From: Streptacidiphilus albus JL83
Lineage (GTDB): Bacteria; Actinomycetota; Actinomycetes; Streptomycetales; Streptomycetaceae
Direction of reading: 5' to 3'
Assembly: GCF_000744705.1 (NCBI RefSeq)
Contig: NZ_JQML01000001.1
Coordinates: forward strand, 4,350,017 to 4,414,016
DNA: 64,000 bases
Shown: positions 1 to 64,000 of the stretch, one piece after another
Position numbering within the stretch: position 1 is the first letter of the stretch
Layout: each line of letters opens with the position of its first letter
The notes under the pieces: model-generated
Database searches by the model: none
What the model saw: only the letters and a program-made list of their open reading frames with translations
Told to the model about the DNA's origin: nothing
Translations under genes and position numbers: made by a program

Positions 1-505
1 ACAAACCGTGGACGGAAGTCGGCTCGCCGAGGACGCTGTGATCCGTGATCGACCGCAGGGCCTTGAGGTCACGCTCAAATCCGAGCCTCGAACCATCCGC
101 TGTACGCGCATCGCACCACTCCCGCACGATGACGACGGGGCTCCGCAGGTTGTCGGACGCACGCAGCTCGAAACCGTAGGTGGCGTTGCAGAGCTGGTCG
201 GGTGAGCCGGAGGCGGTGAAGCAGATGTCCAGCTCGATCACCAGAGTCACGGCGCCGCCGACGCTGTCGCGGTGCAGTACCTCGACGGCTCCTCCGCGCG
301 CCCGGAAAGCCTCCTGTGGAGTGGTCTCCACTGCGTCGCGCGCGAACATCAGCGCGTCGAGGAAATTGGACTTACCAGAGGCGTTCAGGCCGAGCAGAAC
401 GGTCAGTGGCCCGAGTACGACGTCGCACTCAGCAATCGACTTGTAGTTTCTGATCCGAACACGCGTGAGGAACGGGACAGCGCGGGAGGTGGCTTCGGCG
501 GGCAT
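1..505 (-). CDS. AAA family ATPase, C-terminus cut by the window edge
   Basis: The reading frame starts at an ATG at 505 and stays open to base 1, giving 168 visible residues. The N-terminus reads VRIRNYKSIAECDVVLGPL and is followed by a P-loop, GLNASGKSNFLDAL, near residues 38-51. This is the layout of OLD/RecF-like AAA ATPases (AAA_21 type), in which a lone strand and helix precede the Walker A motif. Signature, Walker B and any nuclease part lie outside the window. Such proteins act in DNA repair or phage defence, often with a nuclease partner, but no partner can be seen here. It sits just outside the att-like repeat at 554-710. Family confidence is good; the role is open. Confidence 0.8.
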   Translation of the reverse strand, partial: MPAEATSRAVPFLTRVRIRNYKSIAECDVVLGPLTVLLGLNASGKSNFLDALMFARDAVETTPQEAFRARGGAVEVLHRDSVGGAVTLVIELDICFTASGSPDQLCNATYGFELRASDNLRSPVVIVREWCDARTADGSRLGFERDLKALRSITDHSVLGEPTSVHGL

Positions 506-976
506 CCCACATCAACTCCTCAGCCGGACCGATGCTGCAGCACAGAGTGCGCCGTCGGGTTCGAAGCCGACGACCCCGCGACCCAAGCCTTCCCAGACCG
601 CATCCCTGACCTGCAGAGACTTGCCCAATGGGGTATCTGGCCTGCAAGTATCGCTCTCGGTGACTCTCGCGGGACTCTACCATTCCCCACCCTCGCGCGT
701 ACTGAATCCGGCAGCGGTAGCCCCACGCTGAGAGGTCGCTTCGGCTTGATCGAGGACTTACCTTCCAGCGGCGAGTCCGCCGAGGAGAAATCGGGCGACG
801 AAAAAAGTGGGAACGAAAAGTACCCCCGCCTTGGCGTGGTGAAATCCGGCGTTGCTCGGCGCCGGAATTACGTGGTGCTGGGCGGCCAGTTGGGCGGGTC
901 GGGCCGATGGACGCTGGCCTCGGCCTGCGGCCCGCCGCAGCAGCGCCAGTACGCAACTGGCCGCCGCGCAGGCGGT
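506..976. other. Gene-free stretch with an att-like repeat
   Basis: No convincing gene. Open frames here have poor codon structure and overlap each other. The stretch holds the degenerate tRNA-like and att-like repeat described separately at 554-710. The part from about 715 to 976 shows nothing I can name. Confidence 0.5.
554..710 (+). repeat. Att-like repeat A (degenerate tRNA 3' fragment plus flank)
   Basis: Bases 554-579 resemble, on the minus strand, the T-arm and anticodon-proximal part of a tRNA (GTCGTCGGCTTCGAACCCGAC). The following 605-710 aligns with 19227-19330: shared blocks include CCTGACCTGC, ATCGCTCTCGGTGACTCT and TACTGAATCCG. Two TGACCTGC-like words about 30 nt apart (one reads TGGCCTGC here) could be arm-type integrase sites. 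It is in the same orientation as copy B. Similarity was estimated by eye at roughly 70% over 105 nt. Confidence 0.6.
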
Positions 977-1732
977 CTAGTCGAGATCCGGGCTCGGCTC
1001 GGCCGGGGCGTCCGAGGGGGCTTCGTACCTCGCGTGAAGGACGTCACGGGCCTGGTCCGCGGCGCGGGCGAGGCTCTCGGAGACGTAGTCGAGGAAGCGG
1101 GCGATGTTCTCCAGACGGTCGCCGGCCTGAGTGCCGGAGCCGAGAACGGCGACGCCCTGCCGCGTGATCTCGACCTGCTTGGTGAGGGCGCGGACGCTGG
1201 CGACCATCGACTGGTACCAGAGGTCGTCGTCGATGACGTAGCGCTCACGGCGGCGTTCGTCGCGTTCCCGGCGGACCAGGGTCTGACTCTCCAGAAAGCT
1301 GATCGACTTGGAGATGGTCGCGGGACTGACCTGGAGGCGCTGGACCAGCTCGGACGCCGTCAGGCTGCCGGTGTCGCTGGTCACGAGGCAGACCAGCACC
1401 CGCGACATCATCTTGGGCAGGCCCGATTCCACCATGGCGGTGGTGAACAGCTCCTCGTACGCACGCACCGCCTCGGCGTCACGTCCGTGCGGCTGGGGCA
1501 CCGGTTCCGCCCCTCGGGACGCGGGCTGACTGCGCCGGTGGGCGCGGCGTTCGGTGGCGCGGTGGGCCAGGTCGGCCCGGTAGGCGGTGGGGCCGTCGTT
1601 CCGCATCACCTCGCGCGTGATCGTCGAGGTGGGGCGGTCGAGGCGCCTGGCGATCTCCGCGTAGGGGAGACCGTCGGCCAGACCCAGTGCGATCTGCTGG
1701 CGTTCCTGCTGGGTGAGTCTGCCTCCCGGCAT
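977..1732 (-). CDS. MarR/GbsR-like transcriptional regulator with extra N-terminal HTH
   Basis: The protein has 251 residues from the ATG at 1732, which has AAGGAG six bases upstream. It has two DNA-binding parts. Residues 1-60 form a resolvase/IS30-like helix-turn-helix (LTQQERQQIALGLADGLPYA, then EIARRLDRPTSTITREV). Residues about 95-200 look like a MarR/GbsR winged helix (LTASELVQRLQVSPATISKS). It is divergent from a DUF4097/ABC-exporter operon, and the space between carries repeated TGCAAC boxes, so it probably represses that operon and itself. The ligand is unknown. The double-HTH layout is common in Streptomyces next to Drr-like exporters. Confidence 0.82.
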   Translation of the reverse strand: MPGGRLTQQERQQIALGLADGLPYAEIARRLDRPTSTITREVMRNDGPTAYRADLAHRATERRAHRRSQPASRGAEPVPQPHGRDAEAVRAYEELFTTAMVESGLPKMMSRVLVCLVTSDTGSLTASELVQRLQVSPATISKSISFLESQTLVRRERDERRRERYVIDDDLWYQSMVASVRALTKQVEITRQGVAVLGSGTQAGDRLENIARFLDYVSESLARAADQARDVLHARYEAPSDAPAEPSPDLD

Positions 1733-1802
1733 CACGGTCTCCTTCGTGCATCGGTGCATCGTGCGTCGGCGATGCCCCGAGCATAGCGTTCACTCTCAGT
1801 CC

Positions 1803-1926
1803 ATTGCAACACGCAAGGGCGGGGCATTGCATTGACCTTCAGCGCCAGTGCAACGATTTAGCGCCATTCACCAGCAGCGATGGCCTTTTCGTGCAACAAG
1901 CTTGTTGCTGGACATTGGAATGCAAC
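1803..1926. promoter_or_regulatory. Operator cluster between divergent regulator and exporter operon
   Basis: The word TGCAAC occurs at 1805, 1849, 1892 and 1921. The third is part of a perfect 16-bp palindrome, GCAACAAGCTTGTTGC, at 1893-1908. Palindromes of this size between a MarR-type gene and its divergent neighbour are usual repressor sites. Assignment to the 977-1732 product is inference. Confidence 0.6.
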
Positions 1927-1986
1927 GTAGCGTTTCTCATGTCAGCAACACCGGGCCAGCAGGCCGCAGACTCGCAGGAGAGCATC

Positions 1987-2649
1987 ATGCAGAAGTTCGC
2001 CACCCCCGCCCCGATCGCCGCCGTCCTCGACATCCCCTCCGGGCGCGTCCAGCTCATCGCCGCCGACCGGGCCGACACCACGGTCGAGGTCCTGCCCGCG
2101 GACGCCTCCAAGAGCCGCGACGTCAAGGCCGCCGAGCAGACCACGGTCGAATACACCGACGGAGTCCTGCGGATCGGGGTCCCGACGAAGAACCAGTACT
2201 TCGGCCCGACCGGATCCATCGAGGTGACCGTCCAACTGCCCGCCGGCTCCCGGATCGAGGCGAAGGCGGCCAGCACCGAACTGCGGGCCGTCGGCCGCCT
2301 CGGCGAGATCGCCTTCGAGGGCGCGTACCGCCAGATCAAGATCGACGAGGCCGCCGGCCTGCACCTCACCGCCGTCGACGGCGACGTCGAGGTCGGCCGA
2401 CTGGGCGGCCCCGCCGACATCAGCACCGCCAGGGGCGACATCCGAATCGCCGAAGCCACCCACGGCCGGGTCGCGCTCCGCACCCAGACGGGCAGCATCT
2501 CGGTCGCCGCCGCCAAGGACGTCTCGGCCTCCCTGAACGCCGGCACCACCCAGGGCCGCGTCACCAACAGCCTCAAGAACGACGGCGCCACCGAACTCCA
2601 CATCCACGCCACCACCAACCAGGGCGACATCACCGCCCGCAGCCTCTGA
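1987..2649 (+). CDS. DUF4097 family beta-strand repeat protein
   Basis: The protein has 220 residues from the ATG at 1987, with AGGAGAG just upstream. It is rich in short beta strands with repeated turns, such as VDGDVEVGRLGGPADIST, ARGDIRIAEATHGRVALRT and QTGSISVAAAKDV. That pattern fits the DUF4097 right-handed beta-helix (adhesin-like) family. There is no signal peptide. It leads an operon with a DrrA-type ATPase and a DrrB-type permease, an arrangement seen often in Streptomyces. The function of DUF4097 is not established; a sensing or scaffold role near the exporter is only a guess. Confidence 0.85.
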   Translation: MQKFATPAPIAAVLDIPSGRVQLIAADRADTTVEVLPADASKSRDVKAAEQTTVEYTDGVLRIGVPTKNQYFGPTGSIEVTVQLPAGSRIEAKAASTELRAVGRLGEIAFEGAYRQIKIDEAAGLHLTAVDGDVEVGRLGGPADISTARGDIRIAEATHGRVALRTQTGSISVAAAKDVSASLNAGTTQGRVTNSLKNDGATELHIHATTNQGDITARSL

Positions 2650-2698
2650 CCAACTGCCCCACAGCCCCTGACCCGCAAGCCCAGAAGGAGCACCCATC

Positions 2699-3691
2699 AT
2701 GACCACCCCGGCCATCGCGGCGAACGGGCTGCGCAAGTCCTACGGCGACAAGGTCGTGCTCGACGGCATCGACCTGGCCGTCCCGGAAGGAACGGTCTTC
2801 GCCCTGCTCGGGCCGAACGGGGCCGGCAAGACCACCGTCGTGAAGATCCTCTCCACCCTCGTCTCCGCCGACCCCGGCACCGGCGGCATCCACATCGGCG
2901 GCCACGACCCGGCCGCCGATCCGCAGGCAGTGCGCGCCGCGATCGGCGTCACCGGGCAGTTCTCCGCCGTGGACGGGCTGATCACCGGCGAGGAGAACAT
3001 GCTGCTGATGGCGGACCTGCACCACCTGTCCAGGCGCGAGGGACGGCGGGTCGCCGCCGACCTGCTGGAGCGCTTCGACCTGGTCGAGGCCGCGAAGAAG
3101 CCCGCCTCCACCTACTCCGGCGGCATGAAGCGCCGACTGGACCTCGCCATGACCCTGGTCGGCAACCCCCGGATCATCTTCCTCGACGAACCGACCACCG
3201 GCCTGGACCCCCGCAGCCGCCACAACATGTGGCAGATCATCCGCGAACTGGTCTCCGACGGCGTCACCGTCTTCCTCACCACCCAGTACCTCGAAGAGGC
3301 CGACCAGCTCGCCGACCGCATCGCCGTCCTCCATGACGGCACGATCGCCGCCCAGGGCACCGCCGACGAGTTGAAGCGACTCGTCCCCGGCGGACACGTC
3401 CGGCTCCGCTTCACCGACCCCACCGCCTACCGCGACGCCGTCTCCGCGTTCCCCGACGCCACCCGCGACGACCAGGCACTGGCCCTGCAACTCCCCAGCG
3501 ACGGCAGCCAGCGCGACCTGCGCACCATCCTCGACCGGCTGGACTCCACCGGCACCGAGGCCGCCGAACTCACCGTGCACACCCCCGACCTCGACGACGT
3601 CTTCTTCGCCCTCACCGGCAGCACCGACATCCCCAACCAGGCCACCCGACCGGCCACCCGGCCCGCCCAGTCCAAGGAGAACGTCCGATGA
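2699..3691 (+). CDS. ABC exporter ATP-binding protein, DrrA-like
   Basis: The protein has 330 residues. AGAAGGAG lies eight bases before the ATG at 2699. Walker A is GPNGAGKTT near residue 40, the signature is YSGGMKRRLDLA near 140, and Walker B is IIFLDEPTTGLDP near 160. The C-terminal 100 residues match the extension of daunorubicin-resistance (DrrA) ATPases. It powers export through the overlapping permease gene (ATGA overlap at 3688-3691). The substrate cannot be read from the sequence; hydrophobic drugs or lipids are usual for the family. Confidence 0.93.
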   Translation: MTTPAIAANGLRKSYGDKVVLDGIDLAVPEGTVFALLGPNGAGKTTVVKILSTLVSADPGTGGIHIGGHDPAADPQAVRAAIGVTGQFSAVDGLITGEENMLLMADLHHLSRREGRRVAADLLERFDLVEAAKKPASTYSGGMKRRLDLAMTLVGNPRIIFLDEPTTGLDPRSRHNMWQIIRELVSDGVTVFLTTQYLEEADQLADRIAVLHDGTIAAQGTADELKRLVPGGHVRLRFTDPTAYRDAVSAFPDATRDDQALALQLPSDGSQRDLRTILDRLDSTGTEAAELTVHTPDLDDVFFALTGSTDIPNQATRPATRPAQSKENVR

Positions 3692-4479
3692 GCGCCCTGT
3701 CCCTCGCCGCCCGCGACTCGTCCACCATGCTGCGCCGCAACCTCCTGCACGCCCGGCGCTACCCCTCCCTCACCCTGAACCTGCTGCTCACCCCGATCAT
3801 GCTGCTGCTGCTCTTCGTCTACATCTTCGGCGGGACCATGAGCGCGGGCATCGGCGGCGGCCACTCGGACCGCTCCGCCTACATCGCCTACATCGTCCCG
3901 GGCCTGCTGCTCATGACCATCGGCAGCACGGTGGTCGGAACCGCGATCTCCGTCTCCAACGACATGACCGAGGGCATCATCGCCCGCTTCCGCACCATGG
4001 CCATCCACCGCCCCTCGGTCCTGGTCGGACACGTCGTCGGCAGTGTCCTCCAGTCGATCGCCAGCGTGGTCCTGGTCGGCGCCGTCGCCGTGGCCATCGG
4101 CTTCCGCTCCAGCCACGCAACCGCTCTGGACTGGCTCGCGGCGTTCGGGCTGCTCGTCCTCTTCGCCACCGCCCTCACCTGGATCGCCGTGGGCATGGGC
4201 CTGATCAGCCCCAACGCCGAGGCCGCCAGCAACAACGCCATGCCGCTGATCCTGCTGCCGCTCCTCTCCAGCGCCTTCACCCCGATCCACTCCATGCCCG
4301 GCTGGTTCCAGCCGATCGCCGAGTACCAGCCCTTCACCCCCGCCATCGAAACCCTCCGCGGCCTGCTGCTCGGCACCCACATCGGCAACAACGGCTGGCT
4401 CGCCGTCGCCTGGTGCGTCGCCCTCACCGCACTCGGCTACTTCTGGTCGACCTCGAAGTTCAACAGCGACCAGAAGTAA
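3688..4479 (+). CDS. ABC-2 type permease, DrrB-like
   Basis: The protein has 263 residues with six predicted membrane segments, beginning with LTLNLLLTPIMLLLLFVYIF and ending with WLAVAWCVALTALGYFW. It has the ABC-2 transporter pattern, including the EGIIARFRTMAIHRPSVL cytoplasmic stretch. It is coupled to the preceding ATPase by a four-base start/stop overlap, so the two form one exporter. A bidirectional hairpin follows at 4536-4577. Confidence 0.92.
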   Translation: MSALSLAARDSSTMLRRNLLHARRYPSLTLNLLLTPIMLLLLFVYIFGGTMSAGIGGGHSDRSAYIAYIVPGLLLMTIGSTVVGTAISVSNDMTEGIIARFRTMAIHRPSVLVGHVVGSVLQSIASVVLVGAVAVAIGFRSSHATALDWLAAFGLLVLFATALTWIAVGMGLISPNAEAASNNAMPLILLPLLSSAFTPIHSMPGWFQPIAEYQPFTPAIETLRGLLLGTHIGNNGWLAVAWCVALTALGYFWSTSKFNSDQK

Positions 4480-4535
4480 CCGCCGTGACAGCGCGGGATC
4501 GCGTCCCGCAGCCCGCTCCGCCGCAGAGATCGATC

Positions 4536-4577
4536 AAGGCCCAGGTCACCGGTACCGTCCCGGTTCACCTGGGCCTT
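4536..4577. terminator. Bidirectional hairpin terminator
   Basis: An 11-bp perfect stem, AAGGCCCAGGT (4536-4546) with ACCTGGGCCTT (4567-4577), lies between two convergent genes that end at 4479 and 4611. A smaller ACCGG/CCGGT stem sits in the loop. Confidence 0.75.
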
Positions 4578-4610
4578 CGTCATTTCCCGCAGTCCGCCGA
4601 GCGGTGCGGG

Positions 4611-5825
4611 TCAGACCTTGAGCGTCGAAGCGCGGTTGTGGAACGGGCAGGCTATCTGCGTCAGTTGGCCCTTGGTGATGGCCGCGGCGGCCTTGGCGGT
4701 GCCCGCCGTGCCGGCGGTGGTGGCGCCGCTCCCGAGGAGCTGGAGGATCTCCGTGGACAGCAGGTCCGGCTGGCCCTTGAGGGCGTCGGCGGTGGGCTGG
4801 TCGGAAACGAACACCATCTCTGCGGCGATGTTGTCCTGCACGATCCGGGCGAGGTTGTCGAGACTGACGTGGACCGGGTCGGTCGGCGTCTCGGCCGTCA
4901 TCAGGTTGATCAGGTGCGTGGCCACCTGGCTCTGGTCCATGAAGTTCTGCAGGATGATGCTGTTCTGGTTCTGCACGTAGGTGGTCCAGATGGACAGCAC
5001 CACCACGTACAGGCCCGACCAGGCCGAACCGAGCTGGTTGCGCCAACGGGTCATCAGCGCACTGACGCCGTCGATCTGCACCCGCGAGGCCCAGTACATG
5101 TTGGTGCGGACGCTGGGGTAGACGTCCGCGGTGAAGCTCTCGAAGGACTGCATGTCGAACTCGCGGTTGGCGATCGCGGTCGCGATGTAGGCGTGCGCCT
5201 TGTCGAGGATGTAGCGGCAGGAGTCGTACAGGCTGCCGTTGGCGTCGGCGGGCAGGTTGGCGGACGCCAGGGTCTGCCGGGCGGTGTCCAGCGTGGCGGA
5301 GAAGGCCTGGAGGTTGCTGATCCAGCTGGTGTTGCCCGGCCCGTTGAACGCGACCATCTGCAGGTCGTGCGGGTCGATGTACTGGGCCTGCGACGTCAGG
5401 ATGTTGGTGGGGTCGAGCGAGGGCGCGCAGATGGAGAAGATGCCCAGCGGGGTGTGGGCGATGGACTTGGCCAGCGCGAACACCGGATCGACGGGCTGGA
5501 CGGTCTCCAGCACGGTGCCCTTGCTGACCAGGTAGTACGTACCCCCTGTGCCGTCGTTGTCGACGACGATGACCGGGTTCAGCTGGTTGATCACCTGGGC
5601 GCGCAGGGTGTCGTAGTTGTTCTGCATGCTGGTGTCGACGGCCAGCATGTTGTTGCGGGCCTGGCTCTCGGCGACGCTGCCGGCGGCAGTGGCCGGGACA
5701 CCGGTGGCGGTGGCAGTGGCAGTGGCCGCGTAGGCGCTGGTGCTGTGGCCGGTGAAGCCGGTGAGTGCGGTGGCCGCGCCGACGGCTGCGGCACCACTCA
5801 GAACGGATCTGCGGTTGGGCGACAC
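4611..5825 (-). CDS. Tat-exported protein of unknown function
   Basis: The protein has 404 residues from the GTG at 5825, preceded by a G-rich ribosome site. The N-terminus carries a twin-arginine signal, NRRSVLSGAAAVGAATALTG, with a likely cleavage after the alanine-rich stretch near residue 33. The rest is mostly helical with many Gln, Asn and Thr residues and ends in a CPFHNRASTLKV tail. I do not recognise a domain. Export through the Tat system suggests a folded, perhaps cofactor-bearing, extracellular protein. It stands alone, facing the exporter operon across a shared terminator. Confidence 0.8.
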   Translation of the reverse strand: MSPNRRSVLSGAAAVGAATALTGFTGHSTSAYAATATATATGVPATAAGSVAESQARNNMLAVDTSMQNNYDTLRAQVINQLNPVIVVDNDGTGGTYYLVSKGTVLETVQPVDPVFALAKSIAHTPLGIFSICAPSLDPTNILTSQAQYIDPHDLQMVAFNGPGNTSWISNLQAFSATLDTARQTLASANLPADANGSLYDSCRYILDKAHAYIATAIANREFDMQSFESFTADVYPSVRTNMYWASRVQIDGVSALMTRWRNQLGSAWSGLYVVVLSIWTTYVQNQNSIILQNFMDQSQVATHLINLMTAETPTDPVHVSLDNLARIVQDNIAAEMVFVSDQPTADALKGQPDLLSTEILQLLGSGATTAGTAGTAKAAAAITKGQLTQIACPFHNRASTLKV

Positions 5826-6202
5826 TTTTCATTCCCCCCTCGGATGGATGGGGTCACGGGCCTGCTGTCGGCCCGCGCCCCAGTGCGCGCAGCGCTGTCG
5901 CGGCGCGCACTGCTGTCACGATGAACAGTGCTGTCGCTGTGATTGGGCTGTGCGTACCGGGCGGCGCCCAGCCGCGACCAACGGCGGGCGTGCTCCCCCG
6001 GGTGTTGCCGGCGCGCCCCCGGGCCCCGGTCCGTCCGCTGCGGAGAACGGGCTCAACGGGGGGTGCGCGCCACGGAACTCCGCAGCGGACGTTGTGTGCG
6101 CGGGGCCACCCCTCCGGGCCCCGCGTCAGGCACTACGCGTGACGCGTCGCGCGTCGTGCATCACGCGTCACGCGTCACGCGTCACGCGTCACGCGTCACG
6201 CG
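5826..6202. other. Gene-free stretch with inverted and tandem repeats
   Basis: No gene is convincing. It holds a 14-bp perfect inverted repeat, CGTCCGCTGCGGAG (6032-6045) with CTCCGCAGCGGACG (6078-6091), which could terminate the isochorismatase gene that ends at 6203. It also holds most of the heptamer array at 6161-6205. The left end should contain the promoter of the Tat-exported protein, but I could not fix its elements. Confidence 0.5.
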
Positions 6203-6205
6203 TCA
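6161..6205 (+). repeat. Tandem heptamer array (TCACGCG)x6
   Basis: Six exact copies of TCACGCG run from 6161 to 6202, followed by TCA, which is the stop codon of the minus-strand gene ending at 6203. More degenerate ACGCGT words lie just before it (6135-6160). The unit length is not a multiple of three, so copy-number change would not alter the gene upstream but would move the stop context. Confidence 0.85.
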
Positions 6206-6793
6206 GGAGAGCTCGGAGCCCTTGGCCACGACGACGCCGTACAGGTCGTTGATGGTGGCGAGCGCGCCCTGGTGCAGCTGCTCGGCGGTGACCTCGCCGG
6301 CGGGGGTCTGCAGGGGACGGGTGGCGGAGGCGTCCGCGACGACGGTGGCGTGGTTGCCGCGCAGGAAGGCGCCCTGGGCGGTGAACGCCACGCACATGTG
6401 GGTCATGAAACCGGCGATGATCACCTTGCCCTTGCCGGCGTTGTCGACCAGCTCGCCGAGCTCGGTGTCGAGGAACGCGTTCGGCTTGCCCTTGACCACC
6501 GTCGGCTCGCCCTGGACCGGGGCGACCCGCGGGTGGATCCGGCCGATCTCCGCGCGGATGTCGTAGGGGGTGCCCTCGCCGCCGTCGTTGATGACGTGGA
6601 TGACCTTCGCACCCGCGGTGCGGGCGCGGGCCAGCAGGTCGGCGCCGGCCTCCAGCGCGTCGGCCCAGCCGTCGAGCTCCATCACGCCCTGGGTGTAGGT
6701 GTTCTGATAGTCGATCAGAATCAGTGTGGAGTCGGCCAGCCGGGCCGGGCTCTGGTCGAAGCTGTTGAGTTCACGCAAGGTCGTCGTCGCCAC
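6203..6793 (-). CDS. Isochorismatase-family cysteine hydrolase
   Basis: The product is about 196 residues. It shows the family pattern: LILIDYQNTYTQGVMEL near the start with the catalytic Asp, a Lys in VVKGKPNAF, and the nucleophile region IAGFMTHMCVAFTA, where Cys follows the conserved cis-peptide. These enzymes hydrolyse amides or vinyl ethers (nicotinamidase, isochorismatase and relatives); the substrate is unknown. I chose the GTG at 6793 because AAGG lies eight bases before it; a GTG at 6802 is also possible. It diverges from the GlxA-type regulator at 6933, which often controls such hydrolases. Confidence 0.88.
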   Translation of the reverse strand: MATTTLRELNSFDQSPARLADSTLILIDYQNTYTQGVMELDGWADALEAGADLLARARTAGAKVIHVINDGGEGTPYDIRAEIGRIHPRVAPVQGEPTVVKGKPNAFLDTELGELVDNAGKGKVIIAGFMTHMCVAFTAQGAFLRGNHATVVADASATRPLQTPAGEVTAEQLHQGALATINDLYGVVVAKGSELS

Positions 6794-6932
6794 GTGCTGC
6801 ACCTTTTCGATTGCCGGTTCGAGCGGACACCACCCACGCTACGATCAACAAAACGTTGACGGCAATGACGTCCAGCTTGCAGAATCGGACATCCGCGCGG
6901 CCGCCGTCGCCGCACTCATCCGGGGGCAATCG

Positions 6933-7916
6933 ATGCAGACCAGTGGAGACTTGATCGCCGTCATGCTGTTCCCGGGGGTCGACCTGCTGGACGTCACCGG
7001 GCCGCCGGAGGTGTTCTCCCTGCTGCGCCGGGAGGTCCCCGAGGCCGCCGCCTACCGGGTGGTGCTCGCCGCGGAGTCGCTGGAGCCGGTCGTCACGGCA
7101 GCCGGAGTGCGGGTGCTGCCGGACGTGACCTTCGAGCAGCTGAAGGACGCCCGGATCAACACCCTCATGGTGCCGGGGTCGGTCGAGACCGATGCCGCCG
7201 GTCGCCTCCGCGCGGTCACCCCGCCCGGCGTCGTGGCGTGGACGCACACCCTGGCCGCCCGCTCGGCCCGGGTGGCGTCCGTGTGCGTGGGCGCGCACCT
7301 GCTGGCCGCCGCAGGCCTCCTCGACGGCAAGCGCGCGACCACCCACTGGTCCACCGCACCCCAACTCGCGGCCGACTACCCGGCCGTCACCGTGGATCCC
7401 GACCCGATCTTCATCCGCCAGGGCAACGTGTGGACCGGCGCGGGGATCACCGCCTGCCTCGACCTGTCGTTGGCGCTGATCACCGAGGACCACGGGGAGC
7501 GCGCCGCCCTGGGCGTGGCCCGGCAACTGGTGATGTACCTCAAGCGCACCGGCGGACAGTCCCAGTTCAGCGTGCCGATGGAGCCGATCTCGACCACCCG
7601 CCGGATGGAGGGGCTGCGCCACCACATCACCGCGAACCTCACCGCGCCGCTGACCGTGCCGGACCTCGCCCGGCAGGCCAGCGTGAGCGAACGGCAACTG
7701 GCCCGGATCTTCAAGACCGAGCTCGGCACGACCCCCGGCGCCTATGTGGAGTCCGCCCGACTGGAAGCCGCGCGCGCCCGCCTGGAATCCACCGACGACA
7801 CTCTCGAACGCATCGCGGCGACGTGCGGCTTCAACACCATCGACACGTTGATCCGTGCCTTCCGCCGCAAGCTCAACACCACCCCCACCGAATACCGCCG
7901 CCGCTTCCACCCCTGA
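6933..7916 (+). CDS. GlxA-type AraC-family transcriptional regulator
   Basis: The protein has 327 residues. Residues 1-190 form a DJ-1/PfpI-like (GATase1) sensor domain, seen as LIAVMLFPGVDLLDVTGPPE and the cysteine motif ARVASVCVGAHLLAAAGLL. Residues about 220-320 are a double AraC helix-turn-helix (LTVPDLARQASVSERQLARI and ERIAATCGFNTIDTLIRAFR). The start at 6933 follows a G-rich stretch. It lies back to back with the cysteine hydrolase gene and probably activates it in response to a small molecule. Confidence 0.92.
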   Translation: MQTSGDLIAVMLFPGVDLLDVTGPPEVFSLLRREVPEAAAYRVVLAAESLEPVVTAAGVRVLPDVTFEQLKDARINTLMVPGSVETDAAGRLRAVTPPGVVAWTHTLAARSARVASVCVGAHLLAAAGLLDGKRATTHWSTAPQLAADYPAVTVDPDPIFIRQGNVWTGAGITACLDLSLALITEDHGERAALGVARQLVMYLKRTGGQSQFSVPMEPISTTRRMEGLRHHITANLTAPLTVPDLARQASVSERQLARIFKTELGTTPGAYVESARLEAARARLESTDDTLERIAATCGFNTIDTLIRAFRRKLNTTPTEYRRRFHP

Positions 7917-7981
7917 CCGCTCCTGCGGTCTGCGCTCGTGTCGTTGACGCCACTGTCAGTGGTGGCACCTACCCTCACTCC

Positions 7982-8782
7982 ATGGCATCCGGCGACACCA
8001 GCGGCTTCCGCCTCCCGGCAGGTCTGCCCCCTGGGCACGTCACGCCCTGCGCAGCACCCGCGCTCTGGCTCTCCGACGAACCGGTCACCACCCCGGCGAC
8101 CTGGTGGGCGCGATGCCAGCAGCAGGCGCGGGAGACCGGCCTGCGGCCCGTGCTCTACTCCTGGCCGAGCCCTCCCGACCACCCCCAACTCCCCGACGAC
8201 ATACCGGAAAGTCAACTGGACGCCGACCTGGAGCGGGCCTGGCGCTCCTACCGCACCCGACAACTGCGCCGACAGGAACTGCCGGTCCGAGCGGACGAGC
8301 TCCCCGAGGGCGTCACTCCCTGGGAGGACGACCCAGGGCCGCCCCACGACCAGTGGCCCGGGCTGGCACCCGCCGGCCTCGCCACCGGGATCGACTACCC
8401 GGACGACACCGCCTACCTGGCCGTCGAGAAGCTGACGGCCGGTCACCACGGCCTCCGGGGCGCCCACCTCGGCCTGGTCCCGGCGACCCGCAGCAGCGAC
8501 ATCCCGGCGGTCATGGGCTGGCGCTGCGAAGCGCCGCGCGCCTCGCTCTGCAACATGCTCCGCAGCTGGGAGGGCCGCTTCGGCACCCGCGTCGTCGCAC
8601 TCCAGGGCGCGACGCTCCATGTGTCCGTCACCCGCCCACCGCGGACCCTCGACCACGCCGTACACCTTGCCCTGGAGCACGTCCTCACCGGCGCGGACAA
8701 CATCAACGACGGAACGACGCCCTTCCCCGTTTACGCCGAATCCCTCGTCGACAACCACCTCTGGTCGTTCTGGTGGGACTGA
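7982..8782 (+). CDS. DUF4253 domain protein
   Basis: The protein has 266 residues from the ATG at 7982. The C-terminal third shows the DUF4253 pattern, with PAVMGWRCEAPRASLCNMLR, SWEGRFGTRVVALQ and a closing LWSFWWD. The N-terminal half is an actinobacterial extension with a Trp-rich stretch (TWWARCQQQARETGLRPVLY). Its biochemical role is unknown; DUF4253 proteins occur widely in Streptomyces, and links to polymorphic toxin immunity have been suggested for related SUKH/SMI-like families. It has no operon partner here. Confidence 0.85.
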   Translation: MASGDTSGFRLPAGLPPGHVTPCAAPALWLSDEPVTTPATWWARCQQQARETGLRPVLYSWPSPPDHPQLPDDIPESQLDADLERAWRSYRTRQLRRQELPVRADELPEGVTPWEDDPGPPHDQWPGLAPAGLATGIDYPDDTAYLAVEKLTAGHHGLRGAHLGLVPATRSSDIPAVMGWRCEAPRASLCNMLRSWEGRFGTRVVALQGATLHVSVTRPPRTLDHAVHLALEHVLTGADNINDGTTPFPVYAESLVDNHLWSFWWD

Positions 8783-8937
8783 ACCGCCCCGTCAGGACGG
8801 GGCGGTGAAGCCGCTGGCCCTGAAGCGGCCGTGGACCGCGAGGTCCAGCAGGAAAGCCAGTTGCTCACCCAGCCTGAGCGGGCAGGACCAGGACGCCGGT
8901 GTCGGCGGCCCGGCCGGACCGCCGCCGGCCTGCGGTG

Positions 8938-9906
8938 CTACTCGTTCAGGTGGGCGATGATCAGGTTGGGGTCGGTGGCCGTGACGTAGGCCGCGCTGTC
9001 GATGTAGACGGTGTGGCCGCGCAGGGCGATGGAGGTGGGGTTCTCCAGGCCGTCGGCCGGGGTCAGCACGATGGAGTGGCTGCCGTCGGACTGGACGAGG
9101 GCGACCTCGCCGGGGCCGTTGAGGGCAGCCAGGAGCTGGTCGCCGTGGCCGGTGAAAGCGAAGTCGTCGATCCCGGACAGACCGGTGGCCCGGGTCTGGA
9201 GCGCACCGGCGCGTCCGTCCCGGAGGATCGGGATGCGCAGGACGGTGCCCTGGTCGAGGTTGGTGACCCAGACCGCCCCGCCGTGGATCTTCAAGCCGTT
9301 CGCGCCGAGGAAGCCGGTGGAGGCGAGTTCGGGAGCGGCGGACCACACGGTCGGCGTGCCGCCGGCCACCGGCACGCTCCAGACGGTGCCGAGGACGGAA
9401 TCGGTGACGTAGAGGGTCCCGCTCCGCGCGTCCAGGGCAAGGCCGTTGGGCAGGCCGGTCGGCGGCAGCGCCGCGATGCGCTGCGGCACGCCACCGGGGC
9501 GCAGGCGCCACACGCCGGTCAGATCGGCGGTACCGGTGGCGTAGAGGAAGTACAGGGTGCCGTCGTCGGCGCGGACGATGCCGACCGTCAGGGGGAAGCC
9601 CAGGGCCGGCGTGTGGACACCGCCGTCGGCAGGCAGCGGCATGGTCGCCAGGACGTGGATGGACCCGTTCGCGGAGATCCGGGCGACCTGGCGGGCCTCG
9701 GCGAAGGTGACGTACTCGCCGCCGCCGGGGGCCAGGGCGATGTTCTCCGGTGTCTGGCCCTTCGCCAGGTCGAAGTGGACGGCGATCCGGGCGCCGCTCA
9801 GCGGGGCCGAGGCGGCCGAGGCCGGAACCGGACCGACCGTCACGATCCCGGCGGCGCCGAGGACGGCGGCGACGGCGACGGCGGTCTTGGACAGCTTCTT
9901 GAACAT
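8938..9906 (-). CDS. Secreted ScyD/ScyE-like beta-propeller protein
   Basis: The protein has 322 residues. A Sec signal peptide (MFKKLSKTAVAVAAVLGAAG, cleavage near ASA) is followed by NHL/SMP-30-like repeats with the recurring pattern of Gly, Asp, Leu-Tyr-Val, for example NGLALDARSGTLYVTDSVLG and SIALRGHTVYIDSAAY. That matches the ScyD/ScyE family of extracellular propellers. GAAGG lies four bases before the ATG at 9906. Related proteins in cyanobacteria are tied to scytonemin; in Streptomyces the role is unknown. It is monocistronic. Confidence 0.85.
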   Translation of the reverse strand: MFKKLSKTAVAVAAVLGAAGIVTVGPVPASAASAPLSGARIAVHFDLAKGQTPENIALAPGGGEYVTFAEARQVARISANGSIHVLATMPLPADGGVHTPALGFPLTVGIVRADDGTLYFLYATGTADLTGVWRLRPGGVPQRIAALPPTGLPNGLALDARSGTLYVTDSVLGTVWSVPVAGGTPTVWSAAPELASTGFLGANGLKIHGGAVWVTNLDQGTVLRIPILRDGRAGALQTRATGLSGIDDFAFTGHGDQLLAALNGPGEVALVQSDGSHSIVLTPADGLENPTSIALRGHTVYIDSAAYVTATDPNLIIAHLNE

Positions 9907-10119
9907 GATGCCTTCACTGTTTTCGGGCATGCGGCAACGGTACGCCGACGCACTGGGTCGAGTGGATGGGCGGCTGGAAAGCCCGGATGGATGGCTCGGA
10001 CGGACGCGCTGTGCGTCCGAAACTTCGTCAGGAAGTGACTTTCGACTGTCGACCGTGCCCGGCCGGGATTTGCACCGCGGTCGCAGTCGTCGGCGCGGTG
10101 ACTGGTGAACGGTTATCAG

Positions 10120-10136
10120 TGTCCGGATATCGGACA
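10120..10136. terminator. Short palindrome after the XRE gene
   Basis: TGTCCG (10120-10125) and CGGACA (10131-10136) form a 6-bp stem around GATAT, 24 nt beyond the stop of the minus-strand XRE gene. It could be a weak terminator or a protein-binding site. Confidence 0.35.
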
Positions 10137-10159
10137 GCGGTTACGGTTGGCGTACGGGG

Positions 10160-11044
10160 TCATCCGACGTCGGCCCGGAGCCCGGGTCGCACCGGGTCGC
10201 CCTGGGCGATGGCCTGGGCGAGCAGCGCCAGCGCGGTCCGCGAGGGCGAGTCGGCCTCCGTGGTGGCGATCACGATGTTCTGGCCCGGCTCCTGGCTCCA
10301 GGTCTGCTGCGTGACGGTCAGCGGACCGACCAGCGGGTGCCGCATCCCGTAGGCGGCGACGGCACCTGCCTTGACCCGGTGATCAGCCCACATCGAGGCG
10401 AACTCCGGGCTTTTCGCGCTCAGTTCACCCACCAGCGCGTGCAGCGCGGCATCGTCCGGATACTGGCCCGCCACAAGTCGCAGACTTCCCACCACCGCTC
10501 TGGCCTTGCTCGGCCAATCGGCGTACAGGTCACGGGTATGGGCATCGAGGAAGACCAGCCGGGCCATGTTGGGACGCTCCCCCGTCCGGTCCACGGCACC
10601 GGGGTCCAGGTGTCCGGCGAACAGGGCATGGCCCAGGCGGTTCCACGCCAGCACGTCACTGCGACGGCCGACCACGATGGCCGGAGCCGCGAGTGCCTCC
10701 AGCAGCTGGCCGGTTGCCTGTGTCAGCCGCTCCGGTGCCGGCCGCCGGGCGCGGGCCGGGCCCTTGGCCGACCTGGTCAGGTTGTGCAGGTGCAGCCGCT
10801 CGGCCTCGTCCAGCCGCAGGGCCCGGGCGATCGCGTCCAGCACCTCCGGTGAGGCGTTCAGCGACTGCCCCTGCTCCAGCCGGGTGTAGTAGGAGGTGCT
10901 CACGCCTGCCAGCAGCGCCAGTTCCTCGCGCCGCAGACCCGGCACCCGCCGCCGCTCCCGATAGGTGGGCACATCGAGATCCTCGGGCCGCAGTTGCGAG
11001 CGCCGCGTCTGCAGGAACTCCCCGAGCTGCCCTTTTGCGTTCAT
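10160..11044 (-). CDS. XRE-family regulator with MmyB-like ligand domain
   Basis: The protein has 294 residues. The N-terminal helix-turn-helix (PGLRREELALLAGVSTSYYT, then RLEQGQSLNASPEVL) is followed by the MmyB-type PAS-like domain (VVGRRSDVLAWNRLGHALFA, PNMARLVFLDAHTRDLYADW). MmyB of methylenomycin clusters is the namesake; the domain is thought to bind a fatty-acid-like ligand. These regulators usually control a divergent neighbour, here the LysR gene at 11208 or the exporter-like gene beyond it. Confidence 0.9.
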   Translation of the reverse strand: MNAKGQLGEFLQTRRSQLRPEDLDVPTYRERRRVPGLRREELALLAGVSTSYYTRLEQGQSLNASPEVLDAIARALRLDEAERLHLHNLTRSAKGPARARRPAPERLTQATGQLLEALAAPAIVVGRRSDVLAWNRLGHALFAGHLDPGAVDRTGERPNMARLVFLDAHTRDLYADWPSKARAVVGSLRLVAGQYPDDAALHALVGELSAKSPEFASMWADHRVKAGAVAAYGMRHPLVGPLTVTQQTWSQEPGQNIVIATTEADSPSRTALALLAQAIAQGDPVRPGLRADVG

Positions 11045-11207
11045 GGCTCCGAGTATGGTCCGGGCCGGCACGAGCAGCCTGCCCCTGCTGGGGGTAGGCA
11101 TCTCCGGGGCGATCGACTGACTCGTGGGCTGCCCGCGTGGTGCGCACCCCTTGCGACAATGAATTCGGGCCGGCGCCTGGTCGGCCGTCGACCGATCGGT
11201 AGTACAG

Positions 11208-12140
11208 ATGGAACTGCGTCACCTGCGGTACTTCCTCGCTGTTGCCGAGACCCGCAACTTCACCCGGGCTGCCGCGCGGTGCTTCGTCGCGCAGTCCGCA
11301 CTGAGCCAGCAGATCGCGCGGCTGGAGAAGGACGTCGGCTCCGAACTGTTCAGCCGGACCAGCCGCTCGGTACGGCTGACCGCCGCCGGTGACCTGCTCG
11401 TGCCCTTGGCCCGGCGCATTCTCGCCGACGTGGACCACGCCCAGGAAGAGCTGGACGCGCTGGGCGGCCTGCGCCGCGGACGGCTGCGCCTGGGGCTGGT
11501 CCAGACCCTGGCCGGCCCGCTCGACATGGTCGAGGTGATGGCCGAGTACCACGCACGCCACCCCGGCATCGACTACCACATCGTCAACGCCACCAGCACT
11601 GACATGGCGGCGGCGGTCGCCTCCGGCGGCCTCGACCTCGCCGTCGTGGGCCTGCGTCCCCAGCAGTTGCCGGAGGGGCTGGACCACCGGGTGCTGGGCA
11701 GCGACCCGCTCGTGGTGATCGTCCCAGCCGACCACGGACTGGCGGACCGTGAGGAGGTCGACCTGGCCGAGCTGCCGACGACCCACCAGCTCATCCAGTT
11801 CGCCCGGGGCAGCGGGCTGCGTCGTCAGGTCGAGGAGGCCTTTGCCCGCGCGGGCGTCGAACCCGGCCGCAACTTCGAGGTCGCCCAGGTCCACAGCATG
11901 ATCCGCCTGGCCGCCCGCGGTGTCGGGGTGACCGTCGTGCCACGCTCCTCCGTCCAGGGCCCCAACGCGCTGCTGGGCTCCGGCACCGGCCTGCCCCACG
12001 GGGCCCGGATGCTGGCCCTGGCGGACTCCGCTGCCGTGCACCGCATCAGCGTGGTCTACGACAGCAAGCGTCTCTCCTCGGCCGCCGCCGCCTTTCTGGA
12101 GGTGGTGGACCACCACCTCCGGCCCGATCAATCGGTATGA
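11208..12140 (+). CDS. LysR-family transcriptional regulator
   Basis: The protein has 310 residues. The winged helix is MELRHLRYFLAVAETRNFTR followed by AAARCFVAQSALSQQIARLE, and the rest is a periplasmic-binding-like effector domain (RLRLGLVQTLAGPLDMVEVM onward). It lies upstream of the DUF1275 membrane gene at 12246 in the same orientation, with 105 nt between, and diverges from the XRE gene. The effector is unknown. Confidence 0.92.
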   Translation: MELRHLRYFLAVAETRNFTRAAARCFVAQSALSQQIARLEKDVGSELFSRTSRSVRLTAAGDLLVPLARRILADVDHAQEELDALGGLRRGRLRLGLVQTLAGPLDMVEVMAEYHARHPGIDYHIVNATSTDMAAAVASGGLDLAVVGLRPQQLPEGLDHRVLGSDPLVVIVPADHGLADREEVDLAELPTTHQLIQFARGSGLRRQVEEAFARAGVEPGRNFEVAQVHSMIRLAARGVGVTVVPRSSVQGPNALLGSGTGLPHGARMLALADSAAVHRISVVYDSKRLSSAAAAFLEVVDHHLRPDQSV

Positions 12141-12245
12141 GCGATCGCTGCATCTAGATCCATATGTTGGACAGAACAAAAGCATCGACAGAGGCTTGGG
12201 GGAAAGCCCGCCGCCCCAAGGGGCCCTGTTGATCGGAACGCACCC

Positions 12246-12974
12246 ATGCCTGTCGTCCTGCGTGACGCATGGACCACCGTGGTCCCCGACCTGAACGACC
12301 GGCACGGTCCGCTGCCGCCGCTGATGCTGGCCCTGACCTTGACCACCGGACTCGTCGACGCCTTCAGCTATCTGACCCTCGGGCATGTCTTCGTCGCCAA
12401 CATGACCGGCAATGTCGTCTTCTCCGGCTTCGCCCTGGTCGGCGCCCCCGGCTTCTCGCTGACCGCCTCGTTGGCAGCCGTCGGCGCCTTCGCAACGGGC
12501 GCACTGTTCGGCGGACGGCTCGCCCAACGGGCGCACGCCCACCGCGGCCGACTGCTGCACCGGGCACTCGTCCTGGAGACCCTCCTGGTCGCAGCCGCCT
12601 GTGCCGCCGCGCAGATGGCCGACCCCTCCCACGGTGCCGTCCGCTACCTGCTGATCGTGCTGCTCGGCCTCGCCATGGGCGTGCAGAACGCTGCGGCCCG
12701 CGCCCTGGCGGTCCCGGACCTGACCACGACCGTGCTGACCCTGACCATCACCGGAATCGCATCCGACAGCCGCCTCGCCGGAGGCCCCGGCAGCCGGGCC
12801 GGCCGACGCGTGCTCTCTGCCGCAGCCATGTTCCTCGGCGCCCTCATCGGGGCCCTGGCCGTACTGCACGGCCACCGGTCGATGCCCCTCCTCCTCGCGG
12901 CGCTCCTGCTCGCCGCGGCCACTGCCGCCGCATCCACCCTCACCCGCTCCGACCGCTCCTGGACGCAGCCTTGA
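12246..12974 (+). CDS. YoaK/DUF1275 family membrane protein
   Basis: The protein has 242 residues and about six membrane spans. The diagnostic segment is TTGLVDAFSYLTLGHVFVAN followed by MTGNVVFSGFALVGAP. DUF1275 proteins are integral membrane proteins of unclear function, sometimes annotated as chromate-like transporters. It may be regulated by the LysR gene just upstream. Confidence 0.88.
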   Translation: MPVVLRDAWTTVVPDLNDRHGPLPPLMLALTLTTGLVDAFSYLTLGHVFVANMTGNVVFSGFALVGAPGFSLTASLAAVGAFATGALFGGRLAQRAHAHRGRLLHRALVLETLLVAAACAAAQMADPSHGAVRYLLIVLLGLAMGVQNAAARALAVPDLTTTVLTLTITGIASDSRLAGGPGSRAGRRVLSAAAMFLGALIGALAVLHGHRSMPLLLAALLLAAATAAASTLTRSDRSWTQP

Positions 12975-13330
12975 CCCGCTCCCCGCTCGTCGCGTCCTGG
13001 CCCACCGCGCCGCTCACCGTGACCGAGGGCAGCGCCCTGCACCTCGCCCCCACGGTCACCGCCCCGGACCGGTTCTCCTGACCACCGTCTCCGACTCCGG
13101 CCTGTACTACGCGGCTCTCTGCACTCCTGGTTGGCCACCGGCCCAAGGCAACGTCGATCGACCGGGCGGCCGATGTTCGTCGCCGACCACGCGGCGCACG
13201 GCGGCGAGCGCGTCGGCCGGGCTACGGGACCGCTCCGGTGCGCCGGAGTGGCCGAAAGTACGATCCGCTCCACGGCCGACCGTGCTTTCGGCTGATGTGA
13301 CAGCCCGGCCGCCCGCAGAAGGCTGAGCAC
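12975..13330. other. Gene-free stretch with inverted repeat
   Basis: No supported gene. A possible 36-residue frame (TTG at 12972 to about 13082) may be a scrap of a lost gene. An 8-bp inverted repeat, GCCGAAAG (13251-13258) with CTTTCGGC (13285-13292), precedes the small membrane-protein gene and may be an operator. Confidence 0.4.
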
Positions 13331-13513
13331 ATGCCTACCTCACCACCGCTCGGCGTCATCGTCGCCGCTTCGGATCCGACAGGCGTGCACTACAGCCCGC
13401 TGTTCTACCTCCTGTGCGGCGTCGTGGTGCTCGCCTGCTTCATCGTCTTCTTCGCCGTGGGCCGCTTTGTGCTCCGGCAGTTGGACCGCCGCTCCCACGG
13501 CAGGTCGTCGTGA
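13331..13513 (+). CDS. Small single-span membrane protein
   Basis: The protein has 60 residues, with one clear membrane helix (LFYLLCGVVVLACFIVFFAV, residues about 24-43) and a basic C-terminus (RQLDRRSHGRSS). It lies 79 nt before an ABC ATPase gene in the same direction, so it may belong to that exporter operon. No family is recognised. The ribosome site is weak. Confidence 0.55.
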   Translation: MPTSPPLGVIVAASDPTGVHYSPLFYLLCGVVVLACFIVFFAVGRFVLRQLDRRSHGRSS

Positions 13514-13592
13514 TCCCCATCGAGCGGGAGCAGCTCCGACCGGCGGGTCGGGGTCCTGTCCACGAGAACGTCGCCTCCGACGGAGAGAACAC

Positions 13593-14492
13593 ATGACCGC
13601 AGTGCTGGAAGCCGATGGGCTGGGCAAGCGGTACGGCCGCCGCCCGGCCCTGACCGGCTGTGACCTGAACATCCCGCAGGGACGGGTCGTCGGCCTGGTG
13701 GGGCCCAACGGCGCGGGTAAGTCGACGCTGCTCCAGCTGGCCTGCGGGCTGATCGCACCGACCTCGGGCACGATCCGCGTGCTGGGCGCGCGCCCCGCCG
13801 CCGACGCGGCGCTCCTGCCCAAGGTCGGCTTCGTCGCGCAGGACACGCCGGTGTACGCCGGGCTGTCCGTCGCGGAGCACCTGCGCATGGGCGCCAAGCT
13901 CAACCCGGCCTGGGACGGGGCACTGGCGCAGCGAAGGATCGAACAGATCGGCCTGGACCCCCGGCAGCGGGCGGGCCGGCTCTCCGGCGGCCAGCGCGCC
14001 CAACTCGCCCTGACCATCGCCGTCGCCAAGCGGCCCGAACTGCTGATCTTCGACGAGCCCGCCGCCGCGCTCGATCCCCTGGCCCGGCGCGGGTTCCTGG
14101 AGAATCTGATGGAGTTCGTCGCCGACCTGGGTGCCAGTGCCATCCTCTCCTCGCACCTGCTCGCCGATGTGGAACGGGTCTGCGACTACCTGATCGTGCT
14201 GGCCGACGCCCGGGTGCAGGTCGCGGGTACGGTGCAGGACCTGCTCGCGAGCCACTACCGGTTCACCGGCGGCCACGGCGATCCCGCCGGTCTTCCGCCA
14301 GGGGTCCAGGCCATCGCGGCCGACCGCACCCCGAGCGGGAGCGCCCTGGTCGTGCACGCGGACGGCCCGCTGCCGCCCGTCGACTGGCACGTCGAGAGCA
14401 TCGAACTCGAAGACCTGGTGCTGGCCTACATGACCAGGGCGAGCGGACCGACCGGCCGTTCAGCAGCGACGGTTTCGGAGGCGCGACGATGA
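13593..14492 (+). CDS. ABC transporter ATP-binding protein
   Basis: The protein has 299 residues from the ATG at 13593, with GGAGAG upstream. Walker A is GPNGAGKST, the signature is LSGGQRAQLALTIA, and Walker B is LLIFDEPAAALDPL. Unlike the DrrA-type gene at 2699, it belongs to the CcmA-like group that pairs with a long permease with large outer loops. It overlaps the permease by four bases (ATGA). Confidence 0.92.
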   Translation: MTAVLEADGLGKRYGRRPALTGCDLNIPQGRVVGLVGPNGAGKSTLLQLACGLIAPTSGTIRVLGARPAADAALLPKVGFVAQDTPVYAGLSVAEHLRMGAKLNPAWDGALAQRRIEQIGLDPRQRAGRLSGGQRAQLALTIAVAKRPELLIFDEPAAALDPLARRGFLENLMEFVADLGASAILSSHLLADVERVCDYLIVLADARVQVAGTVQDLLASHYRFTGGHGDPAGLPPGVQAIAADRTPSGSALVVHADGPLPPVDWHVESIELEDLVLAYMTRASGPTGRSAATVSEARR

Positions 14493-15481
14493 TCTGGCTG
14501 ACCTGGCGCCAGTTCCGCACCCAGGCTCTGGCCGCACTGGCCGCCGTGCTCCTGCTCGGGAGCTACCTGGTGACGCTCGGCCTGCAGATCCGGAGCAAGC
14601 ACGACAGCGTGCTCTCCCAGTGCCGAAGCCATGGCAACTGCCCTGGACTGCTGGCCTCGTTCACGAGCCAGTACTACGTCCAGGTCTCCCTGCTGAGCTA
14701 CTTCCTGCTCATCGTCCCGGGCATCCTCGCCATGTTCTGGGGCGTCCCGCTGATCACCCGCGAGCTGGAACTGGGCACCCACCGCCTCGTGTGGAACCAG
14801 AGCGTGACCCGCAAGCGGTGGCTGCTCGTCAAGCTCGGCGTCGTGGGCCTGAGCAGCATGGCCGTAGCCGGCCTGCTCAGCCTGCTGCTGACGTGGGCCG
14901 CAAGTCCGTTCGACCAGGTCGAGGCGGACAGGTTCACTCCTGCGCTCTTCGCCGCGCGCAATATCGCGCCGGTCGCCTACGCCGCCTTCGCCTGCGCCCT
15001 CGGGGTGACCCTGGGACTGTTCATCCGCCGCACTCTGCCGGCCATGGCGCTGGCCGCGGTGCTGTTCGCCGTCGTCCAGATCACCGTCCCCAGCGTGGTC
15101 CGACCGGACCTCGTCCCACCCGTCAGGACGTCGGTGCAGCTCACATCGTCGGAGCTCGCGACCGTGAACTTCCTCGGGCAGTACGGGACCGTCGGGGGCC
15201 TGAAAGTGCCCAGCGGGGACTGGGTGGTGTCGACCAGCCCCATGTTCAACTCCGCAGGGGAGAGCATCGGCCACTCCGCCATGTACGCGAACTGCATCAA
15301 CACCTCGGTCCAGTCCGTGACGCTCAGCTGCCTGACCAAGGCGGACCTGCACGTGAACGTGACCGTGCAGCCCGCTCGCCGCTACTGGAGCTTCCAGTGG
15401 TACGAGTCGGGGCTCTACGCCCTGACCGCTGTGATCCTGGCGGGCCTGTGCCTCTGGCGGATCCGCGGCCGACTCAACTGA
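14489..15481 (+). CDS. ABC transporter permease
   Basis: The protein has 330 residues. The N-terminus MIWLTWRQFRTQALAALAAV is typical of Streptomyces exporter permeases paired with CcmA-like ATPases. There are about six membrane spans and a long outer loop (residues about 215-300) with several Cys, which may form disulfides. It follows the ATPase by a four-base overlap. The substrate is unknown. Confidence 0.9.
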   Translation: MIWLTWRQFRTQALAALAAVLLLGSYLVTLGLQIRSKHDSVLSQCRSHGNCPGLLASFTSQYYVQVSLLSYFLLIVPGILAMFWGVPLITRELELGTHRLVWNQSVTRKRWLLVKLGVVGLSSMAVAGLLSLLLTWAASPFDQVEADRFTPALFAARNIAPVAYAAFACALGVTLGLFIRRTLPAMALAAVLFAVVQITVPSVVRPDLVPPVRTSVQLTSSELATVNFLGQYGTVGGLKVPSGDWVVSTSPMFNSAGESIGHSAMYANCINTSVQSVTLSCLTKADLHVNVTVQPARRYWSFQWYESGLYALTAVILAGLCLWRIRGRLN

Positions 15482-15525
15482 TAGCCCCAGGCCCTGTCCG
15501 ACCCCATCACCGGCTTCGCCGCGTC

Positions 15526-15772
15526 ATGACCGGCACCGCCCAGCCATCGACCGCAGACCGGGACTGGGGCGGGCGACTGCCCCGGGCCGCCCGCGGTCCG
15601 CTCCCCGAGGACCAGCTCGCCGCCCAGCGACGGATACGGGCCGAGGTGGTGCCGTGGGCCGGGGAAGCGGGGACCGCCGCGGCCACGGCCGAAGGAGATC
15701 CGATCGGCCCGTTCAACGCGTTCGTGCACCGTCCCGCCGCCGCGAGGTGGCGCGACCGACCGATCACCTTCT
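15526..15772 (+). pseudogene. Truncated carboxymuconolactone decarboxylase-family gene
   Basis: A frame from the ATG at 15526 reads LPEDQLAAQRRIRAEVVPWA and then GDPIGPFNAFVHRPAAA, which matches the N-terminal 75 residues of CMD-family proteins. The similarity stops where the opposite-strand LysR gene ends (15773), so the catalytic CxxxH part is missing. I read it as a remnant left by a rearrangement. Confidence 0.55.
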
Positions 15773-16672
15773 TCACTGACCGCCCAGGCCGACGCAGTGG
15801 TGGGCAACTGTGTCGGCGAAGGCGCGGGCCAGCGGGGAGACAGCGTCCCAGCGGCGGACGGCCCAGCCGGCGGTGAGCGGGGGGAGCGCGGGGATCGGGA
15901 TGAGCCGCAGGTCGGGGTGGCTGCGGTCGGTCCATTCGGGCAAGGTCGGGACGACCGCGTGACCGAGCCCGAGCTCGGCCAGCAGAATCGCGGTGTCCCA
16001 GTCGGTGACGCTGGTGTCGAAGATCGGCCGGATGCCCGATTCGGCGAGCCACGAGCCGAGTTGGGTGCGCGCGGTCGAGTTCTCGGGCAGTCCGATGAGC
16101 CGGGCGTCCTGCAGGTCGGCGGGCTCGATGAAGGGCTTGGCAGCGAGCGGGTCACCCGCCGTGACGGCGAGCGACCAGGGCAGGTGGACGACGGGCCGCT
16201 GCTCCACGGCACCGCCCTCCCGCCGCAGGGTGATCCAGGCGAGGTCCACCGCGCCGGCGGCGAGCGCGTCGAAGCAGCCACGGCTGGACGTCTCGGTCTG
16301 GAATTCGAGGCTGGCCCGCGGAAAGCGCCGACGGAAGTCGACCACGGCGGCAGCCATGAAGTGCCGGACGGTCGTGGCACCGGTGGTGACCCGCACCGAT
16401 CCGCCCTCCGCACGGGCGAGTTCCTCGATCCGGCGCACGGCCTGATCGATGCGCCCCAGGCCCTCGGTCGCCGCCGCATGCAGCAGCCGCCCTGCCGGGG
16501 TCGGCGCCACCCCTCGCGGATGGCGTTCGAGCAGGCTGAGCCCCAGCTCCCGCTCAAGTCGCTTCACGTGCTGGCTGACTGCCGATTGCGTGCAGCCCAG
16601 GTCACGGGCGGCGGCGCTCAGCGAACCGGTTCGGCAGACCATCGCGAAGACACGGAGATCGTCAAGAGTCAC
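15773..16672 (-). CDS. LysR-family transcriptional regulator
   Basis: The protein has 299 residues from the GTG at 16672. The winged helix is seen as LDDLRVFAMVCRTGSLSAAA and DLGCTQSAVSQHVKRLEREL, followed by an effector-binding domain. The start lies four bases from a 20-bp perfect palindrome (16676-16695), which is probably its own operator, and the mRNA may be nearly leaderless. It diverges from the ketopantoate reductase gene at 16896, its likely target. Confidence 0.9.
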   Translation of the reverse strand: MTLDDLRVFAMVCRTGSLSAAARDLGCTQSAVSQHVKRLERELGLSLLERHPRGVAPTPAGRLLHAAATEGLGRIDQAVRRIEELARAEGGSVRVTTGATTVRHFMAAAVVDFRRRFPRASLEFQTETSSRGCFDALAAGAVDLAWITLRREGGAVEQRPVVHLPWSLAVTAGDPLAAKPFIEPADLQDARLIGLPENSTARTQLGSWLAESGIRPIFDTSVTDWDTAILLAELGLGHAVVPTLPEWTDRSHPDLRLIPIPALPPLTAGWAVRRWDAVSPLARAFADTVAHHCVGLGGQ

Positions 16673-16675
16673 GAG

Positions 16676-16695
16676 ACCCAAGCTTAAGCTTGGGT
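16676..16695. promoter_or_regulatory. 20-bp perfect palindrome, probable LysR operator
   Basis: The sequence ACCCAAGCTTAAGCTTGGGT is its own reverse complement. It lies directly before the GTG of the minus-strand LysR gene and 200 bases ahead of the divergent reductase gene. LysR proteins bind interrupted dyads of this kind. Confidence 0.7.
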
Positions 16696-16895
16696 TCTTC
16701 CCAGTAAACCCGTGGATTGACTTGGGTCCCACCAGGCTTGATCATCGTCCTGGGCCCAGGGCGGCAACCCGCCCGTGTCTCCATCGCGGTCCGGACGCGA
16801 TCCCGACACGGGCGGGTGTCGACCCGCCACAGGCCCGACCAACTTTCCGGCCTCCCGGACTCTCGACTCCTTGGTTTCCCAGGACAGGAGCACAC

Positions 16896-17789
16896 GTGAG
16901 CACAACCAAGCTGACAGTGGCGATTCTCGGCCCCGGCGGTGTCGGCGGCATGATCGGCGCACTGCTCGCCCGCGCCGGACACCGCATCGTCTGCCTGGCC
17001 GGGGAGCAGACCGTCACCGTGCTGCGCCAGCAGGGGCTGCGCGTCGACAGCGACCAGTACGGGGAGTTCACCGCGGCGGTGGAGGCCGACACCGAGCTGC
17101 GCGAGCCGGTGGACGCCGTCTTCGTGACGGTCAAGCAGACGGCGCTCGCCGAGGCGCTCGACCGCGTCCCGGCCGAGGTGCTCGGCACGGCGGTCGTGGT
17201 CCCACTGCTCAACGGCCTCGACCACCTCGCCGTACTGCGCGAGCACTTCCCCTCGGCCCAGGTCGTCGCGGGCACCATCCGGATCGAGGCCACCCGGACC
17301 GCACCCGGCCGCATCGTCCACACCACTCCGTTCGCCAACCTCGAACTCGCCGCCCCCGTAGAAGAGTTCGCGGACCATCTGCGGCAGGCCGGCCTGGGCG
17401 TGACCCTACGCGAGGACGAGAGCGCGATGCTCTGGGACAAGCTCGCCTTCCTCGCCCCGTTCGCCCTGCTGACCACCCGCCACCGGACCGACGTCGACAC
17501 CGTCCGTGATCGGCACCGCCCCGAACTGCTCACCGTCCTCGATGAGATCACGGCCGTAGCCCGCGCCGCCGGCACACCGGTGACCGCCGAGGGCTTGCTC
17601 TCCTTCTTCGACCGCGTCCCCGGGCCGATGAAGTCCTCGATGCAGCGCGACGCCGAGGCCGGCCGTCCGCTCGAACTCGACGCCATCGGCGGAGCCGTAC
17701 TCCGCGCCGGAGCCGCCCACGGCATCGCCACCCCGGCCACCGCCCGGCTGGTCGCCGAGGTATCGCAATCCGAACAGCGGGCCTCCTGA
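16896..17789 (+). CDS. Ketopantoate reductase (ApbA/PanE) family protein
   Basis: The protein has 297 residues from the GTG at 16896, with AGGAG five bases upstream. The Rossmann start VAILGPGGVGGMIGALLARA has the GxGxxG dinucleotide motif. The conserved Lys in FVTVKQTALAEAL and the Asn in PLLNGLDHLAVLR fit 2-dehydropantoate 2-reductase, which makes pantoate with NADPH. A second copy in a genome is often a paralogue for another 2-keto acid, so pantothenate synthesis is not certain. It shares one base with the next gene (TGATG). Confidence 0.85.
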   Translation: MSTTKLTVAILGPGGVGGMIGALLARAGHRIVCLAGEQTVTVLRQQGLRVDSDQYGEFTAAVEADTELREPVDAVFVTVKQTALAEALDRVPAEVLGTAVVVPLLNGLDHLAVLREHFPSAQVVAGTIRIEATRTAPGRIVHTTPFANLELAAPVEEFADHLRQAGLGVTLREDESAMLWDKLAFLAPFALLTTRHRTDVDTVRDRHRPELLTVLDEITAVARAAGTPVTAEGLLSFFDRVPGPMKSSMQRDAEAGRPLELDAIGGAVLRAGAAHGIATPATARLVAEVSQSEQRAS

Positions 17790-18739
17790 TGGAGTGGTCC
17801 TCCCCCGCACAGTGGCCCCGGATCGAGGAGTTCCTGTCCGCCCGCGGCGCCGACAGGATGCCCCACCCCGGCGGCACGCTCCTGGACCACCTGCGCCGCG
17901 TCAACCACCTGCTCTCCACCTGGGGCGCCGAACCGGCCGTCCAGCTCGCGGGGCTGTGCCACGCCGCGTACGGAACGGACGGGTTCGACGGGTCGCTCCT
18001 GGACACCGCCGAGCGCCAGGTGCTCGCCGAACTGATCGGCGAACGTGCGGAGAGCCTGGTGTACCTGTACGCGAGCTGCGACCGAGCCGCCGTCTACCCA
18101 CGCCTGGGCAACGGACACCCCGTGGTCTTCCGCGACCGCTTCACAGGCCGCGAACACACCCCGACCGAGGCGGACGTAGGCGCGGTCCTGGAGATCACGG
18201 CCGCCAACGAGCTCGACGTGCTGGCCCACAACGCCGAACTGGCCGAACGCCACGGCCCGTCCCTGTACCGCCTGTTCGCCCGCTCATGCGATCTGCTGTC
18301 CGCGCCGGCGTGGAACGCCTGCGCCGAGCAGCTCGTCCGGTACACCCCCGAGCCGGGGATCGCGATCAGCGGCCTGGACCACCTGGTGCTGACCGTCACC
18401 GACGTCGAGCGGACCATCGCCTTCTACCAGCGGGTCCTCGGCATGCGACCCGTCACCTTCGGGAACGGGCGCCGCGCGCTGGCCTTCGGCAACAGCAAGA
18501 TCAACCTCCACCCGGCCAGCCGCGAACTCGTCCCCCACGCCGCCCGACCGACCCCCGGCAGCGCCGACCTCTGCCTGATCACCGAGACCCCGCAGGATCA
18601 GGTGCTGGCCCACCTGGCTGCCTGCGGCACACCCTTGGCCGAGGGCCCCGTACCGCGCACCGGCGCCCTCGGCCCGATCCTGAGCACCTATCTGCGCGAC
18701 CCGGACGGCAACCTGATCGAAATCTCCACCTACACCTGA
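17789..18739 (+). CDS. HD-like (DUF6817) and VOC domain fusion
   Basis: The protein has 316 residues in two parts. Residues 1-180 contain HPGGTLLDHLRRVNHLLSTW and AGLCHAAYGTDGF, an HD-like helical domain called DUF6817. Residues about 195-315 are a vicinal-oxygen-chelate domain (GLDHLVLTVTDVERTIAFYQ, ending with YLRDPDGNLIEIS), as in glyoxalase and dioxygenase families. Metal-dependent chemistry is likely for both parts; the substrate is unknown. It is translationally coupled to the reductase, which suggests one pathway. Confidence 0.82.
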   Translation: MEWSSPAQWPRIEEFLSARGADRMPHPGGTLLDHLRRVNHLLSTWGAEPAVQLAGLCHAAYGTDGFDGSLLDTAERQVLAELIGERAESLVYLYASCDRAAVYPRLGNGHPVVFRDRFTGREHTPTEADVGAVLEITAANELDVLAHNAELAERHGPSLYRLFARSCDLLSAPAWNACAEQLVRYTPEPGIAISGLDHLVLTVTDVERTIAFYQRVLGMRPVTFGNGRRALAFGNSKINLHPASRELVPHAARPTPGSADLCLITETPQDQVLAHLAACGTPLAEGPVPRTGALGPILSTYLRDPDGNLIEISTYT

Positions 18740-18834
18740 CGCGCCCCCAGGGCGCGAGCGCGGGGGGCAGCACGCCACCGTGTCGTCACCAGTCGCGGAT
18801 GCACCCAGCCGTCGGCCGCGAGCCCGCGCGACAC

Positions 18835-19021
18835 GGAGAGCCGGGTGGACCAGTCCAGCGACCTCCACCAGGGAGCAGGCCGGTGGGCGGGCGGGGTCCA
18901 GATGCTCGTCGCGGATCCGGCGGAAGGTGTCGAGACCGTCCAGATCGGTGAGGTGGACGCACGGGTCGAGTGGAACCACCGAACGCATGACCACCGCCTT
19001 CGCGAAGCGGGGCTCACCCAC
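18835..19021 (-). pseudogene. RidA-family gene remnant
   Basis: The minus frame reads VHLTDLDGLDTFRRIRDEHL and then PPACSLVEVAGLVHPALRV, which matches the middle and C-terminal part of RidA enamine/imine deaminases. There is no proper N-terminus, and the frame runs on into unrelated sequence to the left. It sits at the edge of the att-bounded block, where broken genes are expected. Confidence 0.5.
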
Positions 19022-19162
19022 ACCGGCCCCGAACGACCAAAGGGGCTTCTGAGCTGCACCTTCATGCAGGGCGGCGACTCAACGGACATGACCCCCGCTT
19101 AGAGCGGGCTCAGGTCACACCCCGATCGAATGTCCGGTATGCCCTGAAATTGTGTCCCGATT

Positions 19163-19207
19163 TGGAGCCCCCTGTCGGGTTCGAACCGACGACCCCCGCT
19201 TTACAAG
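19163..19207 (-). other. 3' half of tRNA-Thr(TGU), attachment-site scar
   Basis: On the minus strand 45 nt read from the anticodon loop (CTTGTAAAG, anticodon TGT) through the T-arm (GGTTCGAACCC) to GGGGGCTCCA. These are the last 45 positions of an actinobacterial tRNA-Thr. The 5' half (D-arm and half of the anticodon arm) is absent, so it cannot fold into a tRNA. Tyrosine-integrase elements carry this kind of tRNA 3' copy as attP and leave it at one junction after integration. Confidence 0.8.
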
Positions 19208-19330
19208 TTTTCCCCGAGCAAGCCCCTGACCTGCATAAATCCAACTGACTGGGCGTCTGACCTGCGAAAATCGCTCTCGGTGACTCTGCCGGGATGCCGT
19301 CGTTTCTCACCCTCATGTGTACTGAATCCG
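19208..19330 (+). repeat. Att-like repeat B (integrase-arm region)
   Basis: This continues from the tRNA fragment and matches 605-710 in the same orientation. Two TGACCTGC words lie about 29 nt apart (from 19228 and 19257), each followed by an A-rich ATAAATC or GAAAATC. Direct repeats of this size beside a tRNA-derived core look like integrase arm-binding sites. No integrase gene remains nearby. Confidence 0.6.
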
Positions 19331-19403
19331 TACCCCGAACGGCCCCGCAGACCCACCTGGCGGGTACCTCGCGGGCGCGAAGCCAGGTCACTGTACGGCC
19401 GGT

Positions 19404-22220
19404 CTAACGCACATCGATGTCGAGATCCTCTGTGGCCTCTTCGAGAGGTTCCACCAAGCCATTGCGAAAGGCAACTCGGTTGAACTCCCCTTCAGCATGG
19501 ATACCAATCTCGATCTTCACCGGGCCTTTTTGCTCCCTGAGCCAGGTGAGGGCTTGATTGAGCCTGAAAAGGCCATCCCGTTCAATAGTGGCCTTAATAT
19601 CGACCACGCGCACCGAATCGCTCGGTTCGCCAGCCCCAGCAGCGCCAGTGCCTGATGCCTCTCCTTGCGGGCCCGTCGGCGTCGGCTGCGGATCAGACCG
19701 CTGCTCAGTCCCTGCCGGTTCGCCTGCTTCGGGAGTGTGAGGTGCCGGCTCGGTAGTCGACTGCAACAGAGCACGAGCGTAGTCGTGCCAAAGGATCGCC
19801 GAGTCGTCTGAAAGGTCGATCTCATCAGCCCTGATTCGATCACCGAACCGGACTTGGCGCTTGTCCCTCGGAACGATCTCCTCTTCTTCCCGAGTGAGCC
19901 CAACTACGTAACCGAGCTCGGAGGATGAGACCGCACCTGCGATCGCGGAAGCGATGACCTTCTTGTCCCAGAGCTTAGTGAACTCGTAGTAGCTGTAGAA
20001 CCAGTCCACGAGTTCCGCGCAGGCAACCGCCTTGCGGTCAGGCCCCAACCCTGCGAGGGCGACAAGCTTCGCGGTCGTGATGGACCCGAACACACGCTGA
20101 CTGAGAGCCTCCACTACCCGCTCATGAAGAGATCGGCCTGCGGCCAGCATCGTCCGGAGATCCGAAGGCTCAAGGACGTAAGGCGTGTCGCCCTTTCGTG
20201 AGCGCGTAGGAATAGCGACGGTACCGTATGCGGCGCCAATAGCCGCAGAGCCGTCACGTCGCGCGTTGCCGGCCTTATCCCGGAGTTCCTCGACCTGCTC
20301 GGTACTGAAGTTGTACTTTCGAGCCTGACCCAGAAGTGATTCGGCTGCCATACGCAAGCGGATGGCATGACGGGCGATGTCGAACTGGGCCTTGTCCGGG
20401 AGCACGAGGGCAAGGCCGTTCCTATAACGCCGAGGGCTTCCCTTACTAACCTGTTCAACGAACTTGGACTGCGGGTCACGATCCTCAGACCAATCCGGAT
20501 GCAGATACGCGACCGTGAACAGGGGTCGCTCGTCGGCAATACCGCCAGGCGATTCCGGCCACAGGGCCACGCCCTGGCTTCCCTGCAGCTGCTTCTCTAG
20601 CTCTGCGCGAACCTCCGTAAGAACTTCCTTGGAATTTAGCTTGCTAGCCTCATCGCGCACGAGCTTCGTCAGGTTGGGAGTTGGCTCGAAACGGTAGCGT
20701 CGCCCCGTGTAGTGGAGATAGAGCTCCTCCTCGCGGAGGTCATGCAAACCAGAGATAACAACGTTTCGAGTCAAGCCCGGAACGAGGACGCTTCGCACAA
20801 GATCCGATTCGAGGACGCCGCGGTCTTCCCCCTCTCGCGCCCCGAAGCTATACAGCATAATAGCGGTGGCGACACGCGTCCCCACCTGAAGCTGCGCGAT
20901 CATCGGGCTGTCTGCGCCGAGGGCACGGTCGACCGTCGCACACCCGGCGCCGTCAGAAGTGATGTCGCTCGACAGCACTGACGTATACCGCTCCCTCTCA
21001 CCAACCTGGGAGAAGAAGGAGCCCCGGGATGCCTCATCCGTGAAATCGATGTCACCTGGCCCGATGAGCGGGCTCTTAGCCCCGTCCCTCCACAAAGCGT
21101 GGACGACGGCCGCAAGGAACTGCAACGCACCACGGGTTCGCTGGTATGAAGGCAGCGTCCCCCAACGGTGATACATGAGATCCAGCAGCTCTGGGTGCAG
21201 GGGATAGGCAGCCAGGATGCGCTGCTCAAGGGAGTCTGCGGTGACTTCAGCCTCTCGGCGCGCATCGCCACTTTCCGCAGTGGCGAGCAACTGCTTCCGA
21301 AGGAGATCGGAATAGGATCGCGCAACCTCCTTGTGGATAGCCTCATCACCGAGTTCTGCGAAGAGCCGACGCTGAACAACCCGGAGAACTTCGTCGCCGG
21401 AGACGGGCTCGCGCTTCGCATCAACCCGGGCAACGAGCTTGTCCAGGTCACTCAACAATCCCTCGGCACCAACGGCCTCGCCGACACTCGCCTGAAGGCT
21501 ATAGACCATCGCAGCCTGCGGCTGAGCGCTGATGGCCTCCGTAAGTGCCTGGACAAAAAGCATTGCCTGGCGACCAGCAGTGGACTCCCCACGCGGAAGC
21601 GCCATGGCCTTCTCGACGTAGATCAGAACCTCATCGAGGAGGATAAGGGTCGGCCCGTCGCCAATGACTTGTCGAAGAACATCTCCGCCAGGGGCAGATC
21701 CGGTCAGGTCATGCTGCTCTACGAGCTCGTATCGTCCGAGTTGCGCAGCAAGTTCCCCCCAGAGTGTGTGCGTCTCCACGCCCGTTGCTCGCATCGGGGA
21801 CAGCGGGTCAAGTTCTTCGCCAGACAGCACAGCAATCTGAACGTCGCCAGGGTCGGCAATGTCCTTCAGCTCAGAGCAGGCCCCCACAGAGGCCGCACGG
21901 TCACGAGCCAGGTGGAGAAGTGCGACAAGACTGTGAGTCTTGCCGCCGCCAAAGGGGGTGCGGAGTTGCAGGACGTGGGAGCCAGTTCCCCCTGAAAGGA
22001 CGTCCATGACGTCCCTGAGCAGCTCCCCCATCTTCACAGTGAGGTAGGTCGCCTGGTAGAACCTGCCGGCATCCATGTAGACAGGTGCGATACCTTGCCG
22101 GCGCCTGAAGACTCCAGCAAGGTTGGCTGCGTAGGTCCCCATGTCCAGAACGCCTGCGGCCACATCGTCGTGTGGCCGTGCAACCTGTGTCCAAGGCGAC
22201 AACCGATAACTCGAACTCAT
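19404..22220 (-). CDS. DUF499 (COG1483) ATPase of a defence operon
   Basis: The protein has 938 residues. Walker A is TPFGGGKTHSLVAL near residues 88-101 and Walker B is TLILLDEVLIYVEKA near 195. The helix-rich middle and an acidic, proline-rich linker before the last 85 residues complete it. This is the DUF499 family of large AAA+ ATPases, found in defence islands with DUF1156 methyltransferases and helicases. It is the last gene of a three-gene operon, 45 nt after the methyltransferase. It probably couples ATP turnover to recognition or restriction of unmodified DNA; the exact role is unknown. Confidence 0.85.
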   Translation of the reverse strand: MSSSYRLSPWTQVARPHDDVAAGVLDMGTYAANLAGVFRRRQGIAPVYMDAGRFYQATYLTVKMGELLRDVMDVLSGGTGSHVLQLRTPFGGGKTHSLVALLHLARDRAASVGACSELKDIADPGDVQIAVLSGEELDPLSPMRATGVETHTLWGELAAQLGRYELVEQHDLTGSAPGGDVLRQVIGDGPTLILLDEVLIYVEKAMALPRGESTAGRQAMLFVQALTEAISAQPQAAMVYSLQASVGEAVGAEGLLSDLDKLVARVDAKREPVSGDEVLRVVQRRLFAELGDEAIHKEVARSYSDLLRKQLLATAESGDARREAEVTADSLEQRILAAYPLHPELLDLMYHRWGTLPSYQRTRGALQFLAAVVHALWRDGAKSPLIGPGDIDFTDEASRGSFFSQVGERERYTSVLSSDITSDGAGCATVDRALGADSPMIAQLQVGTRVATAIMLYSFGAREGEDRGVLESDLVRSVLVPGLTRNVVISGLHDLREEELYLHYTGRRYRFEPTPNLTKLVRDEASKLNSKEVLTEVRAELEKQLQGSQGVALWPESPGGIADERPLFTVAYLHPDWSEDRDPQSKFVEQVSKGSPRRYRNGLALVLPDKAQFDIARHAIRLRMAAESLLGQARKYNFSTEQVEELRDKAGNARRDGSAAIGAAYGTVAIPTRSRKGDTPYVLEPSDLRTMLAAGRSLHERVVEALSQRVFGSITTAKLVALAGLGPDRKAVACAELVDWFYSYYEFTKLWDKKVIASAIAGAVSSSELGYVVGLTREEEEIVPRDKRQVRFGDRIRADEIDLSDDSAILWHDYARALLQSTTEPAPHTPEAGEPAGTEQRSDPQPTPTGPQGEASGTGAAGAGEPSDSVRVVDIKATIERDGLFRLNQALTWLREQKGPVKIEIGIHAEGEFNRVAFRNGLVEPLEEATEDLDIDVR

Positions 22221-22265
22221 AGCGTTCCAACCCCCTGTGCATCAACATTGCGGACGGTCAGCACC

Positions 22266-24977
22266 TCAGACGAGCCCTCGTTCACCGACGATCGTCTTCC
22301 ATGACACCAAAAGTCGTTCGGCAGCACTCGACTCTCGGCTTTTTGTTTCGCTTGAGCTAGAGCGCAGTGCCCGCCCGGCCAGGGTCTGGATAACCTGGCG
22401 GAGCGCGACAACATCAACGTTCACCGACATCATGTACGGGCGGATGTCCGCCGGCCGATGCTCTGCGCGCCAAAGGACGGCATGCGCGACATCGATGAGA
22501 GGCGGAACGGCCGCCGACTCGATCGCGTAGAGCGGCATCGTGCCGCTGGGCTCAGTATCTGGCTGCCCCAATCGAGCATCGTCACCACGGTCTTCGAAGT
22601 CTCGGAGAACAACAGTCGATTTGACCTTGGACACGAGCGGGTTCGAACCGGTCGTCAGGCCGCCAGATCCATCGAGGTTGGCACCCGCCATACGGGCGAG
22701 GTTATTAGCCTCATCAAAGGGAACGGCCGCATAGCCGTGGGAGAACTGGGCCGCCAAGTAGTAACGGGTAATAGGGTCAGCGCCGGCCAGGCCCTCGACG
22801 ATCTCGTCAAGCACGCGACTCTGGACCATTTCCAAGAACGTCTCGGCAGGGAGCACCTCGCCGTTGTCCTGTTCGACGCGGTCGTATCGGGTCAGTGCTC
22901 GCAGACCAGCCCCTACCGTGGCAATTACCAGATCCGAACCCGTAATGCCCAGCTCTTCCAGGCGCGCTCGCCGCTCCTGAATGATCTGGCCGAGTTCCGC
23001 CATGACCTCGGCTTCACTACCTACGCCTGCGTCGGGCTGGCGCTTTCGCGCTACCAGGAAGATAGATGAGGCCAGACTGGCCGTTCCGCGGCCTACGGCT
23101 CTTTCGGGCATCTCAGTGTCGAGCGGCCATGCTTCGGTGATCGTGAATCCCGCACCTCTGAGGGCCTCCACCAGGCTGGACCACCCCGAGGTGGTCTTGT
23201 GCGCGTATACGCAGACGAGTGGTGCGCCTGGCTTGAGTACCCTGTGTGCTTCCTTGAATGACCTCTCCATGAGGTCTTCGTAGTGTCGGCGAGCATCGAT
23301 CTTGCTACCGGAGTGGCGATAGGCAGCGACGACTGCCTCGCTCTTCTTCGGAGTCAGCTCCCCACCAAGGTCGGTGGGGTACAGGAAGCCAACCGACCTC
23401 TTCAGCCAGACGTAGAAGAAGTCGGAGAGGTCCGCGTACGAGATGTTGTCGTAGTAGGGCGGGTCTGTGATAACCGCGTCCTGTGAGTCGCTGGGCAGCG
23501 GTAGGGACGCTGCGGATCCCCGCACGCAGGTGGCAGCAGTGGGGAGCGTCGCCAACCCCTCGATGAGGTCGGCAGTCTCCTTGAGGTACTTACGCACATC
23601 CCCGGAGGCCCCCGCGAAGGGGTTAGCCTCAAGAAAGTCCCAGACCATCGGCAGCGCCTGGCGCGCGAAGGTGTTGGTTCCGCCCTCGTTCTTCGTGTCA
23701 AGCCGGCAAAGGTTCGACAGACGATCTGCGACTCGGTTCAGTGCCATGGCAAAGGCAGTTGACATCGCACCTGCCCGCCCTGGCTCCATGCCCTGGGCGC
23801 AGGCGTTGTCGTGTACTGTGCGGATGCCTGCAGCCAGAGTACTCAGAGCAAGAAGCTGCCTCGGGGTGAACAAGTCGCGGTACTTGGAGAACCCGTAGAC
23901 CATGCACGTACCGCCCGTGATGCGCATGGTCCCGGGGAGCGGCTCGTCAAGCGGCTCGATCGCCAGTTCCTCAAGGCGCTTCAAGCACGCCGCGTCGTCG
24001 GGGAGCTCGTACTCCCCGACTGCCAGGTAGTCTCGCCCTCGCCGACGGCCAAGCTTTGCTGCAAGGGCTGCCAGCGGTGCTGTACCCATTCGCCCCGCTC
24101 GGGCCTCGTCCTTGACGTGCTTGCTGGTCACCGGAGCGCCGCAAATGCGGCAGGTCACTTCGCCGCCGCGCGAGCCCTCAGCCGGGTCGAACCCAAGATC
24201 AGCCTGTGTCGCCCCCCGGACCACCTCGTAGCTGAGCGACATCGAGTCCTGGTCGACCACCGGCTTGAGCGCGACCAGCCGGTTCTCTTTGCGCCCAAGC
24301 CAGGTCTGCCGCACCAGATGAGCATCGTGCTCGGGCGCGGCCGGGTTCGGGCAACGCACCGTACGTGTCCACAGGTACGCGAAGGGAAGGCGTCGCTCGC
24401 TCTGTTCGGTACTGAGCTCTTGCTGGCCTGTACCACCATCGACCGTCGGGTAGAAGTCGGACAGGTCACGCCAGGCCGCGTCGATCCAGGTCTGGCCCCA
24501 CTGGCGCACGTCATCGGCGAGTCCGGGGTACTTCTGCGGAAACTCCATCAGCATCCGCTCGATGAGATGAGCCACCGGGTTCAGCTCATTGGCTGTGACC
24601 TCACACCCCAGGCGGAGCGCCTCAAGGGGGATGGCTCCTCCGCCGGAGAAGAGATCCACGACCTTCGGCGGACCGTCCTCGCTGGCCGCGAGCACCTCGT
24701 TGCGTGCTGTGCGGATGGCATTGTCGTCGGCACCCCATGTGCAGAGCGCGTCGAAGAAGCTCGACTCCTCCTCTAGGGTGCGGGTCCGGCCCTCGGCCGG
24801 CACAAGGGCAGCGTAAACAGCGGCGCGCGAGGCAGCGAGCGGCCGACGAGCCCACCACAGGTGCAAAGAAGCCGGATGGCCGACTCGGCCTCCCACCTTC
24901 TCGCTGGCGCTCGTCCGGCTGATGACGTCGATCGGGATGACATCCTCGATGAGCCGCTTGTCCCTGCTGTCCCGCAC
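22266..24977 (-). CDS. DUF1156 (COG1743) adenine-specific DNA methyltransferase
   Basis: The protein has 903 residues. The N-terminal DUF1156 segment contains HPASLHLWWARRPLAASRAA. The SAM-binding motif I is VVDLFSGGGAIPLEAL near residue 106, and catalytic motif IV is TDPPYYDNISYADLSDFFYV near 507, as in N6-adenine enzymes. A CRICG zinc-binding site lies between. It begins one base after the helicase stop. In such systems the methyltransferase marks host DNA so that the helicase and ATPase act only on foreign DNA. The recognition site cannot be inferred. Confidence 0.88.
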   Translation of the reverse strand: MRDSRDKRLIEDVIPIDVISRTSASEKVGGRVGHPASLHLWWARRPLAASRAAVYAALVPAEGRTRTLEEESSFFDALCTWGADDNAIRTARNEVLAASEDGPPKVVDLFSGGGAIPLEALRLGCEVTANELNPVAHLIERMLMEFPQKYPGLADDVRQWGQTWIDAAWRDLSDFYPTVDGGTGQQELSTEQSERRLPFAYLWTRTVRCPNPAAPEHDAHLVRQTWLGRKENRLVALKPVVDQDSMSLSYEVVRGATQADLGFDPAEGSRGGEVTCRICGAPVTSKHVKDEARAGRMGTAPLAALAAKLGRRRGRDYLAVGEYELPDDAACLKRLEELAIEPLDEPLPGTMRITGGTCMVYGFSKYRDLFTPRQLLALSTLAAGIRTVHDNACAQGMEPGRAGAMSTAFAMALNRVADRLSNLCRLDTKNEGGTNTFARQALPMVWDFLEANPFAGASGDVRKYLKETADLIEGLATLPTAATCVRGSAASLPLPSDSQDAVITDPPYYDNISYADLSDFFYVWLKRSVGFLYPTDLGGELTPKKSEAVVAAYRHSGSKIDARRHYEDLMERSFKEAHRVLKPGAPLVCVYAHKTTSGWSSLVEALRGAGFTITEAWPLDTEMPERAVGRGTASLASSIFLVARKRQPDAGVGSEAEVMAELGQIIQERRARLEELGITGSDLVIATVGAGLRALTRYDRVEQDNGEVLPAETFLEMVQSRVLDEIVEGLAGADPITRYYLAAQFSHGYAAVPFDEANNLARMAGANLDGSGGLTTGSNPLVSKVKSTVVLRDFEDRGDDARLGQPDTEPSGTMPLYAIESAAVPPLIDVAHAVLWRAEHRPADIRPYMMSVNVDVVALRQVIQTLAGRALRSSSSETKSRESSAAERLLVSWKTIVGERGLV

Positions 24978-24978
24978 G

Positions 24979-27900
24979 CTATGCCTCTCGCTCCGCAGCC
25001 CTCGTGTCTACAACCGCGTGTGCTCGAATGCTAGCTCCCGGCACGCGATAGCCAGTAACTTGCCGGATCTCGGAGACGTTCGGCAGCGTGTGGAACGGGT
25101 CCTGCACCCGCATCAGCACCGGAGTGGTCGTCGCGCTGTAGACGACGTAAAGCCAGAAGCCAGCCGCCCACCTCTGGGCCGCATACCACTCCGTCCTGTA
25201 CAGGCCCACGTCCCCGGACGCGGCATCGCGGCCCTTCACCTCGATCCGGCGGACCTGCGTTTCCCCACCCGGAAGGGTTCGTGAGGAGCGGATGTCGAAG
25301 CCACTGCCGTCCATCAGGTGCCCGAGGTACTCGGGGGCCCATCCCTGCGCGGCCTCGAAGGCCATCGCGACCGCGACCGCCGCTTCCTCGACCTCCTTGC
25401 TGTTGGCACGCATGACGTCGACGTCGGGGTGCTTCGGGGCCCTGGGAGGCACAACAGAGGCGGATCCGAGGTGCGTCACTTTGCCGGGGCGCACCACCCC
25501 GAGTCGGCTTAGGGACTCCAGCTTGGAGGCTCGCCGGTGCTTCAGCTCCTTCAGCTGGCGATCGGCGTTGTCACGCTGGAGCCGGTACGAGTCGTCACCG
25601 GCAGCTACCTTGCCGTCGTAGGTGTCCCATCGGCTCTCCAGCCGCCGCTTCTGGGCGTCCATCGCCTCCCCAAGATAGGAGGCCCGGAGATTGGCCTGAT
25701 CCAGACGGCTGTTGCGTTCAGCCGTGCTTCGCGCGAGCTGGATCTCGACGCGAAGCCAGTCGGTGGCACTCTTGATTTTCTCCGGTGGCAGCGTGGCCGC
25801 TCCCCGCGCTTCCATGGGATCTGCGGGCGTGAGCGTGTGAAGGACATCCGCCGGGCCGCGGTGAAGGCCGTCGTGGTCCTCTATTACGGCAACGACCTCG
25901 GCGAAGGCCAGCTCCGAGGCACCTCGAACGTCCTCCCCGATCACCTCATAGGCGAACAGATGCACGAAGTACGGGGCGCGGGCGCCTGGGTCGACGAACG
26001 CCGCAGTTCCCTGTGGGACGTTCTCTGCGGCAAGATCACGTTCCAAGGACTCAGCAAGCGCCGCAAACAGGGGGTGCCCCGGCGAGCACAGCACCGCGTC
26101 CTCGTGCTCGACCCGGCTCCGCTCCTCCTTCCTGAACGTAAGCTTGCGGTACTCCGACTCCGGACGACCGCGTCGCTTGACCACCGCAAGGTCCTCACTG
26201 CGCAGCGCTACTGGAACATGCTCGATACGGAGCAGCTGGTCGCCTCGGCGCTCGACGCGCAGCCGCTGACGGCTGGCGGCCCTGAGGAAGAACGCTTCCG
26301 CGTATTCCGGCATGAGCCGACGCTCGTCGGAGAGGAAGTTCTGGCCTCGCACCCAGTCGATGTCGACATACTTCTTGGCCAGGGCGATGCCTGTTTCCCT
26401 CTCGTACTCCGCCAGCTTCTTGGGGTTGAGCCGGTTGATCGCAGCGACGGCAGCATCCCTGTTCGCCCGAGTGGGATTAGCGAGTGTCTCCTTCACCAGC
26501 CGCTCAAAGTCGATGCCATTGATCGTCAGGAGCTCGCCGATCACGTCATAGACCCGGCCGTCAAGGTCGGCCCGCATCGCTTCAAGTCGGGCGTGCAGCC
26601 GCGCCAGCAGATCGCCCTCCACAGTATTCGTGGCGCAGAAGTTGAAGATCCAGCAGTCAGCGCTCTGCCCGATGCGATGCACCCGACCCATCCGCTGCTC
26701 AAGGCGCACCGGGTTCCACGGAAGGTCGTAGTTGATCATGAGATGGCAGAACTGCAGATTGATGCCTTCGCCAGCCGCTTCAGTCGCGATGCAGATCTGC
26801 TTGTTCTGCCGGAAGTCCTGCTGGATCCGCTTGCGTTCCGCCGGGGAGTGACCACCGTGAATGGTGCAGACGGAGTACCCCTGCCGCAGGAGGTTCACTT
26901 CAAGGTAGTCCAGGGTGTCACGGTGTTCCGTGAAGATAAGGAGCTTGCCGCGGCCATCGCGCAGCTCCTCGAACTCAGCCCGCGCGAGGCACTCCCGCAA
27001 AGCCACGAGCTTCCGCTCGTCGCCCTGGCCACGGACCCGGTCAGCGTGAGCGATGAGCTTGCGAAGCTCAGCCACCTCGGCGCGAAGCTGAGAGACCTGC
27101 TCAGCACCACTGACCTCGGTGGCAAGCGCGTCATCCACGATCTCGTCGATATCGTCGGACTCCGTCTCGCCGTCGTCGTCGAAGTCCGACGCCGAAGGCA
27201 TACGTCCCAGGCTGGCAAGGCGCCGGCTTCGATCCGCAGGGGACATGACGGCCAGCTGGTCGACCAGGTCACCCAAGCGGTTGGCGCGTCTCTCCAGCGA
27301 GGACTGGATAGCGCCCAGGCTCGACGCGAGTCGGCGCTGGAGAACAGTGCGAGCAAGAGCGACTGCGTTGCCCCGCGACCCTCCGCTGGCCCCTAGATAG
27401 GTATTCACATATTCAGTGACGTCCTGGTACAGAGAATATTCTGCGGTCGAGAGCTGGAATGGCTGCGTCCGAACATGCCTGTCGACAAAGAGTGCATGAT
27501 TATGCTCATCTACGAGATCCTCTTTCTGGCGCCGCAGAAAGTACGGATTCCCGTCGTTGGAAATCTGCTTCTTCACGAGGTCGGGGGTCGAGAACTGGTC
27601 AGGATCGAGCAGCCCCAGAAAACGAGTGAACCTGTCCTCGTCACCCGAGTGTGGCGTAGCCGTCAGTAGCAGAAGCCGGTCCGCTTGTTGCGCTACACCT
27701 TCCACCAGGACGTATCTCTTCGTCTTCACGATCCGTTCTTCACGACCACGCTTCGTGAATGCTGACGCTTTGTGGGCCTCATCAACAATGACCAGATCCC
27801 ACTGCGCCCGGAGCAGTTCATCACGGACATCGTCACGCTTGGCGAAATCAATGCTGCTGATAGCCAGAGGGAATCGCTGCCAGGGACTCTGGCCCAATTG

Positions 27901-28464
27901 ATAGCGAACCTGCTCGCCGGAGATAATCTCGAATTGCTCGTCGAATTTGTCCAGCATCTCATCTTGCCACTGAGTGGTCAGCGGCGCGGGACTCAGGATC
28001 AGGATTCGCTCAACTGCGCCTCTGAGCTTGAGTTCCTTAAGCAAGAGCCCCGCCATGATCGTCTTGCCGGCTCCAGGGTCGTCCGCAAGCACAAATCGTA
28101 GTCGCGGCTGGGGCAGCATGTGCCGATAGACGGCTTCGATCTGATGTGGTAGGCCACGGACTCCACTCATTGAAACGGCGAAGAGCGGATCATGGGCAAA
28201 GGCATGTTTGATGCGCTGGGACTCTACCCAAAGGAATAGGTCCTGCGGATCTACAAGTTCGGATTCCGGCGCAGCCTTCGCGAGCGCGGCGTCAAGCTCC
28301 GACTCCAGCACCTGGGTTTCATCCGGCGCCCCATTGGCATGACGAACCCTAAGGAGAAAGACGCCATTCCCAATTAGCTCAATGTGTTCCACTCGCACCG
28401 GGTGTGCAAAATGACCATCGAGCATGATCAAGCGATTCCTGACCCGCTCGCCCATATCATCCAT
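24979..28464 (-). CDS. SNF2-like DEAH helicase with DUF3883-like C-terminus
   Basis: The protein has 1,161 residues from the ATG at 28464, chosen because GGAGGGA lies six bases before it; a GTG at 28497 is also in frame. Motif I is DDPGAGKTIM near residue 128, DEAH is VIVDEAHKA near 230, motif III is LLLTATPHSG, and motif VI is MGRVHRIGQSADCWIFNF. The last 120 residues (SGFDIRSS and RRIEVKGRDAASGDVGLYRT) resemble DUF3883, a PD-(D/E)xK-like nuclease fold. The pattern is that of DrmD-type defence helicases. DrmA, DrmB and DrmC of DISARM are not present. It is the first gene of the defence operon. Confidence 0.87.
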   Translation of the reverse strand: MDDMGERVRNRLIMLDGHFAHPVRVEHIELIGNGVFLLRVRHANGAPDETQVLESELDAALAKAAPESELVDPQDLFLWVESQRIKHAFAHDPLFAVSMSGVRGLPHQIEAVYRHMLPQPRLRFVLADDPGAGKTIMAGLLLKELKLRGAVERILILSPAPLTTQWQDEMLDKFDEQFEIISGEQVRYQLGQSPWQRFPLAISSIDFAKRDDVRDELLRAQWDLVIVDEAHKASAFTKRGREERIVKTKRYVLVEGVAQQADRLLLLTATPHSGDEDRFTRFLGLLDPDQFSTPDLVKKQISNDGNPYFLRRQKEDLVDEHNHALFVDRHVRTQPFQLSTAEYSLYQDVTEYVNTYLGASGGSRGNAVALARTVLQRRLASSLGAIQSSLERRANRLGDLVDQLAVMSPADRSRRLASLGRMPSASDFDDDGETESDDIDEIVDDALATEVSGAEQVSQLRAEVAELRKLIAHADRVRGQGDERKLVALRECLARAEFEELRDGRGKLLIFTEHRDTLDYLEVNLLRQGYSVCTIHGGHSPAERKRIQQDFRQNKQICIATEAAGEGINLQFCHLMINYDLPWNPVRLEQRMGRVHRIGQSADCWIFNFCATNTVEGDLLARLHARLEAMRADLDGRVYDVIGELLTINGIDFERLVKETLANPTRANRDAAVAAINRLNPKKLAEYERETGIALAKKYVDIDWVRGQNFLSDERRLMPEYAEAFFLRAASRQRLRVERRGDQLLRIEHVPVALRSEDLAVVKRRGRPESEYRKLTFRKEERSRVEHEDAVLCSPGHPLFAALAESLERDLAAENVPQGTAAFVDPGARAPYFVHLFAYEVIGEDVRGASELAFAEVVAVIEDHDGLHRGPADVLHTLTPADPMEARGAATLPPEKIKSATDWLRVEIQLARSTAERNSRLDQANLRASYLGEAMDAQKRRLESRWDTYDGKVAAGDDSYRLQRDNADRQLKELKHRRASKLESLSRLGVVRPGKVTHLGSASVVPPRAPKHPDVDVMRANSKEVEEAAVAVAMAFEAAQGWAPEYLGHLMDGSGFDIRSSRTLPGGETQVRRIEVKGRDAASGDVGLYRTEWYAAQRWAAGFWLYVVYSATTTPVLMRVQDPFHTLPNVSEIRQVTGYRVPGASIRAHAVVDTRAAEREA

Positions 28465-28699
28465 GGTCTGTCCCTCCGTCACTCCCGTAGCAGCCACGCA
28501 CTAACCTAGCCGATACCAGCGACATGACAGTGTCATGCCTTCGCCGCAGTCGTGACTCGCAGGGCGATCTACGTCCGCAGGGTGTCTACCAGCTCCGTTC
28601 ATCACGTAGAGCGGCCGGCCAGGTCGTCTCGGGATGGTCCAGCAGCCTGATGAGGGGTCGCAGGGGACACAAGCCAGCAGCAGGTTGGTCGCCGCGCTG

Positions 28700-29160
28700 C
28701 TTGCGGGGGGCTGATCACCATGCGTACTGGTCCGGTCGTGGCCCCAGCGCCACGGCCCGCGTGGATCCTGATGGCTTCCTCGGCATCTTCCCACGGGCAC
28801 AGCGCGCGCCGCAGCAGCGCCTGGTCAAGCAGAGCGTTCTGGAGACATCCGATCTCGGGCTGTATGCCGCGGACAGCTTCAAGGCTGTCCCGCCAAACCC
28901 TCGACCAATGCGAGCTGATCGGAGACCTTCTCAACTGGCTCCACAACCTGCAGACAGAGAGCTCCCTCGTCCAGCTCCCTATAAAGAGCGTCGGTCTCCG
29001 TCGACGGGCCCTGCCCCTGGGCGACAGGCTCCTTGCACGCCTCTCGCAACACCACTTCGCCGACAAGCAGTTCGCAGATCTGGAGGTCAGCGTCGGCTGA
29101 CGAGACGTGCCTAGCATCTGAACTGACCTGCTGTGGTACGACTGCACGAGTGTGGCAGCG
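28700..29160 (-). pseudogene. Degenerate minus-strand gene of unknown family
   Basis: Two minus-strand frames look protein-like end to end. The first (29160 to the stop at 28879) includes ADADLQICELLVGEVVLREA and ELDEGALCLQVVEPVEKVSD. A second (about 28890 to 28700) includes SLEAVRGIQPEIGCLQNALL and RRALCPWEDAEEAIRIHAG. A one-base change near 28885 would join them. No start codon is clear. I do not recognise the family. The plus-strand frames over the same DNA are less convincing. Confidence 0.3.
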
Positions 29161-29201
29161 TCGGGCGCAGGGGAACCCGGACGGACAGAGCGGGAGGATT
29201 C

Positions 29202-30773
29202 GTGCAGTTCACGGTCGTGGAACGTGGTGAGGCGCAGCCGAGGGAAGCGCGATCCCAGGCCCTGCTTGTGCGAGACCGTTGGAACGACTTCGGCTTCGTC
29301 ACCATGTTTCACTTGGTGATCTTCGATGATGCCGGTCACCGGCACGGGATCGGCGAGGTGAAGATCGGCGAGCTTGGGATGCACTCGGGGCTGGACCAGA
29401 GCGGTCCAGGGCCCGGCCAAGTCGTGCGAGTACCTGGGGCCTTCGAAGTGCTCAGCGAGCGCCACTTCTCCTTGGGCCAGGACGACTCGTACTACGCACG
29501 CCTGCGAGAGCTTGGTGACTCGGTACGCATTTCGGTACTGGGAGGGCTGAAGGACATGGCCTTCGATGAAGGAACCTTCAGCCGCGTCCAGCATGAAAGA
29601 GTCGCACGCGAGTCGCTCATGCGCTTTGTGAAGCCGACAGCCGTCGAGGAGCAGTTCCGTCGGATCGCTCAAGGCGGCGTTCGAGTGTCAGGATTCCAAG
29701 TGGCCTACGAGACGCCAGTTCCTTCCGGCAGCGGAGGAAATTCGGTAACTCTGCCGTTTGAAGTAACACCAGGATCTCGACCATCCACGAATATTCACGT
29801 ACTGACCGGTCGCAACAGTGTCGGCAAGTCGTTCGTCCTCCACAGTCTGACCCGCAGCGTTGGAGAATATGATGCCGACCCAGGGGAGGTCGGCCAGGTC
29901 ATAGAGTACAACCGCGGAACGCGCAGCTCTTTCGCGAATCTGGTCAGCGTCACCTTCAGTGCTTTCGACGAATTCCCTCTTATCAATGAAGCCGACGTAG
30001 CTATCTCTTATGCATATGTCGGACTAAGGATTCCGTCTCCTGGATCCGGGACGCCGCGCGTCAAGACCCCTGGGCAGCTCAAGAAGGACTTCGCGGACAG
30101 CGTGGAAGCCTGTTTGACTGGGGAGCGGGCCGACCGCTGGACGAAGGCTTTGCAGACCTTGCAGTACTCTGGCAGCGGATTTCTTGACGAGTCCTGGCTG
30201 GAGGATTTCCGATCCACGCCAAGTGCCGACGTTCGCCGGAGAAAAGCCCGACAGTTGTTCACCGGTCTCAGCTCTGGTCACAAAATTGTATTGCTGACTC
30301 TGACTCGACTGGTAGAGCACGTCACGGAGCGGTCGCTAGTCATTCTTGACGAGCCTGAATCCCATCTACATCCACCCCTGCTAGCTGCATTCATTCGCGC
30401 CCTGTCCGACCTGCTCACCGAACGCAACGGGCTGGCTGTGCTCGCCACCCACTCGCCTGTTGTTCTCCAGGAAGTTCCAGCATCCTGTGTCTGGAAGCTC
30501 CGGCGTTACGGCGACCAATTGGTGGCCGATCGCCCAACCATTCAAACATTCGGCGAGAACGTAGGTGTATTGACCCATGAGGTCTTCGGATTGGAGGTCA
30601 CAGACTCCGGATTCCATCGTGACCTGAAGACTGCTGTGCGCCGGGGACTATCGTACGAGCGCATTCTCAGTCGATTCGGGGGTCAGCTTGGCGGAGAAGC
30701 CAAGGCCATCGTTCGATCCCTTATCGCCATCCGAGAATCAGGCGAGCCTTTGGGTGGGGAGGGGCAGTCCTGA
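29202..30773 (+). CDS. AAA ATPase, PtuA-like (Septu system)
   Basis: The protein has 523 residues from the GTG at 29202, with GGGAGG four bases upstream. Walker A is GRNSVGKSFVLHSL near residue 203, an ABC-like signature LSSGHKIVLLTL lies near 350, and Walker B is SLVILDEPESHLHPPLLAAF near 380. It is an SMC/OLD-like ATPase. The 200-residue N-terminal part before the P-loop is larger than in most RecF-like proteins and may be a separate domain. It overlaps an HNH nuclease gene by one base, the ATPase/HNH layout of the Septu anti-phage system (PtuA-PtuB) and of retron Ec78. Confidence 0.83.
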   Translation: MQFTVVERGEAQPREARSQALLVRDRWNDFGFVTMFHLVIFDDAGHRHGIGEVKIGELGMHSGLDQSGPGPGQVVRVPGAFEVLSERHFSLGQDDSYYARLRELGDSVRISVLGGLKDMAFDEGTFSRVQHERVARESLMRFVKPTAVEEQFRRIAQGGVRVSGFQVAYETPVPSGSGGNSVTLPFEVTPGSRPSTNIHVLTGRNSVGKSFVLHSLTRSVGEYDADPGEVGQVIEYNRGTRSSFANLVSVTFSAFDEFPLINEADVAISYAYVGLRIPSPGSGTPRVKTPGQLKKDFADSVEACLTGERADRWTKALQTLQYSGSGFLDESWLEDFRSTPSADVRRRKARQLFTGLSSGHKIVLLTLTRLVEHVTERSLVILDEPESHLHPPLLAAFIRALSDLLTERNGLAVLATHSPVVLQEVPASCVWKLRRYGDQLVADRPTIQTFGENVGVLTHEVFGLEVTDSGFHRDLKTAVRRGLSYERILSRFGGQLGGEAKAIVRSLIAIRESGEPLGGEGQS

Positions 30774-31606
30774 TGTGGCCACTGCCAATTCCCAGCCTCT
30801 CCGTCCGCGCAACGTACCTGAAATGCATTAGCAAGTCCGTACCAAAAACCAGAGCACGTTTGGCTGCCCTCGAAGAGGAGGTGGTCAATGCAGCAGACCG
30901 CTTTGAGTCGGCAGCCATGCTTGGCCACCTCTATACCTTGGCCGATCTCAAAGATAAACCCGCCGACGAGGTCGACAGGTCCGAGCTGACGAAGAACTAC
31001 ACACGGCGCATGTCACGCAAGGAACACCCGGCGAGGGACGAATACGACAGGATCATGGCGGCAGCACCTTTCGGCCGTTGCCCACTGTGCGGACATCGCG
31101 ATGTTGGGACCCTCGACCACCAGCTTCCGAAGATGGCCTATCCGCTATTGGCGGTGGTGCCGTTCAATCTTGTCCCAGCATGCCGCAGCTGCAATACCAC
31201 TAAAGGCGAGAGCAGTCCGACAAGCACCCTAGACCAGACGCTCCATCCCTACTTCGACGATGTCGGAAAAGACCAGTGGCTCTTCGCGCATCTCACCGAA
31301 GAACCCCCTGCCTCTGTCGTTTTCTTCGTGTCGCCACCACCTGCATGGGACAGTGTCCTCACCACCCGAGCACTGGGGCACTTCCGGAAGTTCGGGCTGG
31401 CCGCCCTCTATGGACCCCAAGCTGCACAGGAGATGAGCAGCCTTCGGTACATCTTGAAACGAAAGCCCCCTTCCATGGTCGGCCCTTACTTGCAGGACGA
31501 GGCCGCAGGCTTGGCAGAGGAGAATCCCAACCAGTGGCGGGCTGCGATGTACCAGGCCTTGGCCAGCAGTTCCTGGTACATCAACGGAGGCTTCGCCTTG
31601 GAGTAA
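30773..31606 (+). CDS. HNH endonuclease, PtuB-like (Septu system)
   Basis: The protein has 277 residues. A zinc-bound HNH core lies at residues about 102-140: CPLCGHRDVGTLDHQLPK, then FNLVPACRSCNTTKGE. The two CxxC pairs hold zinc, and the DH step gives the catalytic His. It starts within the stop of the AAA gene (TGATG), so the two proteins are made together and probably form one complex. In Septu the ATPase controls a nuclease that cuts phage DNA or host tRNA. The C-terminal 130 residues are unassigned. Confidence 0.83.
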   Translation: MWPLPIPSLSVRATYLKCISKSVPKTRARLAALEEEVVNAADRFESAAMLGHLYTLADLKDKPADEVDRSELTKNYTRRMSRKEHPARDEYDRIMAAAPFGRCPLCGHRDVGTLDHQLPKMAYPLLAVVPFNLVPACRSCNTTKGESSPTSTLDQTLHPYFDDVGKDQWLFAHLTEEPPASVVFFVSPPPAWDSVLTTRALGHFRKFGLAALYGPQAAQEMSSLRYILKRKPPSMVGPYLQDEAAGLAEENPNQWRAAMYQALASSSWYINGGFALE

Positions 31607-32138
31607 CAGCAAGCTCTCACGAGACCTCAGAGGACGTTCTGAGCCGGCCAGACCGTCTTATGGTCGCCTGATTGTGAGGGTTTGGGGATGACTGCGGCTC
31701 CGGATATCGGCAGGCGTCAGCCGTTAACAAAGGAGTCTAACTAAGAGCCAGCACCTCAAGACGCTGGTGCGCGACGCCCGCGACCGCGCCGTAGCGGGCA
31801 CGGTCGACGTCGTACCTGATGAACCACGGAAGCCGCTGGCCGACAAGACGGCCCAATCTCCCACACCTCCGAGAGCGTCCGCTGGCTGAATCGCCGGGCC
31901 GCCGAGCGACAGCGGCTGCGTCCGGCCCGTCCGGTCACAACGGCTTCACGGCTCAGGTGGCCCGCCGCACTGCTGCATGGGGTGCCAGCCTCGCCCGCAG
32001 TGGCGTTCGGCCTCTCTCAGCCTCCGGCACCTAGCCGATCGCCTCAGGGTGGACTGGGCCAGTTGTCAGTGCAGCCGGTCATGATGCAAGCGGACTCGTT
32101 TACGTAAGGTAATCGAGCGACTACCTTGTGAGGGGCAG
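31607..32138. other. Gene-free stretch with a likely decayed gene
   Basis: Two plus-strand frames around 31747-31960 look like broken pieces of one protein: HLKTLVRDARDRAVAGTVDV, followed in another frame by SESVRWLNRRAAERQRLRPA. There is no start and a frameshift is needed. A 6-bp dyad, AAGGTA (32106-32111) with TACCTT (32122-32127), lies just before the endonuclease VII-like gene. Confidence 0.4.
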
Positions 32139-32747
32139 TTGGTCGGCAACTCTTCTGTCATGACGCCTGAGTTCGTGCAGCGGGTGCTGGATGCGCGAGC
32201 CGTCGTGAGGCGCGACTGTGCGGGGGCCCGCTGTGCAGCCACTGTCGGCTGCGGCGGGCACGTCGCAGCCGGGACACCATCCTGTCGCCAGTGCCTGACC
32301 GCCGAGGAGCGGGAAGCCGCGATCTTGCTGCGCCGATGGGCAGAGCCGTTTGTCTACCGCTGGCTGCCACACATCTGGCCAGCATGCTGGTTCTGGCCGC
32401 TCCCCAATACGGGCGGATCACACTGGACTTCGGAGACCGCCTCCCTGTTCGACTGGCAGCAGGGTCGCTGCGCCATCTGCGGGTGGCAGGAGGAGCGATA
32501 CACGCTCCGCCACCGCCGCCAAAAATACGGACTGGTTCAGGACCACGATCACACCACTGGCATGCTGCGCGGCTACCTTTGCATCTGGTGTAATTCGTCC
32601 GAAGGTCACTACACCACGGACGGCCGATTTCTGAACTATCGAGTCCGCCCACCTGCCGAATTGCTGGGAATCCGGTTCCGCTACGGCCGCAAGACGCGGG
32701 CGGATCAAGAATCGCCGGGCCAGCTTTCTTTCGGTGATGCGTTCTAG
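32139..32747 (+). CDS. Endonuclease VII-like HNH protein
   Basis: The protein has 202 residues. The core GRCAICG, then LVQDHDHTTGMLRGYLCIWC followed by NSSEG, is the recombination endonuclease VII pattern: two CxxC pairs around DHDHxTG. Phage T4 endonuclease VII cuts branched DNA; actinobacterial relatives occur in phages and islands. An extra Cys-rich segment lies near residues 28-53. The TTG at 32139 has AGGGG three bases upstream, while the ATG at 32160 lacks a ribosome site, so the start is uncertain. Confidence 0.78.
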   Translation: MVGNSSVMTPEFVQRVLDARAVVRRDCAGARCAATVGCGGHVAAGTPSCRQCLTAEEREAAILLRRWAEPFVYRWLPHIWPACWFWPLPNTGGSHWTSETASLFDWQQGRCAICGWQEERYTLRHRRQKYGLVQDHDHTTGMLRGYLCIWCNSSEGHYTTDGRFLNYRVRPPAELLGIRFRYGRKTRADQESPGQLSFGDAF

Positions 32748-32941
32748 CTAGGAGCAAGAATGGGTACGACTCCTCGAACGAGGTCCATCTCGACGGTCGA
32801 GGCGCCCCCAGGTTTAACCATGGGGCATCGAACAATCATCGGCAGCCCATCCCTGACACGGCAGGCAGGCGTCTCCGGATTGCCCGGAGGGCGGACCACT
32901 GGGCCCGCCCTCGCCAACGCGACGACGGGCGGGCCCTGCCC

Positions 32942-33142
32942 TCACCCCACTCCGGGCCGATGCTGCGGGCCGAGGAGCCCGAAGCCTGCGCCCACCAGGG
33001 CCCCTGTTGTGGCATCGAACTGGCGGTGTACCAGCAGCACAGCCACCAGCACGGCCGCCACTGCAACCACCCGCGTGATCTCTACGGCCACATCCGTCGC
33101 CCGGCCTGGCGCGACTGGCTCAACCTGCAAGGTCTCGTTCAA
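32942..33142 (-). CDS. Possible small membrane protein
   Basis: There are 66 residues from the TTG at 33142, with GGGGAG six bases upstream. One hydrophobic helix (RVVAVAAVLVAVLLV) and a Gly-rich end are visible. The opposite strand has a competing frame (32738-33145) with somewhat better third-position G/C but no start until 32960, so the coding strand is unsettled. If real, it would follow the relaxase in the same direction. Confidence 0.35.
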   Translation of the reverse strand: MNETLQVEPVAPGRATDVAVEITRVVAVAAVLVAVLLVHRQFDATTGALVGAGFGLLGPQHRPGVG

Positions 33143-33450
33143 TAAGAGCTCCCCGACTCAGGGCCGCCGGTGACGGCCGATCAGTCGGGCGGCGCCGCTC
33201 CGGCACCGAGTCTCGCACCGTTCCGGCCGAGATACCGACATGCCAATTTGGCATATCCGCTAATTCAAAGGCTCACGCCTAGCCGTGCAGGCGACCAGTC
33301 AGATGCGATCCGCAGCAACAACCTCAGATTCATAGGCAGATTCACAAGAATTCTCTGATACACGGATAGGCATACACGCCCTGCCTGGCTTCATGCGGCT
33401 TAGACGCTCGTGTCGCCTCCGGTTTTCAGCATCGCCGCGCTCAGCGTGTC
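33143..33450. other. Gene-free, A/T-richer stretch after the relaxase gene
   Basis: No gene seen. It contains a 15-nt dyad, ATGCCAATTTGGCAT, at 33240-33254 (7-bp arms). The lower G/C content than its neighbours would suit a control or junction region, but I see no transposon ends. Confidence 0.4.
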
Positions 33451-36400
33451 CTAGCGAAGGCGCGGCCCCTGCTGATCTTGGCGGACCTGCGGAGGCTGCT
33501 GAACTTGCGGCTGCGGAGCGGCGGAGCGCTGGGCCGGGGCCTGGTTCTGGCGGTCGGCGGACTCGGCCCAGCGAGCAGGCACGCGCCGGACGGTCCGGGT
33601 CGTCTGTCCGCCGCGCTGCTGGAGCTGTTCGCGGTGGGCCTGGCGCTCGGCCTGGCGGCCGGCTCGGCGGCGTTCGGCGAGGGTCGGCTGGTGCCGTTCC
33701 TCGGCCTGCGGCTGCTGGGGCTGGGTGGCCTCGGTGGTCAGCTGGTGGCGCTCGGCGAGCACCGTGCTGACCTGTTCCGCGAGGTGCTGCTGGGCTAGAG
33801 CAGCGTCGTCCAGGCGCGGGAGGCTGGCGAGCCAGGTGGCGCCGGTCCGGGTGACGACGGTGCGCAGGATCTCGGCCTGGTCTGCCTCGGGCAGGACCCG
33901 GTAGACGTCGGCGGCGAGCTGGCTGCGGGCCTGCTGGTCGGAGTCCGCAGTGGTGACTGCCGGGGCGTCCGGCGCATTGGCGATGCGTCGGGCGGTGACG
34001 GCGGCTGCGGCGGCCTGCCAGTAGGCGTGGTGGCCGGTACGGCCTTCCTCGATGTAGGGGCCGGCGGGTTGGGCGGCGCTGTCGTCAGTGACCTTGTACT
34101 GGTCGCGGTAGGCGGCGACGACGGCGAGATGGTGCTGCCACTGGGCAAGCTGGGTGGGGTCCTGCGGGGTGTCGCCGAGGGTCTGGCTCCAATCCGGGCG
34201 GTTCTCCACCGTGCGTTCGGCGAGCACCGTGAAGCGGTTGGCGATCAGGGCGGCGCTGTCGGTGAGGTACTCGTGGTGGACCGGGTTGGCTGTGGTGGAG
34301 CGCGGGACGGCGCTGATCCAGGCCGGGAGGTCGGCCCGGCCGGAGACGGCGCGGGTGTGGGCGAGTGCCTGCTGCTGGGCGTGCTGGAGCAGTCCGGGCA
34401 GCGCGGTGCGGCCGGTCGCCTCGGAGAGGACGGTCTCCGCGGTGGTGCCGGTGTTCTCGATGGTCTTCAGGGTCCAGGCGAGGGTGCGCCACAGCTCGGT
34501 TTCGGCGCAGTGGCTCTGCTGGGCGGTGGTGGCCGGGGCATTGGCGGCAAGGTGGCGGCCAATGCGCCAGGCGAGGACCTGGCTGAGGCTGTCGGCGCCG
34601 GTGAGCGGGCGGCTCTCGGCGACCTGGCGCAGCAGGGCTGCGGGTTCGTGACCGGCGCTCTCGGCGCGGCGCAGGGCTGCGGTAAGGGCGGGCCAGGTGT
34701 TCTCGTTGCGGGCTCGGGTGGCGTGCTCGGCGCCGAGGACGTCGGCGGTCAGGGCTTGGTGGCGCAAGGCTTCGGGGGTGTTCTGGTGGGCTTCGGGGAG
34801 GCCCGCGGTGGCCAGGGTGGTGCGGGCGGCGCGGGTCAGGGCGGTGACCGGGTCGCTGGCGGTGGTGGCCTGGGTGGCGGCGGTGGTGAGCAGGGCGGTG
34901 GTGTCGTGGCCGGTGCGCTCGGCAGCGGCCAGGGCTCCGGCGAGGTGGGGCCACTGCGGGTGGGCGGTGACCTTGTCGGTGGTGGTGTCTAGCAGGTTGG
35001 CGGCGGCGGTGGCGTAGCTCTTGAGGGTGTCGGTGGAGACGTGCGGGTGCGCGTCGGGGGCCTGGGCTGCGGCGGGCGCGATGTGCAAGGCGGCCGGTTG
35101 GGCGGTCGCGCTCTCGGGGTCAAATCGGTGGGCGGGCAGGCTGGTGAGCTGCGCGACCAGGGCGGCGTAGCGGGTGGTGTCCGCGGTGGTGGGGGCGTTG
35201 AGGTGGGCGGGGGCGGGGCGGTCTTCGGTGATGGTGTTCAGGCGCCAGGCGAGGGCCTGGGCCGGGGAGTCTGCGGTGGCCAGGTCGCCGCGCCAGGTGG
35301 CGGCGGCCAGCAGTCGCTCGGGCTGCCAGCCGGCGGCTTCGGCGTTGCGCAGGGCGCGGGCGACGGCGGTGAAGGCGTCGTCGGCGGTGATCTGCTCTGC
35401 GAGGGCGGGGCCGAGGAGTCGGTGGACGAGCTGGTGGTAGTACGGGGTGGTCAGGGTCTCGGTGGCGTGCTGGTGGCGGGGTGCCAGGGTGGCCAGGGAG
35501 ACAGCCTCCTCCTGGGCGTTTCGGATGGTGTCGGTGGCGGAGAGCTGGGCCCCCTCGCGACCCAGCACGCGCTCCAGCACCTCGCGGGCGGCGAAGGTGT
35601 CGGGGTCGTGCTTGGGCAGGTCGAGCTGGTCGTCGGTGTCGAACGGCAGCAGGTCGTGGGTGGCGGTGTAGATGGTGGTCTTGTGGCGGGCGCGGGTGAG
35701 CTGGACGTAAAGGTCCTCGCGGCTCATATCCTCGGTGACCAGCGGGTGGGCGGTGTCGACGGTGCCGCCCTGGGAGCGCATGACGGTGGAGGCGTAGAGC
35801 AGCTGGACGTGGGCGCCGACGTACTCGGAGGGCAGGGTCAGGCGTCCGCGGTGGCCCATGTGGCGGACCTTGAGGGAGCCGTCCTCGTGGCGCTTGAGGA
35901 CCTGCCAGGCGTCGCCGTTCTTGACGAAGTCGCGGCCCCGGGCGGTGGTGAGCTTGCGGTTGTTGTCGCGGGTGACGATCCAGTCGCCCTTGCCCGCGCG
36001 GTTGCCGTCGCGCAGCAGGACGCCGTCAGCTTCAACCTGGCCGGCGGCCACGCGCTCGTCGCGGGCGCGGGCCGACAGGGCGGTCACGTCGGTGTTGGAG
36101 GCGGCGCTGATCAGGGTGGTCTTGCCCGCGAGCATGTCGGCTTTCCAGCCCTCGTAGGCGGCCTCGACCATCGCGGTGCGCGAGCCCCCGAGGACTCGGT
36201 TGTTGGCGAGGTAGAAGTCCAGGCCGCCGCCGTCGCCCACGCGGATCTTGAGCGTGGCGTCGGCTTCGGCCTTGTTGCTGAAGCGGTGGAGGTGGCTGAG
36301 CTCGACGGCGCCGGCCTGGGCGGCGATCAGGCGCAGCGCGCCGCCGGATTCGACGGAGCTGAGCTGGCGGTAGTCGCCGAGCAGGCGCACGGTCGCGCCG

Positions 36401-38469
36401 CGGTCGGCGGCGATCCGCACGAGGTTGTCCAGGTTGAAGGTGCCCGCCATCCCGGCCTCGTCCACCAGGACGACGTCACCGGGGCGCAGGGCGAATGAGG
36501 CCCGGTGGGCGGGCACGTTCTTGCCACTGTTGAGCTGGGCGGCGTACGTGCCGCCCGTGTACTCCCAGAGGAACTTGTGGAGGTTCTCGGCGGGCTGCTT
36601 GAGGTCGGCGGCCAGGACGGCGGCGGCTGCGGCGGAGGTGGCGAGCGGGACGACGCGCTGTCCGGCCTGGGCGGCGACGTGGACGTACGCCTGCATCGCG
36701 GTGGTCTTGCCGGAGCCGGCCGGGCCAAGGCCGACGGACAGCAGCCGCGTGTCGGTGGCGAACGCGGTGACGAGGGCGCGCTGGCCCTCGTCCAGGGCGC
36801 GGTTGCGGGCCTCGAACCCGTCGATGGCGGCGCCGACGAACGCGGCGGACAGCCTGGCGGTGGTGGGGGTGGTGGCCGCGGTGACGAGCCGATTCTCGGC
36901 ATCGATGATGTTGCGGCTGGTGTAGCGGGCGGAGGCGTGCTGGACGAACACGCTGTCGCCATTGGAGCGCCGCAGTTCCTCGGGTTCGGTCAGCAGCGCG
37001 GGGGCGTCGACGCGGATGCTGTGGACCGGGGAGACGGCTTCGGTGACGATCGCCTCGACCAGCGCCTGGTGCTCGGCGGCGTCGGTGGTGGGGTGCTCGG
37101 AGCGGGCCAGGCGCTCGGCGTGGGCGCGCAGGTTCCACACCGTCCACACCGCCCGCTCCCCGGAGACGGCGGTGATCACGGCGGCGGCCAGGGTCGGGAT
37201 CTCGACCGGCTCCTGCTCACCGTCCTCGGCGGTTACGGGGGTGCTTCCGGCGGCGGGGACGGCCGCCATGACGCGGGCGATGACGTCCTCGCCGTGGGCG
37301 GCGGTGACGGTCTGGGCCCAGTCGGCGCGCATCTCCTGGAGGGAGCGGGCGGCCTTCTTGCCCTCGCGGGTATCGAGGTTGGCCTGGCGGGCGAGCTGGT
37401 GGGTCATGCCCCGGGAGGGGTCGTGCCCGTGGTCGCGGCGGTACTCGCGCAGCAGTTGCTCGTAGCGGGCTTCGATATCGGTCCGGCGGGAGGAGAAGTG
37501 CGTGATCGCCTCGACGGGGACGCCGACGATCTCGCGCACCGGCTGGCGCTTGGTGACGGCGTCCTCGCGGGCCTCGAAGGTGACGCCGAGGCGCGCGGAC
37601 AGCTCGCTCTCGAAGCGGGAGTTGTAGAACTCGGAGGCCGCCACCGTCATGGCGTAGAGGGCGCGGGCGTCCAGCGAGCGCCACTTGCCGTCCACGCCCA
37701 TGACCTTCGAGGAGATGGCGACGTGCGTGTGGAGATTGGGATCGCCGGCCCGCGAATCGAAGTGGTCGAAGGCGACCGCGATCAGGCCCCTGGTCTCGAT
37801 CTGGGCCTGGCCGGTGCTGCCGGTGCGGGTGAACGCGGCGTGCTCTTCGAGCATCGCGAACGCGGCGTCGCGGGCCGCTTCGTGGGCCTCGCGCACGGCG
37901 GCGCGGACTTCCTCGCGCTGGTCCAGCGCCCACAGCACGGCGGCGGACTTGACCGGCGCGAAGACGACGTCGAAGCCCGCGACCGCGGCGCGCTGCCGGG
38001 TCGACTCCTCACGCTGGACCTTCTTGATCTCGGCCTGGGTGGGCGTGCGGCGGGCCTGCTTCTCGATGACGGCCAGGCGCTTGTCGACGCGCTCGTTGAA
38101 GGGGTCGAGTGCCTTGTACTCGGGGAAGGCGCGGCCCAGGGTCGCGGCCTTGATCGCAGCGGCGCGTACGGCCTTGAGCTGGTCGTCGTTCATGTCGGCG
38201 CGCACGTTGGCGGCCAGGTGCTCGGCGATGATCCGCTCGGCGTCGGGGTGCTGTCCGAGGCCGTACAGGAGCTTCATCTGCTCTTCGGTCACGGTGGTGC
38301 CGTCGAGCCCGAGCAGGGGGGCACCTCGCCCGAGCCAGATGCCCGGCGGGTTGCCCTTCTGCGTGTAGTACTCGGCTGCCGACTGTCCCCGCTGACGCTG
38401 TACGTCGCCGCCCGCGACCTGGCGCGTCAGGTAGGTGTAGCCGCCGGAGGTGAGCTTGTGGATGGTCAT
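33451..38469 (-). CDS. MobF-family relaxase-helicase (TrwC/TraI-like)
   Basis: The product is about 1,672 residues from the ATG at 38469. The relaxase domain occupies about residues 1-320, with the metal-binding three-histidine motif in HFDSRAGDPNLHTHV near 236-250 and candidate catalytic tyrosines near the start (YTYLTRQ). A RecD-type helicase follows, with Walker A GLGPAGSGKTTAM near 580 and VLVDEAGMAG near 660. The last 600 residues are Ala/Gln-rich and repetitive. The enzyme would nick the transfer origin and unwind one strand for conjugation. No TraB/FtsK-like pump or type IV coupling protein is in the window. Confidence 0.93.
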   Translation of the reverse strand: MTIHKLTSGGYTYLTRQVAGGDVQRQRGQSAAEYYTQKGNPPGIWLGRGAPLLGLDGTTVTEEQMKLLYGLGQHPDAERIIAEHLAANVRADMNDDQLKAVRAAAIKAATLGRAFPEYKALDPFNERVDKRLAVIEKQARRTPTQAEIKKVQREESTRQRAAVAGFDVVFAPVKSAAVLWALDQREEVRAAVREAHEAARDAAFAMLEEHAAFTRTGSTGQAQIETRGLIAVAFDHFDSRAGDPNLHTHVAISSKVMGVDGKWRSLDARALYAMTVAASEFYNSRFESELSARLGVTFEAREDAVTKRQPVREIVGVPVEAITHFSSRRTDIEARYEQLLREYRRDHGHDPSRGMTHQLARQANLDTREGKKAARSLQEMRADWAQTVTAAHGEDVIARVMAAVPAAGSTPVTAEDGEQEPVEIPTLAAAVITAVSGERAVWTVWNLRAHAERLARSEHPTTDAAEHQALVEAIVTEAVSPVHSIRVDAPALLTEPEELRRSNGDSVFVQHASARYTSRNIIDAENRLVTAATTPTTARLSAAFVGAAIDGFEARNRALDEGQRALVTAFATDTRLLSVGLGPAGSGKTTAMQAYVHVAAQAGQRVVPLATSAAAAAVLAADLKQPAENLHKFLWEYTGGTYAAQLNSGKNVPAHRASFALRPGDVVLVDEAGMAGTFNLDNLVRIAADRGATVRLLGDYRQLSSVESGGALRLIAAQAGAVELSHLHRFSNKAEADATLKIRVGDGGGLDFYLANNRVLGGSRTAMVEAAYEGWKADMLAGKTTLISAASNTDVTALSARARDERVAAGQVEADGVLLRDGNRAGKGDWIVTRDNNRKLTTARGRDFVKNGDAWQVLKRHEDGSLKVRHMGHRGRLTLPSEYVGAHVQLLYASTVMRSQGGTVDTAHPLVTEDMSREDLYVQLTRARHKTTIYTATHDLLPFDTDDQLDLPKHDPDTFAAREVLERVLGREGAQLSATDTIRNAQEEAVSLATLAPRHQHATETLTTPYYHQLVHRLLGPALAEQITADDAFTAVARALRNAEAAGWQPERLLAAATWRGDLATADSPAQALAWRLNTITEDRPAPAHLNAPTTADTTRYAALVAQLTSLPAHRFDPESATAQPAALHIAPAAAQAPDAHPHVSTDTLKSYATAAANLLDTTTDKVTAHPQWPHLAGALAAAERTGHDTTALLTTAATQATTASDPVTALTRAARTTLATAGLPEAHQNTPEALRHQALTADVLGAEHATRARNENTWPALTAALRRAESAGHEPAALLRQVAESRPLTGADSLSQVLAWRIGRHLAANAPATTAQQSHCAETELWRTLAWTLKTIENTGTTAETVLSEATGRTALPGLLQHAQQQALAHTRAVSGRADLPAWISAVPRSTTANPVHHEYLTDSAALIANRFTVLAERTVENRPDWSQTLGDTPQDPTQLAQWQHHLAVVAAYRDQYKVTDDSAAQPAGPYIEEGRTGHHAYWQAAAAAVTARRIANAPDAPAVTTADSDQQARSQLAADVYRVLPEADQAEILRTVVTRTGATWLASLPRLDDAALAQQHLAEQVSTVLAERHQLTTEATQPQQPQAEERHQPTLAERRRAGRQAERQAHREQLQQRGGQTTRTVRRVPARWAESADRQNQAPAQRSAAPQPQVQQPPQVRQDQQGPRLR

Positions 38470-38752
38470 CAACGCGACCACCCCGCAACGCTCGGGGCCA
38501 GGGCACGGCAAAGCGCGAAGGCTATATCAGCCCCGCTATTTCTGCGTACCCACTCGATGTCATGCAGATACTTTATCCCCCGCACAGCGGACCATGCTCA
38601 GAATATCTGCAAGAGGTGTCTGGATCGCTCCTTCTGGCTGGCATATGGCCAGGCCAGAGGCACTTCAGTGGCTCGCAAGTGACTTCCGTCTCGGTATTTC
38701 TATCTCTATTTCTCGTTGTTTATCAGTGTCTCTCATCGGGGGTTTCAGGGGC
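38470..38752. other. Divergent intergenic region, candidate control/oriT region
   Basis: No gene. It separates the relaxase from the divergent coiled-coil gene and is A/T-rich around 38550-38740, with pyrimidine-rich repeats (TATTTCTATCTCTATTTCTC). Transfer origins often lie beside the relaxase gene, but I cannot point to a nic site. Confidence 0.35.
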
Positions 38753-38780
38753 TTGTCACCTGGGGTTTTCGGGTTATGGT
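38753..38780 (+). promoter_or_regulatory. Sigma-70-like promoter for a leaderless mRNA
   Basis: TTGTCA (38753-38758), 16 nt, then TATGGT (38775-38780). The ATG of the next gene is only seven bases further (38787), so transcription should start at or next to the start codon. No ribosome site is present, which fits a leaderless message, common in Streptomyces. Confidence 0.6.
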
Positions 38781-38786
38781 TCAGGC

Positions 38787-39359
38787 ATGAGTGGACGAAT
38801 TTCGATGTCGCGGGCCGCTGCGGTCCGGGCGGCACAGGATGCGAAGGCGAGGCGGGACGCGGAGCGTCTTCGCCGCGAGAAGCAGGTGGAGTCGGCGCTG
38901 GCCGACTTCTACGAGCAGAGGGGGCGCGCTGAGTCGCTCCGGTCGACCGCGAGTGCTCGGGCGGCGAAGATCGTGGCGGACGCTGAGGCCGCTGCGCAGA
39001 AGCCGGAACGGCTGGCACGAGCAGCCATCGCGGTGCTTCAGGATCTCGGCGAGACTCGCGATCAGATCGCGGAGCTGACGGGCCTGGCCTTGGCGGAGGT
39101 GAGGACGGCTCTGGCGGAGGCTACGGCTGTCGGCCCCGGGCAGCCGGTGGCGGAGGACGGCGGCTCGACTCCGGCGGAGTCGCTGGGTGAGGTGACTGGG
39201 GCCAGCGAGGCTGAGGCGGGCGAGCACACTCGCGCGTTGGTCGACACGGCCGAGCCGTCAGCAGCCAGTGCCGTGGCGGCGACCGAACGGCCGCGTGCGG
39301 CTGCGGACTCCCCTGTGTCGGCTCATGTCGCGTCGGGGCCGTCGGCGATGACCACGTGA
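38787..39359 (+). CDS. Coiled-coil protein divergent from the relaxase
   Basis: The protein has 190 residues. The N-terminal 75 are highly charged and helical (SRAAAVRAAQDAKARRDAER, LRREKQVESALADFYEQ), and a helix-turn-helix-like stretch follows (LGETRDQIAELTGLALAEVR). The C-terminal 80 residues are a low-complexity Ala/Glu/Thr tail. Small helical DNA-binding proteins beside relaxases often serve as relaxosome accessory factors; that role is inferred from position only. A strong terminator follows at 39413. Confidence 0.7.
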   Translation: MSGRISMSRAAAVRAAQDAKARRDAERLRREKQVESALADFYEQRGRAESLRSTASARAAKIVADAEAAAQKPERLARAAIAVLQDLGETRDQIAELTGLALAEVRTALAEATAVGPGQPVAEDGGSTPAESLGEVTGASEAEAGEHTRALVDTAEPSAASAVAATERPRAAADSPVSAHVASGPSAMTT

Positions 39360-39412
39360 GGCTGGAATCCGGCTGGTGCTCACAGCAGCGGCCGGCGTGT
39401 TGCAGAGCTGCG

Positions 39413-39453
39413 AAAGCGCCGCCACCTCGACTCCTCCGAGGTGGCGGCGCTTT
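39413..39453 (+). terminator. 17-bp perfect hairpin terminator
   Basis: AAAGCGCCGCCACCTCG (39413-39429) pairs perfectly with CGAGGTGGCGGCGCTTT (39437-39453) around a 7-nt loop, 54 nt after the coiled-coil gene. Confidence 0.85.
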
Positions 39454-39590
39454 GGCGTCCGCTGCGAAAGCGATGGTGTCGGTCGGCGGCACCGTCGTCT
39501 CAGCGGTCACCGCAGAGCGGTATCTCCGCGGGGATCGGTACTGCGCCCGTCGTTCCCTGTTCCAGGTCCCTCGCTGTCGCGGGCTGGGGG

Positions 39591-40172
39591 CTAGCAGCCG
39601 TGCGAGTCAAGGATCTGCCGGGAGGCACCATCTGCCGGGGTGAGCTGGTGCAAGCCTCCGGCGACGGCATGGTCAAGACGCAGGGGTGGGAACGTCGTGT
39701 CGAGCGGGACGACGGTCATCCAGCCGGCGTCGGAGATGGTGGTGACGTTCGGCTTCCCGGTTCCGTACGGGCTGTTGTGCAGGCAGCGGCCCGGACCACC
39801 GAGCTGGCGGTCATAGCGGGCCATCGGGTCTGGAAAAACCCAGGTGGCGAAGGCACTGGCCTGGCTGCCGATGCACACGAGTGCGGCAACGGCCACTCCG
39901 ACGTGCCACCAGCGCGCGCCGTAGCGGCGGAACACTGCCGCGGCCACGGCGTACGTGGCCAGGAACCCGATGAGCCCGGCGGCTGCGATGGCGACGTACG
40001 CCCAGAGCCGATGGTCGTCCAAGAACCTGGAAGTGAGCGCGACCCAGGCAGCCACAAGCGCCAGCATCAGGGTTGCGGCCCCGCCGAGCGCACCCGCGAC
40101 CGGCGAGTAGCTGGGGTTCCCATGGCGGTCGGGCTCAACCGGAACGCGCGCGGTCAGAAGGGTGGGCGGCAT
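39591..40172 (-). CDS. Three-span membrane protein of unknown function
   Basis: The protein has 193 residues from the ATG at 40172, with AGGAAG six bases upstream. There are membrane helices near residues 30-48, 57-80 and 89-105, and a C-terminal outer domain of about 80 residues (FPDPMARYDRQLGGPGRCLH). No family is recognised. It lies 115 nt beyond another small membrane gene on the same strand, and the two could act together at the cell envelope. Confidence 0.65.
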   Translation of the reverse strand: MPPTLLTARVPVEPDRHGNPSYSPVAGALGGAATLMLALVAAWVALTSRFLDDHRLWAYVAIAAAGLIGFLATYAVAAAVFRRYGARWWHVGVAVAALVCIGSQASAFATWVFPDPMARYDRQLGGPGRCLHNSPYGTGKPNVTTISDAGWMTVVPLDTTFPPLRLDHAVAGGLHQLTPADGASRQILDSHGC

Positions 40173-40287
40173 GTGCTACTTCCTGATCTCGGCGTTTCGT
40201 AGCCGAACGATACTAAGTCACTGGGGCCATCGTCCTACGAAGACCCCGCCACCCCACGCCGAGGCGGCGGCGCTTCGCGTGCGAGAG

Positions 40288-40581
40288 CTACTGGCCAACC
40301 GTCCGTCGCGCGTGTGCTTCGTCCAGGAATCGGCGGTACCACCTGGGGGACAGGGCACGCTCACCACGGACACGTGCAGCGCTCAGCAGGTACCCCCCGA
40401 CCACCGCCGCGAGACCTGCGGACGCTACGAGGATGAAGCCGACCATGGACGCCGCGCTCGAACCCGGGATGGTGGCCAGCAGGAGCACGCTGCCGACCAT
40501 GCCGATCCCGAAGATCGTCCAGCAGATCGCGAGGCGTCTCCACAGGGGTGAGCCCATTGCCCACCATCGCAGTACGGCCAT
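40288..40581 (-). CDS. Small two-span membrane protein
   Basis: The protein has 97 residues from the ATG at 40581, with AAGGAG eight bases upstream. Two helices (RLAICWTIFGIGMVGSVLLL and SMVGFILVASAGLAAVVGGY) are followed by a basic tail. The upstream extension of the frame is rejected because the ribosome site sits inside it. No family is recognised. Confidence 0.65.
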   Translation of the reverse strand: MAVLRWWAMGSPLWRRLAICWTIFGIGMVGSVLLLATIPGSSAASMVGFILVASAGLAAVVGGYLLSAARVRGERALSPRWYRRFLDEAHARRTVGQ

Positions 40582-40782
40582 GGGGGGAACTCCTTGGGGA
40601 TGGAAGCTGAGCGCCGACCAGTCACGGCCACGATCGCGGATCGTCCGACTTACCGGGGCCGGCGCTTCCTCGGTCCGGTGGCGGAGGCGGCTTGCCACGC
40701 GATTCTACCGGCGAGGGCGCGCGGAACGTGCCCCGAGCTGGTACCGCCTCGGTAACTGCTCAAGGGCGCCGAAGCGGCCGTG

Positions 40783-40832
40783 AACGGCTACGGTGCCGCC
40801 GACCGTCTCCGGTCGGCGGCACCGTAGCCGTT
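40783..40832 (-). terminator. 22-bp perfect hairpin terminator
   Basis: Bases 40783-40804 and 40811-40832 form a perfect 22-bp stem with a 6-nt loop (GTCTCC), 12 nt after the stop of the minus-strand HTH gene. It is one of the longest perfect stems in the window. Confidence 0.88.
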
Positions 40833-40844
40833 GCGTGGGTGCGG

Positions 40845-41879
40845 CTACTTACTGCGCGTCGTCGCGGGGCTATTCCAGAAGGCGTCGAACACCTTGGGGT
40901 CGTAGCGCTTGCCGTCCTCGGTGTCGATCGGGGGCGGTACCGGCCGATCAGGGTCGGCGGCTTCCTCGGCGCGGCTGAGCCGGTGGGTGATTGCGCTGGC
41001 GGTGACGCCGTAGTAGGCGGCCAGTTCGGTGGCGGATCGCAGGGGGCCGGCGAGCCACACGCGGTGTTCCACGGTGCCGTTGGGGTCGTAGCCGAACTCG
41101 CGGAGCCGGGCGTTCTGCTCCGCGGTGGGCTTGCCGCTGGCGGGCAGGTAGCCGAGGTCAACCAGGACCGCTCGCTGGTCGTCGGTGAGCGGTCCGCTCT
41201 TCGGAAGGTAGCCGAGTTCCCAGAGCGCTGGGAGGAGTGCCTGCGCAGGCCAGACCCGTGCCCGGCCGACCTTGCCGCTGCTCAGCGAGGCGATCTCGGG
41301 GCGGCGGACCAGCGACTTGACCGCCTCCTTGCCCTTGCCGGTCAGCCGCTCGATGGTGGCCGTGGTGAGGACATCGACCACCGGCGCGTCGGTCGGGGCT
41401 TCGGCACCGGCCGAGGGCTCGACGGTGCCGCGCGGACCGGAGCGTCCGGCGCTTGCGCTCAGCCACGCCTTCACGTCGCCCCATCGACGTGTGCCGAGAG
41501 AGTCGGCGGGCGGGAACGGCCTGCGGCGGCTGGCCTTGTAGAGCGACGGGTACGCGCTGAGGGTGTTGCGCTTGATGCCGGTGCGGCTCGCGATCTCGGC
41601 GATGGTGAGCCGGTCGTCGTCGTCGCCCGGCAGTTCCGAGACGTCGACGCGGGCGGCCTGGTTGTCAGCCATCCACGTCGCGCAGGCGTCGCGCGGGAAC
41701 CTCTGCTCGCCGTGCGCCCCGGGGGCACCGGCGTCGGGCCAGTCCGGGAGCTTGGTGAGGCGACGGACGGTGGCCTCGGACAGCCCGGTGACGCTGACGA
41801 TGTCGGCGACACTGAGGATGTCGGTCGGAGCGGCGGCCAGGCGCTCCGCGAGCGTCAGGGCCGTCGGAGCGGCGGGCAT
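40845..41879 (-). CDS. Multi-HTH DNA-binding protein
   Basis: The protein has 344 residues from the ATG at 41879, with AAGGAG seven bases upstream. At least three helix-turn-helix units are visible: LSVADIVSVTGLSEATVRRL (residues about 22-41), LTIAEIASRTGIKRNTLSAY (about 90-109) and SATELAAYYGVTASAITHRL (about 303-322). Each first part is followed by a Trp-containing MerR-like wing (PDWPDAG, RWGDVKAWL). This suggests a plasmid-type regulator or a protein that reads several repeats in DNA. It has its own terminator, so it is probably monocistronic. Confidence 0.72.
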   Translation of the reverse strand: MPAAPTALTLAERLAAAPTDILSVADIVSVTGLSEATVRRLTKLPDWPDAGAPGAHGEQRFPRDACATWMADNQAARVDVSELPGDDDDRLTIAEIASRTGIKRNTLSAYPSLYKASRRRPFPPADSLGTRRWGDVKAWLSASAGRSGPRGTVEPSAGAEAPTDAPVVDVLTTATIERLTGKGKEAVKSLVRRPEIASLSSGKVGRARVWPAQALLPALWELGYLPKSGPLTDDQRAVLVDLGYLPASGKPTAEQNARLREFGYDPNGTVEHRVWLAGPLRSATELAAYYGVTASAITHRLSRAEEAADPDRPVPPPIDTEDGKRYDPKVFDAFWNSPATTRSK

Positions 41880-42025
41880 CGGTGGTCTCCTTCGGGTGAG
41901 GCCGGAGGGAGTGGCTGCCTCCCCCATCCGACATGGACTAATCTACCTGCGCGAAGTGGCGGTCTTTCGGGATCGGTGTCTTCGTGGGAGGGGGCCGGTG
42001 GCTTGCCCAGCCGATCCATCGAGGT

Positions 42026-42047
42026 CGGCACGGTTTCGGCCGTGCCG
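42026..42047 (-). terminator. Hairpin terminator after the PP-loop operon
   Basis: CGGCACGG (42026-42033) pairs with CCGTGCCG (42040-42047), 24 nt past the stop of the frameshifted PP-loop gene. Confidence 0.65.
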
Positions 42048-42070
42048 CCGGTCCCCGACTTTCGCTGCGG

Positions 42071-43280
42071 TCAGGCCGCGAGCGTGATCATGCCCGGTGG
42101 CGTCGGGGTGATCTGGTGGTGCAGCCGATCCCACCAGGCGCCGAACGCCGGCCGCTCCTTGGGCTGGACTCCAGCCGGTGCGAGAGCAAGGCTCATCTCG
42201 ATCGCGGGGTATCCGCCGGTGCGGGGGATGATCTCGGCCCGGGTGATGCCGTGCCTGTCCGTGGTGGTGCGTCCGTACGCCAGCGTGTTGAGGACGAACC
42301 GGGCGTCGTCGTGGTGGCCGGTGAACTTGGTGCGGACGCTGCGCCAGGCCGCCCCCTTGGCCGTGGGGTCGTCGCGGCGGGGGTGAATGATCCTGCGGAC
42401 CTCGTAGACACTCCATCGCTGGCGTCGAAGGTGTTGCTCGAACTCGGCGAGGACCTCGATCAGCCCGTGGTTTCGGGCGAGGTCCTGGGCGGCGACGGTG
42501 CCGTAGAGCTTCGAGCGAGCGTTGAGCGCGAGGGCGGTGTACTCCAGCGCGAGTGCCTGGGCGCCGATGGCGGGCTCGGCCCGCCATCGCTCGATGAGGT
42601 CCGCGCGTCCGCGACGGCCGGCGGAGAACGGACAGTATCCGCACGCGCTCCTCGACCATCGCTCGCCGAACTGGTCGAACAGGTACTGGTCGCACTGGTG
42701 GCGGTCCCAGTGCCAGTCGTCAATCAGCGGGTACTCAGGCAGGCGGCCGATCGCGGTGAAGCCCTCGTCGCGTGCTGCCCTGCTCAGCTCCTCTGCGGCG
42801 AAGCCGAGGACGTGCCGGAACGGTCGGCCGCCGAACTCGTCAGCCAGCCATCTGTCGAGCACCTCGCCTTTCGCTCGCTGGCTGGCTGCACAGTCTGCGC
42901 TTGGCCGCGACCTGGGGCACGGTGCCGCTGGCACGCAGCTCGTCGGAGAGCCGCCACGGCCCCCGCATGATCAGTTTTCTGGGGTTGCGGGAGTCGTCCA
43001 GCACGGTGCAGCCGCCCTGCTGGCTGGTGCGGCTCACCTGGACGAAGCGCGTGCCGGTGCTCCGCATCAGCGGGAGCAGATGGTCCTCGTTGAGTCGCCG
43101 GGTGACGTCCGGCTCGTCGCCGGTCATCGCGGTGAGCACGGTCAGCCGGGCCAGCGGGAAATCGCGGCTGGCTGGTTCGCTGAGCCAGCGGGTCAGTATG
43201 GACGCACTGTCCAGGCCCATTCCGTAGCTCAGCACCACAGGAAGGGCGGTCTCCGGGCCTACGGGGCTGCTGCGGATCAT
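42071..43280 (-). pseudogene. PP-loop (PAPS reductase-like) gene broken by a 4-nt repeat expansion
   Basis: The gene starts at the ATG at 43280, overlapping the previous stop (ATGA), and shows a PP-loop, LPVVLSYGMGLDSASILTRW. The frame is lost near 42880 and resumes in a second frame (KGEVLDRWLADEFGGRPFRH, later SACGYCPFSAG). The break falls on three tandem GCTG units (42873-42884). Removing one unit restores a single frame of exactly 401 codons. So either the gene is inactivated or its expression depends on repeat slippage. Relatives are ATP-pyrophosphatases of the PAPS reductase/DndC superfamily. Confidence 0.8.
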
Positions 43281-44125
43281 GCGGCACAGCCCTCCGTACG
43301 GTGCGGGAGCGTGAGGGTTCCGGGTCCGTACGGCCGGAGGGCTCGTACGGGGTCGTCGTCCGTACGCTCTGCGGCCTCGATGATCTCGGCCATGGAGAGG
43401 TCGCGGCGGAAGGGCTGGCCGATCTCGTCCTCGACCAGGGCGTAGTCGAGTGCGGTGTCGGGTGCCAGCCGTGCGGCGGTGATGAGGTGGCGGCGGCCGG
43501 CGAACGGGCACAGCTTGCAGGACAGGCGGGGTAGGTGCTGGTAAGCCGGGTGTGGGGGGATGCCGCTGTCCCGTACGGTCTTCCACACAGCGTCGGTGCT
43601 GAGTTCGTGGATGGGCAGCCATGTGGTGATCTGGCGTCGGCCGGAGCTGGCCCCGCGGTCAACGGCGACGGCTTGGCGCCGTCGTCGTACGGGGCTCTCA
43701 GCGGCGCGCACTCCGAGCGCGGTGACGATGTGCGCGGGCCTGCCGGGGATGGCGAGTCGGCTGGTCAGCTCGGTGTAGAACTTCCTGGCCACGTCTCGCT
43801 TCAAGTACGAGCGGCAGAACGGAGTGCTGGGACCGGGCCAACGGCCGCGTGCACGGACCAGGTCGAGCAGGCCGCCGCGCTCGCGGCGTCGGACCTCGAA
43901 GGGCAGTCCGTACGCGGCTGCCTGGTCAGCGGCGAGGACGGGGACTCCGCCCCACTCGGCGTCGCCCAGATCCAGGTGGAGCACGACGGTGCGCTCCAGC
44001 ATCTCCTCGGTGGCGGTGGTGGCCCACAGGTGGAGGCTCGCGGCGCTGTCCTTGCCTCCGCTGTTGTTCCACACGTAGGCGTCGGCGTCACGCAACTGCG
44101 GCGGTATGTGGAGGGTGGTGCTCAC
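43277..44125 (-). CDS. PP-loop ATP-pyrophosphatase, PAPS reductase family
   Basis: The protein has 282 residues. The PP-loop is VWNNSGGKDSAASLHLWA near residues 18-35. A Cys in PFCRSYLKRDV and a CKLCPF motif near 205 fit a metal- or sulfur-handling site. Family members activate a carbonyl or sulfate with ATP; island-borne ones include DndC of DNA phosphorothioation and base-modification enzymes. No dndA, dndB, dndD or dndE is nearby, so the target is unknown. It is coupled by four-base overlaps to the DUF2637 gene before it and the broken PP-loop gene after it. Confidence 0.85.
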   Translation of the reverse strand: MSTTLHIPPQLRDADAYVWNNSGGKDSAASLHLWATTATEEMLERTVVLHLDLGDAEWGGVPVLAADQAAAYGLPFEVRRRERGGLLDLVRARGRWPGPSTPFCRSYLKRDVARKFYTELTSRLAIPGRPAHIVTALGVRAAESPVRRRRQAVAVDRGASSGRRQITTWLPIHELSTDAVWKTVRDSGIPPHPAYQHLPRLSCKLCPFAGRRHLITAARLAPDTALDYALVEDEIGQPFRRDLSMAEIIEAAERTDDDPVRALRPYGPGTLTLPHRTEGCAA

Positions 44126-45120
44126 GTGCGGGTTCCTCGAACGGGTTGGGTGCGGGCTGGGCGTTGGGCGGTGCGGGTTGGGCGTCTTCGGTGTCGCGGG
44201 GTGTGGATCGCAGTGAGGTGCTGCTGGGCGCCCGTACGGTCGGGCAGCTCGGCCACAGCGGGGGCAGGAGCGGGAGGGCGGCAGAGTGTGCGGGCCTCGG
44301 ATACGCGCTTCTCACACCACGACCGGCTGTAGCCGGTCGCGCGTTGCAGCTTGGGATAGTCGGGGACCCACGTGGGGTCTGTACGCATCTGGGCGAGCAG
44401 GTCGGTCAAGACACGCGCCCGGCTGGGCCGGTACTGCGGGGGCAGGGACTCGGCGGGCTCGTCCTGCTCGGCCGGCTCGTCCTCGGGTTCGTCTTCCGAG
44501 ATGGCGGGCTCGGCCTCGTCCTCCGGTTCGACCGGTTCGGTGTCGTTCTTCGGCTGAACCGGTTCCGGGTCGTCGTCCGCCTCGGTGGCGGGGGTTTCGG
44601 CTTCCGTGGTGCCAGGAGCCGGGTGCTCGTCCTCGGTGTCCGCGCCAGGGGCTTCAGGTTCGGCGTTCAACGGGAAGGCCGGGCGGCTCTCGATGATGCC
44701 CGCCGCGGCGCCGAAGGCGAGGCTGGGCCAGGCGGCCATGACGTATCCCCAGGGTGTGGATTGTGCGACGGCTAGGTTGGCGGCCAGGCTCATGACGATG
44801 CCGAGCGCCAGGACGCAGCGCGGCCAGCGGTCGGGCTGGCGGTACCGCCTGCGGCGGCGGATCTCGGAGACGGAGCCGAGGGCCATCAGCTCGACGCTGA
44901 CGGCGATGGCGAAGGCGACCCAGCCGGTCTGGCCGGCCCGGATGGAGGTCTGGACGACGTGGGTGAAGCTCACCGCGAAGGCGGCTATGCCGAGAACGCC
45001 GACGACGAGGTTGGCCGTGAGAGCGTCGGCGTCACGGGGCTGGTGCCAGCGTGGGGGCGGTGCCGCTGTCGCGCCTGCGCGCGGTGGTGGTGTGCTGGGT
45101 TTGGTCGCGGACGGGGTCAC
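44122..45120 (-). CDS. DUF2637 membrane protein
   Basis: The protein has 332 residues from the GTG at 45120. Residues about 35-150 hold four membrane helices in the DUF2637 pattern (VGVLGIAAFAVSFTHVVQTS, AFAIAVSVELMALGSVSEIR). A very acidic linker follows (about residues 160-230), then a HTH-like cytoplasmic end (PDYPKLQRATGYSRSWCEKR) and a Pro/Arg-rich tail. DUF2637 proteins are common on Streptomyces plasmids and integrative elements, where a role in spread within the mycelium is suspected. It leads the PP-loop operon. Confidence 0.82.
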   Translation of the reverse strand: MTPSATKPSTPPPRAGATAAPPPRWHQPRDADALTANLVVGVLGIAAFAVSFTHVVQTSIRAGQTGWVAFAIAVSVELMALGSVSEIRRRRRYRQPDRWPRCVLALGIVMSLAANLAVAQSTPWGYVMAAWPSLAFGAAAGIIESRPAFPLNAEPEAPGADTEDEHPAPGTTEAETPATEADDDPEPVQPKNDTEPVEPEDEAEPAISEDEPEDEPAEQDEPAESLPPQYRPSRARVLTDLLAQMRTDPTWVPDYPKLQRATGYSRSWCEKRVSEARTLCRPPAPAPAVAELPDRTGAQQHLTAIHTPRHRRRPTRTAQRPARTQPVRGTRT

Positions 45121-45141
45121 GTGGTCTCTCGGGTTCGTGGG

Positions 45142-45174
45142 AGGTGCGGCCCGGTTGCCCTCCGGGCCGCACCT
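45142..45174 (-). terminator. 13-bp perfect hairpin terminator
   Basis: AGGTGCGGCCCGG (45142-45154) with CCGGGCCGCACCT (45162-45174) around TTGCCCT, 26 nt past the stop at 45200. Confidence 0.8.
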
Positions 45175-45199
45175 GTTCGTGTGTCGGGGTGGGGTCTGG

Positions 45200-45679
45200 T
45201 CAGTGGGCGGTGCGCAGGTGGCGGCGGCGTTCCTCGTCCACATGGCCCTTGCCGAGGGACCTGAACGACCAGGTGCCGCAGGTGCACGCGGCCTTGGAGT
45301 ACGCACGACCGGGGCACCCCGCTACGAGGGGCTTGCCGCTGCTGGTGTGCTTGTGCTCGGGCGGGCACGGCGTGCCGTCGGCGTGGTGGTCGGTGCGGGC
45401 CGCGGTGAACCTGGGCGCGGGGGTGGGCTTCGGCTGCCGGGCCCGGAGCGGGCCCGGCTTGCCGTTGCTGCCGCTGCGGCTGAGGGCTTCCTGCTCGGCG
45501 TCCCATTCCGCTTCGGTCTGGGCGTCGCCGACCACCACGGGTTCGGCGTGGTCGAACCAGGTCTCCCAGTCACCGGTAACGATGCGCTCGGCCTCGGGCT
45601 GGGCCGCCTTGCGGGTGGGGGCGAGGATCGGCACCAGGTGCACGGTGATGACGTCGACGGGGACGAGGTACTTCGGCAT
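45200..45679 (-). CDS. Hypothetical plasmid-backbone protein with Cys-rich end
   Basis: The protein has 159 residues from the ATG at 45679, with AGGAG eight bases upstream. The N-terminal half is ordinary alpha/beta (KYLVPVDVITVHLVPILAPT) and acidic (DAQTEAEWDAEQEAL). The C-terminal part has Cys/His residues (TPCPPEHKHTSSGKP, AGCPGRAYSKAACTCGTWSF) that could bind zinc. I do not recognise a family. Confidence 0.62.
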   Translation of the reverse strand: MPKYLVPVDVITVHLVPILAPTRKAAQPEAERIVTGDWETWFDHAEPVVVGDAQTEAEWDAEQEALSRSGSNGKPGPLRARQPKPTPAPRFTAARTDHHADGTPCPPEHKHTSSGKPLVAGCPGRAYSKAACTCGTWSFRSLGKGHVDEERRRHLRTAH

Positions 45680-45772
45680 GCTGCTGGCTCCTGCGGTGCG
45701 CGGGGGTAGGGGCCTGGTGTCTGACCGGGCCTCGGCGCGGTCCGGAAGGTGTCCGGGCCGCACCGGGGCGGG

Positions 45773-46288
45773 TCAGGACGCGGCGGCGCCGGCCAGGTGC
45801 TCCCAGTGGCTGCCGTTCCAGAACTGGGCCGCTGCGCCCGGGGTGCGCGGTAGTCCGAGGGCTCCCCGTAGACGGCGGCGGTCGTCCGTGGTGGCGGGCA
45901 TCGTGATGGCCCCGCTGATCGTGGCGGTGCCGTTCGGGGCGACTTCGCGGAGCAGGGTGCGCCCGTGGAGTGCCTGGGCGCGGAGCAAGCGGCTGACGTT
46001 GAACTCCTCGATCAGCAGGTCCAGCAGCAGGGAGAGGCTGACCGGCTGGTGCTCCAGACGGCAGGCGTCGGCGAACTGGGCGAAGTCGTCCGCCGGGAAG
46101 TCCCCGTGGGGCACGAACTCGGTGGTGTCCCCGTCGCCGTAGTTCTCGGCGAAGCCGATCGTGCGGCCTTCGAGGCTGAGGGTGGCCTGGAACGGCGTCC
46201 CGCGGAGCAGCTCCAGCTCCCGGCAGCTGGTGACCTCGTAGCGGGGGTGGTCGGGGGCCTGGAGCCCGGTGTGGGGCAGGGTGGGCAC
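45773..46288 (-). CDS. Hypothetical plasmid-backbone protein
   Basis: The protein has 171 residues from the GTG at 46288, with AGGAG seven bases upstream; the longer frame to 46642 runs through repeats and is rejected. It is mostly alpha/beta with an acidic loop (IGFAENYGDGDTTEFVPHGD). The C-terminus ends in AQFWNGSHWEHLAGAAAS. No family is recognised. It is part of the long minus-strand series that begins with the DUF932 gene. Confidence 0.6.
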   Translation of the reverse strand: MPTLPHTGLQAPDHPRYEVTSCRELELLRGTPFQATLSLEGRTIGFAENYGDGDTTEFVPHGDFPADDFAQFADACRLEHQPVSLSLLLDLLIEEFNVSRLLRAQALHGRTLLREVAPNGTATISGAITMPATTDDRRRLRGALGLPRTPGAAAQFWNGSHWEHLAGAAAS

Positions 46289-46346
46289 GGTGGTTCTCCT
46301 GGGTGTGACGGGTGAAGGTGGCTGCGGAGGGGCGCCGCGCGGGGTT

Positions 46347-46508
46347 GGCCGTGGTGCGGGGTCGATCCCCGCAGCTCGGCACCCGGGCCGGTGGGCCGCC
46401 CGCTGCGGGGCCGGTAGAGGCCGGCGGGCGGTACGGCGGGTAGTGCTGTGGTGGGAGAGCAGCGGGAGGGGTTCGGCCGTGGTGCGGGGTCGATCCCCGC
46501 AGCTCGGC
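46347..46508 (+). repeat. Pair of 34-nt direct repeats
   Basis: The same stretch (GGCCGTGGTGCGGGGTCGAT, then CCCCGCAGCTCGGC) occurs at 46348-46381 and 46475-46508, 127 nt apart. Each holds a small dyad, GCGGGG..CCCCGC. They lie between two small genes and could be binding sites or leftovers of a local duplication. Confidence 0.7.
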
Positions 46509-46521
46509 TCCCCGGCCAGTG

Positions 46522-46548
46522 GGCCGCCCGGCTTCGCGCTGGGCGGCC
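46522..46548 (-). terminator. Hairpin terminator
   Basis: GGCCGCCC (46522-46529) pairs with GGGCGGCC (46541-46548), 24 nt past the stop at 46572. Confidence 0.65.
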
Positions 46549-46571
46549 GGTGGTCCGGCTGACCGGGCCGG

Positions 46572-46826
46572 TCAGAACGGCTGCGGCGTGAATTCCCTGA
46601 TGACCTTCTCGATGCCGCTGGTCGTCTTCTGGAGTTGGTCACGGGCCTCGGCCGCGCGGTCGTCGCACAACTCGAAGTAGCGGACTTCGTCCTGGGAATC
46701 GACGGGGAAGCCCTCGCGGCATGGGTCGTAGGTGGGCAGGGCCGCGCGGAGCTTGTCCTCCCAGTCCTCCTCGAAGGTGGTGACCTCGGCGACGAGATCG
46801 CGCAGGCGGTCAGTGATGGCGCTCAT
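46572..46826 (-). CDS. Small acidic helical protein
   Basis: The protein has 84 residues from the ATG at 46826, with GGGAG eight bases upstream. It is charged and mostly helical (ITDRLRDLVAEVTTFEEDWE, RAAEARDQLQKTTSGIEKVI). The size and charge fit a small DNA-associated or antitoxin-like protein, but no family is recognised. It lies downstream of DUF932, separated by a terminator hairpin. Confidence 0.6.
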   Translation of the reverse strand: MSAITDRLRDLVAEVTTFEEDWEDKLRAALPTYDPCREGFPVDSQDEVRYFELCDDRAAEARDQLQKTTSGIEKVIREFTPQPF

Positions 46827-46879
46827 GGTGGGGTCTCCCGGGGTCGCGCTGGGGTGTGGCGGCTGGTCGGTGCCGGGGT

Positions 46880-46909
46880 CGCCGCCCGGCCACGGTGGGC
46901 CGGGCGGCG
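46880..46909 (-). terminator. 12-bp perfect hairpin terminator
   Basis: CGCCGCCCGGCC (46880-46891) with GGCCGGGCGGCG (46898-46909), six bases past the DUF932 stop at 46915. Confidence 0.8.
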
Positions 46910-46914
46910 GGCGG

Positions 46915-48051
46915 TCACAGGGAGGCGGCCAGCTCCATGGCGCGAATGCCGAGCGATTCGAGTTCGGCGGCCTCGTCAGCATCGGAGAGGGTCTGGGCAA
47001 CGGAGGTGACGGCGTGCATGACGCCACCGGCGGACAGGTCCGCGCCCTGGATGAAGTGGGCGAAGATGTCGCGCCGACGGCCCTCGGTGAACCTCAGCGT
47101 CTGGCTGACGTTGGTGATCACTGCTTCGGGGTCGGCGATCCGGGTGGTCGCCGTCTCCTCGATGGAACGCAGGTACCGGGTGATGTAGTTACGGTCAAGG
47201 AAACATCGGACCGCGTCGGTGGTCTTGGAGGTGATGAGGCTGAGCGTGCGGGCCTGGGTCTGGTCGCTCCACCGGACCACCCCGTCCTCCTCGCGCCCGC
47301 CGACGTGCACCGACTTCATGGCATCCCGGGTGATCGTCGCTCCGTTGTTGCAGACCTGGAAGACCAGTCGGGGCACGATACGGAACGCGCCGCACCCGGT
47401 CTCGCTGTTGCTGATCTCGAACCCGGCGAAGACGGTCGGGTTGTCCGCGCCGCTCGCGCCGCTGAACGGGCTGCGGTAGTTGCGCAGCAACTCGGGCGCG
47501 TAGGCGCGGATTTCATCGGCGACGACGCGGACGTACATCTTGCGGTCGGTCAGGTCGCAGCTGTCGATGCGGACGGCCACACCAGCGGTGGTGATGCCTT
47601 CGAGCGCGGCGGTCAGCACGTCGAGATTGTCGATGATCCGGTATCCGTTGCTGAGGAAGGCACGGGCGACGTTGCCCTCCTCGCCGCCGCCGGGGCGCAG
47701 GGCGCGAACCATGAACGACTTGTCGGTGCGGGCGAGCCAACCGTTGACGTTGCTGTCCCACAGCTCGGGGGCCTCGACGCGGGTCTTGCGCAAGTAGTTG
47801 GTCGGGATGCCGAGCTTCTCAGCCAGCCCAGCCTCAGCGACGCCGGTCGGCCGGAAGACGTCCGGAACGCTGGTGACCCCGTCGGGGGTCAGCTCGTGCT
47901 CGGTGCCGTCGATCACCAGGCGGCCACCGTCGGCGCGGATGCCGGAGGCCGGTGCGATCACGTCGAGCTTGCGCTTCTGCTCATCCCACAGCACGTCGGC
48001 GATCTCGCGCAGGCCAGCATTTCGGGTCGGGGTCTTCAGGGAGATGGTCAA
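46915..48051 (-). CDS. DUF932 (phage/plasmid-like) protein
   Basis: The protein has 378 residues from the TTG at 48051, with AAGGGAA five bases upstream. It matches the DUF932 family of plasmid and phage proteins: SFMVRALRPGG early, DNLDVLTAALEGITTAGVAV centrally, then GCGAFRIVPRLVFQVCNNGA and LSLITSKTTDAVRCFLDRNY. The family role is unknown, though it travels with SSB and ParB genes. It is the first gene behind promoter cassette 1. Confidence 0.82.
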   Translation of the reverse strand: MTISLKTPTRNAGLREIADVLWDEQKRKLDVIAPASGIRADGGRLVIDGTEHELTPDGVTSVPDVFRPTGVAEAGLAEKLGIPTNYLRKTRVEAPELWDSNVNGWLARTDKSFMVRALRPGGGEEGNVARAFLSNGYRIIDNLDVLTAALEGITTAGVAVRIDSCDLTDRKMYVRVVADEIRAYAPELLRNYRSPFSGASGADNPTVFAGFEISNSETGCGAFRIVPRLVFQVCNNGATITRDAMKSVHVGGREEDGVVRWSDQTQARTLSLITSKTTDAVRCFLDRNYITRYLRSIEETATTRIADPEAVITNVSQTLRFTEGRRRDIFAHFIQGADLSAGGVMHAVTSVAQTLSDADEAAELESLGIRAMELAASL

Positions 48052-48088
48052 GGTGATTCCCTTCGCAGTGTCTTCCGTGGGTGCCGAT

Positions 48089-48146
48089 CGGGGTTGCCCT
48101 CCCCGACCAACAAGACAAGTATATATCAGTAAGGGTTTTTAGGCAA
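48089..48146 (-). promoter_or_regulatory. Promoter-leader cassette 1
   Basis: On the minus strand: TTGCCT (48146-48141), 17 nt, TATACT (48123-48118). The first bases of the transcript form a stem CGGGG/CCCCG (48105-48101 with 48093-48089). It drives the DUF932 gene. The design recurs at 49271-49328, 50234-50294, 52807-52863 and 57906-57963. Confidence 0.75.
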
Positions 48147-48181
48147 CTTCCTGGAGATGGGTCACCCCCGGGGAGCGGCGG

Positions 48182-48706
48182 TCAGCACTTCATCGCCGCC
48201 AGGTCGGCCATGTCGCGGAAGTGGGCCACGGTGACCATGTCCGCCCAGCGTCGGGCGCTGGTGGCCGACGCTGCGGCGCGCGCCGACCAGTAGGCCCCTG
48301 CGGTCACGCCGGGTCGGATCACAAGGTCCGGGCTGATCACGAAATGGCTTCCGGACAGGTAGACGTCACGCCATATCGAGCCCATGGCGTGGAGCGCGGC
48401 GACGAAACTCCAGCGCAACTGGGCGTGCATGGTGAGCCTGCGGTCCGTGAGTCCCGCGCTGACCTCGCGGGTGCCTTCCTCCAGGAAGGCGTCAAGCGCG
48501 ACCAGTGCTCGGCATGCACTGCCCCAATCGCCCACGGTCAGCGGCTCGACGGCGGGCAGGGTGGCCAGCTCCCCGGGGGCGACGTGCCCGACCACGTCGG
48601 CGGCGCGGTCGAAGCGCGTGCCGACGTCTGCCAGGACGGACAGGACTCGCCGGGAGCGGGCGGGCTGGTCGCAGGTGAGGACGTGCTGAACGTCGATGAT
48701 CTTCAT
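48182..48706 (-). CDS. Hypothetical helical protein
   Basis: The protein has 174 residues from the ATG at 48706, with AAGGAA five bases upstream. It is helical with a central motif SAGLTDRRLTMHAQLRWSFV and an Ala-rich end. No family is recognised. It follows the 48777-49232 gene after a strong hairpin, so it depends on read-through or on its own promoter. It ends just ahead of promoter cassette 1. Confidence 0.6.
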   Translation of the reverse strand: MKIIDVQHVLTCDQPARSRRVLSVLADVGTRFDRAADVVGHVAPGELATLPAVEPLTVGDWGSACRALVALDAFLEEGTREVSAGLTDRRLTMHAQLRWSFVAALHAMGSIWRDVYLSGSHFVISPDLVIRPGVTAGAYWSARAAASATSARRWADMVTVAHFRDMADLAAMKC

Positions 48707-48739
48707 GGGGATTCCTTACGGGTGCGAGATGGCGGGCGG

Positions 48740-48769
48740 GACCGGCCCGGCGGGACTGCCGGGCCGGTC
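48740..48769 (-). terminator. 12-bp perfect hairpin terminator
   Basis: GACCGGCCCGGC (48740-48751) with GCCGGGCCGGTC (48758-48769), eight bases past the stop at 48777. Confidence 0.8.
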
Positions 48770-48776
48770 GGCAGGG

Positions 48777-49232
48777 TCAGCGGGGCAGGCCGGCGGTCCG
48801 GAGCAGGCCCGCGAAGCTGCGGGCGACGGCGGGGAGGTCATCGCGGTCGCGCGTCCACGTCGGTGCGCCCTGGCAGCGGTTCTGTGCGGCGGGCTCGGCG
48901 TAGATCGGGCCGTGGTATAGGGCGTAGTCCTCGCCGGGGGCGGGGATGCGCAGTTCCCAGGTGCCCAGCTCGTCGCACATGATCTGAACCGCCCAGGTCC
49001 GGGCCTCGTGGACGATCACGACGGTCCGGGGCGCGCGGGGGATGCCGAGTTCGGTGAGCCGGTGGTCGAGATCGAGCGCCACGGCAAGGCGCTCGGCGTA
49101 GGGGAGTTCGGCGACCGCCTCGGGGGTGAGCCAGCACCAAGCGCATCCGGGGCCGTCGGTGTGGCCGCACTCGGCCCGCTTGTCGTCGTTGATCTCCTGG
49201 AGACGGGCCATGTCGAGAGTCGCCGTGGTCAT
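48777..49232 (-). CDS. Hypothetical protein with Cys/His cluster
   Basis: The protein has 151 residues from the ATG at 49232, with GGAAGG seven bases upstream. A compact Cys/His group (ECGHTDGPGCAWCWL, residues about 17-31) suggests a small zinc site. The rest is alpha/beta (RTVVIVHEARTWAVQIMCDE). No family is recognised. It is the first gene behind promoter cassette 2. Confidence 0.62.
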   Translation of the reverse strand: MTTATLDMARLQEINDDKRAECGHTDGPGCAWCWLTPEAVAELPYAERLAVALDLDHRLTELGIPRAPRTVVIVHEARTWAVQIMCDELGTWELRIPAPGEDYALYHGPIYAEPAAQNRCQGAPTWTRDRDDLPAVARSFAGLLRTAGLPR

Positions 49233-49270
49233 TCGAGCGCCTTCCGGTCGGGTTCTTCGTGGGCGGCGGC

Positions 49271-49328
49271 CGGGGTTGCCCTCCCCGACCAACAAGACAA
49301 GTTTATATCAGTGATGGTTTTCAGGCAA
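49271..49328 (-). promoter_or_regulatory. Promoter-leader cassette 2
   Basis: Minus strand: TTGCCT (49328-49323), 17 nt, TAAACT (49305-49300), then the CGGGG/CCCCG leader stem (49287-49283 with 49275-49271). Upstream, 49331-49440 retains the ends of the long repeat (ACTGAC-GTACC-GTCACT at 49364-49380 and a GGCGGCACCAGCACCGCCAC end) but lacks the structured core. Confidence 0.75.
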
Positions 49329-49447
49329 GTCCGAGGGCAGACCTTCCCCATGTCGGAAGAATGACTGACGTACCGTCACTTACGAGCGCATACGTCCACC
49401 TTCGCCCCCGATGGCGGCACCAGCACCGCCACCGGGAGCACTGGCCG

Positions 49448-49726
49448 TCAGAGGTCGTCGGTCTCGGCGAGTCGCTCGTAGGCGGCGTCCTCGCGATAGC
49501 GAAAGTAGGCCGAGTGGGTCAGCGCCTCGCGGTCACCGGGAACCTTGAGGCCGTCGGCGAGGTGGAGCAGCGCGGTGATCACGTCGCGGATGATCACCGA
49601 CGCGCCCTCCGGCTTGGCGGGCTCGCCTTCGTAGGGGCCCGGCGCGAACGCGAGGAAGGCATGGACCGCCACCAGAGCGGCGTCAGCGCACTCGTCGGCG
49701 GTGCGCGCGGGAACAAGGGCGGTCAC
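49448..49726 (-). CDS. Small helical protein
   Basis: The protein has 92 residues from the GTG at 49726, with CGGAG six bases upstream. It is almost all helix (DECADAALVAVHAFLAFAPG, VIIRDVITALLHLADGLKVP). No family is recognised. It lies 48 nt after the DUF2958-like gene and is probably co-transcribed with it. Confidence 0.6.
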   Translation of the reverse strand: MTALVPARTADECADAALVAVHAFLAFAPGPYEGEPAKPEGASVIIRDVITALLHLADGLKVPGDREALTHSAYFRYREDAAYERLAETDDL

Positions 49727-49774
49727 GTGGATCTCCGTAGTCGTCGGCTGAATCGGGGGTCGGGGCGCGTCGGA

Positions 49775-50197
49775 CTACTCGGCCAGGGCGGGGATGCTGG
49801 CGGCGCGCGTGGGGGTGAAGTGGAGATCGCGCTCCACGATGATCGGAACCGCCACCTGCCCCTGACACGCCGACGGCGTGACACAGAGCTCCTCCAGCTC
49901 CACCAGGTGGATGTAACCCCATTCGCCGGTCGGGTAGTTGACCCGCGCCCACCCGAACGCCAGGCCGGTGGATGGGTCCACCTCGGCGATGTACCAGTCG
50001 GAGCCGCCAGTGAAGTAGTGGATGTGGAAGACCTTGTCTCCGACCGGCTGATCCTCGGTCGCATACAGCCCTGGGATCTTGGCGAGTTCGGCGAACGGCG
50101 GATAGAACGCGTGCCCCCTGATGTGGCGGTTCTGCTCAGGCATCGCACCCCAGGCCCAGGTGCCGGGTTCGATGTTTGCGCTGTTCAGGTCGGTCAT
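49775..50197 (-). CDS. DUF2958-like protein
   Basis: The protein has 140 residues from the ATG at 50197. The order PGLYATEDQPVGDKVFHIHY, TGGSDWYIAEVDPSTGLAFG, then GEWGYIHLVELEEL and a closing VERDLHFTPTRA fits DUF2958, a small plasmid and integrative-element family often beside single-strand DNA and antirestriction genes. The function is unknown. It is the first gene behind promoter cassette 3. Confidence 0.68.
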   Translation of the reverse strand: MTDLNSANIEPGTWAWGAMPEQNRHIRGHAFYPPFAELAKIPGLYATEDQPVGDKVFHIHYFTGGSDWYIAEVDPSTGLAFGWARVNYPTGEWGYIHLVELEELCVTPSACQGQVAVPIIVERDLHFTPTRAASIPALAE

Positions 50198-50233
50198 ATG
50201 CTGCCTCTCGACACGGTGCTCGTGGGCCAGGCT

Positions 50234-50294
50234 GCGGGTTGCCCTCCCGCCGACCTGATGACATAAGTCTATAGCATTGAGGGTTTTTAGGCAA
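50234..50294 (-). promoter_or_regulatory. Promoter-leader cassette 3
   Basis: Minus strand: TTGCCT (50294-50289), 17 nt, TAGACT (50271-50266), then a leader stem GCGGG/CCCGC (50250-50246 with 50238-50234). The stem differs from cassettes 1 and 2 at both arms in a way that keeps pairing, and the loop TTGCCCT (plus strand) is unchanged. Confidence 0.75.
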
Positions 50295-50598
50295 GTCCGA
50301 GGGGTGTGGCCCCCTCACGCCGGATAGCCGACTGACAGACCGTCAGTTACGAGGGCGCACCTCCCCCGTCCCCCTGACAGGCGCCCGGGGTCCGGGGCTG
50401 AGAGGCCGCCCGGGTCAAGGGCCGGCCGAAGGCCGGTGGCGAGCCACGCGACCGAAGGGAGCGCCCTTGACGCGGGCGGCCGGCCCCGGAGAATCAGGGC
50501 CGCGCAGGGGGCCGGGGGAACCGCGCAGCGGGGCGCCCGGAAAAAGGCCAGCCGCGCCGCAGGCGCGCCCGCTCCCCGCCGCCCCCGGCTGCGGCACC
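50269..50598. repeat. Long direct repeat, copy 1 (330 bp)
   Basis: Identical by eye to 52838-53167 at a constant offset of 2,569. It spans the promoter of cassette 3, a dyad ACTGAC-AGACC-GTCAGT (50331-50347) and the structured element at 50361-50520. The two copies flank the ssb operon in direct orientation, so recombination between them would delete that operon as a circle. Confidence 0.9.
50361..50520 (+). ncRNA. Structured element, copy 1 (candidate RNA)
   Basis: Three nested helices are visible. The outer one pairs 50363-50376 with 50505-50518 (C-rich with G-rich, one mismatch). The middle one pairs around GTCCGGGGC and GCCCCGGA. The inner one is 18 nt long, 50405-50422 with 50463-50480, with a single G-G mismatch. 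Inside the inner helix are hairpins CGGCC-GAA-GGCCG and GTGG-CGAG-CCAC and an ACCGAAGGG segment, giving a multibranch junction. Changes in copy 3 keep the inner pairing as G-U if the plus strand is the RNA. A DNA role (origin or cruciform) is the alternative. Confidence 0.5.
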
Positions 50599-50627
50599 GG
50601 GCCTTCGCTCCGGTGGTGGTGCCGCAG
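50589..50627 (-). terminator. Hairpin terminator
   Basis: CTGCGGCACC (50589-50598) pairs with GGTGCCGCAG (50618-50627), with a further CACCGG/CCGGTG pair inside, seven bases past the stop at 50634. The left arm is the end of the long repeat; copy 2 lacks the right arm. Confidence 0.7.
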
Positions 50628-50633
50628 TGGGTG

Positions 50634-51548
50634 TCAGGCTGGGGCCGGGGCGGCTTCCTCCTCTGCGGGGATCTCCACGGCGAGTGACGGATGGGTGATG
50701 GCGATTCGCCGCAGGTGGTTGCGGGCGTCGGCGCGGGCGGCCAGGCTGGGCGAATCGCGGGCGGCCTCGGCGAGGTACTGGGTGAAGGTGGCGAGCGCCG
50801 CTGTGGTGTACAGGGTGATCCGGCGGGGCTGGAAGACGGCCGCGGGGTCGCCGAGGCGGCGGGCGGCCGACCATGCCCGGTAGACCTCTTGGTCGCCGGG
50901 GGTGAGTGGCTGGTGTCCGGCGAGTCGCCCGCTGAGCCAGTCGGCCAGATATCCGCCGACCTCGGCGGTCGCGGTGGGGCTGGCCTCGGGGGTGTGCAGC
51001 CGGGTCCATCGGTCGAGCTGGGTCTCCAGCGCGGACAGCCGCTTGACGGCGGGCCGCAGGTGGTCGGCTTCGCGGGTGATCATCGAGAGTTGGTCAGGGG
51101 CGACGGACCGCAGGTAGCGGGCGTGCTGGGTGTGTCGCTGGGGGTCGGCGCGGTGGTTGGCGATGATCGTTTGTCCGATGTCGCGGGCGCGGGTTCGGGC
51201 GGCCTCGGTGGCCAGCTCGTAGGTGTTCCGGTGGAGCTGCTCCCAGGGGTCGCGGTGGCCGGTCGTCCCCGGGGGCGGGATGGTGATGCCGTCGTAGATC
51301 CATGAGTTGTGGACGGCGAGGCGATCGGTGTAGCCGCTGGGATTCTCGGTCGGGTCGTAGCGGCCGGAGGTCAGGCGCAGTCGGGTGTAGGCGTCGGGGT
51401 CGTCGCGTTCGCCGGGGGCGGCTTCGGGGTGGAGGGTGATGGTTCCGGTCACGTAGGGAGCGCGGACGGTGTAGTAGGTGAGGCCGGTCTGCCCGTACTC
51501 GACTTCGTAGCGCAGGAGCAACCGCGAGGCAGTGTGGGTGGTGATCAA
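50634..51548 (-). CDS. Hypothetical plasmid-backbone protein
   Basis: The protein has 304 residues from the TTG at 51548, with GGAG five bases upstream; the frame beyond it crosses a terminator hairpin. The N-terminal third is beta-rich (LLRYEVEYGQTGLTYYTVRA, SGRYDPTENPSGYTDRLAVH), and the rest is helical with Arg-rich heptads (LRPAVKRLSALETQLDRWTR). The last residues are EIPAEEEAAPAPA. No family is recognised. It lies in the ssb operon region between the two long repeats. Confidence 0.6.
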   Translation of the reverse strand: MITTHTASRLLLRYEVEYGQTGLTYYTVRAPYVTGTITLHPEAAPGERDDPDAYTRLRLTSGRYDPTENPSGYTDRLAVHNSWIYDGITIPPPGTTGHRDPWEQLHRNTYELATEAARTRARDIGQTIIANHRADPQRHTQHARYLRSVAPDQLSMITREADHLRPAVKRLSALETQLDRWTRLHTPEASPTATAEVGGYLADWLSGRLAGHQPLTPGDQEVYRAWSAARRLGDPAAVFQPRRITLYTTAALATFTQYLAEAARDSPSLAARADARNHLRRIAITHPSLAVEIPAEEEAAPAPA

Positions 51549-51562
51549 GGGCTCTCCGGGTG

Positions 51563-51590
51563 GCCGACCGGGCGCGGTGGCCCGGTCGGC
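51563..51590 (-). terminator. 11-bp perfect hairpin terminator
   Basis: GCCGACCGGGC (51563-51573) with GCCCGGTCGGC (51580-51590), 14 nt past the stop at 51604. Confidence 0.75.
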
Positions 51591-51603
51591 TCGGGGGTCG
51601 CAG

Positions 51604-51879
51604 TCAGCGGCGGACGGCGGACGGGTTGGGCAGGACGGGAGGGATGCCGTGCTGCTCGGCAACGCTGTTGATCTGCGTCGGCAGTCGCATGACGACGGTC
51701 TGAAGCCACAGCAGGCCGACGACGACCGCGAGCATGAGGTAGACGGTCAGCAACTGGTTTCGCAGTGCGCACACCGCGCCGATGCCGGTGAGGGCGAGGA
51801 CGGCGGCGAACAGTGCGCGCTGGATCGTGTTGATGGTGCGGGTGAGGCTGGCCTTCGGGGATGTCGGCGCGTCGCTCAC
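51604..51879 (-). CDS. Small two-span membrane protein
   Basis: The protein has 91 residues from the GTG at 51879, with AAAGG seven bases upstream. Two helices (ALFAAVLALTGIGAVCAL and LLTVYLMLAVVVGLLWLQTV) are separated by a short basic turn. No family is recognised. Small membrane proteins of this kind are common on actinobacterial conjugative elements. Confidence 0.6.
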   Translation of the reverse strand: MSDAPTSPKASLTRTINTIQRALFAAVLALTGIGAVCALRNQLLTVYLMLAVVVGLLWLQTVVMRLPTQINSVAEQHGIPPVLPNPSAVRR

Positions 51880-51913
51880 GGGCGAACCTTTCATCGGTGG
51901 GGTTCGGCGGGAG

Positions 51914-51944
51914 CCGGGCGGGGCGCCGGTTGCGCCCCGCCCGG
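51914..51944 (-). terminator. 12-bp perfect hairpin terminator
   Basis: CCGGGCGGGGCG (51914-51925) with CGCCCCGCCCGG (51933-51944), six bases past the ssb stop. Confidence 0.8.
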
Positions 51945-51950
51945 GTCGGA

Positions 51951-52469
51951 TCATGCCGTGGCCGGGATCGACCAGGCGTTCACGGCGGGCGGGGTGGTGG
52001 GCATGGGCGGCCACTGCTGCGCGGGCGCCGAGCCCTGGGCAGGCGGCGACCACGGCTGCGCGGGGGCTCCGGTCGGCTGAGCGGGCGGCTGGCCGGCCGT
52101 TCGGCCGCCGGACTTGGTGATCGTGGCCGAAGCGAACCGGAGCGTCGGGCCGATCTCTTCGATCAGCAGCTCGGTGTAGACGCGGCGGGGTCCGTCGCTC
52201 GGCTGCTGAACGCGCTGCTTGAGCGCGCCGGAGGCATGCACGCGGGTGCCCTTGGTGAGCGACTCAGCGATGTTCTCGGCATACTGTCGCCACGCCACAC
52301 ACGGCATGTAGAGGGTGTCACCGTCGCGCCAGCGCCGGTTCGCGGCGTCGTAGGTCTTCTCGTTCGCGATCACGGTGAAGTTGACCACCGCCGCGCCGCC
52401 GTCCGTGTACTTGAGTACGGGGTCGTCCGCGAGGTTGCCCGTGATGGTGATCTTGGTCTCGCCTGCCAT
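51951..52469 (-). CDS. ssb: Single-stranded DNA-binding protein
   Basis: The protein has 172 residues from the ATG at 52469, with GAGGAG seven bases upstream. The OB fold occupies residues 1-110 (ITITGNLADDPVLKYTDGGA, WRQYAENIAESLTKGTRVHA, then a beta strand near YTELLIEEIGPTLRFA). The tail is Pro/Ala/Gln-rich and ends in NAWSIPATA rather than the acidic DDxPF tip of chromosomal SSBs, so it may not recruit the usual partner proteins. It would coat single-stranded DNA during transfer or replication of the element. Confidence 0.9.
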   Translation of the reverse strand: MAGETKITITGNLADDPVLKYTDGGAAVVNFTVIANEKTYDAANRRWRDGDTLYMPCVAWRQYAENIAESLTKGTRVHASGALKQRVQQPSDGPRRVYTELLIEEIGPTLRFASATITKSGGRTAGQPPAQPTGAPAQPWSPPAQGSAPAQQWPPMPTTPPAVNAWSIPATA

Positions 52470-52482
52470 GGTGCTGCTCCTC

Positions 52483-52767
52483 TTAGCGCTCGATGTGGGC
52501 GCCGCCGCGCGGGCCCAGGGCGATCCGGACGTCAGGACCGCCGTCGAACGGCACACCCACACCGGCCATCTCTTCCGCGTCGGCGAGCATGCGCCCGTCA
52601 GTGATCGCGTAGAGGTCGACCCAGGACTGCCCGTTGCAGCCGCTGTAGGGATCGCGTGCCCGCGCCCGCAGCCGGTCCGCCGCTTGGCGGATCGACATGA
52701 GGGCCTCGGGGCCGGTGCTGCCGGAGGAGGGGGTGGTGAAGTACGCGATGTAGCGGGGGTTCGCCAT
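52483..52767 (-). CDS. Hypothetical small protein, first gene of ssb operon
   Basis: The protein has 94 residues from the ATG at 52767, with CGGAGG five bases upstream. It has a beta-rich start (RYIAYFTTPSSGS), a helix (ALMSIRQAADRLRARARDPY) and a compact end. No family is recognised. It lies 13 nt ahead of ssb and directly behind promoter cassette 4, so the two should be co-expressed. Confidence 0.62.
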   Translation of the reverse strand: MANPRYIAYFTTPSSGSTGPEALMSIRQAADRLRARARDPYSGCNGQSWVDLYAITDGRMLADAEEMAGVGVPFDGGPDVRIALGPRGGAHIER

Positions 52768-52806
52768 GTCCGCCTCCGGTGTGCTGTGGTCTCCGTTCGT
52801 CGGTCG

Positions 52807-52863
52807 GGGGTACCATCCCCTCCCAACAAGAACAATACTATAGCATTGAGGGTTTTTAGGCAA
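52807..52863 (-). promoter_or_regulatory. Promoter-leader cassette 4
   Basis: Minus strand: TTGCCT (52863-52858), 17 nt, TAGTAT (52840-52835), then a leader stem GGGG/CCCC (52820-52817 with 52810-52807). It drives the 52767 gene and ssb. The leader word CTTGTTGGGAGGGGATGG is shared with cassette 5. Confidence 0.75.
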
Positions 52864-53167
52864 GTCCGAGGGGTGTGGCCCCCTCACGCCGGATAGCCGA
52901 CTGACAGACCGTCAGTTACGAGGGCGCACCTCCCCCGTCCCCCTGACAGGCGCCCGGGGTCCGGGGCTGAGAGGCCGCCCGGGTCAAGGGCCGGCCGAAG
53001 GCCGGTGGCGAGCCACGCGACCGAAGGGAGCGCCCTTGACGCGGGCGGCCGGCCCCGGAGAATCAGGGCCGCGCAGGGGGCCGGGGGAACCGCGCAGCGG
53101 GGCGCCCGGAAAAAGGCCAGCCGCGCCGCAGGCGCGCCCGCTCCCCGCCGCCCCCGGCTGCGGCACC
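52838..53167. repeat. Long direct repeat, copy 2 (330 bp)
   Basis: Identical by eye to 50269-50598. It contains the same promoter spacer, the dyad at 52900-52916 and the structured element at 52930-53089. Identity ends on both sides within a base or two of the stated limits, which points to a recent duplication or to gene conversion. Confidence 0.9.
52930..53089 (+). ncRNA. Structured element, copy 2 (candidate RNA)
   Basis: Same sequence and fold as copy 1, offset by 2,569. The inner 18-nt helix is 52974-52991 with 53032-53049. It lies between the stop of the gene at 53194 (minus strand) and promoter cassette 4, the same relative place as the other copies. Confidence 0.5.
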
Positions 53168-53193
53168 ACCACCGCCACTGGGAACACCGATCA

Positions 53194-53481
53194 TCAGAAG
53201 CTACGCGTGGTGTCGAACAGATCCGCATCTACAGCGGGGCAGATCGGCATGGTCACGGTTCGTTGGTCGGGGCCGGGGCGACCTACAAGCCAGTGTGCCG
53301 TGAGGTGCTGGGCGTGCTGGCACTCGGGGTTGTGCTCGTCGCCGACGGCGGGGCGTTCGGGGGCATCGCGGTGCTCGTCCGGCTCCGGGAAGAAGAGAAG
53401 GGGTTCCGGTTGCGGGGCGATCCTCGACCTGCGGACCAGGGCCAGCAGGGGCTCCGGGCGGTTCTCGGTGTCCGACGGCAA
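53194..53481 (-). CDS. Hypothetical protein with TTG start
   Basis: The protein has 95 residues from the TTG at 53481, with AAGGAG five bases upstream. It is Pro/Glu-rich, with a His/Cys stretch (DEHNPECQHAQHLTAHWLVG) that could bind metal. No family is recognised. It ends 27 nt before the long repeat copy 2. Confidence 0.5.
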   Translation of the reverse strand: MPSDTENRPEPLLALVRRSRIAPQPEPLLFFPEPDEHRDAPERPAVGDEHNPECQHAQHLTAHWLVGRPGPDQRTVTMPICPAVDADLFDTTRSF

Positions 53482-53704
53482 CGGCGCTCCTTGGTTCGAT
53501 GGGCTTGGGTGAGCGTAGTCAGCGGTGGTGGACGCTGGGCACCTTCGGTGGAGAGGTCACGCTGGCTCGGCCTGTGCTTTAGCCTGGAGGTCCGCTGCCC
53601 CTCCGTTCGCGGGGGTGCCGTGGTCTCTGGCCGGTGGATGCGTGCCAACGCCCTTCGGGGTACCCGCTCGCGGGTGTGTCCACCGGCCTTCTGCGTGTCT
53701 GCGG

Positions 53705-54391
53705 TCAGCGGCGGATGGTCGGCCGGTTGACCGGCTGGACCGGCGGCGGGGGCTGGATCAGCGGTGCTGGGGTTTGCACCGGGGGCCTGGCGGCCGGACT
53801 CGTCGGCCGGGCGGGCTGCTGCTCGGTGAGGTCGGCCAGCATGGCGCGCAGCGGCCCGGCGTTGCCGTTGAACGAGGCGATCGACGCGAGGGTGTTGCGG
53901 TCGGGGTCGAGCCGGGTCCAGTCGACGGGGTGACCGGCGTCGGCCGCGAGCTGGCCGAGGAACGCGCGCTGAGTGCGGCCGTTGCCTTCGCGGAACGGGT
54001 GCAGCGCGTTGACGTCACCGTAGAGGTCGGCGAGGCCGGTGAGGAAGCTGTCCCGGTCGAGACCCTGGAGGTGGTTCTGGCGCCGGGCGAGGCGCCCGAA
54101 GGTGTCGGCGGCGAAGTCCGGGATCATCCGGACGAGGCAGAACTGCGTGGTGTCCTTGGCGATCTCGATGGAACGGGTCTGCCCGGCCCACGGGTAGATG
54201 CTGCCGAAGATCTCGCGGTGGAACGCTTGGAGGTGGGCGAGGTCGTAGTTGCCCGGGATCGGCCGCTCGGCGAGCCGGGTGAGCCTGGCCGCTGTGATGT
54301 CGGCCTCGGCTGCGGCGAGGGCTTGGGGGTCGGTGATGCCGAGGCGGTTGCGCAGGACTCCGCTCGCCGGGTCGGCGTAGGGGTCGGCCAT
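53705..54391 (-). CDS. fic: Fic-family toxin (AMP transferase)
   Basis: The protein has 228 residues. The Fic motif HPFREGNGRTQRAFL near residue 130 is complete, with the catalytic His and the GNGR anion pocket. The flap region (QTRSIEIAKDTTQFCLVRMI) is also present. Fic enzymes transfer AMP from ATP to target proteins; VbhT-type ones modify DNA gyrase and topoisomerase IV. An unusual Pro-rich tail of about 45 residues follows the domain. The antitoxin gene lies two bases upstream. Confidence 0.92.
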   Translation of the reverse strand: MADPYADPASGVLRNRLGITDPQALAAAEADITAARLTRLAERPIPGNYDLAHLQAFHREIFGSIYPWAGQTRSIEIAKDTTQFCLVRMIPDFAADTFGRLARRQNHLQGLDRDSFLTGLADLYGDVNALHPFREGNGRTQRAFLGQLAADAGHPVDWTRLDPDRNTLASIASFNGNAGPLRAMLADLTEQQPARPTSPAARPPVQTPAPLIQPPPPVQPVNRPTIRR

Positions 54392-54393
54392 GG

Positions 54394-54597
54394 TCAGTCG
54401 GCCGGCTGCTGGTCGTCCGGAACCCGGTGGCGGGCCTCGGCGCGGGCAACGAGTTCGTCGGCGGAGATCCGGCCGGCGACGTAGGCCGCGGCGTCGTCGT
54501 CGTAGGCCGCGGTGGTGCTGAGGCCCTCGGCTCGCACGGAGGCGGAGGCGGAGCCGACCGCTCGGCGGCGGTCCTCGGGGGTGGTCGGGTCGTGCAT
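54394..54597 (-). CDS. VbhA-like antitoxin of the Fic toxin
   Basis: The protein has 67 residues from the ATG at 54597, with AAGGAG eight bases upstream. The inhibitory helix carries SVRAEGL, which fits the (S/T)xxxE(G/N) motif whose Glu blocks ATP binding in the Fic active site. The C-terminal half (AYVAGRISADELVARAEA) is the usual VbhA-domain helix pair. It ends two bases before the toxin gene. Such pairs stabilise plasmids and islands. Confidence 0.85.
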   Translation of the reverse strand: MHDPTTPEDRRRAVGSASASVRAEGLSTTAAYDDDAAAYVAGRISADELVARAEARHRVPDDQQPAD

Positions 54598-54747
54598 CGT
54601 CGATTCTCCTTGGTTAACGGCGGCGAGCGCAGTCGTTCACATCAGCTTACGTGGGTGCGGTGGCGAGCGCCCTGTTCCCAGGGGGGCGGGCGATGCGCAC
54701 GGCCGGGCGGGCGCGGCAGGTGGCCGGCCCGCTCGGTGGTCGCGGGC

Positions 54748-54780
54748 GTGGGGGAGGGGGCTCGATGCCCCCTCCCCCAC
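54748..54780 (-). terminator. 14-bp perfect hairpin terminator
   Basis: GTGGGGGAGGGGGC (54748-54761) with GCCCCCTCCCCCAC (54767-54780), 33 nt past the stop at 54814 and ahead of the antitoxin gene, which therefore probably has its own promoter in 54598-54747. Confidence 0.82.
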
Positions 54781-54813
54781 GATGCCGCGCGCCGCCCGGG
54801 TCGGGCGGCAGGA

Positions 54814-55488
54814 TCAGGCGGCGAGCAGCTGTTGCAGGTCCGCCGGATCGGCCAGCGGCGTAACGCTGGCGACGGCGCTACCGGTGCCAATGAGGGCGGC
54901 TTGTACGGCCGCCCGGCCCCGCTCGCGGCTCAGCTTCTCCTGAAGCGCCGCCGCTTCGGTCTCCATCTCTCGGATGGCTTCCTGGTGGCGGCGGTGTCGC
55001 GCTGGGGCATGCTCCTGGTCGTGGGCACGGCGCAGCTCGGCGGCCCAAGGTCGGGAGAGCATGTGCCGGGTGATCGTGTAGACGATGGCTGCGGTCCTGC
55101 GCCGCGTGCCCTCGGGTGCCTCGGGCGCGTAGGTGCCGCCGCTCTCCCGCCGGACCACCAGCCACCAGGGGCCGGTGGGCTTCATCGCCTCGGCGTGGAA
55201 GCTGGCCCGGTCGGCGAGTTGGACGCCGAAGACGGTCGGCGAGTCCTCGAAGTGGTGGATAAACGGACTCCGCTCGGGCTTGCCGTAGGTGATCTCCATG
55301 GAGTCCCCGTCGCAGCAGTCATGGTGGTAGTGCCCCGACTCCCACCCCACCGTGATAGTGCCCTTCAGCTCCGCGATCCGGTACAGGGCGGCTCCCTGTC
55401 CCCAGTCCAGGGTGATCGTGGCATGCATGCCGTAGCCGCCCGGGGTGGTGAGGGTGACGTACTGAGGGGCGGTCGGTCGGATGTCCAT
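54814..55488 (-). CDS. Hypothetical plasmid-backbone protein
   Basis: The protein has 224 residues from the ATG at 55488, overlapping the previous stop by one base (TGATG). The N-terminal 130 residues are beta-rich (YVTLTTPGGYGMHATITLDW, FIHHFEDSPTVFGVQLADRA), and the C-terminal part is a charged coiled coil (EAIREMETEAAALQEKLSRE). No family is recognised. It is translationally coupled to the next gene upstream and ends at a strong terminator. Confidence 0.65.
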   Translation of the reverse strand: MDIRPTAPQYVTLTTPGGYGMHATITLDWGQGAALYRIAELKGTITVGWESGHYHHDCCDGDSMEITYGKPERSPFIHHFEDSPTVFGVQLADRASFHAEAMKPTGPWWLVVRRESGGTYAPEAPEGTRRRTAAIVYTITRHMLSRPWAAELRRAHDQEHAPARHRRHQEAIREMETEAAALQEKLSRERGRAAVQAALIGTGSAVASVTPLADPADLQQLLAA

Positions 55489-56039
55489 CACGCCGCCGCC
55501 TTCGCGATCGCCGGACCCGCGAAGTCCTCGAAGTGGGGCAGGGCTCCGGCGGCGAGGTCCTCGACGGCGGGCAGGTTGCTCCAGTGCGAGGCGGCGTGCT
55601 TGTAGGCGGTGGCCCAGAGGTTGAGCTGGTCGGTAAAAGCGGGCAGGTCGGTGACCACGGTCAGCAGGCCGCCGAGACTGACGCGCAGCTGCGGCGCTCC
55701 GGTCGGGCTGGCCGCGCCGGTGAGCGCGTTCACCGCCGCCGGTCGCACCGGGTTGTTCAGACGGACGTGCCCCGACACCTGGCTCTCGGGCTCCGGGATC
55801 GTCCCGGTCTCGACACCCGCGAACAGGGCATCGGCCTGGTCGGCGGCGGCCGACCACGCGGTGTACGCCTCGTAGGCGGGCTGAGGGTGTGCAATGCGGA
55901 CCCGGGCGGAGGGCATGGTCAGCAGGATGGTCCGGGCGATCAGCACGGCACGGGCCTCATGGCGGCCAGCGAGGTGCACGGCAAGGTCGGTCCGGACGGC
56001 GGGCGGTCGGCGGTCAGTGGTGGCGAGATACAGGTGCAC
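55488..56039 (-). CDS. Hypothetical protein downstream of parB
   Basis: The protein has 183 residues from the GTG at 56039, with GGGAGAG six bases upstream. An ATG at 56096 is in frame but lies in the loop of a perfect hairpin that should terminate parB, and its extra residues are Pro/Thr-rich, so I reject it. The protein is alpha/beta with an Ala-rich middle (ARTILLTMPSARVRIAHPQP). No family is recognised. Confidence 0.6.
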   Translation of the reverse strand: MHLYLATTDRRPPAVRTDLAVHLAGRHEARAVLIARTILLTMPSARVRIAHPQPAYEAYTAWSAAADQADALFAGVETGTIPEPESQVSGHVRLNNPVRPAAVNALTGAASPTGAPQLRVSLGGLLTVVTDLPAFTDQLNLWATAYKHAASHWSNLPAVEDLAAGALPHFEDFAGPAIAKAAA

Positions 56040-56077
56040 GCGGAACTCTCCCGGTCTGGGTGACGTGGTCGTGGGGC

Positions 56078-56108
56078 CGGGGGTGTCCGGTGCCATCGGA
56101 CACCCCCG
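56078..56108 (-). terminator. 12-bp perfect hairpin after parB
   Basis: CGGGGGTGTCCG (56078-56089) with CGGACACCCCCG (56097-56108), 43 nt past the parB stop at 56152. Confidence 0.78.
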
Positions 56109-56151
56109 GCGTTGAGCTGGAAGGCGGGACGGGCGTCGCCCCTCCCCTGGA

Positions 56152-57867
56152 CTAGGCCGCGATCGGCTCGCTGATCTCCGGGTAGCGGTCCTCCCAGTCG
56201 ACCACGCACTCCCCCTCTCCCGCCTCGCCGTTCAGCTCATCCGGCTCGTCGTCCGCTACGGCCTCCAGGTGCCTGATCAGCTCGGCGATCGGGTGATCGT
56301 CAGAACCCTCGGCGTCGGGGTCGTCCTCTTCCTGGAAGGTCTCCGCGTCCTGCTCGTCCACCAGTTCCGCACCCGTGCTCTCGCCCTCGTCCTCCAGGTG
56401 CTCGTCATCCGGCACCTGGTCCTCCTGCTCTCCCTCCTGTTCCTCGGGCTCCTCGGCCGCCGCCTGCCTGGCGGCCTCCGCCTCCTCCGCCACCTTGGCA
56501 GCCGCACGTGCTTCTGCCTCTGCGATCTTGGCTCGCAGCGAGGCGATCAGGTCCGCCTCCGGCTCCGTCAGGTCGTAGCCGTAGTCCATGAGGAACTCCA
56601 GCCACTCGACTGCTGCGGACTTCTTGCCGTGGCCCAAGGCGACGTGTTGCATTGCACGCTCGCCACGGGCGGCGACCATCGCGAGCAGCACCAGCGGTAG
56701 CCGCGCCTCAGCCATCCGTCCGATGAACCGCCCGAACCGATCAGCGCGCTCGTCGTCGCCCGGCACGCGGAGGAACTCCAGCGCCTCGGGGCCGCTCTCA
56801 TCGGCTCCAGCCTGGTAGAGCATTGCGAGGACCTTCCGGGTCATCCCCTTCGGCACCTTCTTCGAACGGCACAGCTCCTGGATGAACTCGCACCGCACCT
56901 CGGCGGCCATCTTCAGCGCTTCCCGGCGCTCGTTGGCCGCCTGCTCCGCTGCTTCAATGGCGGCCTCCTGCGCCGCGCTGCGGAAGCGGTACCCGAAAGG
57001 CACCTGGTGCCCGTACTTGTGGGGGTCGCGACACAGGAACGTGGCCTTAAGATCGCCCGGCTGGTACTCGTTGAAGTAGGCGACGTTTCCGGGGCACGAC
57101 TTGTGGTTCTCCGGGGTCAGTGCGACTCCGTCGGAGTCGGCCAGATTGGACAGCCGGACCTCCTTGGAACCGCCCCAGCTCAGCTCGCGCGGTTCGCCGA
57201 CAATGACGACACCAGCGGACTTGAGGGCCCGCGTGGTCTCCTCCCGGAGCACGGCCCGTTCCGCTTTCTGTCGCTCCTTCCGGAGAGCCCAGCTCAGCGT
57301 CCCGCCCTTCGCAATCGTTTCGAGCAGGCGCTTGTACGCCTTCGGGTCGCCCTCGAACTCGGCAATCGCCTCGGCGTCCTCCAGCGTCATGGTGCCCTTG
57401 TCCACGGCGGACCTGGCGGCCTTGGGCATCGCAGCCAGCGCGATCGAGGCTCGGACCTTCTTCGGGTCCTGAGCGACCCGGGTAGCGATCTGCTCGTCAT
57501 CGAGGCCGAGTTCGATGGACAGTTGCGCGAAGGCGTCGGCGATCTCGCTCGCCCGCATGTCCATGCGGTGGAGGTTCTCGACCAACTGTCCAACGATGCG
57601 CGCCTCCTCGGCGGACAGATCGTTGCGGACGATGAGGTCAACGTTCCGCCCGGCCTCGATCGAGCCCTTCGCCCGCCGGTTGCCGAGGATGATCGCGAAG
57701 CCATCCTCGTGCGGCGCGGCGATGACCGGCTGGTAGAGGCCGTTCTCTTTGATCGAGCCGACGAACTCGGCGTCCAGCTCCACCGGGCGGACGTTGCGCG
57801 TGAAGACCAGCTCGTTCGGATCGAAGTCCTCGATGAGCTGCTTCGCAGGGGCAACAACGGTAGTCAC
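56152..57867 (-). CDS. parB: ParB/RepB/Spo0J-family partition protein
   Basis: The protein has 571 residues from the GTG at 57867, with GGAGG four bases upstream. The N-terminal ParB nuclease-like domain spans about residues 15-110 (VRPVELDAEFVGSIKENGLY, QPVIAAPHEDGFAIILGNRR with the GxRR motif), and the HTH follows (ASEIADAFAQLSIELGLDDE). It is longer than chromosomal ParB, with a 300-residue extension ending in an acidic tail of Glu/Asp runs. No ParA gene is adjacent, so it may act as a plasmid ParB-like regulator or work with a host ParA. It is the first gene behind promoter cassette 5. Confidence 0.88.
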   Translation of the reverse strand: MTTVVAPAKQLIEDFDPNELVFTRNVRPVELDAEFVGSIKENGLYQPVIAAPHEDGFAIILGNRRAKGSIEAGRNVDLIVRNDLSAEEARIVGQLVENLHRMDMRASEIADAFAQLSIELGLDDEQIATRVAQDPKKVRASIALAAMPKAARSAVDKGTMTLEDAEAIAEFEGDPKAYKRLLETIAKGGTLSWALRKERQKAERAVLREETTRALKSAGVVIVGEPRELSWGGSKEVRLSNLADSDGVALTPENHKSCPGNVAYFNEYQPGDLKATFLCRDPHKYGHQVPFGYRFRSAAQEAAIEAAEQAANERREALKMAAEVRCEFIQELCRSKKVPKGMTRKVLAMLYQAGADESGPEALEFLRVPGDDERADRFGRFIGRMAEARLPLVLLAMVAARGERAMQHVALGHGKKSAAVEWLEFLMDYGYDLTEPEADLIASLRAKIAEAEARAAAKVAEEAEAARQAAAEEPEEQEGEQEDQVPDDEHLEDEGESTGAELVDEQDAETFQEEDDPDAEGSDDHPIAELIRHLEAVADDEPDELNGEAGEGECVVDWEDRYPEISEPIAA

Positions 57868-57905
57868 ATGTCCTCCAACAGGCGCGTGGTCTCTGTCCGT
57901 TGATC

Positions 57906-57963
57906 GGGGGTGCCATCCCCTCCCAACAAGACCAATACTATAGCACCAAGGGTTTTATGTCAA
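57906..57963 (-). promoter_or_regulatory. Promoter-leader cassette 5
   Basis: Minus strand: TTGACA (57963-57958), a perfect -35, 17 nt, TAGTAT (57940-57935), then a leader stem GGGG/CCCC (57920-57917 with 57910-57907). It drives parB. It is the most diverged copy, yet the spacing, -10 and leader are kept. Confidence 0.78.
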
Positions 57964-58053
57964 CTCTTCAAAGTCGTCGCACATGTCGGTTCCATGATCA
58001 TTTATGGGCGGGCGGAAGGTACGGCGGCGCGCCTGACCAGCCCATACACACCT

Positions 58054-58208
58054 CCCCCGTCCCCCTGATAGCTGCCATGGGTCCGGGGCTGAGAGGCTGC
58101 CCGGGTCAAGGGTCGGCCGAAGGCCGGTGGCGTGCCACGCGACCGAAGGGAGCGCCCTTGACGCGGGCGGCCGGCCCCGGATACTTGGCCGCGGAAGGGG
58201 GACGGGGG
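58054..58208 (+). ncRNA. Structured element, copy 3 (diverged, candidate RNA)
   Basis: The outer helix pairs 58054-58066 with 58196-58208 perfectly, repairing the mismatch seen in copies 1 and 2. The middle helix pairs the GCCATGGGTCCGGGGC side with GCCCCGGATACTTGGC, mostly intact. The inner helix pairs 58096-58113 with 58154-58171; its two changes from copy 1 are both C to T opposite an unchanged G, so pairing survives as G-U on the plus strand. The GTGG-CCAC hairpin differs only in its loop. This pattern is what conserved RNA structure looks like. Confidence 0.55.
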
Positions 58209-58325
58209 AATCACCCGCCCGCTGTCGCAATCGGTTCGCCTTGGTCGGCTGCGACTGCGGCGTCCTCCGGGCGAGCAGCCTTCTCCGCTCAGGACGGCCA
58301 GACGGCCAGCAGCTCCGCCGGATGG

Positions 58326-59024
58326 TCAGCCAGCTGCATCGGCCAGCAGCCGGAGGTGGTCGAGAAGAGAAGCAGTGCCCGTCAGGTCAGCAATCACCGC
58401 ATCGGCACCGGCCGAGCGTAGTTCAGCAGCTGTATGAACCCCGGTGGAGACAGCGACGACTTGGGCGCCGTTCGTCAGCGCGGCCTCAACGTCCCGCGGC
58501 GTATCACCGAACACAACGACGGGCGTGGCCGTGGAGACTCCGTAGGCAACCTGGACACGATGCCGGGCGATCGGGACGAGCGCGGCGCGTTCGAGCTGGT
58601 CTTCGCCATACGCACCCACCGCTAGGTCCACGAAAGAGTCGAGGCCAAAAGCAGCTAGCTTCATGTGTGCGTTGGCACGGATGTTGCCGGTCAACACCGA
58701 GGATATGATGCCCGACTCCTCAGCAACGGCGGCGAGTATCGCCCGCACCCCGGCCAGTTCGTGGCCCCGTCGGCGAAGCTCCTCAGCTCGCTCGCGCCCA
58801 GCCGCTTCCAGTGCTTGTCGCACGGCCTCCCAGTCCGGCGCCGGGACCTGGTGCCGCGAGAACAGCGAGGTCATGATCATTCGGTCTGTCTGCCCGTCGG
58901 TAACCGGCGGCACCGAGGGCGCTCGGCCAGTCACAGTCTCGAAGGCGGCGGAGTAGATCTCCTTGCTCACACCCGCGTTGTCGATGAGCGTGTGGTCGAT
59001 GTCCCACAGAATGATCAGCGGCAT
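58326..59024 (-). CDS. HAD-family hydrolase
   Basis: The protein has 232 residues from the ATG at 59024. Motif I is IILWDIDHTLIDNAG with the nucleophilic Asp, motif II is SVLTGN near 120, and motif IV is VVVFGDTPRDVEAA near 180, as in phosphoglycolate phosphatase-like enzymes. There is no strong ribosome site before the ATG; an ATG at 59057 is an alternative. It diverges from the XRE/PLD-like gene and lies outside the plasmid-like operons, though the structured element copy 3 follows its stop. Confidence 0.88.
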   Translation of the reverse strand: MPLIILWDIDHTLIDNAGVSKEIYSAAFETVTGRAPSVPPVTDGQTDRMIMTSLFSRHQVPAPDWEAVRQALEAAGRERAEELRRRGHELAGVRAILAAVAEESGIISSVLTGNIRANAHMKLAAFGLDSFVDLAVGAYGEDQLERAALVPIARHRVQVAYGVSTATPVVVFGDTPRDVEAALTNGAQVVAVSTGVHTAAELRSAGADAVIADLTGTASLLDHLRLLADAAG

Positions 59025-59119
59025 ACCACCAGCGTAGGCAGCAGATCCGTTGCCCATCGGCTCCACCGCGTCCCCGGACGTCCTTGCGAGTCCCCGCCCC
59101 GTCCGCTTGGATATGCAAT

Positions 59120-59896
59120 GTGAACGACCGACTGCGCTCCGCACTCGCCCAGCGCCAGGTCTCCCCCGAGGATCTTGCGGCCCTATGTGCGGTGGACCCC
59201 AAGACCGTGGGTCGGTGGTTAGCGGGTCGCGTCCCCCAGCAGCGCCATCAGTGGAACGTCGCGAACCACCTCAAGATGGACGCGACGTACCTTTGGCCAC
59301 CGCCACCCTCGACGGTCGGCGCAACGGGCGCACTCAGCGGGCCAGGCTTGGTTGCCGCATACCCTGATCGCGCCAGCGTGCCCCGGGAGGTATGGCTCTC
59401 CCTCCTGCTGGAAACAGCAGCGCAACTCGACGTCCTGGTCTTCAGCGGCACGTTCTTCGCCCAGTCGAACCCGCGAATAGCCACGATGCTCGCCCAGCGC
59501 GCAGCGGAAGGAGTACAGGTCCGACTGTGCTTCGGCGACCCGCACGGCCAGGCCGTGGCCATCAGAGGCCGGGAAGAGGGCATCGGTGACACCCTCGCGG
59601 CGAAGGTCCGCGCTTCCCTGACCTACTACCGGCCGCTGCTGGCGACGCCCGGCTGCGAGGTCCGCCTCCACGACACCACCCTGTACAACTCGCTGTTCCG
59701 CTATGACAACGACCTGCTCGTCAACCCCCACGTCTGGGGCCGCCCAGCGAGTGCCAACCCCCTGCTACACCTCCAGAAGACCGACGATAGCGGCTGGTTC
59801 GAGGGATACGCTCAGAGCTTCGAGGCGGTCTGGAACGTCGCGAGACCGTGGGCAGATGACGATGAGGAGAACACCCCGCATGGGACGCAGGACTGA
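59120..59896 (+). CDS. XRE-type HTH with PLD-like C-terminal domain
   Basis: The protein has 258 residues from the GTG at 59120. The N-terminal HTH is VSPEDLAALCAVDPKTVGRW. The rest (DVLVFSGTFFAQSNPRIATM, LAQRAAEGVQVRLCFGDPHG, then NPHVWGRPASANPLLHLQK) resembles a phospholipase D-like fold, but I do not see a full HKD pair, so it may sense rather than cut. This fusion recurs in Streptomyces ahead of Nudix genes; here the two overlap by 17 bases. Function unknown. Confidence 0.75.
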   Translation: MNDRLRSALAQRQVSPEDLAALCAVDPKTVGRWLAGRVPQQRHQWNVANHLKMDATYLWPPPPSTVGATGALSGPGLVAAYPDRASVPREVWLSLLLETAAQLDVLVFSGTFFAQSNPRIATMLAQRAAEGVQVRLCFGDPHGQAVAIRGREEGIGDTLAAKVRASLTYYRPLLATPGCEVRLHDTTLYNSLFRYDNDLLVNPHVWGRPASANPLLHLQKTDDSGWFEGYAQSFEAVWNVARPWADDDEENTPHGTQD

Positions 59897-60353
59897 GTAC
59901 TACGGCGACCCCGCCGCACCTGCGGCCAACTCCCTTGTACCCGCTAGCAACTTGCTGGTGCAGAACGCGGCCGGCGAGATCCTCCTCCAGCGCAGGCGCG
60001 ACACCGGGCAGTGGGCACTGCCCGGCGGCAAGCAGGACATCGGCGAGTCCGCCGCCGACTGCGCGGTGCGCGAGTGCGAGGAGGAGACCGGCATCAAGGC
60101 CGAAGTCACCGGTCTCTTGGGGGTCTACTCCAACCCCGCGCATATCGTCGTCTACAGCAGCAACGGCGAAGCACGCCAGCAGTTCGAGGTCGCCTACATC
60201 GGCCGTCCGATCAGCGGCACCCCCACCGTCAACGACGAGGCCGACGGTGTGCGCTGGGTGAGGCCGGATGACCTGGACGAATACGACATCCACCCGAGCA
60301 TGCGCGAGCAGATCGGCCACTACCTGAGCGGCCAGTACCCCTGCCTGGGCTGA
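59880..60353 (+). CDS. Nudix hydrolase
   Basis: The protein has 157 residues from the ATG at 59880, inside the end of the XRE gene. The Nudix box is GGKQDIGESAADCAVRECEE followed by ETG, complete. The preceding stretch LVQNAAGEILLQRRRDTGQW is typical. It would cleave a nucleoside diphosphate-linked compound; the substrate is unknown. The 3' end overlaps the opposite-strand HD gene by 34 nt. Confidence 0.88.
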   Translation: MGRRTEYYGDPAAPAANSLVPASNLLVQNAAGEILLQRRRDTGQWALPGGKQDIGESAADCAVRECEEETGIKAEVTGLLGVYSNPAHIVVYSSNGEARQQFEVAYIGRPISGTPTVNDEADGVRWVRPDDLDEYDIHPSMREQIGHYLSGQYPCLG

Positions 60354-60973
60354 CTGCCTGCGGCGGCGAGCCGCATCTCGGTGCGGGCCACCGCAGCGTC
60401 GATCTCCGGCCGGGCCCGTTGGATGAACCGGCCCACCAGCGTGTCGGCCCCGTACCGGCCGACGATCTCCGCGACCCGGTTCCGGGCACTGGTCGGCATC
60501 CCGTCGGGGGTCGTGGTCATGTCGCAGAAGATCAGGGCATCCACGAGCACTTGGTCGTCGAGCATCGGGAACTCCCGTGTCAGATGCCCGCGCAGTCCGC
60601 GTTCCTCAGCCTCCAGCAGAGCCAACGAGTGGTTGGCCACCAGCCGAACCAGCCGCTGGTCCGCGCGGTGCTCGTCACGCAGGAAACGTGCTCCGTCCAG
60701 GGGATGGAAGCCTGCCAGGGCCAGACGGGGTGCGTAGCCGACATCATGGAGCACGGCAGCCGCGACCAGCAGGCCATCGTCCGGCCCGGCGACCGCAGCC
60801 AGCAGCGCGGCCTGGCGCGCCACCCCCTGGGAGTGCGACCACCGCCTGGGCAGGGTAGCCGCCAGCTCTTGCTCGGCGATCCGCCGCGCCCACCGGGGCA
60901 AGGTCTCCGTCACGCTGTCGGCCTTCCCGTCCGGCTGCGGTTCCATGCGCTGCATGGCGGCATCCAGACGCAT
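60320..60973 (-). CDS. HD-domain phosphohydrolase
   Basis: The protein has 217 residues. The metal site is set by HSQGVARQAALLAAV and AAAVLHDVGYAPRLALAGFH, giving the H..HD..D pattern of the HD superfamily, with LVRLVANHSLALLEAEERG further on. Such enzymes act on nucleotides such as dNTPs or (p)ppGpp-like compounds. It is the last gene of an operon and shares one base with the double-Nudix gene (TGATG). Confidence 0.87.
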   Translation of the reverse strand: MRLDAAMQRMEPQPDGKADSVTETLPRWARRIAEQELAATLPRRWSHSQGVARQAALLAAVAGPDDGLLVAAAVLHDVGYAPRLALAGFHPLDGARFLRDEHRADQRLVRLVANHSLALLEAEERGLRGHLTREFPMLDDQVLVDALIFCDMTTTPDGMPTSARNRVAEIVGRYGADTLVGRFIQRARPEIDAAVARTEMRLAAAGSQPRQGYWPLR

Positions 60974-62076
60974 CAGCTCCCTCGGACGCAGCGGCCTTCG
61001 AGGAGTTCGATCGGTCCGGTCCCAGCCACACGAGCGGTCAGGCAGGCGCGCACACGGGCTGCGGACTGGGGGGCCAGCAGTTCCTCAGCCTCGGGGAGGC
61101 CGCACATCCGCCACTCGCCGAGTTCTGTCTCCTGAAGACGGATCCTGGTGAGTTCGTCAGCGGTGACGGTGCCACCGTCGAAGATGTAGGCGAGCCGCGT
61201 GGGGCGTTCGCCTGGCGGGTTCGACCAGTCCAAGGCAAGGAGCGAGCCCGGCGTGCGGTCCAAGCCGAGCTCTTCGGCGATCTCGCGCCGAGCAGCCCGC
61301 CGGGGCATCTCGATGGTCGGCTCTACCTTGCCGCCGGGCAGCAGCCAGTGGTCCGGATCCGGCCCGGCCGACCGCGCGAGGAGCACCCGGCCCTGCGCGT
61401 CGGTGAACAGCTGGCGGGCGGAGGCGATGATCCTGTGCCGGGTCGCGGCATAGGTGGCTGGCTCCATGAGGAGCTTGCCGCGCCGGCCCGAGTCGGGGAT
61501 CAGGGCTTGGGCCTGCCGCTGGCCGTCGGGCAGCTGGCGGACCTCGTCCCGGGACAGCAGTCCTGCGGTCATGCCGGTCGGCCAGCTGTCCTCCAGCTCG
61601 ACCGTCGACCCGGCGGTGCCGACGGCAAGACAGGCGGCCACGCGTCGCGACAGCCGCTCCGGCAGTGCCGCCCTGGCCTGGCCGGGACCGAGGAAGCCGT
61701 ACCCGGTGATCTCCGCTTCCTGAAGTCGGATTGCTGACAGCTGCCCGCTGGAGAGCGGGGCGGCCCAATACAGCAGTGCGGCGACAGGGGGTCGGCCACG
61801 GCGCAGCGCCCAGTCGACCCCGGCCAGGCCCGTCAGCTCGACGGTGATGCCGAGCTCCTCCCGGACTTCGCGCACTGCGGCCTGCCTCGGACTCTCTCCG
61901 TTCTCGATCCCGCCGCCGGGCAGCCCGATCGGCCGCTCCGAGTCGTAACCGAGGCGCACCAGCAGCAACCGGCCGTCTCTGGTGGGCAGCAGGACCGCAG
62001 CTGCCGCCCACAGGCCGTAGCGCCCGGTGTCGGCGGCGCCGGGTGCGCTGACCGCCGGCTCACCTGGGCGGATCAC
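60973..62076 (-). CDS. Tandem Nudix hydrolase (two Nudix domains)
   Basis: The protein has 367 residues from the GTG at 62076. Domain 1 has GGGIENGESPRQAAVREVRE followed by ELG, and domain 2 has GGKVEPTIEMPRRAARREIA followed by EELG, so both boxes look functional. Duplicated Nudix proteins of this size are unusual. The GTG overlaps the stop of a 34-residue gene (GTGA), and the 3' end overlaps the HD gene. The operon suggests nucleotide or sugar-nucleotide turnover tied to the exporter upstream. Confidence 0.88.
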   Translation of the reverse strand: MIRPGEPAVSAPGAADTGRYGLWAAAAVLLPTRDGRLLLVRLGYDSERPIGLPGGGIENGESPRQAAVREVREELGITVELTGLAGVDWALRRGRPPVAALLYWAAPLSSGQLSAIRLQEAEITGYGFLGPGQARAALPERLSRRVAACLAVGTAGSTVELEDSWPTGMTAGLLSRDEVRQLPDGQRQAQALIPDSGRRGKLLMEPATYAATRHRIIASARQLFTDAQGRVLLARSAGPDPDHWLLPGGKVEPTIEMPRRAARREIAEELGLDRTPGSLLALDWSNPPGERPTRLAYIFDGGTVTADELTRIRLQETELGEWRMCGLPEAEELLAPQSAARVRACLTARVAGTGPIELLEGRCVRGS

Positions 62077-62177
62077 AGCTGTTCCTCGGAGGAAGCGGTC
62101 TCTGCCATCGCGTGGAGATCCAGTTCCGCAACCGCAGGGCAGTAGTGGAAGGCAGCGAGCGAGTGCTTGGTGCGCAC
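62073..62177 (-). CDS. 34-residue peptide gene between exporter and Nudix genes
   Basis: The frame runs from the GTG at 62177 to the stop at 62073-62075. GGAAGGAA lies eight bases before the start, and the stop overlaps the Nudix start (GTGA), so the peptide is translationally coupled. The product (RTKHSLAAFHYCPAVAELDL, then a short acidic tail) has one Cys and no membrane helix. It is too short for common gene finders. A signalling or modified-peptide precursor is possible, given the exporter next door, but no modifying enzyme is recognised. Confidence 0.6.
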   Translation of the reverse strand: MRTKHSLAAFHYCPAVAELDLHAMAETASSEEQL

Positions 62178-62203
62178 GAAGGGGATTCCTTCCGTGTGGC
62201 TGA

Positions 62204-64000
62204 TCAGGACATGGCAGAGCTCGGGCGGCTGTCGCGGGCCTGCTGAGGTACTTCGAACTGGTACTGCCGGGCTTGGAGCAGGTAGGACTCGCGGTACTGG
62301 GTGGTTGGCTGCTGTGCCATCAGCTCCTCGTGGGTGCCCTGCTCAATCAGGCGGCCGTGGTCGAGCACATAAATGTGGTCGGCCTTGGCGGTGGCGGCCA
62401 GGCGGTGGGTGATCAGAACCACGGTTGCACCGAGGTTCGTCAGCTCGCGGATGCGCTCGAACGCCTCGACCTCCGCTCGGGCATCGAGGGCGGAGGTGGG
62501 CTCGTCCACGATCACTAGGTGCGGCAATCGGCCGCTTGGATCGCAGGTGGTGACCCGCAGGTGGGTGCGGGCGAGGGCCACCTTCTGCCACTGCCCGCCG
62601 GACAGGTTGACCCCGCCCTCGAAGCCCTTGTAGACGAGCGTGTTCCAGCCCCGCCGCAGGCCCTCAATCACACTGGTCAAGTCGGCGTAGGCGGCGGAGG
62701 CGTCGAGCTGCTCCTGGCCGATATCCTGCTCGGGCCGACCCAGCAGCAGATTGGCCAGAACAGTGAACTGCCAGCGCTGGAAGTTCTGGGCGAACAGGGC
62801 GACCGATGAGAAGAGCTGGTCGCGGTCGGCGCCGGCGATGTCGACCCCGTCCCACAAGATCCGTCCTGCATGGGGCTGGTAGACGCCGGACAGCAGGTTG
62901 ACCAGGGTGCTCTTGCCTGAGCCGTTGTCACCTACCAGCGCGACGACTGTGCCGCGCGGGATCTCCAGACTGACCTTGTCGAGCGCGGGAGTGTCGCGGC
63001 CGGTGTAGGTGAAGGAGACGTCCTCCACCCGGATGACGGCAGGACGCTGGGGCAGTTCGGTGCCGCCGGTGGGGATGGCTCGCTCTGCGCCCTCGCGGTG
63101 CAGTGCGTCCAGGTCCCTGACGAACAGGGCGTCCTCGTACAGGCTGTTCACCTGGGACACCAGGGTGCTGATGCTGCCTGATCCGCTGCGGATCGCCAGG
63201 ACCGCTGTGCCGGCCACCGCGAGCGGCATAGATCCGTCTGCCACGAGGACCCCGAGAAGCGCATACGCCCCCACCAGGGCCATGCCCGCCAGCGCCGCGG
63301 TGAGGACGTCGGTCCGGGCCTTGGCACCAGCTAGACGGGCCTGCTCGTGCGCGGCCTCGGCTGCCATGGCCTCGTAGTGCCGCAGCACGAACGGGCCCGA
63401 TGCGTGGACCCGCAGTTCTGCGGCCGACCACGGGTGCACCAGCATGTCCGCCAGGAGGGCGGCGGCCCGGGAGTGCTGCAACCACGCCCGCCGCGAGGCG
63501 TAGCGGCGCCGGGCGGTGCGCACGGCGCCCCAGCCGCGCGGCGCGCAGATCAGGAGCAGCATGGGCAGCAGCGCAGGGTGCAGGACGGACAGCACGCTAG
63601 CCACGGATATGAGGCTGAAGCTGGAGGTCAGCAGGGTGGTGGCCTGCCCTGTCAAGTGCTGGACGGAGGTCGCCCCGAACCGTGCGGAGTCCACGGCGGA
63701 CAAGAACTCCGGGTCCTCGATCGCTTCGAGTTCGGTGCGGCTGACGATCTTCAGGAAGTCGGCGGTGGCCTGCTCGAAGACGGCCGGCTCCAGGCGGCCG
63801 GTCGCCCAGGTGGAGGCGGTGGCCATCAGTGCTGACAGTCCCGCGACCACCCCGGCCAACAGGACGGCGGGCAGCGCGGTGTGCAGCGCGTGGTGAACGG
63901 TGCCAGCCGACAGCAAGGCGCGCAACGCCCGGTTGGTGGCCAGCAAGCCGACCGCCGAGGCCACGCCCCGCAGCACCTCCGCCGTCAGTAGGACGATCAG
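62204..64000 (-). CDS. ABC exporter, fused membrane and ATPase domains, N-terminus cut by window edge
   Basis: The frame is open at the right edge, giving at least 598 residues. The membrane part has about four visible spans (ALPAVLLAGVVAGLSALMAT, TDVLTAALAGMALVGAYALL). The ATPase has Walker A LVGDNGSGKSTLVNLLSG, signature NLSGGQWQKVALARTHL and Walker B LVIVDEPTSALDARAE. There is no peptidase C39 domain in view. It is the type of half-transporter used for lipids, drugs or small peptides. It is the first visible gene of the operon with the 34-residue peptide, Nudix and HD genes. Confidence 0.92.
   Translation of the reverse strand: MIVLLTAEVLRGVASAVGLLATNRALRALLSAGTVHHALHTALPAVLLAGVVAGLSALMATASTWATGRLEPAVFEQATADFLKIVSRTELEAIEDPEFLSAVDSARFGATSVQHLTGQATTLLTSSFSLISVASVLSVLHPALLPMLLLICAPRGWGAVRTARRRYASRRAWLQHSRAAALLADMLVHPWSAAELRVHASGPFVLRHYEAMAAEAAHEQARLAGAKARTDVLTAALAGMALVGAYALLGVLVADGSMPLAVAGTAVLAIRSGSGSISTLVSQVNSLYEDALFVRDLDALHREGAERAIPTGGTELPQRPAVIRVEDVSFTYTGRDTPALDKVSLEIPRGTVVALVGDNGSGKSTLVNLLSGVYQPHAGRILWDGVDIAGADRDQLFSSVALFAQNFQRWQFTVLANLLLGRPEQDIGQEQLDASAAYADLTSVIEGLRRGWNTLVYKGFEGGVNLSGGQWQKVALARTHLRVTTCDPSGRLPHLVIVDEPTSALDARAEVEAFERIRELTNLGATVVLITHRLAATAKADHIYVLDHGRLIEQGTHEELMAQQPTTQYRESYLLQARQYQFEVPQQARDSRPSSAMS

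Follow-up and report, generated by a model that had tools for sequence, protein, structure and literature searches.

Element copies and neighbouring genes

The window, a stretch of 64,000 nucleotides from Streptacidiphilus albus JL83, carries a MobF relaxase-helicase gene and, some distance from it, genes for a DUF2958 protein, a single-stranded-DNA-binding protein (ssb) and a ParB-like protein that are accompanied by three copies of a structured element (Table 1). An earlier note, made from the sequence alone, had reported three copies in equivalent settings, and this is confirmed here: all of them are found at the positions that it gave, just upstream of a minus-strand gene and with a conventional promoter-like sequence in between. 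These promoter-like sequences are related to one another, and their -10 lies at 50266-50271 (copy 1), 52837-52842 (copy 2) and 57937-57942 (copy 3). Since copies 1 and 2 are both within one identical repeat of at least 300 nt (50269-50568 and 52838-53137), they were counted once. A fourth unit, that of the gene at 48777-49295, keeps the promoter-like and tail sequences and lacks the hairpin.

Table 1. Element copies, their parts and associated genes in the window.
Feature	Position	Strand	Remarks
Element copy 1	50361..50520	+ (structured strand)	upstream of DUF2958 gene
Element copy 2	52930..53089	+	identical to copy 1; upstream of 72-aa ORF and ssb
Element copy 3	58054..58208	+	87% identical over 160 nt; upstream of ParB-like gene
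Core of copy 1	50414..50471	+	GTCAAGGG arm, three mini-hairpins, CCCTTGAC arm (four-way junction)
Core of copy 2	52983..53040	+	
Core of copy 3	58105..58162	+	
-35-like TTGACG, copy 1	50467..50472	+	paired
-10-like GAGAAT, copy 1	50489..50494	+	
-35-like TTGACG, copy 2	53036..53041	+	
-10-like GAGAAT, copy 2	53058..53063	+	
-35-like TTGACG, copy 3	58158..58163	+	
-10-like GATACT, copy 3	58180..58185	+	
Conventional promoter-like sequence	57937..57963	-	TTGACA, 15 nt, TATAGT; copy 3 to ParB-like gene
Fourth unit	49290..49460	-	promoter-like (49299-49337) and tail (49386-49452), similar to other units
DUF2958 protein gene	49775..50197	-	PF11171
ssb	51951..52469	-	PF00436
72-aa ORF	52598..52816	-	first gene after copy 2; homologue precedes ssb in genome G184
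ParB-like gene	56152..57867	-	PF02195, PF17762, TIGR00180
MobF relaxase-helicase gene	33451..38511	-	PF08751 TrwC, NF041492 MobF

Folding, covariation and strand bias

The nested helices around a multibranch core that the earlier note described were borne out. Folding of the plus strand as RNA gave minimum free energies of -122.7 kcal/mol for copy 1 (z -6.6) and -123.2 kcal/mol for copy 3 (z -9.5), none of 200 shuffles being as good in either case, and the core is a four-way junction made of the GTCAAGGG/CCCTTGAC stem and three small hairpins. With DNA parameters, copy 1 yielded -67.0 kcal/mol on the plus strand (z -5.0) and -62.7 kcal/mol on the minus strand (z -3.7, one of 200 shuffles as good), and copy 3 yielded -65.8 (z -7.2) and -54.7 kcal/mol (z -5.0), respectively; that is, the plus strand was the more stable in both copies, and the minus strand folds too. 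GNA triloops made up 110 of the 191 predicted loops.

The earlier note had suggested a covariance model and a covariation check. For a structure read from the same alignment and its relatives, 27 of 35 pairs presented changes on both sides among 48 diverse sequences, and the covariation score was 0.450 versus 0.130 in shuffles, with none of 500 shuffles reaching the observed value and slid registers scoring at most 0.120. The pair counts come from a MAFFT alignment (A5) of 48 of 52 chosen sequences, which omits three second copies of a pair and one long-insert sequence (L041); the alignments fitted to the model (A2-A4) were kept out of them. The first alignment took in Streptomyces NBC_00158 (L012) and Nocardia NBC_01327 (L013), while two of the other plasmid matches of copy 3 were retrieved and left unused, one of them, L014, having no R1 match, and weak genus-level blastn matches in three genomes (G001, G006 and G012) were left out.

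In the spacer stems of 41 elements, G.T pairs outnumbered A.C pairs by 46 to 5 among 615 positions. This agrees with the earlier observation that C-to-T changes opposite a G keep the pairing. The accompanying argument that the structured strand has to be RNA was wrong as stated, because G.T pairs are tolerated in single-stranded DNA too.

A promoter-like arrangement in the 3' arm

An ANNNT motif started 18-21 nt after the CCCTTGAC arm, which holds the paired TTGAC, in 43 of 51 non-redundant 3' arms (a set drawn from 212 elements after discarding 7 whose flank contains N). The figure expected from shuffling whole arms was 2.9 on average and 10 at most (2000 shuffles), and from shuffling positions 17-30 only, 7.0 and 17 (5000 shuffles); in the 5' arm, read as the other strand, the motif was found in 6 of 51. 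Several of the 8 arms without it at 18-21 nt have ANNNT at 22 nt, and the first base of the -10 is seldom T. The -10 sits outside both the covariance model, which ends 12 nt past the core, and the regular expression used to find elements. Conservation of the -35 TTGAC, which is replaced by TGGAC in one clade, is not independent, because TTGAC belongs to the search pattern. According to DNA-parameter folding, positions 2-17 of the 3' arm are paired at 0.74-0.96, positions 19-27 at 0.52 or less (about 0.3 at 20-22) and positions 31-42 at 0.66-0.87. The predicted layout is a double-stranded -35, a spacer of 15-18 nt and a pre-melted -10 in an internal loop.

Distribution of the element

No Rfam family reached its gathering score in the window, and at E values up to 5 the single sub-threshold match (56077-56108) was outside all elements. 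Copy 1 had no match in plasmid records at 1e-5 and one poor match in phage records, copy 3 had eight partial matches in plasmid records, and the exact pattern was not found in viral contigs. The covariance model matched 39 of 200 genomes of the family, 81 of 394 of the class (about a fifth) and 5 of 296 in a phylum sample, the latter including the window's own genome and one more of its family.

Many Streptomyces copies form chromosomal inverted pairs without known transfer genes. These pairs bear terminal repeats, the copies often lie between convergent genes, and two island copies were 99% identical at different loci. When the interiors of 41 inverted pairs were inspected with a crude GC3 ORF caller, 32 had no ORF inside. 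Pfam analysis of 9 of the 16 inside ORFs identified GntR, NUDIX (two), aldo/keto reductase, CYTH, glyoxalase and a weak TPR, with nothing in the remaining two and no transposase among the nine. We found no description of Streptomyces islands flanked by a copy at either end, both pointing inwards.

Gene context and strand polarity

In genome G184, four copies each precede, by 100-210 nt, a homologue of a window gene (ParB, the 72-aa ORF before ssb, DUF2958 and a 172-aa protein), and in another family (G525, L222) copies precede ParB, ArdC (PF08401) and ssb. In AICEs, the element adjoins the integrase gene and precedes it on its coding strand. In 9 loci a linked relaxase lay on the side where it was expected, and a VirD4-like coupling protein was on the side opposite the relaxase in 5 related elements; no VirB4-like AAA_10 match was linked. 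Among the relaxase matches of eight genomes, eight were at places without an element; one of these is in G184 and another is the second locus of the window's genome. G525 had no relaxase match.

The structured strand was opposite the linked MobF relaxase gene in 7 of 7 elements of one family of integrative conjugative elements (ICEs) and, by coordinates, in G150, G184, G004 and G013 as well. It was also opposite the ParB gene in 14 of 15 cases and the SSB gene in 12 of 15, the same-strand exceptions (one and three, respectively) being one divergent element (L222) and two AICE loci in which the SSB match lies beyond the integrase. In pSAM2-like elements, the structured strand was the coding strand of RepSA in 16 of 16 cases and of the integrase in 17 of 17, and it was that of Xis in 12 of 12 (RepSA and excisionase were named from PF20199 and TIGR01764), the AICEs belonging mostly to one family. 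Since the loci are related, the independent polarity events are fewer than these counts. The census excluded, by its 60-residue filter, a 50-codon RepSA fragment that lies opposite an element (L195/L229), and omitted four model matches missed by the regular expression (L188, L225, L232 and L235), near which a separate check disclosed no marker gene. None of the six marker genes was near 31 of the 71 elements; two of these 31, in G004, are relaxase-linked according to the relaxase matches above. In rolling-circle elements, it is the coding strand of rep that is displaced. We conclude that the structured strand keeps a fixed relation to the expected single strand, and not to transcription.

Interpretation

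We believe that the most plausible explanation, to which we assign a probability of roughly 0.7, is that the element is a single-stranded-DNA promoter or single-strand origin, Frpo-like in its working and unrelated in sequence. Its base is the structure, covariation, strand bias, -35/-10 geometry, polarity and gene context observed here. In the mechanism that we infer, the plus strand of the ICE would enter the recipient, or be displaced in rolling-circle replication, and then form a long hairpin whose cap is a four-way junction with three mini-hairpins, most of them GNA-looped. The stem would offer the -35 (TTGAC) and the spacer as duplex, followed by an internal loop with a melted -10 (xANNNT) and by a clamp stem, and the host's RNA polymerase, carrying the housekeeping sigma factor, could bind it and transcribe leftward on the plus strand. 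The output in the window would be mRNA for putative leading-region genes (DUF2958, the 72-aa ORF and ssb, and the ParB-like gene) while the second strand is still missing. This RNA could also prime second-strand synthesis (single-strand origin, sso), which would be the likely main job in pSAM2-like elements. Once the DNA is double-stranded, the hairpin would be silent and the nearby conventional promoter would take over.

The polarity and the GNA loops would suit any single-stranded-DNA function, and the folded strand might be read by a factor other than RNA polymerase, be it as a primase or primosome site or as a recognition site for a relaxase, HUH transposase or integrase (attC-like), the ANNNT motif being incidental. 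The vicinity of the integrase gene in AICEs and the Streptomyces inverted pairs, which have terminal repeats like mobile elements, are in keeping with such a site; it would not, however, predict a -35 and a strand-specific -10 placed 15-18 nt apart in an internal loop, or copies right before several separate putative leading-region genes, and we regard it as unlikely. The possibility of a new noncoding RNA, put forward in the earlier note, or of a cis-regulatory one, would account for the strong covariation, the G.U-type strand bias and the AICE element upstream of the integrase gene on its coding strand. Nevertheless, in relaxase-type elements the structured strand runs antisense to the genes next to it, so that no common transcription logic fits both contexts, and this, the prevalence of GNA triloops and the lack of an Rfam match for the element make an RNA very improbable. 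The other option in the earlier note, that of a DNA structure with a part in replication or transfer, was supported: the structured strand tracks the expected single strand in both AICEs and relaxase-type elements, and its 3' arm carries a -35 and a -10, the latter within an internal loop.

A location between convergent genes and near-identical copies at different loci would also be expected of a dispersed palindromic repeat (MITE-like) or an intergenic bidirectional terminator or insulator with no single-strand function. A role of the duplex or of a terminator fails to predict the G.T:A.C asymmetry, the polarity and the -10; the strand asymmetry and the -10 led us to reject the terminator or plain-repeat explanation, which we hold to be extremely improbable.

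A broader proposal is that of an actinobacterial family of single-stranded-DNA promoters, unrelated in sequence to Frpo, which would serve leading-gene expression in ICEs on entry, act as single-strand origin in AICEs and include the Streptomyces islands; we consider the odds of this to be about even. The same predicted design is present in many actinobacteria. Gene expression from single-stranded DNA is documented, in the literature consulted, for enterobacterial plasmids, and the presence of a covarying family in 81 of the 394 class genomes would carry it over to a major bacterial group. If true, newly arriving DNA could switch on its first genes or start second-strand copying by this means. 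The design (pre-melted -10, four-way-junction cap) can be found with a covariance model and would thereby provide a sequence-based marker of the carrier element's transferred strand and of the leading region, home of anti-defence genes. It would also suggest where pSAM2-like AICEs have their single-strand origin, and be a small substrate on which to study how the housekeeping polymerase recognises a pre-melted promoter.

Comparison with known systems

The earlier note knew of no named element with this layout. This stands for the actinobacterial literature, since no actinobacterial single-stranded-DNA promoter was described in the titles and abstract beginnings among the matches listed, but the same layout is known from the Frpo/ssi promoters of F-like plasmids. 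The F plasmid has a repeat of about 90% identity, 5.4 kb apart, upstream of ssb, and carries ssb and ParB-like genes. These repeats are reported to be Frpo2 and Frpo1, which act on entry, and the transferred strand of Frpo/ssi folds and rebuilds a -35 and a -10 (PMC9849209, PMC11541004). Like Frpo/ssi of F-like and IncI plasmids, the element may belong to a leading region, here the putative one of an element whose relaxase is of MobF type, and, as in F, near-identical copies about 5 kb apart are found upstream of ssb, with a ParB-like gene close by. In both, the folded strand would present a -35 and a -10 according to the predicted fold, this strand being the putative transferred one by analogy with F gene order and F polarity; the oriT of the ICE would be expected at about 38.5-46.6 kb. 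The covariance model did not match 30 kb of F with both repeats (best 11.8 bits, E 1). Unlike Frpo, the element has a four-way-junction cap with GNA mini-hairpins and its -10 in an internal loop, and is present in rolling-circle AICEs too.

The sso is a folded, orientation-specific stretch of single-stranded DNA to which host RNA polymerase or primase is recruited to make the second strand (PMC4595007). Like the sso of rolling-circle plasmids and ICEBs1, the AICE copies are predicted to fold in one orientation, here on the rep coding strand, whereas the several copies per ICE, each directly before a gene, are unlike an sso. The sti region of pIJ101 is a known Streptomyces sso, and the model did not match pIJ101 (16.1 bits at best, filters off). 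The promoters of the phage N4 virion RNA polymerase are small DNA hairpins with three-base loops, a feature shared by the element; however, the polymerase would be a different one, and the hairpins merely cap a much longer stem with -35/-10-like signals. Finally, Streptomyces telomere palindromes form single-stranded DNA hairpins with GNA-type loops similar to those predicted here, but the sites of the element are internal and accompanied by promoter signals.

Structure of the element

The three copies of the element that the earlier note had placed in the window (50361-50520, 52930-53089 and 58054-58208) were present there, on a chromosome of 9.9 Mb. Copies 1 and 2 are portions of a single identical repeat of about 300 nt, and copy 3 is 87% identical to them. 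The plus-strand fold lay far beyond those of shuffled sequences with RNA parameters (z -6.6 for copy 1 and -9.5 for copy 3), with z values of -5.0 and -7.2, respectively, under DNA parameters; under the latter the minus strand folded as well, less well than the plus strand (z -3.7 and -5.0). Rfam yielded no match at the gathering score over the whole window, and at E values up to 5 the sole match was sub-threshold and not within any element (56077-56108).

The structure was tested on the alignment from which it had been read, made with MAFFT from 48 diverse sequences. It consists of a 15-pair stem, a 1x1 mismatch and an 8-pair GTCAAGGG/CCCTTGAC stem, which three hairpins join at a four-way junction; the third hairpin ranges between GC-GA-CC-GAA-GG-GA-GC and a bare GCGAAGC. 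In these 48 sequences, 88.8% of the 1680 pairing cells were paired and 27 of the 35 pairs had changed on both sides. The earlier note had asked for a covariation test; the score of 0.450 (0.130 in shuffles, at most 0.120 in slid registers) was equalled by none of 500 shuffles. Spacer stems were counted in those elements that kept 11 or more of their 15 pairs in register (41 of 51); there, G.T outnumbered A.C by 46 to 5 (615 positions), which argues that selection acts on the structured strand, the one bearing this fold, in single-stranded form. GNA triloops, which are exceptionally stable in DNA, made up 110 of the 191 hairpin loops predicted in 75 cores; GCAA loops numbered three, and the TTCG loop was absent from the 30 commonest loop classes.

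Distribution and gene context

The earlier note had proposed building a covariance model; the one made here (R1) came from an alignment (A1) of eight cores, two of them from the window (copies 1 and 3), four from a pair of genus-mates, and one each from a Streptomyces and a Nocardia plasmid. Counting the window's own genome, the model had matches in 39 of the 200 family genomes (E 1e-3), in 81 of the 394 genomes from the class, which spread over 28 of 138 genera (E 1e-4), and in 5 of the 296 in a sample of the phylum (E 1e-5). A pattern search of named genomes gave at least 105 stretches, the 80 loci listed among them being from Streptomyces, apart from one from Streptacidiphilus; the same search found no element in viral contigs. 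Plasmid pIJ101 reached only 16.1 bits against R1 with filters off, a value that doubles as the background level for GC-rich DNA.

Many Streptomyces elements (L049-L057, L062-L066, L068 and many of L069-L148) formed inverted pairs about 0.5-2.9 kb apart, one copy at each end of an island. The ends were inverted repeats (e.g. GGGGCCGCCCGCTTCTT) in the ten pairs listed, and both promoters would face inward. The interiors mostly lacked ORFs or carried a cargo gene (NUDIX, GntR, aldo/keto reductase, glyoxalase, CYTH), and no transposase was seen in them. Two islands of one genome were 99% identical over 786 bp.

A MobF relaxase (PF08751, NF041492) was linked to elements in the window and in genomes G150, G184, G004, G013, G505 (twice), G347 and G470. 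In these nine loci the elements lay 5' of the relaxase gene, whose coding strand was the one opposite the structured strand; eight further relaxase matches in the same genomes had no element nearby. A VirD4-like coupling protein stood on the cluster's other side in five related elements (window genome G000, G150, G184, G004 and G013), no VirB4-like AAA_10 match was linked to elements, and an oriT was not found. G184 carried four copies, each followed directly by a gene homologous to one of the window's leading genes. In G525, from another family and with no relaxase match, copies preceded a ParB-like gene, an ArdC-type antirestriction gene and ssb, and a fourth faced the opposite way. Of 71 elements, 31 had none of six marker genes nearby, two of these 31 being linked to a relaxase in the separate relaxase search; the context counts come from related loci. 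In the F plasmid, ssb and a ParB-like gene lie upstream of traM to traK on the same strand, and oriT sits between the two groups. Gene order and polarity in the window are those of F, so that the plus strand would be expected to be the one transferred.

Several other features were recorded. A second relaxase locus of the window's genome (G000:C1:2248270-2249454), 78% identical in the N-terminal domain, had no element nearby. The relaxase matches of G004:C47 and G013:C4 contained in-frame stops (one and two TGA, respectively), and because of these the related elements may be decaying. In G505:C2 (43,679 bp) relaxase matches recurred about every 20.4 kb (2411, 22857 and 43285), the first and second each followed by an element, which suggests tandem units. 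Window positions 49290-49460 held a fourth leading unit without the hairpin, retaining promoter-like and tail sequences; G184 has four copies. A Fic-domain protein (53705-54391), conserved across related elements, matched candidate defence family PDC-S04 (E 1.3e-71), and an Hma defence system (19404-28497) was separated from the relaxase gene by about 5 kb. An ARAGORN tRNA-Ala call (34572-34665), within the relaxase gene on the opposite strand, is probably spurious.

Promoter-like signal in the 3' arm

Of 212 elements collected with a regular expression, 51 were non-redundant by their 3' arm. An ANNNT motif started 18-21 nt past the CCCTTGAC arm in 43 of them, most often at 19 nt (24 cases) and then at 20 nt (12). 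Shuffling the arm gave a mean of 2.9 and a maximum of 10 of 51, shuffling positions 17-30 alone a mean of 7.0 and a maximum of 17, and reading the opposite strand of the 5' arm 6 of 51. This -10 lies outside both the model and the regular expression and therefore was not selected for. Taking TTGACN as the -35, the spacer to a -10 of the form xANNNT was 15-17 nt (18 in one case).

Promoter-like motifs and defence genes in the window
Feature	Position	Strand	Remark
-35-like TTGACG, copy 1	50467-50472	+	
-10-like GAGAAT, copy 1	50489-50494	+	
TTGACG and GAGAAT, copy 2		+	identical to copy 1
-35-like TTGACG, copy 3	58158-58163	+	
-10-like GATACT, copy 3	58180-58185	+	
HmaC, Hma defence system	19404-22220		best PADLOC match
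HmaB, Hma defence system	22266-24977		best PADLOC match
HmaA, Hma defence system	24979-28497		best PADLOC match

In the DNA-fold profile, pairing was 0.74-0.96 at positions 2-17, at most 0.52 at 19-27 and 0.66-0.87 at 31-42. Sigma region 2 holds the A and T of the -10 flipped out of the melted non-template strand, which fits a -10 already unpaired in the fold. The 3' arm of the hairpin would be the non-template, so that the polymerase would read the 5' arm, exit leftward and run into the minus-strand genes beside every window copy: DUF2958 (copy 1), the 72-aa ORF and ssb (copy 2) and the ParB-like gene (copy 3).

Strand polarity: DNA or RNA

In the pSAM2-like integrative elements (AICE), mostly from one other family, the element lay downstream of the RepSA initiator gene (PF20199, 'pSAM2'), between a small excisionase-type gene (TIGR01764) plus an ORF of about 100 aa and the integrase gene (PF00589). 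There the structured strand was the coding strand of rep (16/16), int (17/17) and xis (12/12); outside these counts, a 50-codon RepSA fragment in L229 ran opposite to the element. In rolling-circle plasmids the displaced strand shares the polarity of rep mRNA. Polarity with respect to neighbouring genes is thus opposite in the relaxase type and the same in AICEs, but it does not change when set against the strand expected to be single. This is our main reason for preferring a function in single-stranded DNA over one in RNA. The earlier note had left the choice between a noncoding RNA and a DNA structure for replication or transfer; the latter is favoured on this ground and the RNA disfavoured.

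Comparison with known systems

In the text of PMC9849209, folding of Frpo of F rebuilds the -10 and -35 boxes, early leading-gene expression requires Frpo, and Frpo1 shares 92% identity with Frpo2, which lies some 5 kb away. PMC11541004, whose main text has no words beginning 'actino', reports that BLAST queries with five known sequences and a search for a -35/-10 consensus found Frpo-like sequences upstream of ssb. ICEBs1 is described as having an orientation-specific single-strand origin (sso) (PMC4595007), and 'palindrom' is absent from the text of two AICE surveys (PMC3218068, PMC9513070). Although the comparisons of pIJ101 and F with R1 make the element a sequence member of neither Frpo nor sso, we propose that it would operate like them.
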